In this document: positions 1 to 64,000 of the stretch, in pieces
How the letters are laid out: every line of letters begins with the position of its first letter
Position numbering within the stretch: position 1 is the first letter of the stretch
NCBI GenBank assembly: GCA_030432255.1
Contig: JAUIHS010000004.1
Span: 124,001 to 188,000 of the forward strand
Source: Phycisphaerae bacterium
GTDB taxonomy: Bacteria; Planctomycetota; Phycisphaerae; Phycisphaerales; UBA1924
Length of the DNA stretch: 64,000 nucleotides
Reading direction: 5' to 3'
Program-made: the position numbers and the translations under genes
The notes under the pieces: generated by a model
Told to the model about the DNA's origin: nothing
Databases searched by the model: none
The model's input: the letters and a program-made list of their open reading frames with translations, nothing else

Positions 1-14
1 GGGTCGGATCTGGC

Positions 15-746
15 ATGACGTGGGAGAGCGAACTGAATCGATCGGCCGTGCGCTGGCATGAGATTGTCAGCAGCGGCCGCCTGCCCGAGATTCCACCGGT
101 TGAGTTTGAGCCGGACGTGCTGAGTAAGAAGGTGGGTGAGGTTCCCCCATGGAACGAGCCATGGGCGCGCTATGCGGCATTGCACATGATCAGTGCAGAG
201 GCGTGTGCGCGAGCTGGATGGCAGGATTCCGCACGGCAGCATCTCGCCCGTGCAGAAGTGGCCAACCTGTGCCAACTCGAGGAACTCAGCCCCGCGGCGG
301 CATATGCGCGCCGGGCGCGGCTCTATGAACTGGCGCTTCGGCTGGAGATGATGAGCCGCGAGGTACCCGAGAGGGAGATCATCGAGGCTCGGCGTCGCAT
401 CGGTCAGGCCTGGCTCCTGGTGGCGAGTGCCGATCCGCACAGTCTGAGTGCGCTGGTGCATGCATTCGACCAGTTCCATCGGCCGGGTGCCGAGAGCCTG
501 GAGTGGTCCTTTGACGTGGCGCAGGCGTTCGCCGCTGCTCGACGGGCCTTGGAGGTCAACCAACTGCGGCGACTCGACCCCCTGACTCAGTTGACGGAAC
601 AGAAGCGCGAGGAACTGGAGGCATTCGTGAAGGCCGTCGAGCCGATCCAGCCTGACGAGCCGCGCGGTCGCACCTATTCCTACCCCGAGACCTCGCTCGA
701 GGCGGACAAGCCCCTGATTCTCGACTGGTTCCCCGCTGGACGCTGA
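15..746 (+). CDS. Hypothetical protein, helical, about 243 aa
   Basis: I do not recognise a family. The protein is soluble, has no signal peptide or membrane segment, and is rich in Ala, Glu, Arg and Leu. The central part (about residues 50-190) looks like paired amphipathic helices such as HMISAEACARAGW and ARRARLYELALRLEMM, which would suit a helical-repeat scaffold. The ATG lies only 15 bases inside the window with no clear ribosome binding site visible, so the true start could be upstream. It precedes the tRNA gene on the same strand. Confidence 0.6.
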   Translation: MTWESELNRSAVRWHEIVSSGRLPEIPPVEFEPDVLSKKVGEVPPWNEPWARYAALHMISAEACARAGWQDSARQHLARAEVANLCQLEELSPAAAYARRARLYELALRLEMMSREVPEREIIEARRRIGQAWLLVASADPHSLSALVHAFDQFHRPGAESLEWSFDVAQAFAAARRALEVNQLRRLDPLTQLTEQKREELEAFVKAVEPIQPDEPRGRTYSYPETSLEADKPLILDWFPAGR

Positions 747-758
747 TCCGTGACCGGG

Positions 759-764
759 TATACT
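759..764 (+). promoter_or_regulatory. Possible -10 element (TATACT) for the tRNA gene
   Basis: TATACT followed by G lies 35 bases upstream of the tRNA 5' end, a plausible distance for a short precursor leader. No convincing -35 hexamer is visible 16-18 bases further up. This is an inference from position and sequence only. Confidence 0.3.
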
Positions 765-799
765 GTTCGGCCCGCCCGCGTGATTTCGGGCGGCTCGCG

Positions 800-874
800 G
801 CCGATATAGCTCAGCTGGTCTAGAGCGGCGGATTCATAACCCGCAGGTCCCTGGTTCGAGTCCAGGTATCGGCA
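800..874 (+). tRNA. tRNA with CAU anticodon (elongator Met or Ile2)
   Basis: The cloverleaf can be read directly. The 7-bp acceptor stem is GCCGATA/TATCGGC, with discriminator A874. The D arm has stem GCTC/GAGC. The anticodon arm has loop TTCATAA with CAU at 835-837, and the T arm is CCTGG-TTCGAGT-CCAGG. G1-C72 is a normal pair, so this is not the initiator tRNA. CAU is shared by elongator Met and by the lysidine-modified Ile2 tRNA, and I cannot separate the two by eye. The last anticodon-stem pair is an A-C mismatch. No CCA is encoded. Confidence 0.93.
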
Positions 875-1013
875 TTTCTGGCCCGACAGCCGGGACTTTC
901 GAGGTCCGGCCTTCGGCTCTTCCGGGTTCCGTGCAAGAATTGGCTCCATTCAGGACATCCGCTCACGGCGGGCCGCCGTGGCTGCCGCTGTATCCAGAGA
1001 GAGGAGTCCGACA

Positions 1014-2786
1014 ATGGCGCATGGTGGGCGATGGGCCGCGATCGCGGCGGGGGCGATGGTGTGTTCCGGCGCGAGTGGCGCGGTGATCTTCGTGGATGCC
1101 AACCTGGCGACCGGCGCCAATGACGGGTCATCGTGGGCCGATGCCTATCAAGGTCGGGCGGGACTCCAGGCGGCGTTGTTGTCGGCGATGGCGGGCGACC
1201 AGGTCTGGGTCGCGGATGGGACGTACGCTCCGGCTCCGCCGGGTGGCGATGCGTCGATCAGCCACGTGATCCCGTCGGGTGTGCAGGTCCTCGGCGGATT
1301 TGACGGCGGCGAGCCGAGTGTTTCGGAGCGTGATCCGTCGGTGCACGTTGCGATCCTGACGGGGGACCTCAACAGCGATGACGGCCCCTTCGGTGACATC
1401 GGGATTGCGCCCAACACCGGAGAGAATGCGTGGCATGTCGTTGACATCGTGAATGGGGCCGCGGGCACCGTGATTGACGGCTTCCGTATCCGGTCGGGCG
1501 TTTCGGACGGGGGCGCGGACTGGTGGGGCCGTTCCGGCGGTGGCATCAGGATTGATGGCGGCGAGCCGACGGTGAGGAACTGTCACATCATCAACTGCAG
1601 GTGCAGTTGGCAGGGGGGCGGAATCGCGGTGCGCGATGCGACGGTGGTGATTGAGGATTGCCTGATCGAGTTCAACCGGACGGATTCAGCGGGCGCAGCG
1701 ATCGCGGTGATCGATGACGCCGCGAGCGTGACCATGCGCGGCACGACGATCAACGCGAACATGCTGGGCACGGGCTCCGTGTACGTGGGGCCGTGGAACA
1801 TCACGCAGCACGAGGCGAACGGTGGAGCGCTCACGGTGGAGGACTGTGATTTCAAGAACGCGCAGGGCATCATCAGTGCGCCGTCGGGCGGGGGGATCAT
1901 GAGCCTGCGGTCGGATGTCGTGGTGCGCGACAGTCGCTTCCATGACAACAACGTCGTCGGGGGCGGCGGGGGCGCCTACCTTGCCGATGGGACGGTCCTG
2001 ATCGAACGATGTGATTTCGTGAACAACGAGGCACCGGGTGATGGGGGTGGGGGGCTGTATCTCGACGGGGACCTGCTCGGCAACGATCCGGACTTCAACC
2101 CTCAGATCGTGAACTGTCGATTCGTTGGCAACAACGGTGCCGCGTTCGTCATTGCCGATACGTCCTTCATCAACTGCACCATTGTGAACAACAGTCTCGG
2201 GAAGGACTTCCTGATCTGGGCGCCGCTGGCGACGGGTGGTGGATTCACGACGACACTCACCAACTGCATCATGTGGGCCAACAACCCGGGCATGCTCTTC
2301 GGGCCGGGGCCGCTGGCGGGGAGTGGTAGCTACTTCGTGCACGCCTCCATCATCCAGGAGTGGGACGGCTCCCATGCCGGTGACGCCATCGATTCGGACC
2401 CGCTCTTTGTACAGCGCGACGGGCCGGATGGGACTCGCGGCACGGTCGACGACAACGTCCGCCTGACCGCCGCATCTCCCGCGCTGGACGCCGGTGACAA
2501 CGGCGACGCTCCGACGGGGCCTCTGCTCGATCTCGACCGGAGCATCCGCATCATCGACGGCGATCACGACAGCGGTATCACGGTCGACATGGGCGCGTTC
2601 GAGCGTCCGTGTCTCGGCGATGCGGATGCCAACGGCGTGGTCACGTTCGACGATCTCAACATCGTGCTGGAGCACTGGGGCATGAGTGTGGCCCGTGGCA
2701 CCAACGGTGATGTCGATGACGACGGCGATGTGGACTTCGAAGACCTGAACCTGGTGCTGGAGGCGTGGGGCGAGTTGTGTTTGTAG
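1014..2786 (+). CDS. Secreted right-handed beta-helix repeat protein with C-terminal dockerin-like module
   Basis: The ATG at 1014 is chosen over the in-frame GTG at 978 because GAGAGGAG lies just upstream and the product then begins with a clean signal peptide (MAHGGRWAAIAAG..., probable cleavage near SGA-GAV). The body starts with the planctomycete motif VDANLATGANDGSSW and continues as parallel beta-helix rungs (EDCLIEFNR, VRDSRFHDNN, ERCDFVNNEA), the fold of pectin-lyase-like and surface-adhesion proteins. The last 60 residues hold two EF-hand dockerin repeats (GDADANGVVTFDDLN and GDVDDDGDVDFEDLN). It is probably exported and surface-anchored. No catalytic residues are recognised, so enzyme activity cannot be claimed. 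Confidence 0.88.
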   Translation: MAHGGRWAAIAAGAMVCSGASGAVIFVDANLATGANDGSSWADAYQGRAGLQAALLSAMAGDQVWVADGTYAPAPPGGDASISHVIPSGVQVLGGFDGGEPSVSERDPSVHVAILTGDLNSDDGPFGDIGIAPNTGENAWHVVDIVNGAAGTVIDGFRIRSGVSDGGADWWGRSGGGIRIDGGEPTVRNCHIINCRCSWQGGGIAVRDATVVIEDCLIEFNRTDSAGAAIAVIDDAASVTMRGTTINANMLGTGSVYVGPWNITQHEANGGALTVEDCDFKNAQGIISAPSGGGIMSLRSDVVVRDSRFHDNNVVGGGGGAYLADGTVLIERCDFVNNEAPGDGGGGLYLDGDLLGNDPDFNPQIVNCRFVGNNGAAFVIADTSFINCTIVNNSLGKDFLIWAPLATGGGFTTTLTNCIMWANNPGMLFGPGPLAGSGSYFVHASIIQEWDGSHAGDAIDSDPLFVQRDGPDGTRGTVDDNVRLTAASPALDAGDNGDAPTGPLLDLDRSIRIIDGDHDSGITVDMGAFERPCLGDADANGVVTFDDLNIVLEHWGMSVARGTNGDVDDDGDVDFEDLNLVLEAWGELCL

Positions 2787-2810
2787 GTCCAGGTCCGCTT
2801 TGCGGGCTGC

Positions 2811-2979
2811 TTCGGCATTCGGCATTCGGCATCAGGGGTTGATTGCCTTCGGCATCAAACATGATGAGCTTCCGCTCAATCTGGGAGAGCGGTGCGCCCA
2901 CAACGGAGCGGAAGCTCAGTAAAGAGCACGCCGCAGGCGCTCCTCCCCTGTTGCCTGATGCCCAATGCCGAATGCCGAG
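2811..2979. repeat. Heptamer-period nested inverted repeat between convergent gene ends
   Basis: The left arm 2812-2836 carries GGCATTC GGCATTC GGCATCA. The right arm 2954-2978 is its inverse complement with one mismatch. Inside, 2865-2877 and 2906-2918 form a perfect 13-bp inverted pair (GAGCTTCCGCTC), and 2844-2854 is a small TGCC-TTC-GGCA hairpin. Read on either sense strand, the 7-base word comes after the stop codon of the flanking gene, the dockerin protein on the left and serC on the right. It could be a two-way terminator or stabiliser, or a REP/MITE-like element. There is no transposase nearby. Confidence 0.7.
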
Positions 2980-2997
2980 CGGCCCTCTCAGGGCCGC
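2979..2997 (-). terminator. Hairpin directly after the serC stop codon
   Basis: GCGGCCC-TCTCA-GGGCCGC is a perfect 7-bp stem with a 5-base loop, abutting the serC stop. It lacks a U-tract, so it may protect the 3' end or work with the adjoining heptamer repeat rather than act as a classical intrinsic terminator. Confidence 0.4.
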
Positions 2998-4089
2998 CTA
3001 CCCATTCTCACGCTCGAACGACTTCATGAACTTCACGAGTACTTCGCAGCCTTCGCGGGGGAAGGCATTGTAGATGCTGGCGCGCATGCCGCCGGTGGAG
3101 CGGTGGCCCTTGATGGTCGTGATGTTGTGCTCAGCGCTCTGCTTGATGAAGAGCGCATCGAGTTCCGGGGTCTGGCAGCGGAAGGCGACGTTCATCAGCG
3201 AACGGCTCTCCGGTTCTGCATGACCAACGTAGAAATCGGAGTTGTCGAGGTAGTCGTAGATCAGGTTGGCCTTCTCGGTGTTGTAGCGGTCAACCTCTTC
3301 GAGCGTGCCGAACTCCTTGAGGATCCACTTGAAGACCTGGCCCATGAGGTACACGGCAAAGGTGTTGGGCGTGTTGAAGCGGGACTGCTTCTTCGCCTGT
3401 ACCTGGTAATCCAGCATCGCCGCGAGTTTGCCCTCCGGGGCGGTGGCGAGGAAGTCATCGTTGATGACCGCAAGGATCTGACCTGACGGACCGAGGTTCT
3501 TCTGGGCACTCGCGTACACCATGGCGTACTTCGACCAGTCGATGGGGCGCGAGTACATGTCGGACGACATGTCGCCGATGAGCGGCGCCGAGGTGTCCGG
3601 ATAGCGGTTGTGCCACTGGGTTCCGTAGATCGTGTTGTTGGTGACGTAGTGGCAGTATGCGGCGTTCTCCGAGAAATTGGTCTCCGCCGGACTCGGAATG
3701 TGGTTGAAGACGCCCTTCTCCGTACTCGCGCAGACGTGCACCTTGCCGAACTTGCGCGCTTCGGCGATGGCCTCCGTCGCCCACTTCCCAGTGTGGAAGT
3801 AGTCCGCCGTGCGTCCCGCCGGCAGGAAGGACATCGGAATCATCGCCGTCTGGAGCGTCGCGCCGCCCTGAAGGAACAGGACGCGGAAGTTGTCGGGGAT
3901 CCTGCCGACCTCGCGGCAGTCCGCTTCGGCTTCTTCGAGGATGCGGTCGTAGTGCTTGCCGCGATGACTGAGTTCGCAGACGCCCATGCCCGTATCGAAG
4001 ATATTCCAGATGTCCTTCTGTGCCTGTTGGATGACGGGTTCAGGAAGGATCGCGGGTCCGGCGGAGAAGTTATATGCACGATCGCTCAT
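2998..4089 (-). CDS. serC: Phosphoserine aminotransferase
   Basis: Cytoplasmic PLP enzyme of serine biosynthesis, converting 3-phosphohydroxypyruvate and glutamate to O-phosphoserine. The protein is 363 aa, the normal family length. Family marks are the N-terminal NFSAGPAILP, the HRGKHYDRI segment, LFLQGGAT in the cofactor site, and the PLP lysine K197 in SAQKNLGPSG. The C-terminus has the substrate-binding GHRSTGGMRASIYNA. It lies 51 bases downstream of serA on the same strand, so serA-serC is a likely operon covering the first two steps of the pathway. serB is not in the window. Confidence 0.96.
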   Translation of the reverse strand: MSDRAYNFSAGPAILPEPVIQQAQKDIWNIFDTGMGVCELSHRGKHYDRILEEAEADCREVGRIPDNFRVLFLQGGATLQTAMIPMSFLPAGRTADYFHTGKWATEAIAEARKFGKVHVCASTEKGVFNHIPSPAETNFSENAAYCHYVTNNTIYGTQWHNRYPDTSAPLIGDMSSDMYSRPIDWSKYAMVYASAQKNLGPSGQILAVINDDFLATAPEGKLAAMLDYQVQAKKQSRFNTPNTFAVYLMGQVFKWILKEFGTLEEVDRYNTEKANLIYDYLDNSDFYVGHAEPESRSLMNVAFRCQTPELDALFIKQSAEHNITTIKGHRSTGGMRASIYNAFPREGCEVLVKFMKSFERENG

Positions 4090-4140
4090 GGCAGTTTCCG
4101 GGTTTGAGGGGGACGGGGAGAATCCGGATCAGGTCCGGGG

Positions 4141-5349
4141 TCAGTCGATGACCGTCATGTTCACACTGAGGATGTGCGCCGAACCGCTTCGGATCGACGC
4201 GATGGTTTCCTGGGTCGGTTCTTCATCCAACTGGATGAGGGCGCACGCGGCTTCGGCGCCGTGGTAGATGGTGTTGTCCATCTCCTCGATGTTGATGCCG
4301 GCCCTGCCGATCTCGCCCACCACGTGAGCGAGCACGCCGGGCTTGTTGAGATGCCGCACCGAGAGGAGTCGCGTGGCCTGGCTCTTGTCACAGAGATTCA
4401 GGACGTTGGGGGCGGCACCCTTCAACTTGTACTCGCGGATCACCCGCACCGCCTCATTGGCAATGGCGGTCTGGGACTGGTCGGTGGAGGCGCCGATGTG
4501 ATGCGTGCCGCAGACACCGATTTCCTTCGCAATCGCGCTGTCAAAGCTGCGGTCGCCGGAGCCGGGTTCGTTGCGGTAGACGTCCAGTCCGGCACGGACA
4601 CCCTTCTCCTGGATCGCCTTCAGCAACGCCGCTTCGTCCACGACGCTGCCGCGGCTGGTATTGACCACGACCGCACCCGGCTTCAGCGCGTCACAGAAAG
4701 CGGCATCAACGAGGTTCTCTGTGTCGGGGTTCGCGGCGATCGTGATCGAAACGACGTCCGCGCGCTTCGCCACATCGAGCGGTGACTCGCATCGTCGGAC
4801 TCCGAGGTCTTCCGCGGCTTCATCGGTGAGCGAACGGGACCAGGCCACGACCTTCATGCCGAAGGCCCTGCCACGCTTGATGACCTCGCGTCCGATGCTG
4901 CCCACACCGACGACACCCAGTGTGCGTCCGTACAGGCCTCGTGCCTTGCTGTATTCCTTCTTGTTCCACTCACCGGCGCGCAGTTCGGCCGTCTGGTGCG
5001 GAATGCGTCGGTCGCAGGAGAGGATGAGTCCCCATGCGAGTTCTGCGACAGCGATCGAGTTCTGCCCCGGGCAGTTGGCGACGTTGATGCCGCGGGCGGA
5101 TGCGGCGGCGAGGTCGATGTTGTCGACACCGGCACCGGCGCGCACGACGAGGCTCAGCTTCTGCGCTGTTTCGAAGACGGGCGCGGGCACCTTGGTGGAG
5201 CGTACGACAAGCACGTTGGGATCGTGCTCGCTGATGGCATCGGGAAGTGTGTCGGGCGTGAGATCCGGCGAGAACGTCACCGCGCAGCCGATCTCCTCAA
5301 GGGCCGTGATTCCACTGGGTTCGAACTTGTCAGCAATCAGCACTTTCAT
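4141..5349 (-). CDS. serA: D-3-phosphoglycerate dehydrogenase with C-terminal ACT domain
   Basis: First step of serine biosynthesis: oxidation of 3-phosphoglycerate with NAD. The ATG at 5349 (MKVLIADKFEP) follows GAGGAGG and gives 402 aa, the short E. coli-like form. The reading frame runs open further upstream but without homology. The Rossmann motif GVGSIG is at about 148-153, Arg at about 233 in TSRGS, and the catalytic His in GTHHIGAST at about 283. The last 70 residues form an ACT domain (NKPGVLAHVVGEIGRAGI), usually the site of serine feedback inhibition. A TACAAT box about 30 bases upstream (5379-5384) may be the -10. Confidence 0.95.
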   Translation of the reverse strand: MKVLIADKFEPSGITALEEIGCAVTFSPDLTPDTLPDAISEHDPNVLVVRSTKVPAPVFETAQKLSLVVRAGAGVDNIDLAAASARGINVANCPGQNSIAVAELAWGLILSCDRRIPHQTAELRAGEWNKKEYSKARGLYGRTLGVVGVGSIGREVIKRGRAFGMKVVAWSRSLTDEAAEDLGVRRCESPLDVAKRADVVSITIAANPDTENLVDAAFCDALKPGAVVVNTSRGSVVDEAALLKAIQEKGVRAGLDVYRNEPGSGDRSFDSAIAKEIGVCGTHHIGASTDQSQTAIANEAVRVIREYKLKGAAPNVLNLCDKSQATRLLSVRHLNKPGVLAHVVGEIGRAGINIEEMDNTIYHGAEAACALIQLDEEPTQETIASIRSGSAHILSVNMTVID

Positions 5350-5416
5350 GGCCGCCTCCTCGTCAGGGGGATACCCGTATTGTACGACGGAGTGGGCGGG
5401 TGCGGGGATCAGAAAG

Positions 5417-5521
5417 GGAGGTTGGAGCTTGGAGCTTGAGGCTTGAAGCCTGCCGCAAGCGATGGGGCGAAGCCTCCGACTTCGCGTGCGCCAAGCTACC
5501 AAGCTTCAACCTCCAACCTCC
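5417..5521 (-). repeat. Heptamer-period inverted repeat downstream of the DUF1015 gene
   Basis: Right after the stop of the DUF1015 gene the sense strand reads GCTCGGA GGTTGGA GGTTGAA GCTTGGT AGCTTGG. The far arm (5417-5440) is the inverse complement, with 11 perfect outer pairs and then 9 of 11. An inner hairpin GCGAAG...CTTCGC sits in the middle. The far arm is followed by CTTTCT on the sense strand, so the whole may end the transcript. It has the same architecture as the element at 2811-2979 but a different word. Confidence 0.65.
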
Positions 5522-5525
5522 GAGC

Positions 5526-6773
5526 TCAATCCAGCAGATGCACCAGCAGGCCGCTGCGCAGCTTGGGCTCGAACCACGTGGATTTCGGCGGCATGATCAG
5601 CCCGGCATCCGAGACGGCCATCAACTGCTCGATGGTCGTGGGGTGCATGCTGAAGGCCACCGCCGCGCTGCCCTCGGCGACGTGCTTTTCGAGTTCGGCT
5701 GTGCCGCGGATGCCGCCGACGAAGTCGATGCGTTCATCGGAGCGGATGTCGCCAATCCCGAGGATGGGCGCGAGGATGTGCTGGTAGAGGCGTTCGTAGT
5801 CGAGGGTGGCGACGGGGTTGGCGGGATCTGTCGGCGGGGGGAACGTGAGCCCGTACCAGCGCCCCTCGATGTGCATCGCGCACCGGCCCGGCGCATCCGG
5901 TTCGGCGGGCGCATCCGGCACCACCTCGCACACCTCCGATATCCGGCTCAGGAAGTCGGACGCCGCCAGTCCGTTGAGATCGCGCACGATGCGGTTGTAC
6001 GGCAGCACCGTCAACGCGGAGGCGGGGAAGAGGACCGTCAGGAACCAGTTGTATTCCTCGTCACCGTTGTGGCCCGGGTTCCCGGCGCGCCGCTCGGCAC
6101 CGGCGCGGGCAGCGCTGGCGCTGCGGTGATGGCCGTCCGCGACGTAGGCGACATCCAGTTGTCCGAAGGCCTCCACGAAAGGGGCCGGGTCGTCGATGCG
6201 CCAGACGGTATGGCGGACGCCGTCCACGGCGGTGAAGTCGTACAGAGCCTCAGTCTCCTCGCTGCTCTTCGTGAGCGCGGCGATCGCAGGGCGGTCCTCG
6301 TGGAGGAGAAAGACCGGGCCGGTGTTGGCGTTCAGCGTGAGGACGTGGCGCGTGCGGTCGTCTTCCTTGGCCTGGCGCGTCTTCTCGTGCTTGCGGATGC
6401 GGTCATTGAGGTAATCGTCGACATGGCAGCAGGCCACGACGCCGGTCTGCGAGAGCGACTGGCCGTTGATGACCGCCTGCTGGCGGTACAGGTACAGTGC
6501 GGGTTCGGCGTCCTGGATGAGCACGCCCTCGCTGCGCAAACGCTGCATCGCATCGGCGGCGGTCCGGTACACCTCCGGAGCGTACGGGTCGGTGTCATCC
6601 GGCAGATCGATATCGGGCCGCACGACATGGAGGAAACTGCTCGGATTGCCCTCGGCGAGTGCGCGGGCCTCCTGCGTGTTGACGACGTCGTAAGGCACCG
6701 AAGCGACGGCCTCGGCCGTGCCCGAAGGGGTGTCTGCGGGACGCAGGGCGGCGAATGGCTTGATGCGAAGCAC
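5526..6773 (-). CDS. DUF1015 family protein
   Basis: The product starts (GTG) as VLRIKPFAALRP and contains VPYDVVN near residue 30, both typical of DUF1015 proteins. The GTG at 6773 is preferred because AGGAG lies 7 bases before it; an upstream extension would overlap the divergent peptidase gene. Other marks are HVVRPDIDLP, a YVADGHHRSASA motif near the middle, and NWFLTVLFP. The family is often found beside serine biosynthesis genes, as here behind serA. A metabolic or kinase-like role has been suggested for relatives, but the sequence alone does not prove a reaction. Length (415 aa) is normal. Confidence 0.85.
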   Translation of the reverse strand: MLRIKPFAALRPADTPSGTAEAVASVPYDVVNTQEARALAEGNPSSFLHVVRPDIDLPDDTDPYAPEVYRTAADAMQRLRSEGVLIQDAEPALYLYRQQAVINGQSLSQTGVVACCHVDDYLNDRIRKHEKTRQAKEDDRTRHVLTLNANTGPVFLLHEDRPAIAALTKSSEETEALYDFTAVDGVRHTVWRIDDPAPFVEAFGQLDVAYVADGHHRSASAARAGAERRAGNPGHNGDEEYNWFLTVLFPASALTVLPYNRIVRDLNGLAASDFLSRISEVCEVVPDAPAEPDAPGRCAMHIEGRWYGLTFPPPTDPANPVATLDYERLYQHILAPILGIGDIRSDERIDFVGGIRGTAELEKHVAEGSAAVAFSMHPTTIEQLMAVSDAGLIMPPKSTWFEPKLRSGLLVHLLD

Positions 6774-6813
6774 GACGAGTCTCCTGTGAGCAGCGTGGAA
6801 CGGATCGAGGGGG

Positions 6814-6820
6814 TATTGTA
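6814..6820. promoter_or_regulatory. Possible back-to-back -10 elements between divergent genes
   Basis: TATTGTA reads as TATTGT on the + strand (toward the M28 peptidase) and TACAAT on the - strand (toward the DUF1015 gene). Both distances to the start codons suit a -10 box. No -35 is recognisable on either side. Confidence 0.3.
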
Positions 6821-6840
6821 GGGAAATGCCCGGAGGCTCG

Positions 6841-9021
6841 ATGAAAGGAAAGAGCATGCGGTTACGAGGATTGTGTTTCGCTTGCGCATGGGTCGTGAGC
6901 ATCGGTGCGTCCGCAGGACAGCACGCCATGTTCTCCGGCTTCGAACCCTTTGATGAGGCGGCGGGCCAGGCCCAGCGCCAGATCGAGTCCGGGCTCATCA
7001 ACCTCATCAGCACCGAGCAACTCGGGCGTTTCCACGCCGCGCTCTCCGAAGTGCCACACCCCGCAGGAAGTGAAGGTGACTGGCAGGTCATCCGGACCCT
7101 CGAGTCGGAATTCACGGAGATGGGTCTCGATGTCAATGTCCACGAGATCGATGTCTACCTCAGCCGACTCCTCGATGCAGATCTCGAACTCATCTCACCC
7201 ATCAGGCAAACGCTGTCGATCCAGGAGCCGCAGGTTCGCGGCGACACCTACAGCGGTAACCCCGCCCTCGGTCCCGGTTGGAATGCCTACAGCGGGAGCG
7301 GCGATGTCACGGCGGAAGTCGTCTATGCGAACTACGGCACCAAGGATGACTTCGAACACCTCAAGACCATGGGCATCGACTGCGCCGGTCGGATCGTGAT
7401 CGCGCGGTACGGCGGGAACTTCCGCGGCTACAAGGCGAAGTTTGCCGAGGAAGCGGGTGCGGTCGGCCTGATCATCTACACCGATCCGGGCGACGCAGTG
7501 CACGGCCTCACGTATCCCGATGGCGGATGGGCGTCGCCGGGTTCGATCCAGCGTGGTTCCATCAAGACCCTGCCCTATGCCGGCGACCCGCTGACGCCGG
7601 GTGTTTCCGTTAACAGCAACGGGCCAAAGCTCGATCCGGAAGGTCTCGCGCTGCCGAAGATTCCTGTGCAGCCCATTGGCTGGGGTGCCGCGGAGACGAT
7701 TCTCCGGCACATGAGTGAGAGCGAGGGGCAGCGGGTCCCGGAGTCGTGGCAGGGCGGTCTGCTCTTCAACTACGCGGTGACCGGTGGATCGGATGTACGT
7801 GTGCGGCTGCGCGTGCAGCAGGAACGCGCCTCGATGAAGACGGCGAACGTGATCGCGAAGATTGAGGGGTCGGTCATGCCGCGATCGGCAGTGATCATCG
7901 GCTGCCACCATGACGCGTGGACGTTCGGCGCCGGAGATCCGAACGCCGGGTTGATGATCGTGATGGAACTGGCGCGCGTGTTTTCCGAGCTTCGCAGCGC
8001 GGGGATCAAGCCGGCGCGCACGTTGATCTTTGCGGCGTGGGGCGCTGAGGAATTCGGCATCATCGGCTCGACTGAATGGGTGGAGGAGAACCTCCCGGAG
8101 CTCGAAACGGGTGTGAACACGTACATCAATCTCGACATGGCGGCGATGGGTCCGAACTTCTGGGCGAGTGCGGCACCGTCGATGAAGAAGCTCGTCATGG
8201 ATGTGACGAAGTCGATTCCGAATGCGGCCGGTGATGGCAACTCGGTCTACGACGCGTGGGCGCAGCGTGCCGGCGGTGACGAACCAAGTGTCGGTCGTCT
8301 CGGCGGGGGCTCCGATCATGTGCCGTTCTACTGCCACGCGGGTGTTCCCTGCGTCGCGATGGGGGCATCAGGAGCGCGGGGTATCTCGTACCACTCGAAC
8401 TACGACACGCTGGACTGGTACCACCTCGTGGTCGGCGATGACTACAAGCCGGCGCAGATGGTCGGGCGGGTGGCTGGTGTGGTGGCATCGCGATTCGCCA
8501 ACGCCCAGATCGTGCCCATCGATCCCTACGGCTATGCGGTTGACATGAACAGGCATCTCGATGGGCTCGAAGATCGGGCGGACGAACTCGGTGTCGAAGC
8601 GGACTTCGGCCTGCTGCGTCATGAGATCCGCAAGTTGGACGACAGCGCCCGGAACGCCGAGGCGATCCTGCGGCGGGTCCGCACTTCGGGTCGCCCCCTG
8701 TCGCTGAAGACCATCAACATCGTGAACTCCGCCCTCGGACAGCTTGAACGTGAACTGCTGCTCGAGGATGGATTGCCTGAGCGTCCCTGGTACCGCAACG
8801 CGTACGTCTCCCCGGATCCGACGTCCGGTTACTCCGCGTGGATGCTTCCGCTCCTGCGCCACTACATCGAGGCCGGAGATGAGGAAGGATTGGAAGAAGC
8901 GACGCTGACACTGGCCGACTGCGTGAACCGGATGGGCGGTGTGCTCAACGAAGTGCGCGAGCGACTCAGCGACAGTCCGACGGATCCGAAGGCGGGGTTG
9001 AACCAGGAGATGGGACGCTGA
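6841..9021 (+). CDS. Exported M28 family zinc peptidase (glutamate carboxypeptidase II-like)
   Basis: About 726 aa. The ATG at 6841 follows GGAGG; 6826 and 6856 are alternatives that keep the signal peptide (LCFACAWVVSIGASA). A PA domain (about 120-290) is inserted ahead of the M28 core. Zinc ligands and catalytic residues are visible: H356 and D358 in GCHHDAW, E403-E404 in WGAEEFG, the Asp of NLDMA, and a His near 518 in SYHSNYD. A C-terminal helical dimerisation domain follows (about 600-720), as in the transferrin receptor/GCPII group. It probably trims peptides in the periplasm or outside the cell; substrate specificity is not readable. Confidence 0.9.
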   Translation: MKGKSMRLRGLCFACAWVVSIGASAGQHAMFSGFEPFDEAAGQAQRQIESGLINLISTEQLGRFHAALSEVPHPAGSEGDWQVIRTLESEFTEMGLDVNVHEIDVYLSRLLDADLELISPIRQTLSIQEPQVRGDTYSGNPALGPGWNAYSGSGDVTAEVVYANYGTKDDFEHLKTMGIDCAGRIVIARYGGNFRGYKAKFAEEAGAVGLIIYTDPGDAVHGLTYPDGGWASPGSIQRGSIKTLPYAGDPLTPGVSVNSNGPKLDPEGLALPKIPVQPIGWGAAETILRHMSESEGQRVPESWQGGLLFNYAVTGGSDVRVRLRVQQERASMKTANVIAKIEGSVMPRSAVIIGCHHDAWTFGAGDPNAGLMIVMELARVFSELRSAGIKPARTLIFAAWGAEEFGIIGSTEWVEENLPELETGVNTYINLDMAAMGPNFWASAAPSMKKLVMDVTKSIPNAAGDGNSVYDAWAQRAGGDEPSVGRLGGGSDHVPFYCHAGVPCVAMGASGARGISYHSNYDTLDWYHLVVGDDYKPAQMVGRVAGVVASRFANAQIVPIDPYGYAVDMNRHLDGLEDRADELGVEADFGLLRHEIRKLDDSARNAEAILRRVRTSGRPLSLKTINIVNSALGQLERELLLEDGLPERPWYRNAYVSPDPTSGYSAWMLPLLRHYIEAGDEEGLEEATLTLADCVNRMGGVLNEVRERLSDSPTDPKAGLNQEMGR

Positions 9022-9033
9022 GCACCTGGGTGG

Positions 9034-9483
9034 TCAGTGATTCAGCACCTTCTCGAAGATGATCAGGTTCATCATGCGATCCGGATCCCAGCGGAGCCCG
9101 GCAATGTCGTAGTCGTTGGCGATGCCGAAGTGCAGGAACGGGCGCACCTGATTGGAGCACTCGAAGCGTATCGAGGCATAGCCCTCGGAGCGGGCCCAGT
9201 CTTCGGCGGCACACATGAGCTGTGTGGCGATGCCCATGCGACGCATCTCGGGAACGACGCCGCAGATCCATGAAAAATGGACGTTCGACTTCAACTCCAT
9301 CCCCACGGAAAAGCCCACGGCGTCCTGCTCGATGCGCGCGACCTGGATGAGGATGTTGTAGCGTCCCTTGAGGCGGCGAGCGATCCAGTCGACGTCGCGC
9401 TCCGGACGGAAGAGCTGGTTGTACAGATGCGTCACCAGTTCCAGGTCGGTGGGGTCGATGCGATCAATGATTGCGTCCGCCAT
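9034..9483 (-). CDS. GNAT family N-acetyltransferase
   Basis: A 149-aa single-domain protein. The acetyl-CoA binding motif A is VVPEMRRMGIATQLM (R/Q-x-x-G-x-G/A type) near residues 78-92, preceded by the beta strand HFSWICGV. The N-terminal LVTHLYNQLFRPERD matches the usual GNAT opening. The acceptor (amino acid, peptide or small molecule) cannot be told. The gene converges on the M28 peptidase with only 12 bases between stops. Confidence 0.82.
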   Translation of the reverse strand: MADAIIDRIDPTDLELVTHLYNQLFRPERDVDWIARRLKGRYNILIQVARIEQDAVGFSVGMELKSNVHFSWICGVVPEMRRMGIATQLMCAAEDWARSEGYASIRFECSNQVRPFLHFGIANDYDIAGLRWDPDRMMNLIIFEKVLNH

Positions 9484-9645
9484 GAATCATTCCCTTGCGC
9501 ATGCGCCGATGAGCAGATCGTACTGCGGCACCTGCAGCTTCGTCTCATCCGAGGGACGGAACCCGCCACAGGTCTACATCGGCACGTCTCAGCCAGTTGG
9601 TCCAGTGGATCATACGTACGGGAATGGCTCGGGTTTCGAATTTGG

Positions 9646-12600
9646 TCATGAAGGGCAGGCCTGGTCCCAGGAGGCCAGGAGCGCGTTGAGATCGGCGAAA
9701 TCGATGGTGCCCGTCCCGTCCACGTCACCTCCCTGCCATGACGGACCACTCATCCCCCAGTTGGTCAGGATCACGTTCAGGTCGTCAAAGTCCACCACGC
9801 CATCCCCCGTCACGTCCGTAGGGCACTGAGGCAGCACAGCGTTCACCAGCACGGACGCCGGAAGTGACTCACCGATCGCAACGGACTGGTCCTGAAACGT
9901 CACGATATCCGGACGACCGTCGCCGTCAAAATCGCCGGTAACAACCCGGACCGCTGGCGCACCGACCGCCTCCCACGCGGCGCGGGTGACGCTTCGGGGC
10001 ATCTCCGGCCGCCCGTCATTCCGCCACACCTCGATCGATGACTGAGTGGCAGACGGACGAGCCAGGGCCAGCACGACATCAGCATCGCCATCCTCATCAA
10101 GATCCGCCGCGGCACCGGCGAGGGGTGCATCGCGCAGGGTCACGAGACCGGCGGCGATGAACTCGAATGCTCCACGGTCAAGCACCCAGACAAGGGATGG
10201 GTCATCCGGCGTCCCGCCCAGCGACAGGATGTCTGTCCGGCCGTCATCCGCCAGGCCTGTCATCACGAGGGCTGCGGGATCGTGGGGGAGCGGGACGGCG
10301 ATCGGTGCCGCGAGGAAACCGGTACCCCCGGCGTTCTCAAAGATCTCGAGATGACCGGGTGCGCGGGCGCCGACGATGACGTCCGGCGCATCATCCTGGT
10401 TCAGGTCCACAACAGCCAGCGCGGTTGACCGGGCGGAGGTGATCCGTGTGTCGAGCAGAGTGAACTGCGCGGGTGTACCGCCGAGATTCTGGTAGATGAG
10501 CAGGACGCCATTGCCGCCGGGGTCCAGCGCCGCCGCGTCAGCGACGGTCGACGCCAGCACGACCAGGTCCGCCCGGTCGTCGCCCGTCATGTCTGTCGCG
10601 ACGACATCAAGGGGTGCGGCAAAAGGGCCGGTCAGCGTCGCGGACAGCGTGAACGCGCCCTCGCCATCAAAGGAGAGGATCGACAGCGCATCGCTGGCGG
10701 TGTCGGCGGAGACGAGGTCGAGACCAGGATCATCGTCGAGGTCGGCCGAGGTGAGTCCGCGAGGATCGATGCCCACGAAAACCGGCGCGCGGCTGACGAG
10801 GCCTTGCCACACGCCATCTTCATGGCCGCGATTCTCAACGTAGACGATGCGTCCGGGGTTGCTGGACGCCAGCGCGGGAATCGCGAGGGCAATGTCGAGG
10901 TCGCCGTCGGCATCAAAGTCGGCGGCGGTCATGTCAGTGGGGGTGCCGATGACACTGAAGAAGGTCGGGTCCGTAAGCGCCAGCCGATCGGCGTGACTCT
11001 CCACCGTCGCGATCACCTCAGATGCGCCAACGTCCACGCGGTAGCGAGCATTGTCGCCTGCTCCCGCCATCACAACGGCATCGGGGGCGCCCGCCAGGGC
11101 ACTCGCGGCTACCAGGTCGAATTCCGCACCTATGCCGGGCGCACCATCTGACTGCCTGAGATGCAGCAGGCCGCCCAACTGCGCATCACCCTGCACGATG
11201 ATGCGATCGTGCGGGCCCGCATCGACATCAATCTCAAGGGTGGAGAGTTCACCTTCCCGAACCAGTTCGAGATCGCCATCGATGCGGATCGTGCCGATGC
11301 CCGATCCTCGCGGCGTGATGATCCCCGCGCTGCGGACCGTGCCGGTGATGTCCCCTGCACCGGTGATCCGGCCGGCACTCAGGATGTCGGTGCCTCCTGC
11401 GGCGGCGAGACCGTTCCCGCCCAGTCGAATGTCGCCGGCCGTGATCGTCAGGGTCTCACTGAGCGTCCAGCCACTCGATCCACCCTCGAGACGTACCCGT
11501 CCCGCACCATCCTCGCCACCGATGACACCCCGGACGCTCACCAGTTCTCCATGATCGATGCGGAGCATCACTTCGCCCCCCACGCGCACCGCATCACCAA
11601 CATTCAGCGTCATGCCCCCCAGCACCAGTCGCACATCGCCTGCGATGGTCCGGAACTGGCCGACTGTCGAGCTCATGGGAAAATCGATCGCGTATGTCGC
11701 ATCGCGCCAGAGGATGACCGAGTCCGTCGGTCCCGGTACCGTCGGTCGCCAGTTGGCTGCATCCGCCCAGTCGCCCCCGGTGTCATCGGCCCACTCGCTT
11801 CCCGAGTCGCCCACCACGCGCTCGACGGCGCCCATGTCCGTCCATGTCGGTGTGCCGGAACCCGTGTCCTCGACGAGCACATCATTGACGAAGCGATCGC
11901 GCGCTGCGAGGTCCAGGGGCAGGCGCTCCGTCAGATCGCCATCGCCATCCAGATCGAACGTGTCGTCAACCGGCAGGGCGCCGACGCGGGCCGTGTCGAG
12001 GCACGGCGACCCCGGGCCGAGGCGAGCATCGTCATCAGCGGTCCCGAAGATGTCGTCGGGGCCGTCGGCATCCACGAGTCGGGGATCCTGACCCGTGTTG
12101 CTCGGCACGGAGAAGTCCGCCAACCCGGCGACGCAACTGCGCACAACCGAGGCCATGCCGAAGCCGGCCTCGACCTGTGCAGACTCGTCCGGCCCGCCCG
12201 CATCGATATTACCCCAAAGGATCGAGTTCTCGACAGTCGCCAGGCCGCCATCCGCGACAAGCAGACCCCCGCCCGAAATGCTCGCGCGATTGCCCGTCAC
12301 CGTCAGGTTGCTCGCATCAAACCCGGCGCCGACCGGTACGAAGATGCCGCCCCCGCTCTGGCCGGAGTTGCCGGAGAAGAACGTGTTGACGCAGTTGGAC
12401 TGACCACCGGCCCACATGCCGCCACCCCGCCCGTTGTCGACCGTGGTCGCCATGGCGTAGTTACCCAGGAAGCGGCAGTTGAAGAACCGTGCCGCGGCGT
12501 CCTCTGACGTGGCCACTCCACCGCCGATGGGTGCGGCGTTCGCGATGAAGTCGCAGAAGACGAATGCGGGGCTGCCACCTTCAACCGCGACGGCGCCGCC

Positions 12601-14760
12601 ATGTCCGACCGCGATGTTCGACTCGAAGCGACAGTTCCGCACGACAGGTGAGGCATCGAGACACAGGAGGCCCGCACCGCGATCCGTCATGACCGCGCCC
12701 ACACCATCCGCGAGCCCGCGCTGAATGATGAAGCCGTCGAGTTCACATCCCGGCCCGACGGTCGCCGCGACGATGACGTGCCGCGCGCTGGCGCCGGTGA
12801 GGCTGCCTGACAGGATGGTCGGGTTCGCATCCGGATCGCGTTCCTCTGCCGTGGTTTCAATTCCGAGGAACCCACCTCGGACGGCAACATCATCGACCAG
12901 GTCGAAAGATGCGCCGGGACTGGCGACGGATGGCGTGTAGATTCCACTGGCCACCCAGATCTCGGTGATGGCGCCGCCGGACGCCGCGGCATCGGCCAGC
13001 GCATCCTGCAGTCGGTCATAGGCCACGGACCATGCGAAGCCGTTGCCGCCGGGCGGGGCATCATCATCGACGACGCGTACGTGGGACGGCAGGATTTCGT
13101 CATCTTCCTCCTGCGCGAGCACGATGACGTCGGTGAGACCGGGGCCTGACACGCGGAAGTTGGCCTGTCCGTTGGCGAAGTCCGGATCGTCGGCGGCGGC
13201 GATCTCTACCAGCGCCGGCGTCGAGTAGTTGCCGGCGTTGAAATTGATCGAGGCGCCGGAGATCACGCTTAGATCGGTATCGCCCGAATCGCGCACGACG
13301 GTGACGGTGACCGGGCCGGCCGGGGGCAGGTTGAGAGAGACCGTGAAGGCGACGCTGTCATTCTCGGGGACGACGATGAAGTCCGTCGAGACGAGGAGGC
13401 GCTGCCCGGGGTCGAACTCGAAGGCGCCCATGTCTGCAACCGGTGCCGGACCGATGCCGGTGTCGATCGTGCCGGGGTCATCTTCGAAGCGTGGACGATC
13501 ATCGAGATCGAGCGGGATCGACTCGACGGTATCGCCGTCGTCGTCGAGGTCGATCAGGTCCGTGCCCACGGTCGTGTTGTTGGCGCTGTCGATGCAGGGC
13601 GAGGGGATCACCAGTCGGAGGTTGTCATCCAGCGTGCCCGGGATCCCGTCGGCCCCATCCGCATCAGCGAAGAGCGGGTCCGCATCGATGTTGCCGGGCG
13701 AGGTGAGAGTCGTGAGGCCATCAATCAGGCTGAACGTGATACTGGTGTCGATGGGGGAGCCCACGATCGCAAGCTGCGCTGCTTCGGTGATGCCACTCGA
13801 ATCCGTGTTGCGCCACAGGATCACGTTGCGGACCGTCAGGTCGCCGTCGGCGTTGGCAAGCCCGCCGCCGGAAACACCCGCGTCGTTGGCGTACAACGTG
13901 GAGTTGATCACGCGCACCGGGCCGCTGTTGTCCGCGTAGACCGCGCCGCCAGTTCCCGCGGCATTGCCCGTGAAGATGCAGTTGGTCAGCGTGATCGTGC
14001 CAGTCGCGCCTGTCGCCAACGCACCGCCGAAGCTGCTGTTGCCGTTCGCCGCGTTGCCTACAAACAGGCAGTTGGTGAATCGGCTGTTCCCGAAACCCCG
14101 CGCATCGACGGCACCGCCCCGACCGCCGTTCCCGACGCTGTTGTTCACGAAAGTGCAGCGTGTGAATCTCGGCGAACTGTCACCGTCGATGAAGAGCGCA
14201 CCACCGAATCGATTCGCTCCGGTCTGGTTGTCCCGGAACATACACTGTGTCACGCGCATGTTGCTGTGCATCAGCAGCATGGCGGCGCCGCGATCACGGA
14301 GGTCTCCCGCGCCGCCATTCGCGAATCCCTGTTCGATGATGAAACCGTCGAGCATGGTCGTGGATGTGAGACCGCTGGCATCCACAACGTGATACGTTCG
14401 CTGACCGCCGGGAAGGAGTCCACTCAGAATCGTCGGGTGCGCCTCGATGTCGCGATGTGAGCGAAGGAACTCGAAACCGCCGAAGCCGCCGTACACCGCG
14501 ACGCCCGCCGCGGGAACGAACGCATCCGTCCGACTGGCGCCGGGCACATAGGTGCCCTCGCTCACCCAGATCTCCTGAACGGCGGGTTCCGCGGCGGCGA
14601 AGTCGAACGCCTCCTGCAGATCGTCGAATGCTGAGAACCACGTGAGGCCGTCGCCACCGCCCGGCGCCGAGGCATCCACGTGCAGCACGGCCTGCCCGAG
14701 CGTCATCGGGGCGCAGATGGACAGCAGGATCAGAAGGGGAACACAGTGAAGTCGATGCAT
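9646..14760 (-). CDS. Very large secreted multidomain protein: two beta-helices, Calx-beta-like, FG-GAP repeats, dockerin
   Basis: 1704 aa with a signal peptide (LLILLSICAPMTLGQA) and GGAGAGAG before the ATG. Domain order by eye: beta-helix 1 (about 25-450), beginning with HVDASAPGGGDGLTW; a Calx-beta/cadherin-like strand domain (about 455-560, FIVVPENDSVAFTVSL); beta-helix 2 (about 565-990), which repeats the opening motif as VVDDDAPPGGNGFAW; a glycine-rich strand region (about 990-1190); FG-GAP/VCBS-type repeats (about 1210-1640) with DxDxDGDxD calcium loops such as ADFDADGDLDIA; and two dockerin EF-hands at the C-terminus (DVTGDGVVDFDDLN). It is probably a surface adhesion or binding protein; no catalytic site is recognised. 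Confidence 0.88.
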   Translation of the reverse strand: MHRLHCVPLLILLSICAPMTLGQAVLHVDASAPGGGDGLTWFSAFDDLQEAFDFAAAEPAVQEIWVSEGTYVPGASRTDAFVPAAGVAVYGGFGGFEFLRSHRDIEAHPTILSGLLPGGQRTYHVVDASGLTSTTMLDGFIIEQGFANGGAGDLRDRGAAMLLMHSNMRVTQCMFRDNQTGANRFGGALFIDGDSSPRFTRCTFVNNSVGNGGRGGAVDARGFGNSRFTNCLFVGNAANGNSSFGGALATGATGTITLTNCIFTGNAAGTGGAVYADNSGPVRVINSTLYANDAGVSGGGLANADGDLTVRNVILWRNTDSSGITEAAQLAIVGSPIDTSITFSLIDGLTTLTSPGNIDADPLFADADGADGIPGTLDDNLRLVIPSPCIDSANNTTVGTDLIDLDDDGDTVESIPLDLDDRPRFEDDPGTIDTGIGPAPVADMGAFEFDPGQRLLVSTDFIVVPENDSVAFTVSLNLPPAGPVTVTVVRDSGDTDLSVISGASINFNAGNYSTPALVEIAAADDPDFANGQANFRVSGPGLTDVIVLAQEEDDEILPSHVRVVDDDAPPGGNGFAWSVAYDRLQDALADAAASGGAITEIWVASGIYTPSVASPGASFDLVDDVAVRGGFLGIETTAEERDPDANPTILSGSLTGASARHVIVAATVGPGCELDGFIIQRGLADGVGAVMTDRGAGLLCLDASPVVRNCRFESNIAVGHGGAVAVEGGSPAFVFCDFIANAAPIGGGVATSEDAAARFFNCRFLGNYAMATTVDNGRGGGMWAGGQSNCVNTFFSGNSGQSGGGIFVPVGAGFDASNLTVTGNRASISGGGLLVADGGLATVENSILWGNIDAGGPDESAQVEAGFGMASVVRSCVAGLADFSVPSNTGQDPRLVDADGPDDIFGTADDDARLGPGSPCLDTARVGALPVDDTFDLDGDGDLTERLPLDLAARDRFVNDVLVEDTGSGTPTWTDMGAVERVVGDSGSEWADDTGGDWADAANWRPTVPGPTDSVILWRDATYAIDFPMSSTVGQFRTIAGDVRLVLGGMTLNVGDAVRVGGEVMLRIDHGELVSVRGVIGGEDGAGRVRLEGGSSGWTLSETLTITAGDIRLGGNGLAAAGGTDILSAGRITGAGDITGTVRSAGIITPRGSGIGTIRIDGDLELVREGELSTLEIDVDAGPHDRIIVQGDAQLGGLLHLRQSDGAPGIGAEFDLVAASALAGAPDAVVMAGAGDNARYRVDVGASEVIATVESHADRLALTDPTFFSVIGTPTDMTAADFDADGDLDIALAIPALASSNPGRIVYVENRGHEDGVWQGLVSRAPVFVGIDPRGLTSADLDDDPGLDLVSADTASDALSILSFDGEGAFTLSATLTGPFAAPLDVVATDMTGDDRADLVVLASTVADAAALDPGGNGVLLIYQNLGGTPAQFTLLDTRITSARSTALAVVDLNQDDAPDVIVGARAPGHLEIFENAGGTGFLAAPIAVPLPHDPAALVMTGLADDGRTDILSLGGTPDDPSLVWVLDRGAFEFIAAGLVTLRDAPLAGAAADLDEDGDADVVLALARPSATQSSIEVWRNDGRPEMPRSVTRAAWEAVGAPAVRVVTGDFDGDGRPDIVTFQDQSVAIGESLPASVLVNAVLPQCPTDVTGDGVVDFDDLNVILTNWGMSGPSWQGGDVDGTGTIDFADLNALLASWDQACPS

Positions 14761-14905
14761 GGGTCTCTCTCCGGGCTCACCCTCTCGGGCGCAGCGGGTC
14801 CTCCTCTCCTATTGTCCCAACTTCACGCTCCAGTTTCCGGAACTTCCATGCGAAAGTGCAAAACACGCCGAAATGAGAGTTAAGGAACGCAGATCATGCC
14901 TGCGA

Positions 14906-14911
14906 TACAAT
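14906..14911 (+). promoter_or_regulatory. Possible -10 element upstream of the multiheme cytochrome cluster
   Basis: GCGATACAATC contains TACAAT 43 bases before the ATG of the pentaheme cytochrome. The surrounding 190-base region separates this cluster from the divergent 1704-aa protein gene and is the only sizeable intergenic region in front of the cluster. No clear -35 and no obvious FNR or NarL box was seen. Confidence 0.35.
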
Positions 14912-14954
14912 CTTCGTGCCCCCGGACCCCTCTTCTCGTGAAGGAGTCTTCACC

Positions 14955-16916
14955 ATGCGGTGGTTGCCGCTCCCATTCAATCTGACTCGTCGTGAAACCC
15001 GCGTCCCGATCCGACCGGCGCGCCTCCTGCTCATCGCCTCGGCATGCGCACTCACCATCGGCGCGTGGCGGGCCATGCAGACATCGGAGACGGGCATCGT
15101 GATGGAACCGGTGCGGCAGTCCGAGCTGCCACCCGACGAAGACCTCCTCGGCGGAGATGATCTGCTCGGCGGTGAAGCGGACGAGAATCCGTGGGAAGAT
15201 GCCGACAATGTTGATCCTGTGCAGGCCGCGGCGGCCGCCGCCCATGAAGCGCTCTTCACGAATGATCGGTTCCCCCTTGCGACAGAGTGCCGGACGTGCC
15301 ACCCGGACCACTACCGTGAATGGTCCGTCTCTCAGCATGCATACGCACAATTGAGTCCGATCTTCAATGCGATGCATGCGAAGATCACCGAACTCACCAA
15401 CGGGACCAACGGCGACTTCTGCATCCGCTGTCATACACCCGCCGGCATGCAGATGGGTGAACCCGTCTTCATGAGCAACATGGATCGGCACCCCGTCTCG
15501 CGCGAAGGCGTCACCTGCGTGGTGTGTCACCGCCAGAGCCAGGCGTATGGCAAACTCAGTGCACGCATCGGACTCGTCGAGGGCGACATCATCGACCCCG
15601 TCTTCGGACCGAAGGGCAATGCCGAACTCCAGCGCGTGCTGGATGACCCGGGACGCTTCCGCGTCGTGACCCGCCGCGATGAGCAGGGCCGGCGCATCCA
15701 CAACGATGCGATCCGTTTCTTCCACATCGAGCAGCCCGGCTTCTGCGGCTCCTGCCACGACGTCACCCTCGTCAACGGCTTCCGCCTCGAAGAGGCCTTC
15801 AGCGAATACAAGAGTTCACCCGCCGCCGATCGCGGCGCGACCTGCCAGGACTGCCACATGGGTGTCGAACCGGGAATCGACTCCGGGTACGCGCACGAAC
15901 CCGCGGCGATCGTGGGCGGCATCGCCACCAAGCCACGGAAGCGCACCAATCATTACTTTGCCGGTCCGGACTATTCCGTGATGCATCCCGGTCTCTTCCC
16001 CCACAACCCGGAGGCGATGGAATTCGCCACCATGGAAGAGTGGACGCACTTCGACACCGACGCCGGCTGGGGGACACCCGCTTTCGAGGATGCCGTTCCG
16101 GAGGGGACGACCTTCCCCGACCGCTGGCGGGCGCCCGGTGACCGTGAGATCGCTCGGCGCATCATCAACGACAACCTCGAACTCCTCGAGTGGGCGCGTC
16201 AGCAGCGGCTTGCCGTGCTGCGGCGGGGCTATGTCCTCGGTGACATCACCATCGACGAGAAGGACAACGGACTCGCCTTCACCGTGGACGTGATGAATGG
16301 CACGGACGGGCACAACGTGCCCACGGGCTTCACCGCGGAGCGGCTGACATGGCTGCACGTCGTGGTCACCGATCGCGACGGGGCCGTGGTCATGGAGTCG
16401 GGGGACATGGACCCCAACGGTGACGTCCGGGATCTGCATTCGCAGTACGTCCACGACGGGCTGCTTCCGCTCGACGAGCAGCTCTTCAGCCTGCAGTCGA
16501 AGTTCATCGTGCGCAACCGCAGGGGCGGTGAGCGGGAGCAGGTCCTTGCTGTCAATCACAGTCTTGATCCGCTGCCCTTTGTTCGCCGCGATCCGAACCC
16601 CACGATCCTGACGGGCCGTCCGATTGATGCGCGCATTCACAAGAAGGGCATCGCGCCGCTCGATACGCGTGAGGCGAAGTACCGCGTGGCGGCTTCCGAT
16701 CTCACGGGTGCCGGGCCGTACACGATCAGTGTGGAACTGCGTGCGGCGATGGTGCCGGTGAACCTGGTTCGCGAGATCATGTCGATGGGCTTCGACTACA
16801 ACATGACGCCCCGGGAAGTGGTCGACAACCTGCTGGCGGGTCATCATCTGCTCTGGGAGCGGACGGTGACGGTGAACCCTGATCCCACTGACGCCCTCGT
16901 GGACGGGTCGGAGTAA
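14955..16916 (+). CDS. Membrane-anchored or exported pentaheme c-type cytochrome
   Basis: The ATG at 14955 follows AAGGAG by 8 bases, giving 653 aa. One N-terminal hydrophobic segment (residues 23-37) serves as signal or anchor. It is followed by an acidic linker with DEDLLGGDDLLGG (about 61-73). Five CXXCH heme sites lie at 112 (CRTCH), 156 (CIRCH), 188 (CVVCH), 264 (CGSCH) and 297 (CQDCH), in the style of the cytochrome c554 family (ECRTCHPDHYREWSVSQH). The C-terminal half (about 330-653) has no heme site and looks like a beta-rich domain. It stands first in a six-gene cluster, 2 bases from the porin-like gene. It probably moves electrons in the periplasm or at the outer membrane; the donor and acceptor are unknown. 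Confidence 0.88.
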   Translation: MRWLPLPFNLTRRETRVPIRPARLLLIASACALTIGAWRAMQTSETGIVMEPVRQSELPPDEDLLGGDDLLGGEADENPWEDADNVDPVQAAAAAAHEALFTNDRFPLATECRTCHPDHYREWSVSQHAYAQLSPIFNAMHAKITELTNGTNGDFCIRCHTPAGMQMGEPVFMSNMDRHPVSREGVTCVVCHRQSQAYGKLSARIGLVEGDIIDPVFGPKGNAELQRVLDDPGRFRVVTRRDEQGRRIHNDAIRFFHIEQPGFCGSCHDVTLVNGFRLEEAFSEYKSSPAADRGATCQDCHMGVEPGIDSGYAHEPAAIVGGIATKPRKRTNHYFAGPDYSVMHPGLFPHNPEAMEFATMEEWTHFDTDAGWGTPAFEDAVPEGTTFPDRWRAPGDREIARRIINDNLELLEWARQQRLAVLRRGYVLGDITIDEKDNGLAFTVDVMNGTDGHNVPTGFTAERLTWLHVVVTDRDGAVVMESGDMDPNGDVRDLHSQYVHDGLLPLDEQLFSLQSKFIVRNRRGGEREQVLAVNHSLDPLPFVRRDPNPTILTGRPIDARIHKKGIAPLDTREAKYRVAASDLTGAGPYTISVELRAAMVPVNLVREIMSMGFDYNMTPREVVDNLLAGHHLLWERTVTVNPDPTDALVDGSE

Positions 16917-16918
16917 CG

Positions 16919-18331
16919 ATGCGAGACATGCCTGACTGCTTCTCCGCCGCCATGACGGGTGCCCTGGCGATGTTGGTTTCCGTTCCGATTGTTTCAGCTG
17001 CGCCTCCGCACCATGAGGAGCACGACTCCGATGCGCACCATGCCGAGGAACTCTTCCCTGATGAGCCGGCCCCGCTGAAACTGGACACGTTCCCGGAGCG
17101 ACCGAAGCCGCTGCTTGAACTGGGGCCGGACTTCCTCGGGCCCGGCGAGATCGGTGAGGGCATCACGCTGCCCACGGGTGCCGTCTGGCAACCATCGCTG
17201 CTCGTCTTCGGTCAGTACCGTTCGGCGATCCAGACATTCGACACCGGGGAGGAGACCTTCACCGAGTGGGCGAACACGCTCGACATCTTCGCCAACCTGC
17301 AACTCTCCGGCACCGAGCGCGTGCTCTTCGGCATGCGTCCGCTCGAGGATGAGGGTGAGTTCATCGGCTACAACTTCAACCCTGACGAGGACGAGGGCTG
17401 GCAGAACGACTTCAGCGAACGCATCACGTCCCTCTACTTCGAGGGTGAGTTCGGTGAGATCTTCCCCGGCCTCGACCCCGGAGATCGGCACTCCCTCGAC
17501 TGGGGCTTCTCCGTCGGTCGCCAGCCCATCTTCTTCCAGGAAGGCATGCTGATCAACGACACGCTGGATGCCATCGGCATCACCCGCAACACGGTGCTCT
17601 TCGACGGCGGGTCGGACTGGCGCACCACGTTCCTCTGGGCGTGGGATGACATCGATCGCAACAATAACCGCGAGTCCCGGGAGGCAAACCTCTTCGGTGT
17701 CTTCAACGAGATCGATGTGCCGCTCAGCACCATCAACGTCGATGTGGTGTGGGTCGATGACCACGATGGTGACACCGATGGCATCTTCTTCGGCGCCAGC
17801 GCCGTCCAACGAATCGGCACCATCAGCACCGCCTTTCGCATTCTGAATTCTTCTTCATTGCACGAAGATTCGGCGGCGGTCAGTGATGGCACGCTCCTCT
17901 TCAGCGAGGTGTCGTGGACGCCGCACCACACGCATGACATCGTCTACGTCAACGCGTTCCTCGGTCTCGATGAGTTCTCCTCCGCGGCCCGTGATCCCCT
18001 CGCTGATGGTCCCCTCGGCAGAGTCGGCCTCGTCTACGAAGCGGTCGGACTCGGGCGCTACGGCGCACCACTGGGGAATCGGCCCGATGAATCACTGGGC
18101 GTCGCCGTGGGTTATCAGATGTTCATGGACGACAATCGGCGGCAGATCACCTTTGAAGTGGGGGGGCGCAATGACATCAACGATACCGATCGAGGCGCCC
18201 TCGCCGCCGCCGTGAGCGTGCAGCAGGCCCTCGGACGCAACACCATCATCAGATCGGACGCCTTCGCCGCCGCCCACGAACACGATGCCCCCGGCTGGGG
18301 TATCCGATTCGAAGTCCTGATCAAGTTCTAG
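16919..18331 (+). CDS. Outer-membrane beta-barrel (porin-like) protein
   Basis: 470 aa with a signal peptide (ALAMLVSVPIVSA) and a His-rich stretch just behind it (APPHHEEHDSDAHHAEE), which could bind metal. The body alternates amphipathic strands with acidic turns (SLDWGFSVGRQPIFFQEG, RFEVLIKF) and ends in Phe, the usual outer-membrane barrel terminus. It starts 2 bases after the pentaheme cytochrome stop, so the two are surely co-expressed. A barrel beside multiheme cytochromes invites comparison with porin-cytochrome conduits, but I see no specific MtrB or PcoB signature, so that role is inference. Substrate specificity is not readable. Confidence 0.72.
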   Translation: MRDMPDCFSAAMTGALAMLVSVPIVSAAPPHHEEHDSDAHHAEELFPDEPAPLKLDTFPERPKPLLELGPDFLGPGEIGEGITLPTGAVWQPSLLVFGQYRSAIQTFDTGEETFTEWANTLDIFANLQLSGTERVLFGMRPLEDEGEFIGYNFNPDEDEGWQNDFSERITSLYFEGEFGEIFPGLDPGDRHSLDWGFSVGRQPIFFQEGMLINDTLDAIGITRNTVLFDGGSDWRTTFLWAWDDIDRNNNRESREANLFGVFNEIDVPLSTINVDVVWVDDHDGDTDGIFFGASAVQRIGTISTAFRILNSSSLHEDSAAVSDGTLLFSEVSWTPHHTHDIVYVNAFLGLDEFSSAARDPLADGPLGRVGLVYEAVGLGRYGAPLGNRPDESLGVAVGYQMFMDDNRRQITFEVGGRNDINDTDRGALAAAVSVQQALGRNTIIRSDAFAAAHEHDAPGWGIRFEVLIKF

Positions 18332-18398
18332 AGTCGAGGGCCCGAATCGATACAATGATTCCCGGAACCGGGAAATTGCCCTCATTCCACGCCTCACG

Positions 18399-19709
18399 AT
18401 GCACCCCAGTGTCTCTCTTGAGCGTATCAACGGTGGGAATCAACTCGGAACTCGCTTGATGATCGGATTCGTTCTCTACCTGGTTGGAAGCCTCAGCATC
18501 GCGGCGGCATCCGTTCGCATTGGTGTGATGCTCAGGCGACGCCTGCGCCGTGCGGCCGCCCGCCGCGCCCGAAGAGAGCGCGAGGCGAACCGGTTCGCTG
18601 ACGCAGTCGAGCAGGCCATCTCCCGTCACTTCGACGAGTCAGCCGACCTGCCCGCCTGGGATGGGTGGCGTCGCTTCGAGGTCCGCCGCAAGGTCGTCGA
18701 GGCCGAGGGCGTCTGCTCCTTCTATCTCCGCCCATCGGACTCCGCCGAACTTCCAGCCTATGTGCCGGGTCAGTACCTCCGACTGCGCGTTCCGGTCGAG
18801 TCGAGTGAAGACGGTCTCATCCGGTGCTATTCGCTCTCGGATCGGCCGCGATCTGATCACTACCGCATCACCGTCAAGCGTTGCCTTCCGACAACGGACG
18901 GCACCCCACCCGGCGCCGGTTCGGCATGGCTCATCGATCATGTCGACGTCGGACACCAACTTGATGTGCAGGCGCCCATCGGGCGCTTCTGCCTCACCGA
19001 CGATCAGAAGCCGCTCGTCTTCCTCGCCGGCGGCATCGGCGTCACGCCGATCCTCAGCATGCTGAACCACCTCGTCGAGTCGCGCTCATCGCGCGATGTC
19101 TGGTTCTTCTACGGCATCCGGGGCAGTCACGAGATCGTCATGCCCGATCATCTTCGGGCCATCGCCCGCTCCTGTCCCAACATCCGTATCCACCTCTGCT
19201 ACAGCCACGCCGGCGAGCGGACTGAGATACCCGGAACCACCGCTCACGAGAGCATGATCGAGGTCGACCTGCTCCGCAGACTCCTCCCGCTGCGCCCGTT
19301 CGAGTTCTACATCTGCGGCCCGGACGCCATGATGGATGCGCTGACGGTCGGCCTGCAGGGATGGGGCGTGCCCCCCGCGCGGATCCACACCGAGTTCTTC
19401 GGCGCCGAGTCCGTCAGTCGGGCAACCCACCACGATCATGTTCCGGGCGATCGCGCGGTCGATGTCGTCTTCGCGCGATCCGGGCAGACCGTGCGCTGGA
19501 TCGAAGGCGATGGCTCGCTTCTGGACCTCGCCCACGATCATGGCATCCGGATGGAGTCCGGCTGCCGCAACGGTCACTGCGGCTCCTGCATGACCGCGGT
19601 GAAGTCGGGCCGGGTCCGCCACATCTGCACGCCCTCCCTGCGCATGCGGAAGGGATCCTGCCTCGCGTGCATCGCCAGCCCCGAAACCGATATCGTCATC
19701 GACGCCTGA
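18399..19709 (+). CDS. Membrane-anchored FAD/NAD(P) oxidoreductase with C-terminal 2Fe-2S ferredoxin domain
   Basis: 436 aa from 18399; an ATG at 18459 would start directly at the membrane helix (MIGFVLYLVGSLSIAA). A basic linker is followed by an FAD-binding barrel (PGQYLRLRV, RCYSLSDRP), an NAD-binding domain (FLAGGIGVTPILSML, YICGPDAMMDAL) and a plant-type ferredoxin (CRNGHCGSC...CLAC). This order matches Hcr, phthalate dioxygenase reductase and similar proteins, not NqrF, where the ferredoxin comes first. It would take electrons from NAD(P)H and pass them on. Placed between cytochrome genes, it may feed the heme chain, though the topology puts its domain on the cytoplasmic side. TACAAT at 18351-18356 could be its own -10. 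Confidence 0.88.
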   Translation: MHPSVSLERINGGNQLGTRLMIGFVLYLVGSLSIAAASVRIGVMLRRRLRRAAARRARREREANRFADAVEQAISRHFDESADLPAWDGWRRFEVRRKVVEAEGVCSFYLRPSDSAELPAYVPGQYLRLRVPVESSEDGLIRCYSLSDRPRSDHYRITVKRCLPTTDGTPPGAGSAWLIDHVDVGHQLDVQAPIGRFCLTDDQKPLVFLAGGIGVTPILSMLNHLVESRSSRDVWFFYGIRGSHEIVMPDHLRAIARSCPNIRIHLCYSHAGERTEIPGTTAHESMIEVDLLRRLLPLRPFEFYICGPDAMMDALTVGLQGWGVPPARIHTEFFGAESVSRATHHDHVPGDRAVDVVFARSGQTVRWIEGDGSLLDLAHDHGIRMESGCRNGHCGSCMTAVKSGRVRHICTPSLRMRKGSCLACIASPETDIVIDA

Positions 19710-19785
19710 ACCCACCCACGCACCGGGACAGCGCGTATCATGCGGGCTGTCTCATCGCCGCTATGCCGCCTCGGCCGGAGGATCC

Positions 19786-20814
19786 GTGAAATCTGCACGC
19801 TCACTGCTGCCCGTGTTGGTGCTCACACCCGTCGCCGCGATCGCGTTCACGACCATCACGTCGGAGCCGACCGGCCTCCCTTACGACGCCACCGCGATCG
19901 TCGGGCCCGACGAATGCGGCGAGTGCCACGAGGCCGAAGTCTCCGCCTGGCGCACGACCCATCACTATCGCTCGTTCACCGAACTCACGCGCCGGACCGA
20001 AACGCTCGACATGGCCGACAAACTCGGCATCGATCGTGTGCGTCAGGCCGACGAATGCGTCTCGTGTCACTACACCCGGCAACTGGATATGGACCACCTG
20101 GACCGTCCCGAGGTCATCGCCGGTGTCTCCTGTGAGATGTGCCACGGTCCATCGCGCGACTGGCTGGAACCCCACGCCGACTATGGTGTCTTCGGCACGA
20201 AGGACGCCGAGCCCCACGAGCACCGCGTGGAACGTATTCTGACCTCTGTCGCGGCCGGCATGAATCACCCGGACAACATCTTCGATGTCGCGCGCAACTG
20301 CTACCGCTGCCACCTCGGGCCCGACGAGCGCATTGTCAACATCGGAGGGCATTCGCCGGGCAGCCGCTTCGAACTCGTCGCCTGGTCACAGGGTGAAGTG
20401 CGTCACAATTTTGCCGATGACCCCAAGGTGAATGCCATCACCAACATCGAGCGGCAACGCCACATGTACGTCGTCGGACAGGCGCTCGAACTCGCAGGAG
20501 CCCTCAGGGGTATCACCGGCGCCACCGGCCGCGGCCGCTACGTTGCCGCCCACGTGGCCCGGATCAAGCAGACGCGTACCAACCTCGAAGCCGTCGCTGA
20601 GCGGGTGAATGTCGAGCAGATCACCAGGATCATCGAGACGCTCGATGCCACCAAGGTGAGCCTCGACAACGACGAAGCCCTGAACGCGGCCGCCGCCACC
20701 ATCGAGGAACTGGCGCGGGATGTCTCGGAGAACGTACCGGCTGCCGATCTCGCCCCCATCGATGACATGCTGCCGGCGCCGGAAGACTTTCACGGCGAGG
20801 CCCTGACGCCGTGA
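19786..20814 (+). CDS. Tetraheme cytochrome c554-like protein
   Basis: 342 aa from a GTG start with GGAGGATCC before it. The N-terminal signal is LLPVLVLTPVAAIAF. Four CXXCH sites lie at about residues 44 (CGECH), 91 (CVSCH), 116 (CEMCH) and 172 (CYRCH); the spacing and context (ECGECHEAEVSAWRTTHHY, SCEMCHGPSRDWLEPH) are those of the cytochrome c554 family, which carries electrons from hydroxylamine oxidation in nitrifiers but also occurs in other respirations. The last 100 residues are helical with no heme. Its stop overlaps the next start by 4 bases. No hydroxylamine oxidoreductase is in the window, so the donor is open. Confidence 0.88.
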   Translation: MKSARSLLPVLVLTPVAAIAFTTITSEPTGLPYDATAIVGPDECGECHEAEVSAWRTTHHYRSFTELTRRTETLDMADKLGIDRVRQADECVSCHYTRQLDMDHLDRPEVIAGVSCEMCHGPSRDWLEPHADYGVFGTKDAEPHEHRVERILTSVAAGMNHPDNIFDVARNCYRCHLGPDERIVNIGGHSPGSRFELVAWSQGEVRHNFADDPKVNAITNIERQRHMYVVGQALELAGALRGITGATGRGRYVAAHVARIKQTRTNLEAVAERVNVEQITRIIETLDATKVSLDNDEALNAAAATIEELARDVSENVPAADLAPIDDMLPAPEDFHGEALTP

Positions 20815-21644
20815 GTCCCGCGGCCGCCAGGGTCCTGCGCTGCTGGGTGGAGCCGGCGGTGGCGCTGCTCGTTGCAGCGGCGTTGTTGCTGTGGTGGATG
20901 GTTGCCGAAGCCGCATTGGTGCGAATCACGACGCTGACCGGGTGGATCCTCGCGGTGCTCCTCGCGTTCCTCCTCTGCAACGCACCGCGCGAGATGCTCC
21001 TCCGGATCACCCGCGTGCCGGCGCGCTTCTGGTACCGACTCCATGCATGGGTCGGCATCCTCACAGGCGTGACGGTGGCCATTCATACCGGCCTGCATGT
21101 TCCGCATGGACCCATAGAGGCCCTCGCGACGCTCCTCTTCATCACGACGTTCCTGCTCGGGATCGTCGGACTCTGGGTCTCGCAGTCGATCCCGCTTCGT
21201 ATCGCCTCCATTCCAACGGCAGTTGAAGCGGGAGCCATCGCGCAGCATCGGCGCGAGGTGCACCAGGCGGTCGAGGAAGTGGCTCTGCGACATGCCGAAT
21301 CCACCGGGGACGACGCCGTCGCAAACGCCTATGACCGTGAACTGCGCCAGGAGTTTGAAGTGCCTCGGCACCGACTGGCACACCTGATCAACACCAGTCG
21401 AGTCCGCCGCGGCATCGACCGGCGCATCACCGCGCGTCAACGCCGCCTCAACGAACCGGCATGCGCCGCCCTTGAGGAGATCCGCAGGCTTGCCTCGGCC
21501 AAGGCGGACCTCGATGAACTCGAAGCGTGCCATGCCTTCCGCAACACGTGGCTCGCAACGCACCTGCTGTGTTCGTCCATGCTCGGTGTGCTCGTCGTCT
21601 TCCACGCCGTCATCAGCCTGACCTATGCGGGAGGTGCACCGTGA
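20811..21644 (+). CDS. Membrane protein, probable b-type cytochrome, with cytoplasmic or periplasmic helical insert
   Basis: 277 aa from GTG, overlapping both neighbours by 4 bases (GTGA), so translation is probably coupled. Four or five membrane segments: about 16-36, 43-60, 70-90, 100-122 and 246-268. Histidines in the membrane segments (WYRLHAWVGILTGVTVAIHTGLH, and THLLCSSMLGVLVVFHAV near the C-terminus) are placed like heme b ligands in small di-heme cytochromes of the b561/ferric reductase kind. A charged helical insert (about 130-240) separates the segments. It could link the quinone pool to the periplasmic multiheme proteins; no named family was recognised with certainty. Confidence 0.65.
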   Translation: MSPAAARVLRCWVEPAVALLVAAALLLWWMVAEAALVRITTLTGWILAVLLAFLLCNAPREMLLRITRVPARFWYRLHAWVGILTGVTVAIHTGLHVPHGPIEALATLLFITTFLLGIVGLWVSQSIPLRIASIPTAVEAGAIAQHRREVHQAVEEVALRHAESTGDDAVANAYDRELRQEFEVPRHRLAHLINTSRVRRGIDRRITARQRRLNEPACAALEEIRRLASAKADLDELEACHAFRNTWLATHLLCSSMLGVLVVFHAVISLTYAGGAP

Positions 21645-23476
21645 AGCGCGCCGTGCGCCGTCGCCGACGCATGGCGGGATGGGCGGTTGCCGTCGCGGCC
21701 GGGCTCATCTGCCTGCTGCTCGCTTCACCGTGGAGTGAGCGGATGGTGATGCCCGGTGAACTCTCGCCACCTCATGCCACGCTGACGGACCGCTGCGATC
21801 TGTGTCATCAGCAGGGGAGCGGAGCCGTGGCCCGCGCGATCGGATCGCTCGGAGGCGATCACCTGGTCGCCGGCCCCGTCAGCAACAACCAGTGCATCGC
21901 GTGTCACGATCGAGGCCGCTTCCCCCTCGCCGCACACTCGGTCGATACCGGCAACCTCTCGGTCCACAATCTCAGGGACGAAGGCTCCTTCATCGTCGAA
22001 CTCGCACATGGATACACCGATCACGAGTCGCTCTCCTGTATCACCTGCCATCGGGAGCATCGCGGCGAGGAGTCGGACATCACCACCTTCTCCGATGCGC
22101 AGTGCCAGGCGTGCCACGTCCAACGCTTCGCATCATTCTCGAAGGGTCACCCACCCTTCGAACGCTATCCCTTCGATACCCCGCAGCGCATCGCGTTCGA
22201 TCACGAGCGTCATCTGAATGTCCACTTCGCCGATGAAGAGTTCAGGGATCGGGCACCGACCGATTGCCGCGGCTGCCACACGCAGTCGGGCGACGGGCGC
22301 GACATGACGATCGGAAGCTACGAGAACACGTGCGCCGCCTGTCATGCCGATGACATCAGTGGGGCAGGGCGTGCAGGTGATCGGGGCATCCCGGTCTTCT
22401 CGCTCCCCGCCGTCGATCTGCGCGCATTGGGTGATGCCGGCGGGGCCGTCGGCCATTGGCCCGTGGATGCGCGTGTCATCGAGACGCCGATATCACCCTT
22501 CCTGAAACTGCTGCTCCGTGCCGACCCGCGCGGCGAAGCGCAACTCCAGGTCCTCAGCCGCACCAACCTCCTCAACCTGTCCGACGCGACGGAAGAGCAG
22601 CACGCCGCCGCGCGCTGGCTGCTGTGGACGACCCGTGCCATCCTCGACGACATCCGGTCACGCGGCCACGTCGCCATCACCGATCGCATCGAGACGACGC
22701 TGCGTCGTCCGCTCGATCCCGACACCTCCGGTGCGCTGCTTGCGGGGCTTCCGGGAGACGTCCTCGTCGAGGCCATCGGGCGCTGGCTCCCTGATCTCGA
22801 GGCCGAACTCGAAGCGTATCGCAACGGCGAACCTCTCCCAACCTTGAACAGATCTCATAACGGGGCGGCGGACTCAACCCCGGATACATCAGGCGATGAC
22901 CTGGCGGGCGATCTCCTCGGGGACGACCTGCTTGGTGGCGATATGGAAGACCCATTCGCCGATCAACCGGAAAGGGAAGCCGGCGACGCCATCCGGACGC
23001 CGGGCGAGGACTGGGTTGCCTATGGCGGATGGCATCTCATGGACAGTTCGTGGGGCATCCACTATCGCCCGGTCGGTCATGCGGACCCCTTCCTGCGGGC
23101 ATGGGCGGATGTCGCCGCCTCATCGGGGCGCGGCACGATCCTCGATCTGATTGCAGAACCCGATGCGCCCGGCGCCTGCGTGAAGTGTCATGCCAGAACC
23201 TCCACCGGAGTCGCCTGGCGATCACAGCGCACGCTGAGTTCCACGAGGCTGTCCCGACCCTGGACCCATTTCTCGCACGCCCCGCATCTCAGTCTCACCG
23301 ATGCGGACGACGGATGCCGCACATGCCACGTGCCGAAGACATTCAACACACGTGTCAACGGCCACACGCGATTCAACAGTTTCCTGGACATCAATGCCGA
23401 CCAGTGCAACACCTGCCACCAGCCGGAGCGCGCCGGAAACACCTGCCTACAGTGTCATAACTACCATGTCAGGTAG
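21641..23476 (+). CDS. Decaheme c-type cytochrome, N-terminal signal-anchor
   Basis: 611 aa from the GTG at 21641, which overlaps the preceding stop. The N-terminus is a twin of Arg-rich sequence and a hydrophobic helix (WAVAVAAGLICLLLA). Ten CXXCH sites: 52, 85, 133, 155, 209 and 231 in the first part, then 513, 559, 589 and 602 at the end. The 280-residue middle is heme-free and holds an acidic stretch GDDLAGDLLGDDLLGG (about 420-435) that resembles the linker of the pentaheme protein. Ten hemes is the number in MtrA/OmcA-type proteins, but the split 6+4 layout is different. Likely a periplasmic or surface electron wire ending this cluster. Confidence 0.87.
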   Translation: MKRAVRRRRRMAGWAVAVAAGLICLLLASPWSERMVMPGELSPPHATLTDRCDLCHQQGSGAVARAIGSLGGDHLVAGPVSNNQCIACHDRGRFPLAAHSVDTGNLSVHNLRDEGSFIVELAHGYTDHESLSCITCHREHRGEESDITTFSDAQCQACHVQRFASFSKGHPPFERYPFDTPQRIAFDHERHLNVHFADEEFRDRAPTDCRGCHTQSGDGRDMTIGSYENTCAACHADDISGAGRAGDRGIPVFSLPAVDLRALGDAGGAVGHWPVDARVIETPISPFLKLLLRADPRGEAQLQVLSRTNLLNLSDATEEQHAAARWLLWTTRAILDDIRSRGHVAITDRIETTLRRPLDPDTSGALLAGLPGDVLVEAIGRWLPDLEAELEAYRNGEPLPTLNRSHNGAADSTPDTSGDDLAGDLLGDDLLGGDMEDPFADQPEREAGDAIRTPGEDWVAYGGWHLMDSSWGIHYRPVGHADPFLRAWADVAASSGRGTILDLIAEPDAPGACVKCHARTSTGVAWRSQRTLSSTRLSRPWTHFSHAPHLSLTDADDGCRTCHVPKTFNTRVNGHTRFNSFLDINADQCNTCHQPERAGNTCLQCHNYHVR

Positions 23477-23483
23477 GAGCGAG

Positions 23484-23527
23484 CGATCAGGCGATCGGAC
23501 TCATCCCTCATCCCTCATCCCTGTTCC
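23484..23527 (-). repeat. Heptamer array (TGAGGGA) running across the Nudix gene stop
   Basis: On the sense strand of the Nudix gene the 7-base register reads CAGGGGA ACAGGGA TGAGGGA TGAGGGA TGAGTCC. The stop codon TGA (23501-23503) is one of the repeat units and the last five residues (MRDEG) are encoded by it. The downstream decaheme gene stops 24 bases away on the other strand. Confidence 0.6.
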
Positions 23528-24070
23528 CCTGACCCGGTGCAGATCCAGCAACTTCAGGCCCGCAATGATCAATGCGTTCGTGATCCGGCCATCCTCGATG
23601 GCCTCGTCCACCTCGCTGAGGGGTAACGTCAGGATGTGGATGTCCTCGGTCGACTCGTGAGACGTCTCGCTCCGTAGACGGGCATTCTCCGCCACGAAGA
23701 AGTACGCGCGGTTGGCCAGCAAAGCCGGGTTCGGATGGATCATCCCCAACGGACGAATGTCGGCCGCTTCGTATCCCGTCTCTTCGATCATCTCACGCCT
23801 CGCGGCGGCCGCCGGACCCGGATCGTTCGGATCGACGAGTCCTCCCGGTGGTTCGATGGTCGGGGCTTCGATGCCATGCCGAAACTGCCGGACCAGAACC
23901 AGTTCCTTCTGTGGCGTCACCGGGAACACGTGTACGAAGTCGGGCACGCGCACCGTGAAGAATTCGTGCGTCTCTTCGATGCCATCGCGGCGACGCATCG
24001 ACCGTTCGACCGTCCACCGGAACGCGCGAAATGCCTCGCTCCGGTCCGAGATGTACCACTCGTCACTCAC
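23501..24070 (-). CDS. Nudix hydrolase, ADP-ribose pyrophosphatase-like
   Basis: 189 aa. The Nudix box is complete: GG-LVDPNDPGP-AAAARREMIEETGYE, with the REMIEETG core at about residues 95-102. The upstream FVHVFPVTPQKELVLVRQFRHGIE strand pattern and the EPPGG entry are typical of the ADP-ribose/nucleoside-diphosphate-sugar hydrolases. It probably cleaves a nucleoside diphosphate derivative in the cytoplasm; the exact substrate is unknown. Its start overlaps the stop of the TraB-like gene by 4 bases, so it is the last gene of the isc transcription unit. The C-terminus is encoded by a heptamer repeat. Confidence 0.9.
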   Translation of the reverse strand: MSDEWYISDRSEAFRAFRWTVERSMRRRDGIEETHEFFTVRVPDFVHVFPVTPQKELVLVRQFRHGIEAPTIEPPGGLVDPNDPGPAAAARREMIEETGYEAADIRPLGMIHPNPALLANRAYFFVAENARLRSETSHESTEDIHILTLPLSEVDEAIEDGRITNALIIAGLKLLDLHRVRGTGMRDEG

Positions 24071-25152
24071 TCGTCGTCATCAGCCGCACGAGACATCTGG
24101 GCGCGGGCGAGAGCCATCTGCTGACGCAGCATCGTCCGCCACATCCGCATCTCGCCTTCATCGATGCCCGCCGCATTGAGATCGACCATCATGGCCGTCA
24201 GCCACCGGGTCGAATCGTAGGTGTAACCCAACTGATCGATCAGTCGCTCTTCCATGTCCTGCAGATGGCCCGCACCGTAGAGCACCGCAACAGATTCGAT
24301 TTCATCTCCGCGCTCGGCGAGCAGCGCCTTCAGATCATCAATGACCACCTGGTTGCGATCCTCGATGATGACCTTCATCACGTTCTCGCCCAGCGGTCCG
24401 CCACCCATCATCAGCAGATCCTCGGCCGAGGCCAGCGTCTCCATCATGAGCACCTTCATGCGCACCGAAGCGCCTGGAAAACGCTCGATGATGTTCAACA
24501 TCACACCCATCATCTGAGCCATGACGCTGGAGCCGTCGAGCATCGAGAAGATCATGTCCGCGTTGTCGCCGGACTCCGCGATCTTGTCACGCACCTCGTT
24601 CAGCGACATGTCGCTGTTGCGCCAGTTGGGCCGCCGCGAGTCCATCTCCTCAAGCTGAAAGGTCAGCCCCAACGTGTTCGCGAGCTGCTTCTGGATGCCG
24701 TTGGCGGGTGGCTCCTCGTCCACTTCCGTGTCCTCAGGGTCGCCCATCATCGCGGCGACGCCGAGATCCCACCGCCAACCGGGCAGGGCTGCGTGGCCAT
24801 CCTCGTCGTCCGCCCCGGCATTGGGATCGGGGTGGTCACCGACACCTTCGAAAAGGACGACATCGTGACTGTCCACGAGTTCCTGGAGTTTGTCGTAGAA
24901 GTCCCCATCGCCGATGTGCACGGCACCCGCCAGCGTGATCATCGGCCCTTCGCCCCCGACGGGAACGTAACGCCGCGAGGCCACCGCGAGGCGGAACTGC
25001 CTCCGCCGGTTCTGCTGCGTCTTGACCCAGACCCGTTCCGGCTCGGCGGCAGCGGCCTTGTCTTCCTCGGGTCCGGCGACCGTCGGTCGTGCGCACAGCA
25101 CAAGGCTCGCCACGATGAGTCCCGACCACAGTGCCCATCCGCGAACGCCCAT
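24067..25152 (-). CDS. TraB/GumN (Tiki superfamily)-like protein, exported
   Basis: 361 aa with a signal peptide (LWSGLIVASLVLCARPTVA) and GGAGG 5 bases before the ATG. Early motif ITLAGAVHIGDGDFYDKL and VVLFEGVG, plus a late AVLYGAGHLQDMEERL, fit the two GxxH/E-bearing halves of the TraB/GumN/PrgY group, relatives of the Tiki metalloproteases. An acidic loop (residues about 105-135) and a Met-rich middle are peculiar to this protein. It is likely a periplasmic or surface protein; proteolysis is possible but unproven here. It sits between the Fe-S carrier and Nudix genes on the same strand. Confidence 0.68.
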   Translation of the reverse strand: MGVRGWALWSGLIVASLVLCARPTVAGPEEDKAAAAEPERVWVKTQQNRRRQFRLAVASRRYVPVGGEGPMITLAGAVHIGDGDFYDKLQELVDSHDVVLFEGVGDHPDPNAGADDEDGHAALPGWRWDLGVAAMMGDPEDTEVDEEPPANGIQKQLANTLGLTFQLEEMDSRRPNWRNSDMSLNEVRDKIAESGDNADMIFSMLDGSSVMAQMMGVMLNIIERFPGASVRMKVLMMETLASAEDLLMMGGGPLGENVMKVIIEDRNQVVIDDLKALLAERGDEIESVAVLYGAGHLQDMEERLIDQLGYTYDSTRWLTAMMVDLNAAGIDEGEMRMWRTMLRQQMALARAQMSRAADDDE

Positions 25153-25200
25153 GCAGACCTCCAGTCCGTTGTCTTTCGAGATTTCGGCGCGGGAGATGTA

Positions 25201-25533
25201 TCAGGGAGCGAAGCTGGAGCCACATCCGCAGGTGGCCGTGGCGTTGGGGTTCGTGAACACGAAGCCACGCCCCATCAGTTCGTCCTTGAAGTCAATCGTC
25301 GTGCCGTTGAGGTACAGGTAGCTCTTCGGATCACAGATGATCTTCACACCGTGCTGATCAAAGAGTTCATCGACGTCCTTCTCGTTCTCGGTGAGGTCGA
25401 GGATGTAGCTGAAGCCACTGCATCCGCCTCCCTTCACACCAACGCGAAGGCGTACCTTGTCCGTATCCAGGTTTTCGCGCTCCACGATCGTCTGGATCTC
25501 ACGCGCTGCCGTCTCAGTAAGGGTGATCCCCAT
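25201..25533 (-). CDS. A-type iron-sulfur carrier protein (ErpA/IscA family)
   Basis: 110 aa, the standard length. The three conserved cysteines are seen in GGGCSGF (about residue 36) and C-terminal CGCGSSFAP, with the ITETAAREIQTI opening. It passes Fe-S clusters from the scaffold to apoproteins. It is 13 bases downstream of iscU, clearly the same transcription unit. By eye I cannot decide between ErpA, IscA and SufA, so no symbol is given. Confidence 0.92.
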   Translation of the reverse strand: MGITLTETAAREIQTIVERENLDTDKVRLRVGVKGGGCSGFSYILDLTENEKDVDELFDQHGVKIICDPKSYLYLNGTTIDFKDELMGRGFVFTNPNATATCGCGSSFAP

Positions 25534-25546
25534 GGGTCATTCGTCC

Positions 25547-25969
25547 TCAGTGATCATGGCCGGCGTCGCCGCCTTGGCCGTTCTTCTTCTTGTAGTCGCT
25601 GATCGCCGCGCGGATCGCATCCTCGGCAAGCACCGAGCAGTGGATCTTCACCGGCGGCAGGCTCAGTTCTTCGACGATATCCGTATTCTTGATCTCAAGG
25701 CCTTCGTCAACCGTGCGGCCCTTGAGCCACTCGGTCGCCAGCGAACTCGATGCAATCGCAGAGCCGCACCCGAAGCACTTGAACTTCGCATCCTCGATCT
25801 GGCCGTCATCCGCGACCTTGATCTGCAACTGCATGACGTCGCCGCACTCCGGCGCACCGACCACGCCGACGCCGATGTCCTTGCGATCCTTGACCTCGGT
25901 GGTGGTACCGAAGTTCCCCACGTTGCGGGGGTTCTCGTAATGGTCGATCACTTTGTCGCTGTATGCCAT
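25547..25969 (-). CDS. iscU: Iron-sulfur cluster scaffold protein IscU
   Basis: 140 aa starting MAYSDKVIDHYENPRNVG, nearly the E. coli IscU opening; this ATG (25969) is better spaced from AGGTG than the ATG 9 bases earlier. Conserved cluster-binding residues are present: Cys in GAPECGDVMQLQI, Cys in FGCGSAIASSS and Cys in PPVKIHCSVLAEDA. The HscA-recognition motif LPPVK is intact although hscA/hscB are not in the window. It receives sulfur from IscS encoded just upstream. Confidence 0.95.
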   Translation of the reverse strand: MAYSDKVIDHYENPRNVGNFGTTTEVKDRKDIGVGVVGAPECGDVMQLQIKVADDGQIEDAKFKCFGCGSAIASSSLATEWLKGRTVDEGLEIKNTDIVEELSLPPVKIHCSVLAEDAIRAAISDYKKKNGQGGDAGHDH

Positions 25970-26075
25970 GTCATTCACCTGTCTCGGGCCAATCAGCAGC
26001 CCGCTGTAGATTCTAGCCGCATTCGAGTCGCGTGTTTCCCGGTTTCCGGACCTCAGGGTCCGCCGGGGCCGGCCG

Positions 26076-27308
26076 TCAGTGAGCCTGCCACTCGATCGCG
26101 TTGATGTCGATGCCTTCCTGGAACATGTCCCACAGGGGGCTCAGCTCACGCAGCTTCTGCACCGCTGTCGTGATGCCCTCAATGGCGAAGTCCACCTCTT
26201 CCTGCGACGTCCAGCGCCCCAGTGACAGCCGGAGCGAACTGTGCGCCAGATCGTCACCCACGCCCAGGGCCTTCAATACGTAGCTCGGCTCCAGCGACGC
26301 ACTCGTGCACGCCGAACCTGAAGAACAGGCGATGTCCTTCACCGCCATCATCAGACCCTCACCCTCCACGTAGCCGAAGCTGATGTTCGTGATGTGCGGC
26401 AGACGCTTCTCCTGGTTGCCGTTCAGCTTGCTGTGCGGAATCCTCTCCAGCAACGTCTGCTCCAGGTGGTTCCGCATGCCCAGCAGGCGATCGCGGTCAG
26501 ACTCCATCTCGGCCGCAGACAACTCGCACGCCTTGCCGAAGCCCACAATGCCCGTGACGTTCAACGTCCCTGAGCGGAAGCCACGCTCCTGACCGCCGCC
26601 GTCGATCTGGGACACCAGGCGGACTCGCGGCCGGCGACGCCTCACGTACAGACCGCCCACACCCTTCGGGCCATACATCTTGTGGCCGGACCAGGACATG
26701 AGGTCCACCTCGTCACGCGCCACATCCACCGGCATCTTGCCGACCCACTGGGTCGCATCCGTGTGGAAGATCACGTCCCGCTCGTGGCACAGCTTGCCGA
26801 TCGCGGGGATCTCGTTGATGGTGCCGATCTCGTTGTTCGCCCACATGATCGTCACGAGAATCGTGTCGTCACGCATCGCGCCCTTCACCATCTCCGCCGT
26901 GATCACGCCATCCTCCGGCGGCGTCAGGAAGGTGACGTCGAAGCCCTCCTTCATCAGACGCTTGCACGGATCCAGCACGGCCTTGTGCTCGTGAAGCACC
27001 GTGATGATGTGGCCACGGTTCGCGCTGCCCGCAGGGGCACGCTCGTACATGTACGCGGCCCCCTTGATCGCCAGGTTGTTCCCCTCCGTCGAACCGGAGG
27101 TGAAGATCACTTCCTTCGGCTGGGCCCCGATCAGCGCAGCAGCCTGCTCGCGGGCCTTGTCGACGGCGGCTTCGGAATCCCATCCGAAGCGGTGATTGCG
27201 CGAGCCCGGGTTGCCGAACTTCTCGGTGAAGTAGGGGAGCATCGCCTCCACCACCCGGGGGTCGCAGGGGGTCGTCGCGGCATGATCCATGTAAATCGGA
27301 AGCTTCAT
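26076..27308 (-). CDS. iscS: Cysteine desulfurase IscS
   Basis: 410 aa from the ATG at 27308 (MKLPIYMDHAATTPCDP), preceded by GGAGAGGACTGAG. PLP enzyme that takes sulfur from cysteine for Fe-S clusters, tRNA thiolation and other uses. The PLP lysine is in SWSGHKMYGPKGVGG, and the mobile-loop cysteine in CSSGSACTSASLEPSY near residue 325, of IscS rather than SufS type. It is the first gene of an iscS-iscU-A-type carrier set; no iscR, hscB, hscA or fdx follows. The 185-base upstream region contains a short palindrome. Confidence 0.95.
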   Translation of the reverse strand: MKLPIYMDHAATTPCDPRVVEAMLPYFTEKFGNPGSRNHRFGWDSEAAVDKAREQAAALIGAQPKEVIFTSGSTEGNNLAIKGAAYMYERAPAGSANRGHIITVLHEHKAVLDPCKRLMKEGFDVTFLTPPEDGVITAEMVKGAMRDDTILVTIMWANNEIGTINEIPAIGKLCHERDVIFHTDATQWVGKMPVDVARDEVDLMSWSGHKMYGPKGVGGLYVRRRRPRVRLVSQIDGGGQERGFRSGTLNVTGIVGFGKACELSAAEMESDRDRLLGMRNHLEQTLLERIPHSKLNGNQEKRLPHITNISFGYVEGEGLMMAVKDIACSSGSACTSASLEPSYVLKALGVGDDLAHSSLRLSLGRWTSQEEVDFAIEGITTAVQKLRELSPLWDMFQEGIDINAIEWQAH

Positions 27309-27378
27309 CTCAGTCCTCTCCGTGTCAGCCACCGCGATCCCATCGCCGCGGGCTAAAACAAGAGTCAAATGTCCAGTT

Positions 27379-27391
27379 TAGAACGATTCTA
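27379..27391. promoter_or_regulatory. Palindrome upstream of iscS
   Basis: TAGAA-CGA-TTCTA is a perfect 5+3+5 inverted repeat in the AT-rich part of the iscS upstream region, 71 bases before the start codon. It could be an operator. It does not match the long IscR boxes known from E. coli. Confidence 0.3.
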
Positions 27392-27472
27392 GAGTCTCAT
27401 CATAGACCGAACACACCCATCCGTCAGCGGTATTGAGACGGAATTTCAATTGGCGGTGGTCAGGCGGCCGCG

Positions 27473-27491
27473 CCGGCCCCCCGATGGCCGG
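27473..27491 (-). terminator. GC hairpin after the nrfA stop
   Basis: CCGGCC-(7 nt)-GGCCGG follows the nrfA stop codon by 2 bases. There is no U-tract, so its role as a terminator is uncertain and readthrough into iscS is possible. Confidence 0.3.
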
Positions 27492-27493
27492 TG

Positions 27494-29200
27494 TCAGTTC
27501 GAGCGAGATCCCCCGTCCGGCGATTCCCCCTCGGCGATCGGTGTCACGCCCTGCACCGGTTCCATCGGCAGGTCGTCAATACTCGGCGGGTCAGGCGCAC
27601 GGAGGCGCAACGCGAGGGCCTGCGCCTGTCGGCTGTAGTCGATGGACTCGCCGAGGATCCGGGCGGCCTCCTGATCGGCATGGAAGCCACGCGAGTTCTC
27701 GCTGCTGATGTAGTCCAGCCGCCACATGGCCTTGCGCTGAAGTTCGAAGATCGGTGCGAGTTCGTCCGTCGTTGCGCCGGCAGCCTTGGCTTCGAGGATC
27801 GCGTCCAGCATGTCCGTCATGGCCGACGCCGCACGCTCCATGAGCGCCACGGTCCGGTCCTGGATCGTGCGCACCTTCTCGATGAGTTCCGCTTCGTCAA
27901 CGTTGTGACACTGCTGGCAGGAACTGTTGACGTGCAGAAGCGGGCTGCGGACGTCGTGGTTGCTGACCTTCATGGCGCCGGAGCGCTCGTACGGCATGTG
28001 ACAGTCAGCGCATGACACGCCACTCCGTGCATGCACGCCCTGGCTCCAGAGTTCGAACTCGGGGTGCTGCACCTTGTACACCGGGGCACCCGTTTCGCCG
28101 TGCGTGTAGTCAAAGAAGGAGCCGCCGTCGGGGAACGTCGTCTCGTCCCAGACCTGCTCCAGTTGCTCGGCCTTCAGACCGTGACCCCACGGGAACGTAA
28201 GCGTCATCTTGTTGGCGCAATAGTACTCCACGTGACATTGCCCACACGTGTAGGAGCGCATCTCGCCGCGGCTGGCGTCGATGTTCGGGTTGTAGGGGCG
28301 GGAGCGATCGCCTCGACGCCAGCGCTCAATGCTCGGGAGATGGGGCACCGGCTCATCGCTCGCCGCGAGATCTGAAATCCCCTGCATGAAGCCCGGGCGT
28401 GTGATGCGGAGGGCCATCGACTCCGGATCGTGACAGTCGATGCATGTCACCGGATGCGCCTCGCCTTCCGGCAGGTCATGCTCGATGGGCTGACCTGCGA
28501 ACTCGCCGGTGAAACCGCCCGCCGGAGGCTGCGGAAAGACAGGTTCGTTCTCATCAGGTGTACCATCCGGCGCCGTCAGGATCATCGCGAGGACCTCGTG
28601 GTACGGCTTGCGACTCACCTCTTCAAAGCCGCGCTGCACCGCTTCCATGTTGAATTCCGAGGCGAGCGCCTCATCATCCGTCGGTCTGCCCATGGCCTCG
28701 AGTCCCACCTTGCGGTACATGACGGTGGCGGACGCGTGGCAGTGCAGGCAGGCACCCGCCTGCGGCTTCCTCGTGACACGCTCGGTGACCCCCTGGTCGT
28801 AGAGCATGTACGCGTGTCCACGGGCTTCGCGGTAGTCGATGCTGAACGCGTATCCTGCATAGAGCCGCTTGAGCCAGGGCTGGCTGTCCAACTTGCTTTG
28901 AGTCATGGCACTGCTGCCACCGTAGAACTTGTCTCCGGCGGTGGACTTCCATCCGTCGAACTGATGCGGCCAGTTCCGTCCCCACGGTTCCGGATCGGTG
29001 CTGATCTCGGAGAGTTCGGCAACGCGCACGAAGGGCGTCCGGGCTGCCTGCTTGTGGCTGAACATGGTGACGAGCACCCACGTGACGAGCAGCGTCGACA
29101 CCACCGCCACGATGAAGACGAGGATGAGCAGGGGGGCAGCGCCCCGCCGTGCTTCCGGTCCCCGGCCCTCGACGCTCGCGATCTTCCCTCTCCGATGCAT
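27494..29200 (-). CDS. nrfA: Ammonia-forming cytochrome c nitrite reductase, catalytic subunit
   Basis: 568 aa from the ATG at 29200 (GAGGAAG before it). An N-terminal helix (residues 22-46) anchors it. Five heme motifs: CLHCH 151, CIDCH 253, CGQCH 319, CADCH 397, CQQCH 428. The HVEYY after heme 3 (E325, Y326) and YKVQHPEFE (K376, Q378, H379) are the calcium and active-site residues of NrfA. It reduces nitrite to ammonium with six electrons on the outer face of the membrane. The first heme has CXXCH where most NrfA have CXXCK, so a His would take the distal position unless rearranged; such forms are known in some Campylobacterota. Pairs with nrfH, 40 bases upstream. Confidence 0.93.
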   Translation of the reverse strand: MHRRGKIASVEGRGPEARRGAAPLLILVFIVAVVSTLLVTWVLVTMFSHKQAARTPFVRVAELSEISTDPEPWGRNWPHQFDGWKSTAGDKFYGGSSAMTQSKLDSQPWLKRLYAGYAFSIDYREARGHAYMLYDQGVTERVTRKPQAGACLHCHASATVMYRKVGLEAMGRPTDDEALASEFNMEAVQRGFEEVSRKPYHEVLAMILTAPDGTPDENEPVFPQPPAGGFTGEFAGQPIEHDLPEGEAHPVTCIDCHDPESMALRITRPGFMQGISDLAASDEPVPHLPSIERWRRGDRSRPYNPNIDASRGEMRSYTCGQCHVEYYCANKMTLTFPWGHGLKAEQLEQVWDETTFPDGGSFFDYTHGETGAPVYKVQHPEFELWSQGVHARSGVSCADCHMPYERSGAMKVSNHDVRSPLLHVNSSCQQCHNVDEAELIEKVRTIQDRTVALMERAASAMTDMLDAILEAKAAGATTDELAPIFELQRKAMWRLDYISSENSRGFHADQEAARILGESIDYSRQAQALALRLRAPDPPSIDDLPMEPVQGVTPIAEGESPDGGSRSN

Positions 29201-29240
29201 AGTCTTCCTCGCAGTACTGGCCGTCTCTCCGGCGCTGGTC

Positions 29241-29771
29241 CTATCTCCCGGCATGCCCGACGTCAGCGTGACAGTGCATGCAAGAGAGCATGTCGCTCCC
29301 GGACGTCACCGGTCGCATGTGATCCACAAAATCGCTGTGGCAATGCAGGCACGCATTCTGCGTCACCCGCCGGTTGCGATCCTTGATGCGGATGGGCTCA
29401 TGGAAATCGTTGGTGGTGAAGGCCAGCGAATGAAAGAAGCCGTTGTCAGCCTTCGTCACCCACTTGCCCACCGAATCGTGCGGCAGGTGGCAGTCGTTGC
29501 ATGTCGCCACGTTCTCATGGCTCGACTTCAACCACGAGTCATAATGTCCCTGCATCACATGGCAGTTCATGCACGCCGCGGGATCGTTTGAAAGATACGC
29601 GGCACCATCCCCATATCCAAACGTGAAAGCGCCAAGCCCGCCGAGGATGCCAAGAGCAATAACAGCCAGTATCGGAAGGATGCGCTTTTTCCAGGTGCGA
29701 CGCGGCTTCGATGCCGTCGGGTCAGAAACCTGCCCGGACCTGGGATCGTGTTGCGCTGACGCCTCTGTCAT
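29241..29771 (-). CDS. nrfH: Cytochrome c nitrite reductase small subunit, tetraheme quinol dehydrogenase
   Basis: 176 aa from the ATG at 29771; the frame stays open 108 bases further up, and no strong ribosome site decides the start. A basic N-terminal stretch is followed by one membrane helix (about 31-51). Four CXXCH motifs: CMNCH 67, CNDCH 91, CLHCH 141, CMHCH 164, the NapC/NirT/NrfH pattern, with CMNCHVMQGHYDSW characteristic of NrfH. It takes electrons from menaquinol and hands them to NrfA. The gene order nrfH-nrfA is standard. Confidence 0.94.
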   Translation of the reverse strand: MTEASAQHDPRSGQVSDPTASKPRRTWKKRILPILAVIALGILGGLGAFTFGYGDGAAYLSNDPAACMNCHVMQGHYDSWLKSSHENVATCNDCHLPHDSVGKWVTKADNGFFHSLAFTTNDFHEPIRIKDRNRRVTQNACLHCHSDFVDHMRPVTSGSDMLSCMHCHADVGHAGR

Positions 29772-30031
29772 CAGCAAAACGATACCCGGGTGTGCACACT
29801 TCATCAATTGAAGCTCAGGCCCGGTGCTCACCCTCCGATCAGGTGATCCTGGCGCTCCGCGATACTCAGCACGCATCACCCCGGTTCAGGTCGACGCCAT
29901 CATCAAAGTCCGGGCATGCAGGCCCGACCGCTCCTCGGGTCGGGGTGAAGTGTCTTGCACTCACAAGGGCGACACCCGCCACCGAAGCGCCCGGACAATT
30001 CTGAGGAAACGTCACGGGCCCCGCCCCCGAG

Positions 30032-33000
30032 TCATGACGCTCCACACCTCGAACCGAACGCATCGCGCAGGATGCTGAAGTCCGCTGCGTTCGTGACGCC
30101 GTCACCATTGAGGTCCGCCCCGCTGGAATTGAATGTCTCAACGAACCTCGTGACATCCTTCATGTCCACTTCGCCATCGCCGTTCAGGTCCGCGGGACAC
30201 GGCCCCGCGTAGCGAACCAGCACCCGCGTCGAACGCTGCACCAGGTCGTACCCCACCGGCAGGGAGACATGCGCGAAGTTGCCCGTGATGGAAGTACCTT
30301 TCACCACCGGCCACGACGTGCCCACCTCGACATCGAGGTCGCGTGGCGCATCAACCTTCAGCGTTCCCCCCAGAGAGACGCTCCCACTCACAGTCAACTG
30401 GTCAAACTGGCCATCCTCCGTACCTCCGATCTCAAGATCGAGCCGACCGCCCCCTTCCTGCATGTAGTCTCCCGACACTTCGATGACGCCGAACGTCAAC
30501 TCGCCCGCCTTCGAAGGCTGGGTCCCCGGAGCAACCCGTCCCGACATATTGCAGATGACCGGCGTGTCGATCAGCCCGCCGTCACCCCGAAGCACACCGC
30601 CATCCACCAGTTGCACGTCGTCCGATGCATCGAAGGTTGATCCCGGCAGCGCGTTCATGGTGCCGCCGCGGCACGTCACCCGGCTCGTCGCCAACACGGC
30701 GGGATCAGGATCGGAACTCATGATGTCCCCGGCGCTGACCATTCCGCCCGGCGTGATCTCAAGATCTCCATTGGCGTCATTCGATGTGAGATCCAGCATG
30801 CTTCCGTCGGAGATGCCCAGGTCGCCCCCGACGCGATCGATCGCCGACCACGGCTCATCCGCTTCCGGCGACGATCCGAAGAACTGAACCACCGCCGGTG
30901 CCACGATCTCGTGGACTCTCCCACCTCCCGAGAAACGGATCGTTCCCTCGTTCACCGCCTCCCAGATGCCACCCGTCAGCCGCTCGTTCGCCTGGTCGTA
31001 CTGAACGACATCCGAGGTGAAACGGACTTCGCCGGCATCGGCCTTCACTCGCCCCTGGTTGTCGAATCGAACACGGCATTCAAAGGTGGACAACTTCCCG
31101 GCCTTGACCTCGCCCGTGTTGACGAACGCGGCGAAGCCGAGGCCGCTCTGGTACCGCACCACGCCCCGGAGGCTTTCGCCCGGGACGACCCACATGCCGG
31201 AATTGGTGATATCCCCTTCGCTCAGGATCAGTTCGCCGCGTCTGTGCTCGACACTACCCGAGTTGGTCATGCCACCGACGGGCACGGTGGCGTTGTCGGC
31301 GGCCAGTTCGATCATCAGGCTTCCGGAGGACGACAGGCCGGGCGCACCGATCTCCCCGTCCATCAGTCGGTAGCTTCCGCTGTTGGTTGTGGTCATCCCA
31401 TCGCCCACGGTGCCTCCATCCTGGTCGAAGCGCGTGGGTCCCTGCATCGAGATGGTCCCGCCCTGGAGCACAGCATCACCGGTCACCCGCGCCGTGGCCG
31501 GATACGTCGGATGCGCGTTGTTCGCGATCCGGGTCAGTTGAATCGGACCGCCGGCGATCGTCAGCACTTCCAGTTCCGGAGCTACACCCGAGTAGGCGCT
31601 GATCGTGACATCCAGATGGCTGGGCGTGGCTTCCGCCCACGCATCAGGCTGAATCGTGACGCTGCCACCGAGTGCGTGAATCTGGCCGACAAGGTCAACG
31701 CCGCCCGTCAGGTCCAGCGACGAACCCCCGAGTGAAATGCTGCCAAGCCCCGTGGACTCGTAGGGCACGCCGATCTTCGCATCGCCATCAAAGACACCGA
31801 CAACCCACTCGTTGCGGAACCGAGTTGTCGGTGCGACCGACTCATTCAAAGGGAGGACATCGCCATTGAGGTCCCAGACTTCAGTCGCAGAGTCAACATC
31901 ATCGACGAAGATCACGCCATTGGCACCGAGGGTGATGTTTCCATTCTGCTGGACCGAGCGCCGGTTGACGAAGGTCGCATTCTCGATGAGACGGTTTCCC
32001 GCAGGCCCGATCAGAACCTCGCCCGTGTTGATCAGGTCGGCGTCCTTGATCGTGCCATTCTCCCACCAAAGGTTGCCGGCATTGGCGACCTGCCCTTCCT
32101 CACACAGCGTGGCATTGCCCGTGACCCGAAACCGGGCGCTGCCCGTGCACGCCAGTGTGCCACCCGACAGGTGACCCGTTCCGAACGCCGCCGTCAGTTC
32201 CGCCACGTCCTGCATGTCTCCCGACGAGATGTTGTGAGACAGTGTTCCGCTCAGTGTGACGTCGCCGCGAAAGATCACCCGCGGCGTACCTCCTCCCACC
32301 ACGCTGTCGATTGATGCGTCACCCAGCGTGAGATCGTCTGAGAACTCGATCGTCGATCCACCCACCGCGAGATTCAGCGTGCCGAATTCCAACTCATGCT
32401 GACCGAACCGGATCGAGGTCCCGGGCTTCGAGTTCACGACCGACAGGTCGCTCCCCAGCACCAGGACCTGGATGTCCGACGTCGAGTTGCCGCCCGACTT
32501 CGTGATCGTCCGCCCCGCCAGGTTCAGCGTCGGCAGCGCCCCCGAGTTGCTGTACACATCGCCGTCGCCGGTGAACGTGATGTCGCCCATCGTGACGCTG
32601 GTGCCACCCTGCAGCCGCAGGTCCGCGTTGTTCTCCAACGTCAACGGGCCCACCGTCCCCTGCACTGCATCCAGCAGCATGGTCGAAGTCGCCCGCATCG
32701 ACCCTGCCGAGATCGATCCGCCCCGCAGGTAGCCGAAGGATGAACCCATCTCGTTCAGGACCGTGAGCGTCCCGCCATTCAGATGAATGTCGTACTGCCC
32801 CGCGATGCTGTCGACCGTCACCGGCACATCGAGGTCGATCAGGTTGTTCGTGAAAACGACGTCGTACGTCCGGCCCTCGTTGCCGTTGTTCGGAAAGCTC
32901 GACACCCCGGGCACATCGTGGTCCCACTTCGACGCCTGGCTCCAGTCAATCGGAAACCCGCTCAGGCGCGTACTCGTCACATCGCCGGCCAAGGCCAACG

Positions 33001-33049
33001 AACCGAGCATCACGACACCGGACACGACAACGGAAGCGGTGGGGGCCAT
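30032..33049 (-). CDS. Large secreted repeat protein with C-terminal dockerin-like module
   Basis: 1005 aa from the ATG at 33049 (GGAGA 8 bases before). Signal peptide ASVVVSGVVMLGSLALA. The body is made of Gly/Asn/Thr-rich strands with phrases such as NSGSVEHRRGELIL, GGTLTV and DLTGGVDL, resembling autotransporter passenger or planctomycete surface beta-solenoid repeats. The C-terminus has two EF-hand loops (DLNGDGEVDMKDVTR and DLNGDGVTNAADFS) of the dockerin kind. Enzyme motifs were not seen. It probably sits at the cell surface. It is divergent from the small membrane protein at 33262, sharing a 212-base upstream region. Confidence 0.82.
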   Translation of the reverse strand: MAPTASVVVSGVVMLGSLALAGDVTSTRLSGFPIDWSQASKWDHDVPGVSSFPNNGNEGRTYDVVFTNNLIDLDVPVTVDSIAGQYDIHLNGGTLTVLNEMGSSFGYLRGGSISAGSMRATSTMLLDAVQGTVGPLTLENNADLRLQGGTSVTMGDITFTGDGDVYSNSGALPTLNLAGRTITKSGGNSTSDIQVLVLGSDLSVVNSKPGTSIRFGQHELEFGTLNLAVGGSTIEFSDDLTLGDASIDSVVGGGTPRVIFRGDVTLSGTLSHNISSGDMQDVAELTAAFGTGHLSGGTLACTGSARFRVTGNATLCEEGQVANAGNLWWENGTIKDADLINTGEVLIGPAGNRLIENATFVNRRSVQQNGNITLGANGVIFVDDVDSATEVWDLNGDVLPLNESVAPTTRFRNEWVVGVFDGDAKIGVPYESTGLGSISLGGSSLDLTGGVDLVGQIHALGGSVTIQPDAWAEATPSHLDVTISAYSGVAPELEVLTIAGGPIQLTRIANNAHPTYPATARVTGDAVLQGGTISMQGPTRFDQDGGTVGDGMTTTNSGSYRLMDGEIGAPGLSSSGSLMIELAADNATVPVGGMTNSGSVEHRRGELILSEGDITNSGMWVVPGESLRGVVRYQSGLGFAAFVNTGEVKAGKLSTFECRVRFDNQGRVKADAGEVRFTSDVVQYDQANERLTGGIWEAVNEGTIRFSGGGRVHEIVAPAVVQFFGSSPEADEPWSAIDRVGGDLGISDGSMLDLTSNDANGDLEITPGGMVSAGDIMSSDPDPAVLATSRVTCRGGTMNALPGSTFDASDDVQLVDGGVLRGDGGLIDTPVICNMSGRVAPGTQPSKAGELTFGVIEVSGDYMQEGGGRLDLEIGGTEDGQFDQLTVSGSVSLGGTLKVDAPRDLDVEVGTSWPVVKGTSITGNFAHVSLPVGYDLVQRSTRVLVRYAGPCPADLNGDGEVDMKDVTRFVETFNSSGADLNGDGVTNAADFSILRDAFGSRCGAS

Positions 33050-33261
33050 TGAGCATTCTCCGATCAGACTCCGGATGTGCGGAACGACACAGCGCCGCCC
33101 CTCACACCCCGACGCGACACCCACACCCCGCGCGCCGGGGCCGAACTGGAGAATTTGCTTCAAACCCGTCAACCTGTTCCTCAGACGAACTTGGCGAAGT
33201 CTCTCTGGAAGCATCAGAATGCAGCCTCGACACCACAAATCTTCGTAGAGAAGGGATCGTC

Positions 33262-33780
33262 ATGCTGGCAACAGGACAGCTGCTGATCGGGTCGGAACTG
33301 GCGATCGTTGGTCTGATCGGGGCCATCGGATGGGTCATATCGCTGTACTGCATTTACGACAAGCACAAGGCATCAGATGAGAAGACGATCCACCTGATCA
33401 ACGAGTGGATCAAGGCCACGTTTGTGACGATCACAATGGTCGCCGCGCTGCATCTGACCGTACAGGTCGCGATCCACTTCCCGAACGTCGCCCTTCAAAT
33501 GGCAGGGGACGAAGCTGATCGGGTCATCGAAGCAGTCAACCATGAGGAACCGGAGAGCCCACAGTTCTTCAGCCTCGCAGCCGAACTGGTCGCGCTGCAC
33601 GAGTCAGGTGAACTCAACAAGGAGGCCCTCGATCTCGTCGGGCGAAAGCACTTCATCATGGACGGCATCGAAGTGCATCGCGGCCAGATCCTTCTCAGCC
33701 TCCCCGGAGATCCGGACTGGACCTGTTCCTTCGGTCTCGGTCAGGACGGCGCCTTCGCCACAGACCTCCACCTGGATTGA
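33262..33780 (+). CDS. Hypothetical membrane protein, two helices plus soluble tail
   Basis: 172 aa from an ATG after AGAGAAGGGA; the longer frame upstream overlaps the divergent gene and is unlikely. Membrane segments at about 7-30 (IVGLIGAIGWVISLYCIY) and 50-72 (TFVTITMVAALHLTVQVAIHF). A soluble C-terminal domain of about 90 residues follows. No family recognised. Confidence 0.7.
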   Translation: MLATGQLLIGSELAIVGLIGAIGWVISLYCIYDKHKASDEKTIHLINEWIKATFVTITMVAALHLTVQVAIHFPNVALQMAGDEADRVIEAVNHEEPESPQFFSLAAELVALHESGELNKEALDLVGRKHFIMDGIEVHRGQILLSLPGDPDWTCSFGLGQDGAFATDLHLD

Positions 33781-33819
33781 ATCCACCAACCCCCAATCAC
33801 CAGCCACCAGCCACCAAAG
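33781..33819 (-). repeat. Heptamer array (TGGCTGG) after the AraC-type regulator stop
   Basis: After the stop of the regulator gene the sense strand reads GCTTTGG TGGCTGG TGGCTGG TGATTGG GGGTTGG TGGATTC, a 7-base period over six units. The opposite gene ends at 33780, so the array fills the whole gap between two convergent genes. Confidence 0.65.
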
Positions 33820-34677
33820 CTACCCCTCCACCCGCACCATCACCTCCGTCCGCAGATCCTCCGCCTTCGTCTTCCGCGGGTCATTCAGATACACCTCCAT
33901 CGTCGGGGGATCGCCCAGGCCCCATGTCCGACCCTCGATCGGGCCCGATGCCACCCGCGCAAACAACCGGGCATACGTGTCGCCGATCCGCTTGTACCCG
34001 CCCGAATGCAACGCCATCGCAAAAGTCCCACCCTCCAGTTCGCGCACCTGGACCTCGCCCTTCGGCTTCGCCTTCGCATTCACGACCATGCACGCGTCGT
34101 AGCGAATGCGATCTCGCGGCGTCACCTCCGGGTCATCAAAGCACAACCCGAAGGTCTCCGCCTTGCCGAACATCATCTTCGTCCAGCCCCACTTCATCAG
34201 CGTCTGCCACGCCGCGCCCACCTCGTCATACGGCCCCACATGCCGTGCGTAGGCAATCCGGACCGGCTCCCGCTTCCTGATCATCACGTCCATCGCTCGA
34301 ACCTCCTTCGTTTCCATGACCTGCGAACGAACCGCCTTGCCCAGTGCGCGATGCGCAGAAGGCGTCTCGCCGAACCGCGCCTTGAAGGCACGTGTGAACG
34401 CTTCGTGACTCTCGTACCCGGCGGCCAGCGCGATCGGCAGAATGTCGTCGTCCGACTGCACCAGCCGATGCGCTGCACGCTCCAGGCGAAGCCGGCGCGA
34501 CTGCTCTCGCACGGTCTCACCCGTCACGCCCCGGAACAGCCGGTGAAAGTGGAACATCGAGTAGCACGCCGCCGCCGCGAGTTCCTCCAGCGGAACATCC
34601 TCATCCAGCCGCGCCTCGAGCACCTCCCGCGCCCGACCGATCCGTTCCTCAACACTCATGCTCTCGATTGATGACAT
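33820..34677 (-). CDS. AraC family regulator with GyrI-like effector-binding domain
   Basis: 285 aa. Two helix-turn-helix units at about 14-110 (LEELAAAACYSMFHFHRLFRG and ILPIALAAGYESHEAFTRAFK) form the AraC DNA-binding domain at the N-terminus. A GyrI-like domain follows (about 125-285: RIAYARHVGPYDEVGAAWQTL, GGTFAMALHSGGY), which binds small hydrophobic or cationic ligands in relatives such as Rob and SbmC. The order is that of the widespread HTH-GyrI regulators of stress or drug response. The target is unknown. Confidence 0.9.
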   Translation of the reverse strand: MSSIESMSVEERIGRAREVLEARLDEDVPLEELAAAACYSMFHFHRLFRGVTGETVREQSRRLRLERAAHRLVQSDDDILPIALAAGYESHEAFTRAFKARFGETPSAHRALGKAVRSQVMETKEVRAMDVMIRKREPVRIAYARHVGPYDEVGAAWQTLMKWGWTKMMFGKAETFGLCFDDPEVTPRDRIRYDACMVVNAKAKPKGEVQVRELEGGTFAMALHSGGYKRIGDTYARLFARVASGPIEGRTWGLGDPPTMEVYLNDPRKTKAEDLRTEVMVRVEG

Positions 34678-34735
34678 GCCCCCATCATCCCCGACACCGG
34701 CACACCTCGCTTGATCCCACTTGCGATCATGTCAC

Positions 34736-34769
34736 TCCCCGCCAACCGCCAACCCCCAACCCCTGCTCC
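34736..34769 (-). repeat. Heptamer array (GGGTTGG) after the M16 peptidase stop, G-quadruplex capable
   Basis: Directly after TAG the sense strand reads GGAGCAG GGGTTGG GGGTTGG CGGTTGG CGGGGAG. Runs of 3, 4, 5 and 4 G separated by 4, 2 and 12 bases could form a three-tetrad quadruplex in the RNA. Confidence 0.65.
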
Positions 34770-36104
34770 CTACTCCACTTCCCCTTCCTCCAACTCCACG
34801 ATCACCGCTCCGGAATACGCGGGCGAGAAGACATTCGCGTAACACGACATCACGGCCGCCGCGTCCAGTTCACCCATCCCCGCCTTGATCGCCGCCGCAT
34901 CAACGCCCAACTGGATCCGGCGTCCGTGCGCAAAGGCCACGAAGTACGGGTTCCCCGCCGCCTGCACCGCCGGGAGTTCCGAGAAGCCAAGCGCGGGGCC
35001 GAACATCGCCGTGGTCGTCATGCGATTGATGAACTCACCTTCCTCCGGAACCACACCTCGGATGCGCTCACGAATCGACTTCAGCGCCTCCTGCGCTCCC
35101 TCCCGATCATCTGCTTCCGCCGTGAAGAGGATCACGCCCGGATCGTCGAGCGGCGCGAAGACCACCGGCGGCGCCGTCGCGCGCCGCATGCCGCCATCCT
35201 GCATCGACGCCATGTACAGCGATGACACCATGTGCAGGAACGCTGCGTAGTGCCGGTCGTCCGGCGCCGGTGCTTCGTATGCCAGTCCCACCACGTACGG
35301 CGCCGAACGCGACCACGGGCCCGCTTCCACGCGCATCGTCACCACCGAGTTCAACAGCCTCTCACCCCGCGCTCCAATCTCCGGCAAAGCATCGCCCTGA
35401 TCAATCGGCGCGAAGTGCTCGCGGAGCAGCGCCTCCGCATCCGCCGCTTCAAACGCACCCGCCAGCACCAGCATCGCGTTCCCCGGTTTGTAATACCGCT
35501 CGTAATGCGCTTGCACTTCGTCAACCGTCAGCGCCTTCGCCGCATCGATGATCCCCCCCTTGCGGTTGCCATCCACCGCCGGACGCACAAATCCCCGAGC
35601 AACGTTCATCGCTCCCAGCGCCGGCATGCCGCCGTACATGTTTGTCAACTCCGTCTCCAGCCGCGGCAGTTCCCGCTCCATGTCCTCCTGCGTCACCGTC
35701 AGGGCCGACATCCGTGCCGCCGCCTCCGCGATCTCACCGGCAAGGTCCTTCGGTGAGAAGACCGTCGCGATCACCGTGTAGTCCTCGCCCGTCTGCGCAT
35801 TGGTTCCGAGCGGTGGGGGATACGCGCGCATCCACGACTCCGCGGTCCGTGCAGGATACGCCTCGCCCGCTGCCGCCGTCACATACATGTGCTCCGTCAT
35901 GTGCGAGAGCCCCGACTTCCCCGGCGGGTCGTGCCACTCACCGACATCGAAGAGTGTCACAAGTGCGACGGATTGCGCCGACGCGTTCGGCAACAGGTGA
36001 ATCTCCAGCCCGTTGTCCAGAACGATTCGTCCTTCATCCGCTGCACGCGCAAGATTCGCCAGGCAGCACGCACCAAGTATCACCAGCAACAGCCGTGTCA
36101 TCAC
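34770..36104 (-). CDS. M16 family zinc peptidase, exported, single domain
   Basis: 444 aa with a signal peptide (LLLVILGACCLANLARA). The inverted zinc motif HMTEH (H68, E71, H72) is intact, and a downstream glutamate in MERELPRLETEL (about 143-152) can be the third ligand. The C-terminal half (about 230-440) is the second, non-catalytic M16 repeat. Members degrade short peptides in the periplasm. Its start overlaps the stop of the membrane-protein gene by 4 bases, making it the third gene of a GntR-membrane protein-peptidase operon. Confidence 0.9.
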   Translation of the reverse strand: MMTRLLLVILGACCLANLARAADEGRIVLDNGLEIHLLPNASAQSVALVTLFDVGEWHDPPGKSGLSHMTEHMYVTAAAGEAYPARTAESWMRAYPPPLGTNAQTGEDYTVIATVFSPKDLAGEIAEAAARMSALTVTQEDMERELPRLETELTNMYGGMPALGAMNVARGFVRPAVDGNRKGGIIDAAKALTVDEVQAHYERYYKPGNAMLVLAGAFEAADAEALLREHFAPIDQGDALPEIGARGERLLNSVVTMRVEAGPWSRSAPYVVGLAYEAPAPDDRHYAAFLHMVSSLYMASMQDGGMRRATAPPVVFAPLDDPGVILFTAEADDREGAQEALKSIRERIRGVVPEEGEFINRMTTTAMFGPALGFSELPAVQAAGNPYFVAFAHGRRIQLGVDAAAIKAGMGELDAAAVMSCYANVFSPAYSGAVIVELEEGEVE

Positions 36105-36955
36105 GTCGCCTCCACCGGCGCATTCGGCGCCTCTTCATCCAGTTCGCGCACCATCCGGTTCAGGCGCGCCCGTCGCATGCCGGACCAGACTCCGAAGCCG
36201 GCGCCCGCCATCCCGATCGCTGCACCCACTCCACCGCCCCACAGGCCGATGTTCCGGTCCATCCCGCTTGACGGCTCGATCCAGACCAGCACAGCGTTTC
36301 CTGCACCGATCATCAGCGTCATCACCAGGAACAGACCATAAAAGGCCCACGCCCGTTCGTTGCGATGGCGGGCGTAAGCCTTTCGCAACCCATCAGAGTC
36401 CGATGCGTCCATCGGTTCCGGCTCGCGCAACACCATGCCAATCGCCCACGGACCCAACGCCGCCTCCAGCGGAAGCAGCACCGCCGCGATCGGAAACGCC
36501 ACCCACCAGCGGAACACCGCCGCATCACTCATCTCGCGCGTCCATCGCGCTGCCATGACACCGAGGCACACCACCGTGACCAGCCACAACACGCCCCATG
36601 CCCAGCGCGGCACGGGCGAAGCATGGGCCCGTGATGCCAGAGACGCCGCACGCACCGTCCGTCCTTCGTGCGGCGAACCCATATCGCGATTCTTCAGCGG
36701 CATGATGCGCATCGCCAACGGCATCAGCGGACCCAGCGCCAGCCAGAACATGTGCCGTGCCTGCTCCGGAATCACCCACAGGTACAGCGCCAGCCAGACC
36801 GCCAGGCCGGCGATCGTGCCGATAACGAGCCACATCGTCAGACGACGCGCCCGCGCCAGTTGCGCCTCCGATGTTGCACGCGGCCGCACGCACAGCACCA
36901 TCACCAGCGGCAGGATGATCATCAGGGGTGGAAAGAGCCGGTCGTACCAGATCAT
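36101..36955 (-). CDS. Polytopic membrane protein of unknown function
   Basis: 284 aa with about six membrane segments (near 8-24, 40-60, 68-84, 118-136, 147-170 and 207-228, with a further glycine-rich one near 240-262). No catalytic or transporter motif was recognised; the overall look is that of SdpI/DUF1648-like regulatory membrane proteins, but this is weak. It overlaps both neighbours by 4 bases, so it is tightly coupled to a GntR regulator and an M16 peptidase. Confidence 0.7.
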   Translation of the reverse strand: MIWYDRLFPPLMIILPLVMVLCVRPRATSEAQLARARRLTMWLVIGTIAGLAVWLALYLWVIPEQARHMFWLALGPLMPLAMRIMPLKNRDMGSPHEGRTVRAASLASRAHASPVPRWAWGVLWLVTVVCLGVMAARWTREMSDAAVFRWWVAFPIAAVLLPLEAALGPWAIGMVLREPEPMDASDSDGLRKAYARHRNERAWAFYGLFLVMTLMIGAGNAVLVWIEPSSGMDRNIGLWGGGVGAAIGMAGAGFGVWSGMRRARLNRMVRELDEEAPNAPVEAT

Positions 36956-37371
36956 GCGTTGCCTCCTTTGCCACTCGCTGCGCCATAGAAACGCTGCAAC
37001 TGACGCAGCGCCGCAGCGCGCGCCACTTCGAAACTCACACCGGCGAGCTTGGCATCCGCCGCGACATCGCCGAATCCCCCTTCGATGCGTTCACGGGTCT
37101 CGTCATCGGACTCGTGAACGAGTTCGCAGTCCGAGGTCACCCGCGATCCCCGTCCTCGTCCGCGGGCCGTGGAGACGAGCCCGGCGCCCTCCAGGGCGCG
37201 ATACGCCCGGGCCACCGTATTCAGGTTCACGCCCAGGTCGGCGGCGAGCTGCCGGACGGGCGGCAGTTCATCTCCCGGCCGCAGTTCCCCGCCGGCAATC
37301 GCCCGCCGGATCCCTCCGACGATCTGGTCGATGACCGGCTCCTTGGATTCAAGCGACACAACAAGCATCAT
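36952..37371 (-). CDS. GntR family regulator, YtrA subfamily
   Basis: About 139 aa from the ATG at 37371 (MMLVVSLESKEPVIDQIVGG); the frame is open to 37407 but the operator lies there. The winged helix occupies residues about 10-78: IRRAIAGGELRPGDELPPVRQLAADLGVNLNTVARAYRALE is the classic GntR recognition pattern. The short helical C-terminal tail without an effector domain is the YtrA type, which usually represses its own operon. Start codon overlap places it first in a three-gene unit. Confidence 0.88.
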   Translation of the reverse strand: MMLVVSLESKEPVIDQIVGGIRRAIAGGELRPGDELPPVRQLAADLGVNLNTVARAYRALEGAGLVSTARGRGRGSRVTSDCELVHESDDETRERIEGGFGDVAADAKLAGVSFEVARAAALRQLQRFYGAASGKGGNA

Positions 37372-37382
37372 GGTGACACAAA

Positions 37383-37399
37383 GTATCATACATTGATAC
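37383..37399. promoter_or_regulatory. Probable GntR operator overlapping a -10 box
   Basis: GTATCA-TACAT-TGATAC is a perfect 6+5+6 inverted repeat 12 bases before the GntR start. On the - strand it contains TATGAT, a good -10 box. A repressor bound here would block its own promoter, as is common for YtrA-type regulators. Binding by this protein is inferred. Confidence 0.6.
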
Positions 37400-37408
37400 A
37401 AAAACAAG

Positions 37409-37447
37409 TCCCTCCAAGCCGATCCCTAACTCCCGGCTCCCAATCTC
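37409..37447. repeat. Heptamer-like array between divergent genes
   Basis: The + strand reads CCGATCC CTAACTC CCGGCTC CCAATCT CTACAAT with a loose 7-base period. Unlike the other arrays, this one lies at gene starts (upstream of the gntR operon and of the gene at 37461), and its last unit contains a TACAAT box. Confidence 0.4.
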
Positions 37448-37453
37448 TACAAT
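37448..37453 (+). promoter_or_regulatory. -10 box placed for a leaderless transcript
   Basis: TACAAT ends 7 bases before the ATG at 37461, so transcription would begin at or next to the start codon. No ribosome binding site precedes the gene, which supports a leaderless message. Confidence 0.4.
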
Positions 37454-37460
37454 GCCCGCC

Positions 37461-38054
37461 ATGAACGACCAGAACTTCGAAGTCCAGTCCCGGCCACAGC
37501 AACAGAGGATCAACGTCATCGGCGTCATCGGCTTCGTGCTGTCGCTCGTCGGACTGCTCGGCTTCTGCTTCCTGCCCGCCGCGGCCTTCTCTTTCCTCGC
37601 TGTCATCCTCTGCTTCATCGGGATGTTCATCGAGCCACGCGGGCTGGCCATTGCGGGCTTCATCATCGGGCTCATCGGCTCGGCGCTGATTGCGCTGATC
37701 GCGCTGCTCTTCGGCGGCATGCTCGCGCTCGGGATCGGCTTCGCCGCCATGCTCACGGAAGCCAACACCGAGATCGCGCACATCGGCGGCCTCGCCCGTG
37801 ACTATCACAACACGCACGCCGCCTACCCCGCGCAACTCTCCGATTTGAACCTCACGGCCGAGGAAGCCACCGATCCGTGGGGCAACGCCTACATCCTCAT
37901 GCCCTCAAACGACGGCCAGTCACTGACGATCATGAGCTGGGGACCCGACGGGATGTCGGGTGGCGACGACGACATCACGTCGACCATCAGAGCGGGCGCA
38001 AGTCCCTTCGACTTCAGCGAACCCGTAGAACAGGACGACGCGACGAGCCCATGA
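37461..38054 (+). CDS. Membrane protein with pseudopilin (GspG)-like C-terminal domain
   Basis: 197 aa. Starts at MNDQNFEVQ; an ATG 9 bases earlier falls inside the probable -10 box. Three hydrophobic segments (about 18-38, 42-62, 66-100) with a Gly-rich pattern like DUF4190 proteins. The soluble tail (about 105-190) reads like the C-terminal half of type II secretion GspG: YPAQLSDLN, DPWGNAYIL and SWGPDGMSGGDDDIT, including the calcium-loop aspartates. The N-terminus lacks a prepilin peptidase site, so it is not a normal pseudopilin but a membrane protein that carries that fold. Confidence 0.72.
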   Translation: MNDQNFEVQSRPQQQRINVIGVIGFVLSLVGLLGFCFLPAAAFSFLAVILCFIGMFIEPRGLAIAGFIIGLIGSALIALIALLFGGMLALGIGFAAMLTEANTEIAHIGGLARDYHNTHAAYPAQLSDLNLTAEEATDPWGNAYILMPSNDGQSLTIMSWGPDGMSGGDDDITSTIRAGASPFDFSEPVEQDDATSP

Positions 38055-38059
38055 GAAAA

Positions 38060-38081
38060 CCCGGCCCCTCAGGGGACCGGG
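38060..38081 (-). terminator. Intrinsic terminator of the HAF-repeat protein gene
   Basis: CCCGG-CCCC-TCA-GGGG-A-CCGGG forms a 9-bp stem with one bulge. Read on the - strand it is followed by TTTTC. It lies between two convergent genes and may stop the + strand gene as well, though without a T-tract there. Confidence 0.7.
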
Positions 38082-38112
38082 CACATGAGAGCTACTCGGA
38101 CTGTCAGTCAGA

Positions 38113-39258
38113 TCAGCGACGACGACGCAGAACGCCGGCGCCCGCGGCGAGCATCAGCACGCCCGCACCCGGACTCGGAATGGTCACGACCCAGCCCGTC
38201 GAGAACACCGAATCGGAACGACCGAGACCCCAGAAGGTCTTGCCGTCCGTCGACATGCCGAGCGGGAGCGAGTAGTGGAAGTTGTCGACGTTCGGCACAC
38301 CATGCGACGCAAAGAAAGCATCCAGCGAGACGATGCCGCCCGACTCCGTCCACAGCCAGCCCTCGCCGCCAGTGGGGGGGCCGAAGCCACGATCGAAACC
38401 GAGCACCGTCGAACCGTCATGGCTGACATCCACCGCGAAGCCGCGGGGAGGCGGGAAGCCACCGCCGAGAATCGAGCCGAGTTGCTGCATGCCGGTCGCG
38501 GCACTCCAGCGCCACGCTTCATTGGCGCTGCCTGTGGCACCGATACCGACGACCCACTCGCCATCACCGGACACGGCGGTTGCTTCGGTCAGGAACGATC
38601 CACCGGGGCCCTGAATGATGGTCTGCACGCCGTTGTTCCAGACGGCCGCCTGGCGGGAGCCGCTGTCGGAGTCCTGCCAGCCGACGACGACGTTGCCGCT
38701 CTCATCCACGGCATTGGCGCGCGATGAGCGGGTGGTTGTGGAGCCGAGATCGGTCACGCCGCTCCCGCCGTCCGTCCACTGAATGGCGCGGCCGTTGCCG
38801 CTCGATCCGGTTGTCCAGCCCAGACCCACCACGTGCTGACCATTGCGACTCATGCCCCAGCCGGAGCTGACTTCGGAGTCGGACGATCCGCCGATGCCAC
38901 CCAGCGCCGTCCACGTTCCGGTTGTGGTGTCATAGATGGACATCTCATGGAAGTTGGTGACGCGATTCAGGTCGGTACCCGAGACGCGTGAGCCATCGTC
39001 TGAGATGCGCGCCTGGCCGCCGACGCCGTTGCCGGCGATCACGCCGCCGATATCGGTGGCGCCGCCGCCGGGCGTCCACATGAAGTACTCGCCCGTGATC
39101 TGGTTCGAGCCCACGATCGTGGAGCCGTCGAACGTGCCGTCCTCGGGGGAGTAGCCGCTGCCGAGGTCCCAGAATCCGACGCCCGCCTGGGCCGTTCCGA
39201 CTGCTGCAAGCAGGCCGACGATGGCCGCTCGTCCGAAGTGTTCCAATCCACCATTCAT
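38113..39258 (-). CDS. HAF-repeat secreted protein with Pro-x-Pro/poly-Arg sorting tail
   Basis: 381 aa from the ATG at 39258 (GGAGAG before it). Signal peptide RAAIVGLLAAVGTAQA. The body repeats units of the HAF type: NAVDESGNVVVGWQDSDSG, AVSGDGEWVVGIG and DVSHDGSTVLGFD, a beta-propeller-like pattern common in extracellular proteins. The C-terminus is IPSPGAGVLMLAAGAGVLRRRR without the last residue repeated elsewhere: a Pro motif, a hydrophobic helix and arginines, a PEP-CTERM variant expected to be handled by an exosortase. Exported, then probably anchored or released at the envelope. Confidence 0.85.
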   Translation of the reverse strand: MNGGLEHFGRAAIVGLLAAVGTAQAGVGFWDLGSGYSPEDGTFDGSTIVGSNQITGEYFMWTPGGGATDIGGVIAGNGVGGQARISDDGSRVSGTDLNRVTNFHEMSIYDTTTGTWTALGGIGGSSDSEVSSGWGMSRNGQHVVGLGWTTGSSGNGRAIQWTDGGSGVTDLGSTTTRSSRANAVDESGNVVVGWQDSDSGSRQAAVWNNGVQTIIQGPGGSFLTEATAVSGDGEWVVGIGATGSANEAWRWSAATGMQQLGSILGGGFPPPRGFAVDVSHDGSTVLGFDRGFGPPTGGEGWLWTESGGIVSLDAFFASHGVPNVDNFHYSLPLGMSTDGKTFWGLGRSDSVFSTGWVVTIPSPGAGVLMLAAGAGVLRRRR

Positions 39259-39384
39259 GAGTGACTCTCCTTCTCTGGTCACGTTCCACCGCCGGATCCG
39301 ACCGCGAATCCGAACCGGTCAGACCGAATCCTAGCGAGATCCCCAAATCCCTGCAAGTTTCCTCAGGGAAAGTTTTGCGGAATA

Positions 39385-39413
39385 TTGCACAAGGGCATTT
39401 CCGCCGCTATCCT
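39385..39413 (+). promoter_or_regulatory. Sigma-70-type promoter for the HTH protein gene
   Basis: TTGCAC, a 17-base spacer and TATCCT give a reasonable promoter whose start point would lie about 40 bases before the ATG at 39461. It stands in the 200-base region shared with the divergent HAF-repeat gene. Confidence 0.5.
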
Positions 39414-39460
39414 TCCGTGACCGAAACAGGAACATTGCCTCATCCCCATCAGCCTGCCCC

Positions 39461-40678
39461 ATGACCACACCCACACCCGTCTTCGATGACCACTGCCGCG
39501 AGGCCGTCCTCGGCATCCGCAGTGCCCTCCTCGACCTCTACAGCGCGGTCGGTGCCGACGCCGCCCGCCCCCAGGACGTCGCCCGCCAGTTCGGCCTCAA
39601 CAAGAACCTCACCTGGAAGGTCGCCCGCATCATCGGTGCCGACAACGCCTTTCAGGCCGTCCCCCTCATCCCCGGCGCCGGCGGACTCGACATTCTCCTC
39701 AAGGCCATGGCCGTCGCCGGTGCTCCTGAGGCCGCAATCAACAACGTCCGCAGCGCCGTCAGCGAGTTCGATCACATGGTCGAGATCCACACCGGCGATC
39801 GCGCCACCCTCGAACTCGCTCTCGACAGCATGGCCGCCGGATGGAACTCCGAACGACTCGAACGCAGCCGCAAGATGGCCTTCCTCGGCGCCAGCGGCAT
39901 CTGGGGCGCACAGGCCCGCGCCAAACTCTCCTGTAACCTCATCGCACCCAACGCCGATGACCCCGGTCGACTCGACCTCGCACTCGTCGGCGGACTCGTC
40001 GGGTTCCGACGACTCCGCGCCGGCAGCGCCTGGCCACTCTTCCGCATCCACATGTATCAGGATGACGGAACACTCATCGAAGAACGCAGCAGCCCCATCG
40101 ATCCCGCCGGTGACAACGGCGCCGGACTCAGACTGCTCCCCGATTTCTGTACCGAGACGCTCCCCGACATCAACGCCGTGCGCGATGAACATGAGATCGT
40201 CTACGAACTCGCCGATGGACCCGTCGGCAACCTCGGAACATTCGATTGCTTCTTCGGTGAGTACTCCAGAGGAACAGTGCCACGCCATCGTGACCAGGAC
40301 AACGAACACGGCGAAGTCGGATCACTCATCACCGCGCCCATCGAGGCGCTCATCTTCGATCTCATCGTGCATCGCGATCTCGAGTTCGCCGCCAACCCCG
40401 AAGTCCTCGTCTTCGGCATGCGCAGCCCGAAGGAAACCAGCTACCTGCCCGAATCCAGCGGCAACCTCCTGCCCGTCCCCGATACCGTCTACGACATCGG
40501 GCACGGACCACCCAACGCCGCAACACCACTCATCCCGCGCTACCAGGAGATCATGCAGCGGGCGTTCGAAGCCTGCGGCTGGAACCCGCGCGACTTCTAC
40601 GGGCGGCGACTGATCCTCCGCTACCCGCCCATGCCCTCCCGGGTCGTTCTCCGTTTCCCCCTTCCGGACAGGCCGTAG
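39461..40678 (+). CDS. Conserved-looking protein with N-terminal helix-turn-helix, unknown function
   Basis: 405 aa, no signal peptide. Residues about 32-60 (AARPQDVARQFGLNKNLTWKVARIIGA) read as a winged-helix DNA-binding unit. The remaining 330 residues form an alpha/beta region with no motif I can name; phrases include GADNAFQAVPLIPGAGG, RKMAFLGASGIWGAQAR and GEYSRGTVPRHRDQD. It may be a regulator with a ligand-binding or dimerising domain. It is monocistronic by spacing (about 85 bases to the next gene) and has its own promoter. Confidence 0.75.
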   Translation: MTTPTPVFDDHCREAVLGIRSALLDLYSAVGADAARPQDVARQFGLNKNLTWKVARIIGADNAFQAVPLIPGAGGLDILLKAMAVAGAPEAAINNVRSAVSEFDHMVEIHTGDRATLELALDSMAAGWNSERLERSRKMAFLGASGIWGAQARAKLSCNLIAPNADDPGRLDLALVGGLVGFRRLRAGSAWPLFRIHMYQDDGTLIEERSSPIDPAGDNGAGLRLLPDFCTETLPDINAVRDEHEIVYELADGPVGNLGTFDCFFGEYSRGTVPRHRDQDNEHGEVGSLITAPIEALIFDLIVHRDLEFAANPEVLVFGMRSPKETSYLPESSGNLLPVPDTVYDIGHGPPNAATPLIPRYQEIMQRAFEACGWNPRDFYGRRLILRYPPMPSRVVLRFPLPDRP

Positions 40679-40763
40679 CGCACCGATCTCAACACATGCT
40701 GCGTCCGGCGCCCAGTCACGTCGGTATCATCAACCGAAGTCCATGACGACCGAGGGAGACGAT

Positions 40764-41942
40764 ATGCCGCGACGGACTCGACGCCGGACGATGCGCTGGC
40801 TGGCAACCCTGCTCGCGCTGTCGCTCCTCTCCAACGCCGCACTCTGCTGGTGGGCATGGACATCGGCCCACGTCATGCGCGATCAACCCCGTGGCTGGGC
40901 GTCGGACTGGTACGCACCCGTCCCTGACGACTGGCCGGCACCACGAACTGAGTCCGGCTTTCATGGCGTCGCGATTCGGGGCGTGGAGCAGTCGGCGCAC
41001 CTGGGACGGGAAGGCGGCAGCTCTCGGGACTGGTCGCTCCCGGGTCCGGGATGCTTCCTCGCGCGCTGCGACATGGGATGGCCCGCATCGGCCACCCGCA
41101 TCGCTGTGCGATGGAAAGCGTCGGACCTGCAGATGCTGACCGGCTCGCGTGTATCAGAACGGCAGTCGCTTGATCACATCGGCAGCCCATCCCTCCTGTG
41201 GACCGGCGCCATCATCAACCTCGCTGTCCATGCAGCACTGTGGTGCATCCTCATTTACGCCGTCACCGGGATCCGAAAGCGATGGAGGCGCGCAGGTTCT
41301 CACGCTCACCGCGCTCTCTTCATCGCCGCCTGTGTCATCTCAGGAGCCTGCCTCACTGTGATCACCTCATGGCTGGTGTGGAACGACGCACCGGAGTCAC
41401 CCCTGAAGTTCGCCGATGACCTGCCACGCTCACTGGAACCGATCCAGTACCTGCAAGACGTCCCTGACCCCGGACCGCTCTGGTTCAGCGTGGTGGCGCC
41501 CGCCGAGCACGCGGCCCGAAACCCCTGGCCCTGCGCCACGGTGTTGGTGCTCTCAACAATGAACTGGGATCGCGACGAGCACTTCAGCGTGAGCATCGGC
41601 CGCGTCGGGTGGCCATTCCACGCCATGCAGTCGAAGCACGCCTTCCAAGGGGGCTTGGTGGCAACACCTACGCACGGCAACATCTGGATCAGCGGCCTCC
41701 CCACACCCAAACCCCTGCGCGATCGCGGCTTCAGCACCCGCCTCGCCATCCGCCCCGCCTGGCCCGGCTTCGCGCTCAACACCCTCTTCTACGCCATCCT
41801 CACCGCACTCGCGATCACCGCAACCACCCGCGCTTTCACCGACGTGCGCACCTGGCACCGAACCCGCCGCGGCCGCTGCCCCGCGTGCGGCTACGACATC
41901 GCCGGCGTCACGACCTGTCCGGAGTGTGGCGCGGAGGGCTGA
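40764..41942 (+). CDS. Membrane protein with C-terminal zinc ribbon
   Basis: 392 aa from the ATG at 40764, which has GAGGGAG 5 bases upstream (40743 is an alternative). Membrane segments near 9-32, 140-160, 178-200 and 325-348. The last 25 residues hold two CxxC pairs (RGRCPACGYDIAGVTTCPECGAEG), a zinc ribbon found at the ends of many planctomycete membrane proteins. The soluble region between helices 3 and 4 faces one side of the membrane. Function unknown. The same module occurs in the gene at 53051. Confidence 0.75.
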   Translation: MPRRTRRRTMRWLATLLALSLLSNAALCWWAWTSAHVMRDQPRGWASDWYAPVPDDWPAPRTESGFHGVAIRGVEQSAHLGREGGSSRDWSLPGPGCFLARCDMGWPASATRIAVRWKASDLQMLTGSRVSERQSLDHIGSPSLLWTGAIINLAVHAALWCILIYAVTGIRKRWRRAGSHAHRALFIAACVISGACLTVITSWLVWNDAPESPLKFADDLPRSLEPIQYLQDVPDPGPLWFSVVAPAEHAARNPWPCATVLVLSTMNWDRDEHFSVSIGRVGWPFHAMQSKHAFQGGLVATPTHGNIWISGLPTPKPLRDRGFSTRLAIRPAWPGFALNTLFYAILTALAITATTRAFTDVRTWHRTRRGRCPACGYDIAGVTTCPECGAEG

Positions 41943-42058
41943 GTCGTTTTCGCAGAACGTCAGATAATCCTCGTCCTCATCGCGTCCAGGCACGCCGCGC
42001 CGGAATTGCCATTCGCAGGTGATCTTGGGAGCCGCTCCGCCGATCCGATAGCACGTTC

Positions 42059-42541
42059 ATGCCTCCTTCGATCGCGAAGAAGCTGCACGCGCCATTGGCT
42101 CAGATGCTCTATGTGAGTGAAGCTGCCATGCCGCAATCGCCCGCGGTCCTCGGGACCATCATGCGGGCCGCCGCCCGGAACAACGTGGTCGCCGAGATCA
42201 CCGGCATCCTGCTGGTCGGGGAAGGTACCTATCTCCAGATTCTTGAGGGAGATCCCTTCCGCATCGCGCGCACCTACGAGCGCATCCGCCTCGACGCACG
42301 CCACATGCATGTGCAGTGCCTCCACTTCGATCGCGCACCAAAGCGCAACTTCAAGGGGCACCCACTCGGACTCGCTCGACGCGACGGGACCGGCGCACAA
42401 CTCAGCCCGGAACACGCGGCACCGATCATACGCCTCGCACGGCGCATTCTCGATGCCGGGCCCGATGCGCCGGAAGCCGCCGTGAAGTCCCTGCTGGACT
42501 TCGTGGTCTGGTGCGAGAACGCCCGGGCCAAAGCCGCCTGA
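42059..42541 (+). CDS. BLUF-domain blue-light photoreceptor, single domain
   Basis: 160 aa. Residues 14-110 match BLUF: MLYVSEA, ITGILLVGEGTYLQILEG and a C-terminal FKGHPLG. The flavin-network residues Y18, N42 and Q60 have exactly the spacing of AppA (24 and 42 residues after the Tyr). The semi-conserved Trp and Met of AppA are His (101) and Leu (103) here, which may change signal kinetics. There is no attached output domain; a 45-residue helical tail ends the protein, so it probably signals by protein contact, as in short BLUF proteins. No partner gene is obvious next to it. Confidence 0.88.
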   Translation: MPPSIAKKLHAPLAQMLYVSEAAMPQSPAVLGTIMRAAARNNVVAEITGILLVGEGTYLQILEGDPFRIARTYERIRLDARHMHVQCLHFDRAPKRNFKGHPLGLARRDGTGAQLSPEHAAPIIRLARRILDAGPDAPEAAVKSLLDFVVWCENARAKAA

Positions 42542-42624
42542 GTGTGCTCGCGGCACCCCGATGCGATAGGCTACGGAGTCGGCCAGTTCCCCGCCCCCCA
42601 GTTCCGCGCCTCGCACTCCGCCCC

Positions 42625-43287
42625 ATGAACATCCTTCCCGATCACATCTACGCCGTGGCCACCGGAGACATCGTCGGTTCCACCACCCTCGACAAGGGGG
42701 ATCGGGAACGACTTCGCGACGTCATGCGCCAGGCCGGTGACACGCTCCGCCAACTCTGGCCGGACACCATCCCGCTCCCGGTCGCCCTCTTCGCCGGGGA
42801 CCGCTGGCAATTTCTGACGACCACGCCCGCCGCCATTCTCCGGCCCGCCATCCACTACCGCGCCGCGCTGATCGCCTCCGAACTCAAGGTCGACACCCGG
42901 ATCTCCTTCGGCGTCGGGACGGTCGACTACATCCCGGACAGCAACCTCCCGGAAGGGGAGGGTCCTGCGTTCCGCCGCTCCGGCCGACCGCTGGACACCA
43001 TGGGCAAACTGGGACTCCTGCTCAGCGCCGGGGACGACCGTCGGGCCTCGGGGTGGAACGCCGCCCTTCGCATGCTCGATGCCGTGATCCGCCACCAGTG
43101 GACGCCCGCCCGCGCCCGGGCCGTCACCGGGGCCAACCTCGCGCTCTCCCAGGAGCAGGTGGGGCAACTCTGGTCACCGCCGATCACCCAGCAATCAGTA
43201 GCCGATCACCTCGCCGCCGCCGAGTGGAAGGCCATCGACGATGTCTTCATCGCCTTCGAAGCCGATTGGGCACAACAGGCCGAATAA
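42625..43287 (+). CDS. SatD-like protein: nucleotide-cyclase-like domain plus C-terminal HTH
   Basis: 220 aa from the ATG at 42625; the longer frame upstream overlaps the BLUF gene. The N-terminus YAVATGDIVGSTTL with D15 and a later FAGDRWQFL with D59 resemble the two metal-binding aspartates of class III nucleotide cyclases; TRISFGVG follows. The C-terminal 50 residues (LSQEQVGQLWSPPITQQSVADHLAAAEWKAI) read as a helix-turn-helix. This arrangement is that of the SatD family (PF16264). Cyclase activity is not shown. It is followed by a DUF3307 membrane protein after 50 bases, a pairing seen for SatD in other phyla as far as I recall. Confidence 0.75.
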   Translation: MNILPDHIYAVATGDIVGSTTLDKGDRERLRDVMRQAGDTLRQLWPDTIPLPVALFAGDRWQFLTTTPAAILRPAIHYRAALIASELKVDTRISFGVGTVDYIPDSNLPEGEGPAFRRSGRPLDTMGKLGLLLSAGDDRRASGWNAALRMLDAVIRHQWTPARARAVTGANLALSQEQVGQLWSPPITQQSVADHLAAAEWKAIDDVFIAFEADWAQQAE

Positions 43288-43337
43288 CCTGTTCTTCAAC
43301 AGCCCATTAGGACTGTAATCAGGAAAAACAGCCTAAA

Positions 43338-44183
43338 ATGACTGTGAACAGTTTCCCCATTTCGACCGACCACCTCCACGTCCTGCTCCTCTTTGCCGCG
43401 GCCCACATCCTCGGCGATTTCCTCTTTCAGACCAATGGCATGGTCAAGGGGAAACAGGCGCGGCGTCCCAGCGCCTTCCTCCTGCACGGATTCGTCCACC
43501 TTGCCCTCCTCGCCGCCGTCATGGGGCGGCAGATGCCGAACCTGCTCATGGTGCTCGTCCCCTTTGCGATCCTGCATGTGCTCATCGACACCTTCAAGGA
43601 AGCTGTGACCCGGGAGTTCGCCGAGAAGCCGCTTTCGGCGAGGCGCGATCTCGCCCTCTTCGGACTCGATCAACTCGCCCATGCCATCGCCATCGTCTGC
43701 TTCTCATGGCTCATCGCATCGCAGTACGGCCGCACGGAGTGGATGTTCGCCGAGCACAGCATGCTCTTCGACCCCTGGCTGGTCGCCCTCTGGGTCTGGC
43801 TCGCCGGACTCGTCCTGACCACCCGGACCGGCGGCATGGTCATCGCCATGGTCGTCGCTCCCATCCTCGAGGAACTCCGTCGAACCCGCCCCGATGACGC
43901 CGATGAGGACGCCGAGGTCATGCGCCTCGATGTCCGCGGCCTCCAGCATGGCGGACGACTCATCGGCTGGCTCGAGCGCGCTCTGATCTTCCTGCTCGTC
44001 ATGAACGGCGCCATCGCAGGCGTCGGATTTCTCGCCGCGGCCAAGTCCGTCTTCCGCTTCGGCGAGATCAGCGATCCTCGCCAGCGCAAGGAAGCCGAGT
44101 ACATCCTGATCGGCACGCTCCTCAGCTTCACGTGGGGCATGTTCGCCGCGTGGCTGACCGTGCTCGCGTTGCGGATGGTGTAG
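43338..44183 (+). CDS. DUF3307 family integral membrane protein
   Basis: 281 aa. The DUF3307 signature AHILGDFLFQTNGMVKGK is at residues about 22-39, followed by HGFVHLALL and HVLIDTFKE with conserved His/Asp positions that suggest a metal or active site in the membrane. About seven hydrophobic segments: four in the N-terminal 170 residues, then two or three near the C-terminus. Encoded right behind the SatD-like gene on the same strand, so they probably act together. The role of this family is unknown. Confidence 0.85.
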   Translation: MTVNSFPISTDHLHVLLLFAAAHILGDFLFQTNGMVKGKQARRPSAFLLHGFVHLALLAAVMGRQMPNLLMVLVPFAILHVLIDTFKEAVTREFAEKPLSARRDLALFGLDQLAHAIAIVCFSWLIASQYGRTEWMFAEHSMLFDPWLVALWVWLAGLVLTTRTGGMVIAMVVAPILEELRRTRPDDADEDAEVMRLDVRGLQHGGRLIGWLERALIFLLVMNGAIAGVGFLAAAKSVFRFGEISDPRQRKEAEYILIGTLLSFTWGMFAAWLTVLALRMV

Positions 44184-44189
44184 GAAATC

Positions 44190-44236
44190 AAGGGACGAGG
44201 GACATTGAACCCTCATCCCTCATCGCTGATCCCGGG
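44190..44236. repeat. Heptamer array (GGGATGA) forming a hairpin between convergent genes
   Basis: On the - strand after the dockerin-gene stop: GGGATCA GCGATGA GGGATGA GGGTTCA ATGTCCC TCGTCCC. The two halves pair (AGGGACGAGGG with CCCTCATCCCT, one mismatch, 8-base loop), so the array doubles as a two-way hairpin between the ends of the DUF3307 and dockerin genes. The unit GGGATGA is the same as in the array at the Nudix gene. Confidence 0.6.
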
Positions 44237-45268
44237 TCACTTCTCGATATTCAACTGTTCGAGGACAGTCGCCACGTCATCCGAGTCGAGCGTGCCGTTG
44301 CCGTCGAGGTCATACTGCGGCAGGTCCGAAGCGCCGTGCGCAATGATTTCAGCGAGCGCTTCCGCATCAGCCAGGCTCACGACGCCATCGCGATTGACAT
44401 CCGGACGCGCCGGTGTGGCCAGCGCCATCTCGATCAGATCACGCCCACGTTCTGCATCACGCGACAGCGTCGCCGCGGCACGATCGCTCAGCGGGTGAAC
44501 ATCAATCGGCTGCGGTGCATACGGAGCCGGGATGATGCAGGCGTTGCAGAACTGCACCTTGTCGATGCACGCGGAGCCGAAGAACTCGGCCATGTCGCAG
44601 TCCGCCGCCGCGAACGCGTTGCTGCTGAAGATGTACTCGATGGTGACGGTGTCCCCGACCTGGATACCCGAGTTGCTGGTGACGTCGCAGCAGAAGACCT
44701 CCTGCGGAATGATCCCGAGCGCCTGGATACCGGTGCCGCACTCGAGGTCGAAGTCGCCGCAGCCGAAGGAGCCGTCGAGCACCGGGCATTCATGGACGAG
44801 GCCGTCTTCATTGGTCACGCGGACGAGCACATCGTAGTTCACCTGCCCGCCGCCCCAGATGATGAACTCGAATCCGCCGGTGGTCTTGAATCGGAGGAAT
44901 CGGCCGGTCACGGTGGTCTTGGTGGCGAGGGTGTACGTCGCGGATCCGGCGCTCCCGGAGGGCTTATCCGCAGTCCACTGTGCGCAGGAGTAGTTCCCGA
45001 TGCATGCCACATCGGCGTCGCAGGCCGGATCCCACGAGAAGTCGAAGATGCTGAAGTTACCGCCGGCGCAGTAGTCTCCGAAGCCGGCGGGGCACGCATC
45101 GCGCATCCAGCGCGTGAAGCCGTTGTGGAAGCTGCCGTTGGGTACCAACTGGCACAGCGGGACCGGCTCGATACCGATGTCGCCGGGTGTTGTTGATGAT
45201 GGCTGGCCGGCGGCGGGGCAGGCGAGAGCGGCGAGCAGCAGCAGGGGGGTACTCGGAATCAGACGCAT
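44237..45268 (-). CDS. Secreted Cys-rich protein with C-terminal dockerin-like module
   Basis: 343 aa from the ATG at 45268. Signal peptide TPLLLLAALACPAAG. The middle (about 40-260) has many cysteines (FGDYCAGGNFSIF, CPVLDGSFGCGDFDLECG, CDMAEFFGSACID), probably disulfide-linked, in a beta-sandwich-like carbohydrate-binding style. The end has two EF-hand loops (DVNRDGVVSLADAE and DLDGNGTLDSDDVA) of the dockerin kind. It is probably a surface or secreted binding protein. Confidence 0.78.
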   Translation of the reverse strand: MRLIPSTPLLLLAALACPAAGQPSSTTPGDIGIEPVPLCQLVPNGSFHNGFTRWMRDACPAGFGDYCAGGNFSIFDFSWDPACDADVACIGNYSCAQWTADKPSGSAGSATYTLATKTTVTGRFLRFKTTGGFEFIIWGGGQVNYDVLVRVTNEDGLVHECPVLDGSFGCGDFDLECGTGIQALGIIPQEVFCCDVTSNSGIQVGDTVTIEYIFSSNAFAAADCDMAEFFGSACIDKVQFCNACIIPAPYAPQPIDVHPLSDRAAATLSRDAERGRDLIEMALATPARPDVNRDGVVSLADAEALAEIIAHGASDLPQYDLDGNGTLDSDDVATVLEQLNIEK

Positions 45269-45418
45269 GGCAGATCCTCCTCTGGGAATCGGGAACATCA
45301 CCGCCCACTGGCGGTTCGTCCATCCCATTGCAAGATCCCTGCCACATGCCACACCACCGCCTGAGGCGATATCGAAAGCGGTATCACCCGGGTCGGTGAG
45401 AATTTTGGCCGGCTGCGG

Positions 45419-45910
45419 TCAGTGCTCAGTCTGGAACTCGTCGTGCGAGTGGTGTTCGACTTCTTCGATCTCGTCCAGCCACTTACTGATCGCGTCGGTG
45501 TCCTTCTTCATGATGGCGCGTTCCAGTTCGAGTGATGCTTCGATCGCCTCGATCAGGTGCTTGCGAAAACCGTTGTGGTACGCCTCGGTGTCCTCGCCGT
45601 ACTCGCGAACAGCGTGCTCGGACATCGGGACTTCATCGAAGGTCGCCTTGGCACCGAGCGCGCGCTCCTGGAAGGTCTGGAGCGAGGTCAATGCGGCCTT
45701 GACCGAGTCGGGTGCCGACAGGTCACGCGTGGCGCGCTTCACACCTCGAAGTGCGCGCCCCATGCCCTTCATGTTCTGCTCGAAGGAGAGCGTCTCACCT
45801 GCCGCGGGGGGACCCCCGGGTCGGCGGGTCGGCTGCGCCTGCACCAGCGCTGTGGCGGCGACAACTGCAACAAATGACAGACTGAGAACAACAAGGCCTG
45901 ACTTTCGCAT
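45419..45910 (-). CDS. Cytochrome b562-like periplasmic four-helix protein
   Basis: 163 aa from the ATG at 45910 (AGGAG 6 bases before). Signal peptide LVVLSLSFVAVVAATALVQA. The mature part is a four-helix bundle with the cytochrome b562 pattern: a Met near the first helix start (NMKGMGRAL, M47 or M50) and His near the end of the last helix (EVEHHSHDEF, H153 to H156). There is no CXXCH, so heme would be non-covalent if bound. The acidic and His-rich end could bind metal instead. Heme ligation is inference. Confidence 0.6.
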   Translation of the reverse strand: MRKSGLVVLSLSFVAVVAATALVQAQPTRRPGGPPAAGETLSFEQNMKGMGRALRGVKRATRDLSAPDSVKAALTSLQTFQERALGAKATFDEVPMSEHAVREYGEDTEAYHNGFRKHLIEAIEASLELERAIMKKDTDAISKWLDEIEEVEHHSHDEFQTEH

Positions 45911-46095
45911 CATGATCTCCTGAAAGGAACAGCGGCGGTGCATCCGGTGGCCTCGCCACGACGATCAACAGTATGCCAAGGAGTCGACAATCCAGCACCC
46001 TCGGCAGGTCATTTTGCGCAGGTCCGGGAGGGAAGCGTCACGGCGTGATCTCCCCGGCGCTTAGTCTGTACGAGCCGCAACCCCTGGGGAGATGC

Positions 46096-46452
46096 ATGCA
46101 GGAAGAACCAACCCGACATCAGTGGATCGAGGCCATGTCGGAGATCGCGGCTCGCTATGCCCTCACGCAGGCCACCTCCTCCCACACGCCTCGGCCGACG
46201 CGGTTCATCCTTCGTGGCTGTGCGGGTCTCGCGATCCACCCCGACCATACCGATCCGGTCGCCATCGATGTGACGGACGTCTCCATCACCGGCATCGGGT
46301 TCCGCAGTGATCGCGACATCGAAGCGGGATCTCACCTTCACGTCGCATTTCTTGACGACAGCCGGGAGCGCCACTGGAACGTCGAGGTCATCTGGTCGGA
46401 GGAAGCCGAAGCGGGTGGCTGGCGCATCGGGTCCCGACTCATCCAGTCGTGA
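46096..46452 (+). CDS. PilZ-like small protein
   Basis: 118 aa from the ATG at 46096 (GGGGAGA before it). The C-terminal 80 residues (VAIDVTDVSITGIGFRSDRDIEAGSHLHVAFLD, then a closing GWRIGSRL) follow the PilZ beta-barrel order with the DxSxxG motif. The usual RxxxR c-di-GMP motif upstream is only partly matched (RPTRFILRG), so ligand binding is uncertain. Likely a c-di-GMP responsive adaptor or a degenerate relative. Confidence 0.68.
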   Translation: MQEEPTRHQWIEAMSEIAARYALTQATSSHTPRPTRFILRGCAGLAIHPDHTDPVAIDVTDVSITGIGFRSDRDIEAGSHLHVAFLDDSRERHWNVEVIWSEEAEAGGWRIGSRLIQS

Positions 46453-46494
46453 CCGAAGCCGCGGGCAGGTGGATCACGCGGCCTCCCATCCACC

Positions 46495-46500
46495 TATCAT
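46495..46500 (+). promoter_or_regulatory. -10 box placed for a leaderless transcript
   Basis: TATCAT ends 6 bases before the ATG at 46507 and there is no ribosome binding site, so the message is probably leaderless. Confidence 0.4.
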
Positions 46501-46506
46501 GCGGGC

Positions 46507-47517
46507 ATGTCCAAGCCGACGCCTGAACCACCGACACCCGTCACCTTCGACGATGTGCGCCATGCCGCCGAACGCATCCGTGCTCACGCACACCGCACAC
46601 CCGTCATGACGTCGCGCACCGTCGATGAGCAACTCGGCGGACATGCTCTCTTCAAGTGCGAATGCTTCCAGCGCATCGGTGCCTTCAAGTTCCGCGGGGC
46701 CTGCAACGCCGTGGCGCAACTCGACCGTGCGCACTCACCCGGCATCATCACCTGGTCCTCCGGAAACCACGCACAGGCCATCGCACTCGCCGCCGCACTC
46801 CACCACGTTCCCGCAACCATCGTCATGCCCGCGAACGCGCCCGCTGTGAAACTCGCTGCGACTCGCGGCTACCTTGCAGGCGCGCCCGCCGGAAGCGAGA
46901 TCGTCATCTACGACCCGGCCACGCAGGTGCGCGAGGAAGTCGGTCATCAAATCGCTGAAGAACGCGGCCTCACGATCATCCCGCCCTACGACCATCCACA
47001 CGTCATTGCAGGGCAGGGCACGGCCGCGCTCGAACTCATCGAGGACCACGGCCCGCTCGACGTTCTCTTCGTCTGCGTCGGCGGTGGGGGACTCCTTTCG
47101 GGTTCGGCCATCGCAACGAAGGCGCTGCTGCCCGACTGCGCTGTGATCGGTGTCGAACCCGAACTCGCTGACGATGCCACACGCAGTTTCCGGACCGGCA
47201 CGCTCCAGAGCGTGCACAATCCCCCGACCATTGCAGACGGTGCCCGAACGCCCTCGCTCGGGCACTACACGTTCCCACTCGTGCTGCGGCATGCTGACGA
47301 CATGATGACCGTGAGTGACGAGGAACTCCTCGCCGCGATGCGACTGGTCTGGGAGCGGATGAAGGTGCTGATTGAGCCGACGGGCGCCCTGGCGCTCGCC
47401 GGGGCCTTGCGGGTCGCCCGGGAGGCGCCCGACCGCTTGCGAGACCGGCGCATCGGCGTGATTTTCAGCGGCGGCAATGCCGATTTCGCGGCCATCCTGC
47501 CCCTGCTCGGATCCTGA
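46507..47517 (+). CDS. Serine/threonine dehydratase-family PLP enzyme (serine racemase-like)
   Basis: 336 aa, fold type II PLP enzyme. The PLP lysine is K61 in RIGAFKFRGACNA; SSGNHAQA and GGGGLLSG bind the cofactor phosphate. Length and the lack of an ACT domain match catabolic threonine dehydratase, serine racemase or threo-3-hydroxyaspartate dehydratase. The reaction is deamination or racemisation of Ser, Thr or hydroxyaspartate; the exact substrate is not readable from the motifs. Confidence 0.9.
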   Translation: MSKPTPEPPTPVTFDDVRHAAERIRAHAHRTPVMTSRTVDEQLGGHALFKCECFQRIGAFKFRGACNAVAQLDRAHSPGIITWSSGNHAQAIALAAALHHVPATIVMPANAPAVKLAATRGYLAGAPAGSEIVIYDPATQVREEVGHQIAEERGLTIIPPYDHPHVIAGQGTAALELIEDHGPLDVLFVCVGGGGLLSGSAIATKALLPDCAVIGVEPELADDATRSFRTGTLQSVHNPPTIADGARTPSLGHYTFPLVLRHADDMMTVSDEELLAAMRLVWERMKVLIEPTGALALAGALRVAREAPDRLRDRRIGVIFSGGNADFAAILPLLGS

Positions 47518-47545
47518 CTGCAAAAAATCACTCGTTTGGGGGGAT

Positions 47546-47576
47546 TTGTTATCGCGCCGGCGCGAACTCCTGTTAG
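47546..47576 (+). promoter_or_regulatory. Possible promoter with palindrome inside a 19-base spacer
   Basis: TTGTTA, 19 bases, TGTTAG. The spacer begins with the perfect 14-bp palindrome TCGCGCCGGCGCGA (47552-47565). A long spacer with a central palindrome is the MerR-regulated design. The -10 is poor and a GC palindrome may be chance. No merR gene is nearby. Confidence 0.28.
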
Positions 47577-47657
47577 CCTCAGGGCAATAGGAGTACGTCC
47601 CGTCTGATTGCACGTCGTCGGGACTCAGAGAAGACACAGAATCAGGAGTCTCACAAC

Positions 47658-48356
47658 ATGTCTTGTTTTGTTCCCCGTACCGTCGGTGCGCTGTGCGCCG
47701 TGGCCGTTGCTTCGTCCGCGTCCGCCGCACTCTTCAACCTCTCCGACCCGAGCGGTCTCTCCGCCGAGGTGGAGATCGATCTGGGTGCTGGTGGCACCTC
47801 TCTCGACATCCGGATCCGCAACACCTCCACAGGTGTGCCGATGGGCTTCAGCAACTCGGATCAGTTGCTGACCGGCGTGTCGTTCATCCTCGATGCCGGT
47901 GTCGAACTCACCGGTGGTTCCGCCGCCGTCGGTCCGACCAGCATGTCCCTCAACTTCGACGGCGGCAGCGCCGGACCCGGTGACAACATCGGTGGCGAGT
48001 GGGGGTGGGGCAACACCGTCACGTCAGGTTCGCTGGGCAATGCCATCTCCGGCAACACCTCAGGCATGACCGCCTTCGGTGGACCCAACCTCGATGGTCC
48101 CCCCAACCTCAATGGCCCGCAGGGCGGACTCATCAGCGCCGCCGAACCCGTCGCCCTCGGCGGCCTCGGCGCCATCCAGGATGAGATCGTCGTGAACGTG
48201 ACGCTCAACCAGGCCATCGCCGATCTCTCTTTCCTCAGCAACGGACTTCAGGTCGAGTACGGCTCCGATGCCGCGTTCCTCTACGTCCCCGCACCCGCGA
48301 CGGGCACACTCTTCGCCGGCGCCTTCTTCGCAGCCGCGCGTCGTCGCCGTCGCTGA
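47658..48356 (+). CDS. Secreted protein with Pro-x-Pro/poly-Arg sorting tail
   Basis: 232 aa with signal peptide VGALCAVAVASSASA. The middle is Gly/Asn-rich with beta-sandwich patterns (AEVEIDLGAGGTSLDIRIRN, LTGVSFILDAGVELTGG). The C-terminus VPAPATGTLFAGAFFAAARRRRR (last 23 residues, not counting the stop) is a PEP-CTERM-like tail: Pro motif, hydrophobic helix, arginines. Likely exported and then processed by an exosortase. The function of the body is unknown. It ends 40 bases before a strong hairpin. Confidence 0.78.
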   Translation: MSCFVPRTVGALCAVAVASSASAALFNLSDPSGLSAEVEIDLGAGGTSLDIRIRNTSTGVPMGFSNSDQLLTGVSFILDAGVELTGGSAAVGPTSMSLNFDGGSAGPGDNIGGEWGWGNTVTSGSLGNAISGNTSGMTAFGGPNLDGPPNLNGPQGGLISAAEPVALGGLGAIQDEIVVNVTLNQAIADLSFLSNGLQVEYGSDAAFLYVPAPATGTLFAGAFFAAARRRRR

Positions 48357-48396
48357 TCGCAGCGGACGCATCCAGTCCGACTTCAGATCAAAGAAA

Positions 48397-48430
48397 AAGC
48401 GGCCGCCTTCTTCACGGAAGGCGGCCGCTT
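48397..48430. terminator. Strong bidirectional terminator hairpin
   Basis: AAGCGGCCGCCTTC and GAAGGCGGCCGCTT pair over 14 perfect bases with a 6-base loop. On the - strand it is followed by TTTCTTTG, so it ends the gene at 48459. It also stands behind the convergent sorting-tail gene at 47658. Confidence 0.85.
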
Positions 48431-48458
48431 CTGCATACAGGGCAGAGAAGGAAGATGA

Positions 48459-50180
48459 TCACGGTACGAGGCAGATATCCACGTTACCCCAGTCGATGTA
48501 ACCGCCGGGGATGGAGAATGTGATCTTCGTTCCACCGGGCACCGGCGTGACCTGACAGTCAATCACGAAGCCCGCCTGCTGGAAGAACGAGCAGCGGATC
48601 GTGTCGCAGATGCGCAGGGCGCAGTCGAAGCCGCTCCCGCCGGGGCCGATGAGCCGGATGCACGGGAAGTACCCGTCATGGCCGATGCCCCGCGCATGGT
48701 CGTGCGCGCGGACGGTCATGTTCAACTTCTGATCCGGACCCCACTGCAGCGAGTCGGGAATCGTCACGCAGATGATCCCGTTCTCCGGTTCGCCGTGGAT
48801 CCACTGCTCCTCGGGAGGCGGAATCGGAACGAAGTCCTTCATCCCCATGGTCCCACCCGCGGGGCCGTTCGGCGGGAAACGATCCCAGTTCCACACCGGC
48901 TGCTCGACGAGAATGTCGGGGAACGCCGGTGTGAAGAAGCCCTGGGTGCCGAAGCCGGTGGCCACCATGATCGGGCCAGGCTGCGCGCCCTGGAAGATCG
49001 GGCCAACCAGGACCTGCATCTGCCGGCCGTCCGGAGTCACGCTGATGACTTCGAGCGGAAGCGAGCAGGTCGGCGTCATCATCACGACGGCGCAGTTGTT
49101 GTCCGGGTCCGGATCAAAGCCGCTGCCGACAATCGTCAGCTTGTCACCCGACTGGGCCGCCGGCGGGAAGAAGTCCAGGACCTGCACTTCGGGGCCGAAG
49201 AGACAGATGTCCAGGTTGCCCCAGTCGATGAAACCGCCCGGCAGCGAGACCGTGATCTTCCATCCGCCGGGAACCTGATCGATGAAGCAGTCAATCACGA
49301 TGCCCGACTGCTGGAAGAACGCACACCGGATCATGTCACAGATGCGCTCCGCGCACTCCTGCGTGTTGCCGCCCGGACCCAGGATGCGCATGCACGGGAA
49401 GTGGGCATCATGACCGATGCCCTGCGCATGATCATGCGCCCGCATCGTGATGGCCATCTTCTGGTCAGGCAGCCACGGCAGGTCGTCCGGCAGGAACAGG
49501 CAGATGATCCCGTTCTCAGGCTCACCATGCAGCCACAGTTCTTCCGCCGGCGGAATCGGATCGAAGATCGGGCCCGTCGCCGCGGGGCCATTGACCTGGC
49601 GGTCCCACACCCACACCGGTTCCTCGACCACGATCTCGGGGAAGGCAGGGACGAACGTGCCGAAGTCGCCATTGCCGCGGGCCACCATGATCGGGCCGGG
49701 CTGTCCGCCCTGGAAGATCGGGCCGACCTGCACACGCATCTGAGTGCCCTCCGGGTTCACGTCCAGCACATCCAGCGGAAGCGAACACGTCGGGGTCATC
49801 ATCACCACGGCGCAGTTGTTGTCCGGGTCCGGGTCAAAACCGTGACCGAGGATCGTCACCACTGTGCCCGTGGCACCGGCGGTCGGGAAGACCTTGTCGA
49901 TGCCCATGCAGAACGTGCCCCAGTTTGCGAGCACGAGGTTCAGGTCCTCGAAGTCGACGAACCCGTTCCCGGTCACATCGCCGGATGTCCCCGGCGGAAC
50001 CGTCTGCGCCCAGTTCGCAAGCACGATGTTCAGGTCATCAAAGTCAACGTCAAAGTCACCGTCCGCATCCCCCGGACACGCGGGCGTCACCGGACCACCG
50101 ACACCGCCCACAACCGGACACGCCAACGCCAGGATCGCCGCGATCGCCCCCGTCGCGGCCTTCGTCATCAGACGTCCCAT
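48459..50180 (-). CDS. Secreted protein with N-terminal dockerin-like module and two IPT/TIG-type repeats
   Basis: 573 aa from the ATG at 50180 (AGAAGGAG before it). Signal peptide GAIAAILALACPVVG. The dockerin EF-hands come first here (about 33-90: GDADGDFDVDFDDLN, GDVTGNGFVDFEDLN), unlike the C-terminal place in the neighbours. Two homologous halves follow, each an IPT/TIG-like domain (TILGHGFDPDPDNNCAVVMM and TIVGSGFDPDPDNNCAVVMM) and a Cys-containing domain (DHAQGIGHDAHFPC, DHARGIGHDGYFPC). The duplication is close to identical in places. Likely an extracellular binding protein. Confidence 0.82.
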   Translation of the reverse strand: MGRLMTKAATGAIAAILALACPVVGGVGGPVTPACPGDADGDFDVDFDDLNIVLANWAQTVPPGTSGDVTGNGFVDFEDLNLVLANWGTFCMGIDKVFPTAGATGTVVTILGHGFDPDPDNNCAVVMMTPTCSLPLDVLDVNPEGTQMRVQVGPIFQGGQPGPIMVARGNGDFGTFVPAFPEIVVEEPVWVWDRQVNGPAATGPIFDPIPPAEELWLHGEPENGIICLFLPDDLPWLPDQKMAITMRAHDHAQGIGHDAHFPCMRILGPGGNTQECAERICDMIRCAFFQQSGIVIDCFIDQVPGGWKITVSLPGGFIDWGNLDICLFGPEVQVLDFFPPAAQSGDKLTIVGSGFDPDPDNNCAVVMMTPTCSLPLEVISVTPDGRQMQVLVGPIFQGAQPGPIMVATGFGTQGFFTPAFPDILVEQPVWNWDRFPPNGPAGGTMGMKDFVPIPPPEEQWIHGEPENGIICVTIPDSLQWGPDQKLNMTVRAHDHARGIGHDGYFPCIRLIGPGGSGFDCALRICDTIRCSFFQQAGFVIDCQVTPVPGGTKITFSIPGGYIDWGNVDICLVP

Positions 50181-50428
50181 TGGCTCCATCTCCTTCTGCG
50201 CACCAGACAGTGGGCGCGCAAACACCCGCGCTGCACTCCACGCAGCGCGCTCACGAGGACAACGCCGAGACCATCTCGACGTTGACAACACGAACACATC
50301 AGAATGTTCAGTCACGCGGCCGACAGAAAGCCCACGAGAGGTCGGCGCGTCTTGGTTCGTTCCTACCCGGGAACGCGATCCCTATCCCCCCAACACGTCA
50401 TGATATCACGACAAAGTTGCAAAAGGAA

Positions 50429-50459
50429 CAGCCGCGATCCCGCAAAGAGACCGCGGCTG
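50429..50459 (-). terminator. Intrinsic terminator of the 50586 gene
   Basis: CAGCCGCG and CGCGGCTG pair over 8 bases, with a loop of 15. On the - strand it runs into TTCCTTTTGC. It follows the heptamer array. Confidence 0.65.
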
Positions 50460-50479
50460 CGACTTGTCGATGCTCGGGA

Positions 50480-50585
50480 GTCGGAAACAGGGAATCGATT
50501 CAGCTTGGAGCAGGAGCTCCTCAGGTGGTCCGCCGGAGGCGATCAAGCCCGACTGCCGCTTCCCGATTCCCACTTCCCGACGCTG
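50480..50585 (-). repeat. Heptamer array (GGGAATC/GGGAAGC) with inverted arms
   Basis: Directly after TAA the sense strand reads CAGCGTC GGGAAGT GGGAATC GGGAAGC GGCAGTC GGGCTTG. The far arm 50480-50497 pairs with 50564-50581 in 15 of 18 positions, and an inner GCTTG...CAAGC pair is nested. The architecture is the same as at 2811 and 5417. Confidence 0.62.
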
Positions 50586-51383
50586 TTACCTCGCCCCACG
50601 CCACAGCTTACGGAACTCCTGCCAGTCGGCGCCCGTCACGAAGCCGTCGCCCGTGATGTCCGCTGTGCCGTTGCCCGCCAGGTACGCATCACGGAACGTG
50701 CGGCGGTCGTGGCGGTCCACGTCGCCGTCCAGGTCGAAGTCCGCCGCGGCGTACACCTTGAGATCAAGTTCGACCTCTCCCCCCGCATAGGCCACCGTGC
50801 TCGGGCCGCCGTACACACCGGTCTGAAGGCTCGCGCTGATGCTGTAGCTGCCCGCTTCGAGCCAGCCGGTGAAGGCGTCGTAGTCCGAATCGGACTCCAG
50901 CGCCTCGACGTAGGCGATGCGCCCGTTCGGGCCGTTGAAAGACGCGTAGGCGATCGTGTAGCCCTCTTCCGCGAACGCGCCAGACGAATACACCACGCGC
51001 ACCTTGGAGGTGACGTCGAAGGACGTGTCGAACACGCCCTCGTATCCGCTGTCCGCCTGGAAGAGTCCGGGGTGATCCAGTTCCGCTTCGCCGATCAGGG
51101 ACACCGAGATGTCGGTGCTCGTCACACCGATGTCGGCGCCGCCGTTGGCGTCCGAGACATCATTGCCGTAGTAGTCATCAAGGTCCGCGACCACCGTGGC
51201 CTGGAACTGACCCAGCGGCGCATCCTCCGACTCCGTGTCCCACACGCCATCGTTGAACTCGTAGTCGTAACCAAACGCCCACGCATCAATCTGACGGGAC
51301 GTGGACACAACATCAATCGTCGCGGCGGGTGCGCCGCCCATCGTCGAACCGGCAACCGCCGCGAGCATCGTCGTGATCATCAT
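50586..51383 (-). CDS. Secreted protein with C-terminal dockerin-like module
   Basis: 265 aa, with a short signal peptide (MMITTMLAAVAGSTMGGAPA). The body is a beta-rich, Asp/Tyr-rich region (DYEFNDGVWDTESEDA, SVSLIGEAELDH) without a named domain. The end carries DFDLDGDVDRHDRRTFRDAY and DITGDGFVTGADW, EF-hand repeats of the dockerin kind. AGAGGAAAG lies 8 bases before the ATG. Confidence 0.75.
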   Translation of the reverse strand: MMITTMLAAVAGSTMGGAPAATIDVVSTSRQIDAWAFGYDYEFNDGVWDTESEDAPLGQFQATVVADLDDYYGNDVSDANGGADIGVTSTDISVSLIGEAELDHPGLFQADSGYEGVFDTSFDVTSKVRVVYSSGAFAEEGYTIAYASFNGPNGRIAYVEALESDSDYDAFTGWLEAGSYSISASLQTGVYGGPSTVAYAGGEVELDLKVYAAADFDLDGDVDRHDRRTFRDAYLAGNGTADITGDGFVTGADWQEFRKLWRGAR

Positions 51384-51516
51384 GATCTGTCTTTCCTCTG
51401 CATGTCGTGAAGATGTGCGTATTCAGCAACAACACCCAGATCATCGCACACCGATCTGCGCGCAGCGACACGAACCGTGTGAAGATTGCGGAAGGGATGC
51501 AATCAGAAACAACACA

Positions 51517-51552
51517 ACCCCTGACACCTTACCCCCAACCCCTTACCCCGGC
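51517..51552 (-). repeat. Heptamer array (TTGGGGG/TAAGGGG) after the small membrane protein gene, G-quadruplex capable
   Basis: After the TAG the sense strand reads GCCGGGG TAAGGGG TTGGGGG TAAGGTG TCAGGGG TTG. Four runs of at least four G with loops of 3, 2 and 10 bases make it a good quadruplex candidate in the RNA. Confidence 0.62.
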
Positions 51553-51825
51553 CTACTTCTTTCCCCGCGCCGAATGCGCAGCGCCGCCGTTGGAACTGAA
51601 GTCCATCACGACACCGACAATCAGAACGGCCAGCCAGATCCCGTGCAGTCCATTGCCGTAGGCATGGGCAAGCCCGTAAGCCACCGTTGTATAGGGCATG
51701 AGGAAGAAGCCGAGTATCGGCCACAGCATCGTCTGCCAGACGCCATTCAGAACGCCCATCAACCACAGGACGATCAGTGTCACCCGAGGCAGAAAGAACG
51801 CGAAGAGCACGGCAAGGCAAGGCAT
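51553..51825 (-). CDS. Small hydrophobic membrane protein
   Basis: 90 aa with two or three membrane segments (about 3-20 LAVLFAFFLPRVTLIVLWL, 25-45 and 58-75). Followed by a short polar tail ending SARGKK. No family was recognised. It sits 50 bases downstream of the pseudokinase gene on the same strand. Confidence 0.6.
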   Translation of the reverse strand: MPCLAVLFAFFLPRVTLIVLWLMGVLNGVWQTMLWPILGFFLMPYTTVAYGLAHAYGNGLHGIWLAVLIVGVVMDFSSNGGAAHSARGKK

Positions 51826-51875
51826 ATCTCAGGATCCTGGACCCGGACCAGCCACTCGCATTCCGGCTGTCGGAA

Positions 51876-52730
51876 TCACCAGCTTTTCCCGACACCGGGA
51901 ATCCGACGCAGCAGACCCGCCGCGCGCGTACGCACCGCCGGTTGCTCGGAGGACTCCGAAGCGCCGGTGGAGTCGGCGGACATCGGCAAGGCAGCGATCG
52001 CATCGGCGACGGAGAAGAATCCCGCGGACTCATCCAGCGCCGTCTCCAGCCACGCATCCCACGCGCGTGACAGGCGCTTCACAAGTCGACTCGCCGGGAT
52101 GCAGGGTGTCCCCGGCTCCAGTCCCGTGAGCAACCGGTACGCAATCACGCCCAGCGAATGAATCTCATCGCGCACGAGTTCCGCATCGCCCCGCTTCAGA
52201 CCCTGGGCCAGTCGCAGCACACACGGCAGTTCGATCATCACACTGCCATGCCGGTCGACAAGCAGTTCGTCAGCACGGAGCGGACCGTGGTACAGGCCGC
52301 GTTCGTGCAGATCACCCATCGCTTCCAGCGTGTGCAGGACCGCCCGTTCCGCTTCCGCCTGGCTCATCTGGCCGCCATCCTTCATCGGCAGCAGGCTGGC
52401 CAGCGTCACGAGGCCGTCATGATTGCCCGTGTACGGGCTGACAACCCACACGCGCCCGCCCTCACCTGAGGTCACGCGGTCGACGGGCAGCAGATGCGGA
52501 TGCGACAGCGACACGAGAGGCATCAGTCGTTCCCGCACCTCCAGCGGTGTCGACTCTTCGCGCCCCGCGCGCACGAGATACGCCGTCCACGGCTCACCGT
52601 GAGCGTCGCGCCCTTTCCAACGCCGCGCAGCGCGGCAGGCGGGCAACTCTTCCATCAGTGTCAGACCCTCAAGAACCGGCGCGGGCGCGCTGCGCTCCTT
52701 CCGGTTCGTCCGGGCGAATGGGTGCGTCAT
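51876..52730 (-). CDS. Protein-kinase-fold protein lacking catalytic residues (pseudokinase)
   Basis: About 284 aa (start 52730; a later ATG at 52655 is possible). The region about 35-235 follows a Ser/Thr kinase fold: VSLSHPHLLPVDRVT in the N-lobe, LASLLPMKDGGQMSQAEAERAVLHTLEAMGDLHERGLYHGPLR around the catalytic loop. The HRD Asp is missing (HGPL), the loop Asn is Glu (ADELLV) and DFG is ELP, so phosphotransfer is unlikely. LVRDEIHSLGVIAYRLLTG is the usual end of the C-lobe. It may act as a scaffold or regulator. Confidence 0.75.
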   Translation of the reverse strand: MTHPFARTNRKERSAPAPVLEGLTLMEELPACRAARRWKGRDAHGEPWTAYLVRAGREESTPLEVRERLMPLVSLSHPHLLPVDRVTSGEGGRVWVVSPYTGNHDGLVTLASLLPMKDGGQMSQAEAERAVLHTLEAMGDLHERGLYHGPLRADELLVDRHGSVMIELPCVLRLAQGLKRGDAELVRDEIHSLGVIAYRLLTGLEPGTPCIPASRLVKRLSRAWDAWLETALDESAGFFSVADAIAALPMSADSTGASESSEQPAVRTRAAGLLRRIPGVGKSW

Positions 52731-53050
52731 GCAACAGTTCCTGCAACATCCAACCTCGATGTGACCCGCGGCGATGTGCGTCCTGCATCGTAACCGCAAG
52801 CCTCCCCCGGCCGAGGCGGATGGAATGTCTCAACTCTTGGCGTCGGACGAGCGCCCGACATGCGTCCATTCTATCAGATCGGGTCAGAACCGGCGATTCA
52901 TGAAGAATCTGTTATACGGACTTTGTTCGCTGGGCCGGCCTCCCAACCCGCAAACCCCGTCCCGCACTCCGGGCACACCGACGCCCCCTCCAGGAAGAGC
53001 AGATTCCTCAGATGGTCGCCGCGCCGGATCACCCATCCAACATACCCGCA
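52731..53050. other. 320-base intergenic stretch
   Basis: Between two - strand genes. Holds the upstream region of the pseudokinase gene. CAACCCG/CAAACCC/CGTCCCG/CACTCCG (52945-52975) has a loose 7-base period. No coding or RNA gene was found; no terminator hairpin with a T-tract. Confidence 0.4.
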
Positions 53051-53989
53051 TCACCGCCACAGAAGCCACGGCGCCTTGCGAGGTCGTGCCCATTCCGGCA
53101 GGTCGATGGTCGCCGCGATCGCGTACTTCCGGTCCCACACGAGGTGCTTGTCGATCCGATCCAGCCAGTCCGCGGGGCGTTCGCGGTTCAACTCCGGTGC
53201 CGTCGCGAACCCCACCTGGAAGCGCGTCACGTACAGGCGCACACGCACACGCTCGCAGGATGCCGGGAATGACGCGGCACGGTAGGGGGAGTGCCGGATG
53301 TTGCCCGCCCCGCCCATGTTCAGCCAAACCGGGCCTTCCATCGCCGCACCGGCGCGATCCACCGGCGTGATCTCCGCCAGCAGCAGCGTGCCGTCATTGA
53401 TCGCCGGTGCCCGCACCGCGACGGCGCGACGCGGCCCCTCCGACTTCGGCGGTATCCACACCAACCGCTCATCGAATGCCGATGCGTCCCACACCAGGAC
53501 GTCCAGCAGCCGAAGCGATCGGCGTGTGAGCACCACCCGTTCATCCATCTCCAGGCCCGCCCACTGCACGTGCGACACCATCACGCCGTACGCATCGCGC
53601 TCAATCCACGTGGGGTCCTCCAGCGGCACAAGACGCATCAGCAGCCAGCGCGGCACGTCCTTCGGAAACGCCGCCACGCTCAGCGGCACCGCGGCAGTGC
53701 TCATCAGCAGCATCACGGCAAGGACAAGCCCGCCATGCCGACGCAGGATACGACCGCGCCGCCGCTCATCGATGTGCGCCTCACCGCCGCACTCCGGGCA
53801 CCGCTCATACGCATCCCACGCATAGCCGCAGCGGACGCAGGCGGGCGCCCGCAGTCTGAACGTGCGCAGCAGAACCCGGATCGAGCGCACGCCTACCGCC
53901 AGGCCGCACAGCAGCACGATCGATCCGGCAATGACAAGTTCGTGCAGCATGGACACAGTCTGACGGAAGACCTCCGTCGGGACCAGCAT
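53051..53989 (-). CDS. Membrane protein with zinc ribbon, unknown function
   Basis: About 312 aa. The ATG at 53989 is taken; the frame extends into the downstream end of the chemotaxis gene. Membrane segments at about 18-36 and 85-108. Between them CVRCGYAWDAYERCPECGGEA (two CxxC pairs) is a zinc ribbon of the type seen at the end of the 40764 protein. The C-terminal 190 residues are soluble and beta-rich. The role is unknown. Confidence 0.7.
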   Translation of the reverse strand: MLVPTEVFRQTVSMLHELVIAGSIVLLCGLAVGVRSIRVLLRTFRLRAPACVRCGYAWDAYERCPECGGEAHIDERRRGRILRRHGGLVLAVMLLMSTAAVPLSVAAFPKDVPRWLLMRLVPLEDPTWIERDAYGVMVSHVQWAGLEMDERVVLTRRSLRLLDVLVWDASAFDERLVWIPPKSEGPRRAVAVRAPAINDGTLLLAEITPVDRAGAAMEGPVWLNMGGAGNIRHSPYRAASFPASCERVRVRLYVTRFQVGFATAPELNRERPADWLDRIDKHLVWDRKYAIAATIDLPEWARPRKAPWLLWR

Positions 53990-54003
53990 CCTGATGTCGG
54001 TCG

Positions 54004-54714
54004 TTACGCGGCTGTTGCGCTCGCGCCATCTTCGGAAGACGATTGCGAACGGATCACGCCCCACACCCGCTCGATGACTTCCGCGGTCTCCTTCGCCGCT
54101 TCGTGCACCGCATCGACGTCATCGTGGATCCGACGCGTGGCGTCCGAGGTGCGATCGGCGAGGCCCTTGACCTCACCCGCAACGACTGCGAAACCGGCGC
54201 CCGCCTGACCGACGCGGGCCGCCTCGACCGAGGCGTTCAGCGCCAACAGGTTCGTCTGACGTGCAATGCCGCCGATCGTGTCCGACATGTCCCGGATGCC
54301 GCTGATCGTGCGACCCAGTTCTTCGGCAACCTGACGGGCACGCGTCACGTCATCCTCCAGGGCATGACGTTGCTTCGCGGCCGCCTGCAACTCACGGTCA
54401 TTGTCCGCCATGCTCTGCGTGGCGTCGTTGATGTCCTGCGCCGCCCGACCGAATGAGCCGAGCATCCCCTCCGGGAGCACGCGCCGGAAGAAGCGGCCTT
54501 CGCTCGCGAACTCCAGCGTCGCGGACGCCTCGCGCACGAATGCATCCGTCATGTCCAGCAGGTGGTTGATGCCGTGCAGCAGTTCAGCCATCTCGCTGCT
54601 CGAATCGATGTTCAGGATCCGTGCTTCCAGGTCGCCCTTGGCTGCGGCGCGGCACACGCGGATGCCCTCGGAGATCCAGTGCGATTCACGTCCATGACCA
54701 CATTGCTCAGACAC
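54004..54714 (-). CDS. Soluble chemotaxis signalling (MCP) protein
   Basis: 236 aa from GTG (AAGGGAC 8 bases before). There is no membrane segment. The N-terminal half is helical. The signalling part includes the MCP core [40 protein letters not shown] (about 153-192). The hairpin is short: residues after the tip end at about 236, so only a truncated bundle is present. It is 26 bases downstream of a PAS protein gene, so the pair may work as a split aerotaxis receptor. Confidence 0.85.
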
Positions 54715-54740
54715 ACCGACCGTCCCTTCTGATCATGGAC

Positions 54741-55298
54741 TCACGCTGCACGGGCGCGCGCACCCTTGTTGTTCAGCGCCAGCGAGAAGACCCATTCGTC
54801 GTACGACATGCCCTGCTGTTCCAGGAACTGCACCATGACGGGAAGCGACGCTTCCCACTGCTCCCTCGGCGTGCGGTGACGCTGCTCGACCTTGAGCAGT
54901 TCGCCGTACACCTTCTCGGCAGTCGCAATCGCATCACGCGCCGGCTTGCGCCGACTGGAGTGATATCCCACGATCCGCCCGTGGTGGTCGAGCGTCGGCG
55001 TCACATGCGCGAAGACCCAGTAATGATCACCGCTCTTACAGCGGTTGATCACGTACGCGAAGATCTCCTTCTTCGCTTCGATGGTCATCCACAGGTAGCG
55101 GAAGACGCAGCGCGGCATCCCCGGGTGACGCACGATGCTGTGCGCCTTGCCGAGCAGTTCCGATTCGGTGTACTGCGCAACGCGCTGGAACACCTTGTTG
55201 GCGTACGTGATGCGCCCCTTGGTGTCCGTCTTGCTGACGATGATCTCGTCTTCTTCGAATGTTCGCTCAACGCCCGTCAAGCTCGTCTCTCTCGCCAT
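54741..55298 (-). CDS. Aer-like PAS domain protein
   Basis: 185 aa from the ATG at 55298. The PAS domain (about 20-120) closely follows the E. coli Aer sensor: TESELLGKAHSIVRHPGMPRCVF, then NRCKSGDHYWVFAHVTPTLD. In Aer this domain binds FAD and reports redox state. The Trp of Aer in GEPWSG is Phe here (KEIFAYV), so cofactor binding should be tested. There is no transmembrane or HAMP part; the last 60 residues are a helical tail with a short Arg-rich end. Confidence 0.88.
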   Translation of the reverse strand: MARETSLTGVERTFEEDEIIVSKTDTKGRITYANKVFQRVAQYTESELLGKAHSIVRHPGMPRCVFRYLWMTIEAKKEIFAYVINRCKSGDHYWVFAHVTPTLDHHGRIVGYHSSRRKPARDAIATAEKVYGELLKVEQRHRTPREQWEASLPVMVQFLEQQGMSYDEWVFSLALNNKGARARAA

Positions 55299-55445
55299 GT
55301 ATCGAGAATCGGATGCCGGGGTCGGCAACTTGAGGGGCGATCGTTCACCGTATTCGGGGGCCTCTCCTCCGGTCAGGGGCCGGCCGGCATCTTTTCTCTC
55401 CTGTTGCTGAGAGATTCCCCTCTTCCACGCAGAGAAGGGGTGATC

Positions 55446-55470
55446 GGGCGGCACTCATCGTCTGCCGCCC
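55446..55470 (+). promoter_or_regulatory. Hairpin in the leader of the 55508 gene
   Basis: GGGCGGCA and TGCCGCCC pair over 8 bases with a 9-base loop, 37 bases before the ATG. A preceding 50-base stretch also has weak inverted pairs. It may affect translation or be a terminator for upstream transcription. Confidence 0.3.
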
Positions 55471-55507
55471 CCTCACACCTCACGAGTCTCAACAGGAATC
55501 GAAAGCC

Positions 55508-57223
55508 ATGCATCCCGCCATCTCCAACGTCGTCACCCTGCTCACCGCTTCAACCCTCGTTGCCGCCGCCGGCGCCAACGTTCAACTCCCTTTCCGGACC
55601 ATCGCTGTTTCCGGTGAAGCCGCACCCGATACCGCCGCTGACTTCACGGGCTTCGGTCTGCCGCGTCTGAATAACAACGGTGAAGTCGCCTTCTCCGCAT
55701 ACATCACTGGCGAAGTCGGCGTCTCCGGCATGTGGACCGACGGTTTCAACGGTCCCGGCAACCTCGAGCTCATCGTCCGCCAGGACCAGCCCATCCCCGG
55801 CGTCCCCGGCGCTTTCTGGGGCGAGTTCAATCCCACCTTCTACTCGCCCCTCATCAATGACAGCGGCACCGTCGCCTTCTCCGGCACGCAGGCCGGACCC
55901 GACTCCGACACCGTCATCTGCCGCAACACCGGCCTCGGCCTCGAAGTGCTCGCTGCCCGGGGCCTGGATGCCGGACTCGCACCCACCATCGAGTTCGACG
56001 ACGTCTCCAACCTGTTCAGCATGAATCAGAATGGCAAGGTCGCCTTCTCGGCACGCGTGGTCGGCGCGGGCATTTCAGAGGCCAACGACAACGGCATCTG
56101 GTCCGACATCAACGGTTCCCTGCTCCCCATCATGCGCGAAGGCAACCTGGCGCCGAGCGTCCCCGGATACACCTTCGGATCCAGCACTTCCACCATCCCG
56201 CTCATCACGGAGAGTGCGGTCGTCTTTCGTAACTACGTGAGCAACGGGCAGGATTCGCTCTGGAGCATCTGGCGCAACGAGAACGCGCTGCATACACCCA
56301 TCGCCGTCGAAGACCAGCAGACCGCCATCCTCGGCACCCTCTATGACGGTGTCAGCTACGGCCTGATCGGCTGCACCACCAACAACGACGGCGATGTGGC
56401 CTTCCCACAGCGATTCACATTCAACAACCAGGATCGCGCCACCATGTGGTACCACAACGGCGTGCAGACCGACTTCGCCGCCTTCGAAGACGGCAACGCA
56501 CCCGATGGACTCACCATCGCTCACATCCCCTCCCTCGGCGCATCCTTCAACGGCGCCGGCAGCTACGCCTTCCCCGTCTACCTCGACGGCGCCGGTGTCG
56601 ATCCCTCCAACGACAGCGGACACCTCATCTGCTACCCCGGCGGAGGCATGTCCTTCGCAATCCGCGAAGGTGACCCCGCTCCCGGACTCGCCGCCGGCGT
56701 CAGCTTCACCGGATTCAGCAGCAGCGGCATCACGCTCACCGACAACGGCACATACTTCGTCGCACACGCCATCGACGGACCCGGTATCAATCCCGATAGC
56801 GACTACGGACTCTGGGCATTCACCGCGCTCGACGGACTCCAACTCATCCTCAAGCAGGGCGACGACATCGAGATCAGGCCCAACGATGTCCGCACCATCA
56901 CCGACTTCAGATACAGCAAATCCACCGGTACACAGGAAGGGCGCGGCCGCGGCACGAACAACAACAACGAGATCGCGCTCCACCTGACCTTTGCCGACGA
57001 CAGCAGCGCAATCATCGTCATGCGGGTCCCCAACGGATGTCTCGGTGACGTCAACGGCGACTTCTTCGTCAACTTCACCGACCTGAACCTCCTCCTCGGC
57101 AACTGGGGCGAATCAGGTGACCCCGGCTTCATCGATGGTGATGTCGATTGCGACGGCGACGTTGACTTCGACGACCTTAACATCGTCCTCGCCAACTGGG
57201 CCACCAACTGCCTCCCGATCTGA
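55508..57223 (+). CDS. Secreted repeat protein with C-terminal dockerin-like module
   Basis: 571 aa, signal peptide VTLLTASTLVAAAGA. The body repeats units such as LPRLNNNGEVAFSAYI, LINDSGTVAFSGTQ and FSMNQNGKVAFSARV, a beta-propeller-like pattern (DUF7453-style choice-of-anchor repeats). The C-terminal 60 residues have two EF-hands (GDVNGDFFVNFTDLN, GDVDCDGDVDFDDLN), a dockerin-like module. Probably a surface-exposed binding protein. Confidence 0.82.
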   Translation: MHPAISNVVTLLTASTLVAAAGANVQLPFRTIAVSGEAAPDTAADFTGFGLPRLNNNGEVAFSAYITGEVGVSGMWTDGFNGPGNLELIVRQDQPIPGVPGAFWGEFNPTFYSPLINDSGTVAFSGTQAGPDSDTVICRNTGLGLEVLAARGLDAGLAPTIEFDDVSNLFSMNQNGKVAFSARVVGAGISEANDNGIWSDINGSLLPIMREGNLAPSVPGYTFGSSTSTIPLITESAVVFRNYVSNGQDSLWSIWRNENALHTPIAVEDQQTAILGTLYDGVSYGLIGCTTNNDGDVAFPQRFTFNNQDRATMWYHNGVQTDFAAFEDGNAPDGLTIAHIPSLGASFNGAGSYAFPVYLDGAGVDPSNDSGHLICYPGGGMSFAIREGDPAPGLAAGVSFTGFSSSGITLTDNGTYFVAHAIDGPGINPDSDYGLWAFTALDGLQLILKQGDDIEIRPNDVRTITDFRYSKSTGTQEGRGRGTNNNNEIALHLTFADDSSAIIVMRVPNGCLGDVNGDFFVNFTDLNLLLGNWGESGDPGFIDGDVDCDGDVDFDDLNIVLANWATNCLPI

Positions 57224-57259
57224 ATGACACGAACCAGCCATCTCCCTCCCTCTCAAAAC

Positions 57260-57296
57260 CACAAGCCCCGCGCGCACCGTCGCCGCGGGGTTTGTG
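57260..57296 (+). terminator. Intrinsic terminator after the 55508 gene
   Basis: CACAAGCCCCGCG pairs with CGCGGGGTTTGTG (one G-T pair) around an 11-base loop and is followed by TGTTTTC. Confidence 0.8.
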
Positions 57297-57348
57297 TGTT
57301 TTCGCGGGCATGCCAATGCCTGACCTCAAAGCTGAGCATCTGCAAAGC

Positions 57349-57354
57349 TACACT
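57349..57354 (+). promoter_or_regulatory. -10 box placed for a leaderless transcript
   Basis: TACACT ends 7 bases before the ATG at 57362, with no ribosome binding site between. The arrangement matches those at 37448 and 46495. Confidence 0.35.
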
Positions 57355-57361
57355 TTCCCCT

Positions 57362-57817
57362 ATGCCCCTCTATGTGCAGGTCATCCTCTTCTCAGTCATC
57401 GCGCTGGTGTGGATCTGGATTCCGACGATGTTCTTTCTCGGAACCTTCCTCGGCTGGTACGACCTGGCTCGCCACTTCCCGCGCGTCACGCCGCCGCGCG
57501 GTGCGCGGCATGGTTCGACGTCGTTTGTCCTGCCACCTTTCGGTCAGTACGCCAACATCGTGCAGTACGCGCGCGATGACGATTACCTGCACATCCGACT
57601 GCTGCCCATCTTTCTCTTTCATCAGCCGATGTCGATTCCGTGGGCGGAGATCGAAGTCATCGGGCCACACCCCAACCGGCCCGCCATGCTGATGACGCTC
57701 ATCAGGGGGCGCGATGCGCTCATTCCGGCGGCGTTGCTCGAAGAGGAACTCAGGATCCGAGGCGTGAGCGCCGGCGCGGATGCAGATGGGGACACCGGCT
57801 CGTCGCGCGAGACCTGA
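57362..57817 (+). CDS. Small membrane-anchored protein, unknown function
   Basis: 151 aa. An N-terminal membrane segment (about 5-28 VILFSVIALVWIWIPTMFFLGTFLG, no cleavage site) is followed by a soluble domain of about 110 residues with alternating strands (YLHIRLLPIFLFHQPMSIPW). No family was recognised. The ATG at 57362 is the first with a fitting -10 box. Confidence 0.65.
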   Translation: MPLYVQVILFSVIALVWIWIPTMFFLGTFLGWYDLARHFPRVTPPRGARHGSTSFVLPPFGQYANIVQYARDDDYLHIRLLPIFLFHQPMSIPWAEIEVIGPHPNRPAMLMTLIRGRDALIPAALLEEELRIRGVSAGADADGDTGSSRET

Positions 57818-57882
57818 GCCCGTCACCCAGGTTTCCCCATATTATCACATGAGAAAAAATCCCCGATTGCGGGCGTTTCCCC

Positions 57883-57910
57883 TTGAAACCCAGGCGCATG
57901 AAGGGATAAT
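57883..57910 (+). promoter_or_regulatory. Sigma-70 promoter with long leader to a sorting-tail protein gene
   Basis: TTGAAA, 16 bases, GATAAT: the best-looking promoter in this part of the window. The start point would be near 57917, about 330 bases before the ATG at 58248. Confidence 0.55.
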
Positions 57911-58247
57911 CATCGTCGCACAGCGAGTCCCGGACTAGGAACCCGGGCTTGCACAGGATGGAGTAGAGAAACACGTGAAGGCGTTCCCGACGAAGATCTG
58001 ATTCCCGGAGCAGGTGCTCAGGGTCCGTACGAGTCAAGCGGACCGGAGTCATCTGGCACATTCCCTGTGCTCGTCGGCCGTCAGGAAGAACAGCAGGACT
58101 GATCTGTGCCTCTGAACGCGCGTTGCGTTCCTGACCTGCTTGACACCAGGCGATGAACTTCACCGGAAACGTGTTCTCTTCCGCAACAAGTATGGGTGAC
58201 CCCGTCGCGCGATCGCTGCGCGCTGCGGGCACCGGAGGAGTTACGCA
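57911..58247 (+). other. Long structured leader region, about 330 bases
   Basis: Contains several GC hairpins (GAGTCCCGG with CCCGGGCTT near 57930; CCTG...CCAGG near 58130; GCGCG...CGCGC near 58205) and a 32-codon ORF at its end. No known riboswitch class matched by eye. It could hold a cis-regulatory RNA. Confidence 0.4.
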
Positions 58248-58251
58248 ATGA
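58153..58251 (+). CDS. Possible leader peptide overlapping the next start codon
   Basis: A 32-codon ORF (MNFTGNVFSSATSMGDP...) that ends in a TGA lying inside the ATGA of the downstream start. Such an overlap allows translational coupling. AGG is the only weak ribosome site before it. Coding capacity is unproven. Confidence 0.25.
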   Translation: MNFTGNVFSSATSMGDPVARSLRAAGTGGVTQ

Positions 58252-58916
58252 AGAACACCATGAACCTCACCCTCGTGATCGCCGCCGGCCTCGTGTCCGG
58301 TTCCGCCGCCAGTGGCGCCATGATCAACCCCGGCACGTACGTGCTCAACAACCACCCCGATGGCAGCGTGGCCACGCCGCACTACGGCTTCCGCCTCGAT
58401 GAGCTGTACGATGCCACCAGCGGTCACGACAACTTCACCTTCGACTTCGATCACATGTCCTCCAACATGCTGATGGATGTCACCGCCACCACGATCCATA
58501 TCTACGGTTCCGCCTACGGCGGACGCGATACCGGCGCCGGTTACGCCGCCGATATCTACGCCGGTGTGTACCACATCGACTTCACCTACAACGTCGGTGT
58601 CATGCCCGCACCCGGCGATGACGATGTCATCGTCGATGCCGACGGTCAGAACTTCGGCACCATCATGACCCCCCTCGGCGACACCATCGCCCTCGAGGAC
58701 AAGGCCGATGGCGGATACTCCTTCCGCCTCGGTGACGAAGACGACGACAATGGCCATCGCGGCTTCGCCGGCATCTCCGGCTGGGGCTGGGTCAACCACG
58801 GTGGCAACCCGCACGTCACCGCCTCCGACTGGATCTTCACGGCCAAGGTCCCGACCCCGGGCGCCGCTGCCCTCCTCGGCATCGGCCTCCTCGGCGCCAC
58901 CCGCCGTCGCCGCTGA
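58248..58916 (+). CDS. Secreted protein with Pro-x-Pro/poly-Arg sorting tail
   Basis: 222 aa; GGAGGAG lies 8 bases before the ATG. Signal peptide LVIAAGLVSGSAASGA. The middle is a beta-rich domain (YVLNNHPDGSVATPHYGF, DDDVIVDADGQNFG) without a named family. The C-terminal VPTPGAAALLGIGLLGATRRRR (last 22 residues) is a PEP-CTERM-like signal; exosortase processing is likely. Confidence 0.82.
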   Translation: MKNTMNLTLVIAAGLVSGSAASGAMINPGTYVLNNHPDGSVATPHYGFRLDELYDATSGHDNFTFDFDHMSSNMLMDVTATTIHIYGSAYGGRDTGAGYAADIYAGVYHIDFTYNVGVMPAPGDDDVIVDADGQNFGTIMTPLGDTIALEDKADGGYSFRLGDEDDDNGHRGFAGISGWGWVNHGGNPHVTASDWIFTAKVPTPGAAALLGIGLLGATRRRR

Positions 58917-58966
58917 GCGGCACCCTCGCGTCTCTCTCGACGCATTTCTCTGAGTTGATCTTCCTC

Positions 58967-58995
58967 AAAGGGCGGACCATGAAGGTCCGCCCTTT
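58967..58995 (+). terminator. Intrinsic terminator after the 58248 gene
   Basis: AAAGGGCGGACC and GGTCCGCCCTTT pair perfectly over 12 bases with a 5-base loop, followed by GTTCATTG. A strong hairpin with a weak T-tract. Confidence 0.8.
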
Positions 58996-59010
58996 GTTCA
59001 TTGCACCAGT

Positions 59011-59048
59011 GCCCCAACCCCCAACCCCGAAACCTAACCCCCAACCTC
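59011..59048 (-). repeat. Heptamer array (GGTTGGG) across the histidine kinase stop, G-quadruplex capable
   Basis: The sense strand reads GTTGGGG GTTAGGT TTCGGGG TTGGGGG TTGGGGC with the stop codon TAG inside the second unit. Four runs of at least four G with loops of 9, 2 and 2 bases. The last residues of the kinase (EEVGG) are encoded by the repeat. Confidence 0.65.
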
Positions 59049-62000
59049 TTCATACGCCCCGCACTCAGCACGATACCGGTGCATCAGGACCACCGTGTCT
59101 CGCATCATCTGGCACAGATCAGGATACGCTTCAGTCGCCGCCGCAACCCCCTCGTCACGGGCCGCATCCTCGAGACGCGCCGCCGCATCCATCACCGAAC
59201 TCGCGGCAACCAGCCCCGCAACGCCCTTGATGGAGTGCGCGGTCCGCTCCACAGTTTCCAGGTCTTCCTCGGAGAGCGCTGTCTGAAGCGAGGCGAGGTA
59301 CTCGACGGACTGCTCCATGAAGCTGTCCAGTGTCATCGCCAGGAACTCCGCATCGCCGGCACAGCGATCCAGCGCCACCGTCGGCTCGAACGAGCACGCA
59401 GCACTCGTCTCAGGTTCCGCTTCCAGCTTTCCGGCGCGCGCTGTTTCAGTACCCTCCAGATGATGCTGAAGGGCCTCCAGCAGCCGCGCCGGTTCGATCG
59501 GCTTGCTGAGGTAGTCATCCATACCCGCAGAAAGACACCGCTCGCGGTCGCCCTGCACCGCGCTCGCCGTCAATGCGATGACCGGCAGCCGCCCCTCACC
59601 ACGCTCCGCTTCGCGTTTCCGCAACGCTTCACATGCCTCGAAACCGTTCATCACCGGCATCTGGCAGTCCAGCAGCATCAGGTCGTAGGCTCGTTGCTCC
59701 AACGCTTCAAGTGCCTGCGCACCATCCGATGCGATGTCACACTCGTACCCGTTCCGACGCAGCAGTTCCGAGACGTACAACTGGTTCGTCGGCATGTCCT
59801 CGGCAAGAAGGATCACGCCGCGGCAGGTGTTCTGGGCATCCTCTTCCACGCCTGATGTAGGCTTGGCTGGCACCTCGGAACAGAACATCTCCACGAGCGC
59901 ATCAAGGATCTCTGATGCACACGGTGGTTTCCTGACCAGCACCACCCGCCCCGGCACCTCTGCCAGTCCCGCCGGCGCTTCGGCCTCCACGGGGTGGAGC
60001 ACGAGCGCGCGCTTTGCGAGGTTGACGGCCGCGCTGAGCCGTGCCGCCTCGGCTGCATCCCCGGCACCGCCGACCGGAACATCGATGAGCACCACGTCGA
60101 GATCCGATGCGTTCTGGGCGTCGGTCGGTGCGATGCTCGGCTGAATGCCCCAGGATGTCAGCATTTCGCAGAGGTTCTCGCGGCTCTCCTCGATCTCACT
60201 GGCGACGCCCACCTTCAACCGGCGGAGGTCGCGCGGGGCCGCGATGATGGGCTGCTTTGATCCTGCACGTTTGAATGTTGCGGTGAACCAGAACGTGCTT
60301 CCCTTGCCCTCGGTGCTCTTCACACCGATTTCACCACCCCAGGCTTCGACAAGGCTCCGGGAGATGGCCAGCCCCAGTCCGGTCCCGCCGTACTTGCGTG
60401 TCGTTGACCGATCCACCTGCGAGAATGACTTGAACAGCTTCCTGATGCGCGATGCCGGGATGCCGATGCCGGTGTCCTCCACCGAGAATCGCACCGTGAT
60501 CTCGGAATTGCCGATCCGATCCACATCGGCGCGCAGGCGGACATACCCCTCAGATGTGAACTTGATCGCATTGGTCAGCAGGTTCACGAGCACCTGCCGC
60601 AGCCGCACGCTGTCACCCAGCACGATCGTGTTGAGTGCCGGGTCGGCGATGTGATTGATCTCGAGGTTCTTGGCATGGGCCCGGAACGCGGTGATCCCCA
60701 TGCTGTCGTCGATGCACTGCGTCAACTGGAACTCATGCTCATCCAGTTCGAGTCGCCCCGCCTCGATCTTGGAGAAGTCGAGGATGTCGTTGATGAGTTC
60801 CAGCAGCGAGCGGGCGCTGTCCGCACACGCCTCTGCAAAGCGCTCCTGCCGTCGATCCAGCGTCGTGCCGAGCAGCAGTTCCGACATGCCGATCACACCA
60901 TTCAATGGAGTGCGCAATTCGTGGCTCATCCGCGCCAGGAAGTCGCTCTTGGCGCGGTTGGCACGCTGCGCCTCATCGCGCGATGCCTCAAGCTCCCGAC
61001 CCGAACGCTCGAGATCAGCCGTGCGCTCCGAAACCATCCGCTCCAGTTCAACCTGCTGCGTCGAAGCGGCCTGGGCCATTTCATTGAACGCTTGGACCAG
61101 TGCGCCCAGTTCTTCACCGCACCAGCCCTCGTCCGGGAGCGGACCATCTCCAGGATTCCAGGCTCGAATCGTCTCGGAGAATCGACGCAGAGGCCGGACC
61201 AGTGACCGCGCCACGATCACGGCACCCAGCACCGACGCCAGCAGCAAGGCCAGCCCACCGATGACGCTCTCCCGCAGGATCCGGGCAGCGCTCGCCTCCA
61301 GTTGGCTCGGATCGGAGGCCACTGCCACTGAGATGGCGCCCTGATCCCCGAGCGGGACAGAGCGCGCAGCGACCACCGACTGACGTCCGTGCGCATCCTC
61401 GATGACTGCAGGCCCCATGCCGGAAGTCAGGATCGCGTCGATCCGCGGGAACTCTTCGTCAATGCCGCCCCCGGACTCCGAGCCGAACGCTCGTCCCGGA
61501 GTCGGGTGATATACAAAGTCGCCGCGCCGATTCGTGATGTACACCTGGGAGTGAGGCGACTTCGACCGGCTTATGCGTTCAAACATCGGCCTCGCGTCGA
61601 GGTTGATGACCAGCGCACCGAACACAGCGCCGGACTCATCCATGATCGGTGTGGCAGCGCGAATCACCGGGAGCTCCGGGATCATGATTTCCCCTTGCTC
61701 CTGGTTCAACTCGATGTCGCTGACGTACACCGATCCCGATGGAAGCATGCACGCCTCGAGAACATACGGGCGCTTCCCCTTCTGCTGGAGTTCCTCTCGT
61801 GGAACGATGCTGACCGGAGCACCCGCATGTGCACGCTCGACGCGAACCAGTTCCCGGCCACCGTCAGCGATACCGATGTAGCGCATCTGACAGATATTCG
61901 GATCCGATCGCATCAGCGATGCCAGACCCGTCTCCATCCGGGACCGCCACTGGGCTTCGGTCGATCCATCAGAAAGATCCACACCGCCAGCCGCCCGCGC

Positions 62001-62246
62001 CCGAATGATGCCCTGGATCGGAGGTACATCAGACATCGCCAGCGCCAGACGCTCGGCGGTCTCGACGCTCGCGATCACTTCCCCCGCGGCGACTTCAGCT
62101 TCATGATCCAGCGCCCACAATTCGCGCTCCACCATGTCGTCATGGAAGCGGAAGGATGTCCATGCGATGGTCAACACCCCGTTGATCAACAGCAGCCCGA
62201 TGACCAGCGCAATCAGCTTTCCTGTTATCCCGAGGTGGAATCTCAT
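59034..62246 (-). CDS. Hybrid sensor histidine kinase: Cache, HAMP, kinase, two receiver domains, Hpt
   Basis: 1070 aa from the ATG at 62246. Order: membrane helix (8-28); extracellular Cache sensor (about 35-320, [18 protein letters not shown]); second helix (325-348); HAMP (350-400); HisKA with H442 in [10 protein letters not shown]; HATPase ([22 protein letters not shown], about 545-665); a first receiver that lacks the usual DD pair and K (about 690-800); a second intact receiver ([10 protein letters not shown], Asp in [12 protein letters not shown], about 820-940); a C-terminal Hpt with AHSIKGVAG. The complete phosphorelay is in one chain. No response regulator gene lies next to it. Confidence 0.93.
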
Positions 62247-62264
62247 CCGGGCGACCCCGACGTG

Positions 62265-62291
62265 CAATTGTGGAGACTCTGTCCACAATTG
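62265..62291. promoter_or_regulatory. Inverted repeat upstream of the hybrid kinase gene
   Basis: CAATTGTGGA-(7 nt)-TCCACAATTG is a perfect 10-bp inverted repeat 19 bases before the kinase start. Its position and symmetry suit a regulator-binding site or an early RNA hairpin. Confidence 0.4.
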
Positions 62292-62459
62292 GAATCGGAA
62301 GTCCGGGCCCTTCACGCAAGCATTTCACGCCAGCGTGGGTTCGATTCCCGTTCCGGTCACACCTCGCCCCGGTTCGCGGGGGACCTGCCACGGGGAATCA
62401 ACGCACACTTCAGGACGCGAATGTCCAGTAAATTCGCCCGGACGATTCGCCACGACCAC

Positions 62460-62819
62460 TCAATACCGGGGCACGTCCTGATCCACCAGCAACGACCACG
62501 CATCAATCCCGCCCGCCATCGATCGCGCGGATTCAACCCCTTCCTTGCGCAGAAAAACCGCCGCGTGCATCGAACGCACCCCCGAATGGCAGTACACGAT
62601 CACCTCACGCCCCTCATCCTCCAACGCCTCGATCTCGCTCAGCCGACTCGGAATGTCACCCAGCGGAATGTGCAACGCTCCCCTGATCATCGCGATCGCA
62701 CACTCGTCCGCCTCGCGGCAGTCCACCAGCGCCATCGACGCACCGTCCTCTTGCAGCCGACGCGAAACATCAACAACCCCGACCTCCCAGTCCGGATGCA
62801 CCCGCTGCGATTCACTCAC
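62460..62819 (-). CDS. Rhodanese-like domain protein
   Basis: 119 aa from a GTG at 62819 that overlaps the lipoprotein gene's stop by 8 bases. A single rhodanese domain: [31 protein letters not shown], then [18 protein letters not shown] with the active-site Cys of CHSGVRS, then AGGIDAWS. Sulfur transfer or thiosulfate binding is expected. It is coupled to the preceding gene. Confidence 0.88.
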
Positions 62820-63315
62820 CCGTCGCACCCTCCGCTCCGGACCAGCGCTCCCAGCCGTCCCCATCCATCGGGGAAATCACCCGACTGCCGGGGAACCGGT
62901 CCACCGCTCGCGGCACCCACATCACCGCATCCAGCAGCACACTCGCCGGACCCGCGAATGCCTCGCCCCACATCCCTGAGGATCCAGGATCCACCGCCGA
63001 CGCTGCCGTGGGATACAACCCCGCATCACGCCGCGCAGCCTTGGAATTCGACGCACCGGAGGGCCACAACCGCGTCCGCACCGGCCAGTGCTCGACCCCG
63101 TCCCGCTCCACCCGCACCACGTCCATCGCCCACCCGGAACGGTCCAGGCCTGTCACGCTCGGGCCGGACGCCGCCCGCAACGCCGCGGCCTCATCGAGGC
63201 CAAGCGACAGCGGCCGATCACCGACTGCCAACCGAGCATTCCGCGTCTCCTGGCACCCGGAACCCACAAGCGCCAGGCCGACCATCACCGATAACGTCAG
63301 GACAGGGAGTTTCAT
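62812..63315 (-). CDS. Small exported lipoprotein, unknown function
   Basis: 167 aa from the ATG at 63315. The signal sequence [19 protein letters not shown] has a lipobox-like VGSGC. The mature part has a [15 protein letters not shown] segment and a VIS-type end, no known family. The 3' end overlaps the rhodanese start by 8 bases, so both are made from one message. GGAGGA is close to the ATG. Confidence 0.65.
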
Positions 63316-63430
63316 TCCTCCATCATAACTCGTTCCCCGCGCACCGCTCCTCGCACCCGGGACCCCGAATCCTGTATCATTCCCCCCCGCGCCGCCCGTT
63401 CCCCTTCCCCTCAATCCAGGCCAGAAGCCC

Positions 63431-64000
63431 ATGCAACTCCGCAACGTCGCCATCATCGCGCACGTCGACCACGGCAAGACCACCCTCGTCGACCAGATGC
63501 TCATGCAGTCCGGCAACTTCCGCGAAGGCGAACTCTCCAAGCTCGCCGGCGGACAGCACAACCTCATCATGGACTCCAATCCCCTCGAGCGGGAGCGCGG
63601 CATCACCATCCTCTCGAAGAACTGCGCCGTGAACTACACCGCAGTCTCCGGCGAGACCGTGCGCATCAACATCGTCGATACGCCGGGCCACTCGGACTTC
63701 GGCGGCGAAGTCGAACGCGTTCTGCTCATGGCAGACGGCTGTCTCCTTCTCGTCGATGCCGCCGAAGGGCCCATGCCGCAGACCCGCTTCGTCCTCAGCA
63801 AGGCCATCGCTGCCGGACTGAAGCCCATCGTCGTCGTCAACAAGTGCGATCGACCCGACAGCCGCGCCATGGATGTCATCGGGGAAGTCTTCGACCTGCT
63901 CGTTGAACTCGGCGCGGATGACGACGCCCTCGACTTCCCCATCGTCTACGCATCCGGCAAGGATGGCTGGGCCACCGACGATCTCGACACACCTTCAAGC
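63431..64000 (+). CDS. typA: Ribosome-associated GTPase TypA/BipA, 5' part only
   Basis: 190 codons to the window end, so truncated. GTPase motifs in order: HVDHGKTT (G1), RERGITI (G2), DTPGHSDF (G3) and NKCDRPD (G4), starting [17 protein letters not shown] as in TypA/BipA. It assists ribosome assembly and cold or stress growth. The rest (domains II, V and the C-terminal) lies outside the window. Confidence 0.9.

Follow-up and report, generated by a model that had tools for sequence, protein, structure and literature searches.

A PCC4-type porin-cytochrome cluster in a planctomycete and a possible NAD(P)H-driven route for electrons across its envelope

The window analyzed here is a stretch of 64,000 nucleotides from a Phycisphaerales-like planctomycete. 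Positions 14955-23476 hold six open reading frames, all on the + strand and all real, which encode, in order, a pentaheme c-type cytochrome (g1), an outer-membrane beta barrel (g2), a membrane-anchored FAD/NAD(P)H/2Fe-2S reductase (g3), a tetraheme cytochrome of the c554 type (g4), a ferric-reductase-like inner-membrane protein (g5) and a decaheme cytochrome (g6). An earlier note on this DNA had described a six-gene cluster with five-, four- and ten-heme cytochromes, and both the reading frames and the 19 CXXCH motifs (5 in g1, 4 in g4 and 10 in g6) were borne out. Codon-position GC was typical for genes of the window in all six. From g1 to g6, the junctions measure +2, +67, +76, -4 and -4 bp, with the start of g5 overlapping the stop of g4, and the start of g6 that of g5, by 4 bp each; overlap or abutment is thus found at three of the five junctions, not at four as previously stated. 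Terminator-like sites occurred at chance level (3 observed, 3.1 expected) and the sole + strand site sits within g5, a picture compatible with a single transcript, although no proof of one.

The pentaheme gene g1 (14955..16916, 653 aa) has an AAGGAG ribosome-binding site upstream of its ATG at 14955 and encodes an N-terminal signal or transmembrane segment, a heme domain with CXXCH motifs at residues 112, 156, 188, 264 and 297, and a C-terminal Ig-like domain. Profile comparison matched it to the pentaheme cytochrome c552 structure 5ZE8 (E 1.6e-15), and the g1 model, which is poor in its heme domain (mean pLDDT 62.5), could be aligned with the same structure over 314 residues within 103-640 (VIA Z 15.0, rmsd 6.8). 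g1 belongs with the pentaheme cytochromes represented by 5ZE8 and ExtKL (PMC11976967). Against the ExtKL equivalog NF040886 it scored 25.8 bits, below the cut-off of 250. The barrel protein g2 (16919..18331, 470 aa) begins with a His-rich disordered N terminus (residues 1-79), continues with about 18 strands and closes on a C-terminal F (...LIKF). Its structural model aligned with OprD/Occ/AlgE/MOMP-type barrels (Z 24-28, rmsd 2.7-4.3, about 310-335 residues), suggesting an 18-strand solute-porin fold of the OprD/Occ/AlgE type, and neither MtrB nor another conduit barrel was among the matches listed for this model, an absence that by itself proves nothing. MtrB holds its decaheme wire within 26 strands; as modelled, g2 probably offers too little width to enclose a multiheme wire in this manner, so that electron delivery to the outer face stays a proposal. 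Instead, g2 may let a soluble acceptor in to the g1 pentaheme protein.

The reductase g3 (18399..19709, 436 aa) combines FAD_binding_6 (PF00970), NAD_binding_1 (PF00175) and Fer2 (PF00111) domains, matched the flavohemoprotein reductase domain (E 2.6e-42) and carries the conserved motifs RxYS, GGxGxTP, C306GP and CX4CX2C. Its start possibly lies later than called, for example at the M of MIGFVLYLVG. The tetraheme protein g4 (19786..20814, 342 aa) matched PF13435 (E 2.6e-15) and the profile of cytochrome c554, 1BVB (E 4e-14), and has four more invariant histidines (60, 130, 189 and 207). In the decaheme protein g6 (21641..23476, 611 aa), an N-terminal transmembrane or signal segment is followed by six hemes, an acidic linker and four further hemes, with ten additional conserved histidines and a weak match to the MtrA chain 6r2q_A (E 8.7e-5). 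Since each heme of g4 and g6 is matched by a conserved candidate for the distal His, both proteins look like wires rather than catalytic sites. Between them, g5 (20811..21644, 277 aa) displays two WX3HX13H motifs (W74-x3-H78-x13-H92 and W247-x3-H251-x13-H265) and is predicted to carry two b hemes; of 69 rows, only two, nearly identical to each other, lacked the complete four-His signature. g5 matched PF01794 with an E value of 2e-4, below the cut-off, and the weak PF01794 and PF08030 matches of g5 and g3 amount to a partial likeness to ferric reductases. Searching the g5 profile against solved structures returned nothing meaningful and thus did not confirm the b-type fold.

The cluster is syntenic in at least 12 phyla, with homologous clusters present in Gammaproteobacteria and Alphaproteobacteria. 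g1 and g2 were neighbours in 85 of 87 loci and stayed paired even in loci where they run divergently from the remaining genes, indicating that they form one module; g5 and g6 were adjacent in 63 of 63. Five hemes recurred in 91 of 96 pentaheme rows, four in 58 of 59 and ten in 69 of 80, with some rows cut by contig ends, and this recurrence excludes chance. The comparison of loci gave strong conserved synteny of these families. The earlier note's view of the cluster as one operon is supported, and its reading as an electron-transfer chain is likewise upheld. Of two findings that it had set against a conduit, one, a solute-porin fold, is what the g2 model suggests, whereas the other, neighbours that are not conserved together, is contradicted by synteny. 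Gene families flanking the cluster showed none in common between the window and the relatives' loci, nrfAH genes 4 kb downstream were unmatched there, and a plasmid search with g1 returned partial matches only (23-28% identity). The usual gene order includes an extra cNMP-binding/4Fe-4S gene between g4 and g5. This PF13247 Fe-S gene is absent from the window, where g4 and g5 overlap instead, and Fe-S matches in the host genome (94% complete) were partial only, without cNMP domains. In genome G278 (locus L134), g3, the Fe-S gene and one g5 His ligand (H78Q) are lost while all cytochromes are kept, a case that speaks against the chain favored below.

This gene content identifies the cluster as a PCC4-type set. 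In PCC4, a putative porin-cytochrome cluster named from genomes in 2017 by He et al., a porin gene stands with genes for 4-, 5- and 10-heme cytochromes and for a membrane protein in which the WX3HX13H motif occurs twice; a redox gene lies upstream of the one for the tetraheme protein, and Planctomycetes are among the carriers (PMC5566968). The idea of a possible new conduit was dropped, as heme counts, membrane signature and planctomycete carriers were already in the literature. The window shares the porin and the three cytochromes in one cluster, the doubly motif-bearing inner-membrane protein (g5), both SGXXG glycines on its fourth transmembrane segment (G117 and G120, the same in all 69 rows) and a redox gene (g3) immediately upstream of tetraheme g4. 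It differs in that SGXXG reads LGXXG: L116 stands at the serine position, which is S in 82% of rows and T, V or G in other fully syntenic loci, so we did not take the serine, which He et al. report as conserved without making it a criterion, as PCC4-defining. The cluster matches neither published subgroup exactly: in subgroup II, the membrane-protein gene is preceded by the PF13247 Fe-S gene, which the window lacks, and subgroup I has component genes in mixed directions, whereas all lie on the + strand here. Taxa named by He et al. are represented among the homologous clusters: besides those in Gammaproteobacteria and Alphaproteobacteria, one lies in a Hyphomicrobiaceae genome (L147; g1 56% identical), with mixed gene directions as that study reports. 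Extracellular electron transfer by PCC4 is a hypothesis in that study as well (PMC5566968), and we found no experiments on any PCC4 protein in the literature.

As the electron source, the earlier note had named NADH or quinol. g3 occurs in none of the 20 loci in which g4 takes an octaheme form; nine of these 20, plus locus L102, encode an unrelated Pyr_redox_2 flavoprotein downstream of g6, which is found in none of 58 tetraheme loci. The two flavoproteins never co-occurred among the loci examined, and a replacement of this kind, between non-homologous proteins, suggests NAD(P)H as the input. NAD(P)H is hence the more likely source and quinol the less likely one. About one third of tetraheme loci lacked g3 in the stretch searched (some loci are cut), indicating that input through g3 is not universal.

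On balance, we favor, with modest confidence, a PCC4-type NAD(P)H-driven chain that spans the envelope. Assuming that the hemes are loaded, and with the order and direction of flow that we infer, electrons from cytosolic NAD(P)H would enter the FAD and 2Fe-2S centers of membrane-anchored g3, pass to the two b hemes of g5, cross the inner membrane there as in ferric reductases and NADPH oxidases, and traverse the periplasm over the bis-His hemes of the wire-type proteins g4 and g6. g1, docked on the g2 barrel, would act as the terminal outer-membrane module and hand electrons to the acceptor; in keeping with such a module, the related ExtKL likewise has a porin, ExtI, encoded next to it (PMC5877670). 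In most homologues, the cNMP-binding/4Fe-4S protein may relay electrons from g3 to g5; this gene being lost here, g3 would feed g5 directly. For the acceptor, we lean slightly toward a small soluble compound admitted by g2 over one outside the cell. A bolder proposal, which we offer tentatively and consider rather unlikely in full, is that PCC4 is no conduit of the MtrAB kind but a widespread, modular NAD(P)H:outer-membrane oxidoreductase, a bacterial two-membrane counterpart of ferric reductase and NADPH oxidase. In such a system, a soluble acceptor would reach the terminal pentaheme protein through an OprD-type channel, unrelated flavoproteins would replace one another as the NAD(P)H module, and the two cytochromes of the periplasm would bind one shared partner through an acidic, co-varying DDLLG linker.

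The modelled 18-strand barrel of the OprD/AlgE class, set against the 26 strands of MtrB, and an operon without an outer-surface lipoprotein cytochrome make it doubtful, if still a serious option, that the cluster is a true conduit with part of g1 (or g6) inside g2 and electrons passing to minerals, humics or other cells. The matching PCC4 set has itself been proposed as a conduit (PMC5566968), and Geobacter extHIJKL, which pairs a porin with a periplasmic pentaheme cytochrome and has no outer-surface cytochrome, alone sustains about half of the Fe(III) oxide reduction seen in the wild type and, for Mn(IV) oxide, as much as 75% (PMC6148476). The same system bears on an assimilatory or detoxifying role, with the outer membrane as the site where ferric complexes, selenite or tellurite would be reduced, serving uptake or resistance rather than respiration: loss of the porin ExtI impairs selenite and tellurite reduction, which was read as an uptake effect (PMC5877670). 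The partial ferric reductase likeness of g5 and g3 would fit such a role, as would a host that can probably respire oxygen, given its two heme-copper oxidase genes. We nevertheless hold it to be improbable, since 19 hemes per set would make a costly iron-saving device and, in the loci compared, no family of transporters is consistently found next to the cluster.

Equally hard to favor is a chain running inward, in which g1-g2 would oxidise an external or periplasmic donor, for instance Fe(II) or Mn(II), and g5 would pass the electrons to the quinone pool: reducing NAD+ with Fe(II) or Mn(II) is energetically uphill, and NAD(P)H flavoproteins that are encoded with the cluster and replace one another fit an electron source. 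This direction, from an external donor to the quinone pool, is the one that He et al. proposed from Fe(II) oxidisers and drinking-water filters (PMC5566968), and relatives of the cluster include Nitrospinota, Nitrospirota and a Hyphomicrobiaceae genome. PCC4, a hypothesis that has stood on sequences since 2017, gains a new first priority for testing: wide distribution, flavoprotein exchange and a solute-porin-type barrel shift attention to the reduction of soluble acceptors, besides minerals, at the expense of NAD(P)H, and the cultured carriers Nisaea denitrificans and Sulfidibacter corallicola make such tests practical.

Two known systems were set aside in comparing the cluster with others. 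g4 scored 43.8 bits against the cytochrome c554 equivalog NF043010 (Nitrosomonas CycA; cut-off 400) and the cluster has no Hao gene, which separates it from the Hao-c554 nitrification module, and the porin-multiheme cytochrome systems of Verrucomicrobia, with periplasmic cytochromes of eight hemes, are a different set (PMC5615132). MtrCAB shares a barrel and a decaheme cytochrome, g6 being the weak MtrA match, but its barrel is apparently of another class, CymA takes the place of the ferric-reductase-like inner-membrane protein g5, and an MtrC-type outer-surface cytochrome has no equivalent here: against the MtrC/OmcA family TIGR03507 (cut-off 209.3), g1 scored 10 bits, g4 14.8 bits and g6 was unmatched, and the cluster contains no other MtrC/OmcA-type outer-surface decaheme gene. 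The c552 of Thermochromatium tepidum (5ZE8) aligns along g1 in both its five-heme and its C-terminal Ig-like domains, with about 20% of the structurally aligned residues identical, and we know of no barrel or reductase partner for it. Geobacter extHIJKLMNOPQS likewise has an Ig-like-domain pentaheme cytochrome adjoining a porin, along with further multiheme cytochromes (ExtM/ExtN) and a cytochrome b (ExtP), but it includes rhodanese and Rieske genes absent from the window cluster, and ExtKL is a predicted selenoprotein. With NADPH oxidases and ferric reductases, finally, the cluster shares a division of labour in which NAD(P)H, FAD and two b hemes act across the membrane; here, this labour is split over two genes, with a 2Fe-2S center added, and delivery would be to multiheme cytochromes.

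All six open reading frames claimed in the earlier note were found at 14955-23476 on the + strand of the window, with the heme motif counts it gave (5, 0, 0, 4, 0 and 10 CXXCH from g1 to g6), encoding a pentaheme cytochrome (g1), an outer-membrane barrel (g2), an FAD/NAD(P)H/2Fe-2S reductase (g3), a c554-type tetraheme cytochrome (g4), an inner-membrane protein (g5) and a decaheme cytochrome (g6). The ATG of g1 at 14955 has a good ribosome-binding site, and junction spacings of +2, +67, +76, -4 and -4 bp lower the count of overlapping or abutting junctions from four of five to three. The contig measures 214 kb, and the host genome 4.5 Mb (94% complete). Nearby on the - strand, translations alone point to a divergent, secreted protein of 1704 aa that contains repeat regions and has a C-terminus resembling a dockerin (9646-14760), as well as to IscA-, IscU- and IscS-like iron-sulphur assembly-like genes (25201-27368) lying between both cytochrome clusters. 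At a distance of 4 kb downstream of g1-g6 (27494-29879, -), nrfA (PF02335, E 2.9e-111, with five CXXCH but no CXXCK) and nrfH (PF03264, four CXXCH) probably encode a nitrite reductase that forms ammonia.

Synteny across relatives was conserved, most frequently as g1 g2 g3 g4 FeS g5 g6, where the FeS protein combines cNMP-binding domains with a 4Fe-4S dicluster domain. Adjacency held in 85 of 87 loci for g1-g2, 62 of 63 for FeS-g5 and 63 of 63 for g5-g6. In Nitrospinota, g3 follows g6, and Acidobacteriota, Rhodothermota and Bacteroidota combine an octaheme form of g4 with absence of g3. More distant clusters (L051, L054, L059, L061, L063) combine other multiheme cytochromes with either a membrane protein similar to g5 or a protein of the cNMP/4Fe-4S kind, and none has a recognised g2 barrel; the inner-membrane module has apparently been reused in other settings. 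One cNMP/4Fe-4S protein (L040:10783-12816) bears an additional N-terminal FHA domain.

Searching GTDB genomes with a g1 profile yielded 508 relatives, and 80 of these were retained. The groups represented are Planctomycetota, Acidobacteriota, Verrucomicrobiota, Nitrospinota, Nitrospirota, Pseudomonadota, Rhodothermota, Bacteroidota, Myxococcota, Gemmatimonadota, Calditrichota, Latescibacterota and KSB1. Since most are MAGs (exceptions include the named strains of Nisaea, Tistlia and Sulfidibacter), isolated phylum placements may be binning errors. The g1 tree required 13 changes in group labels against a possible minimum of 11, indicating strong clustering by phylum, and nothing in it points to rampant transfer in recent times; the window's g1 falls with Planctomycetota (98*). 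The cluster has a patchy distribution in the order (g1 at E < 1e-150 in ~15 of 400 genomes). Among 392 genomes of the phylum, a search with g5 alone gave matches in 52, the weaker ones including other clusters.

In the window, a 4-bp g4/g5 overlap stands where FeS usually sits, and searching the host genome for FeS gave nothing beyond partial Fe-S matches that lack the cNMP domains. Because a genome of the same family, G414, retains the gene's beginning where a contig ends (L161), while G278 lacks it, the loss is a local event. G278 is also without g3 and has the first heme-b ligand of g5 changed to Gln (L134:14354-15253; L053), with all cytochromes retained. Three Nitrospirota loci (L123, L124, L125) reduce g3 to its membrane anchor and 2Fe-2S ferredoxin domain, L123 also missing the FeS/cNMP gene.

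Over almost all of its own length, g1 matches pentaheme cytochrome c552 5ZE8 (profile E 1.6e-15; Foldseek E 6e-9; VIA Z 15.0, rmsd 6.8 over 314 residues), and part of the g1 heme domain matches Cytochrome_C554. According to a 2025 study, proteins resembling 5ZE8 and ExtKL form a single pentaheme family that carries an Ig-like domain (PMC11976967). Domain and profile matches assign g4 to the c554 fold family; g6 is hit by c7/paired-CXXCH models and has a weak match to MtrA, and the ferric-reductase likeness of g5 is weak. Conserved extra His residues (six near-invariant for five hemes in g1, four for four CXXCH in g4, ten for ten in g6) are compatible with predicted bis-His electron-transfer hemes throughout.

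As to the electron source, g3 belongs to the flavohemoprotein-type FAD/NAD reductases and has an N-terminal membrane anchor and a C-terminal plant-type 2Fe-2S domain. None of 20 octaheme loci carries it; in 9 of them, or ten loci counting L102 (L081, L085, L091, L102, L103, L109, L111, L122, L133, L136), a Pyr_redox_2 flavoprotein downstream of g6 replaces the FNR-type reductase, mostly adjoining an FHA protein. This flavoprotein is absent from tetraheme loci (0 of 58). He et al. (2017, PMC5566968) assumed the quinone pool for their putative porin-cytochrome cluster PCC4. That the same genomic context holds one or the other of two unrelated flavoproteins, both of NAD(P)H type, favours NAD(P)H, and we argue for it as the probable input, although the tallies count related sequences repeatedly and give a pattern, not a probability.

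At the other end, a ColabFold model of g2 (16-row alignment; pLDDT mostly 70-90 over residues 80-470, with a disordered, His-rich N-terminal start) upheld the outer-membrane barrel, with 18 or 19 strands. MtrB has 26, enclosing the MtrA decaheme; it was not among the fold matches listed for g2, a missing match that does not prove difference. The nearest solved folds are those of OprD/Occ channels, AlgE, Campylobacter MOMP and chitoporin (Z 24-28), and sharing a fold does not demonstrate function. As modelled, the barrel nevertheless does not resemble the kind of sheath that would hold a multiheme wire. In the Ext system, the porin ExtI, beside pentaheme ExtKL, is dispensable in Fe(III) citrate reduction and required for normal selenite and tellurite reduction, which its authors read as uptake (PMC5877670); extHIJKL by itself sustains reduction of Fe and Mn oxides to a substantial extent (PMC6148476). 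Both acceptor models, entry of a soluble acceptor through the barrel and delivery to one outside the cell, thus have a precedent.

Of the g1 rows, 15 of 96 contain tandem acidic repeats of DDLLG type, as do 7 of 80 g6 rows; g2-g5 and FeS rows have none, and among 890 other ORFs there is a single case. The window carries them in g1 (~15135-15170, +) and g6 (~22895-22945, +); further loci are L070, L073, L076, L100, L115, L048 and L050, and repeat-bearing loci belong to Planctomycetota, Verrucomicrobiota and Gammaproteobacteria. Among 61 loci with both genes, 7 have repeats in both, 3 in g1 only, 0 in g6 only and 51 in neither (hypergeometric ~3e-7, hand-computed and ignoring relatedness). The repeats co-vary within loci and are almost confined to these two proteins, a small new observation; our guess is that they might serve a common docking partner.

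The gene set, initially considered a possible new conduit, had in its elements been published as PCC4 (He et al. 2017, PMC5566968): a porin, three periplasmic cytochromes of 4, 5 and 10 hemes, other redox genes and an inner-membrane protein with two WX3HX13H motifs and SGXXG, reported from Hyphomicrobium, Zetaproteobacteria, Gammaproteobacteria, other Alphaproteobacteria and Planctomycetes. The inverted second half of the cluster in our Hyphomicrobiaceae loci agrees with the arrangement reported there for subgroup I, yet L147 has the PF13247 Fe-S gene typical of subgroup II. The window cluster matches every PCC4 element, deviating solely in the SGXXG serine (L116 of g5), which is also replaced in other loci keeping full synteny. 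By its sequence, it is an additional member of PCC4, a system of putative role, minus the Fe-S subunit.
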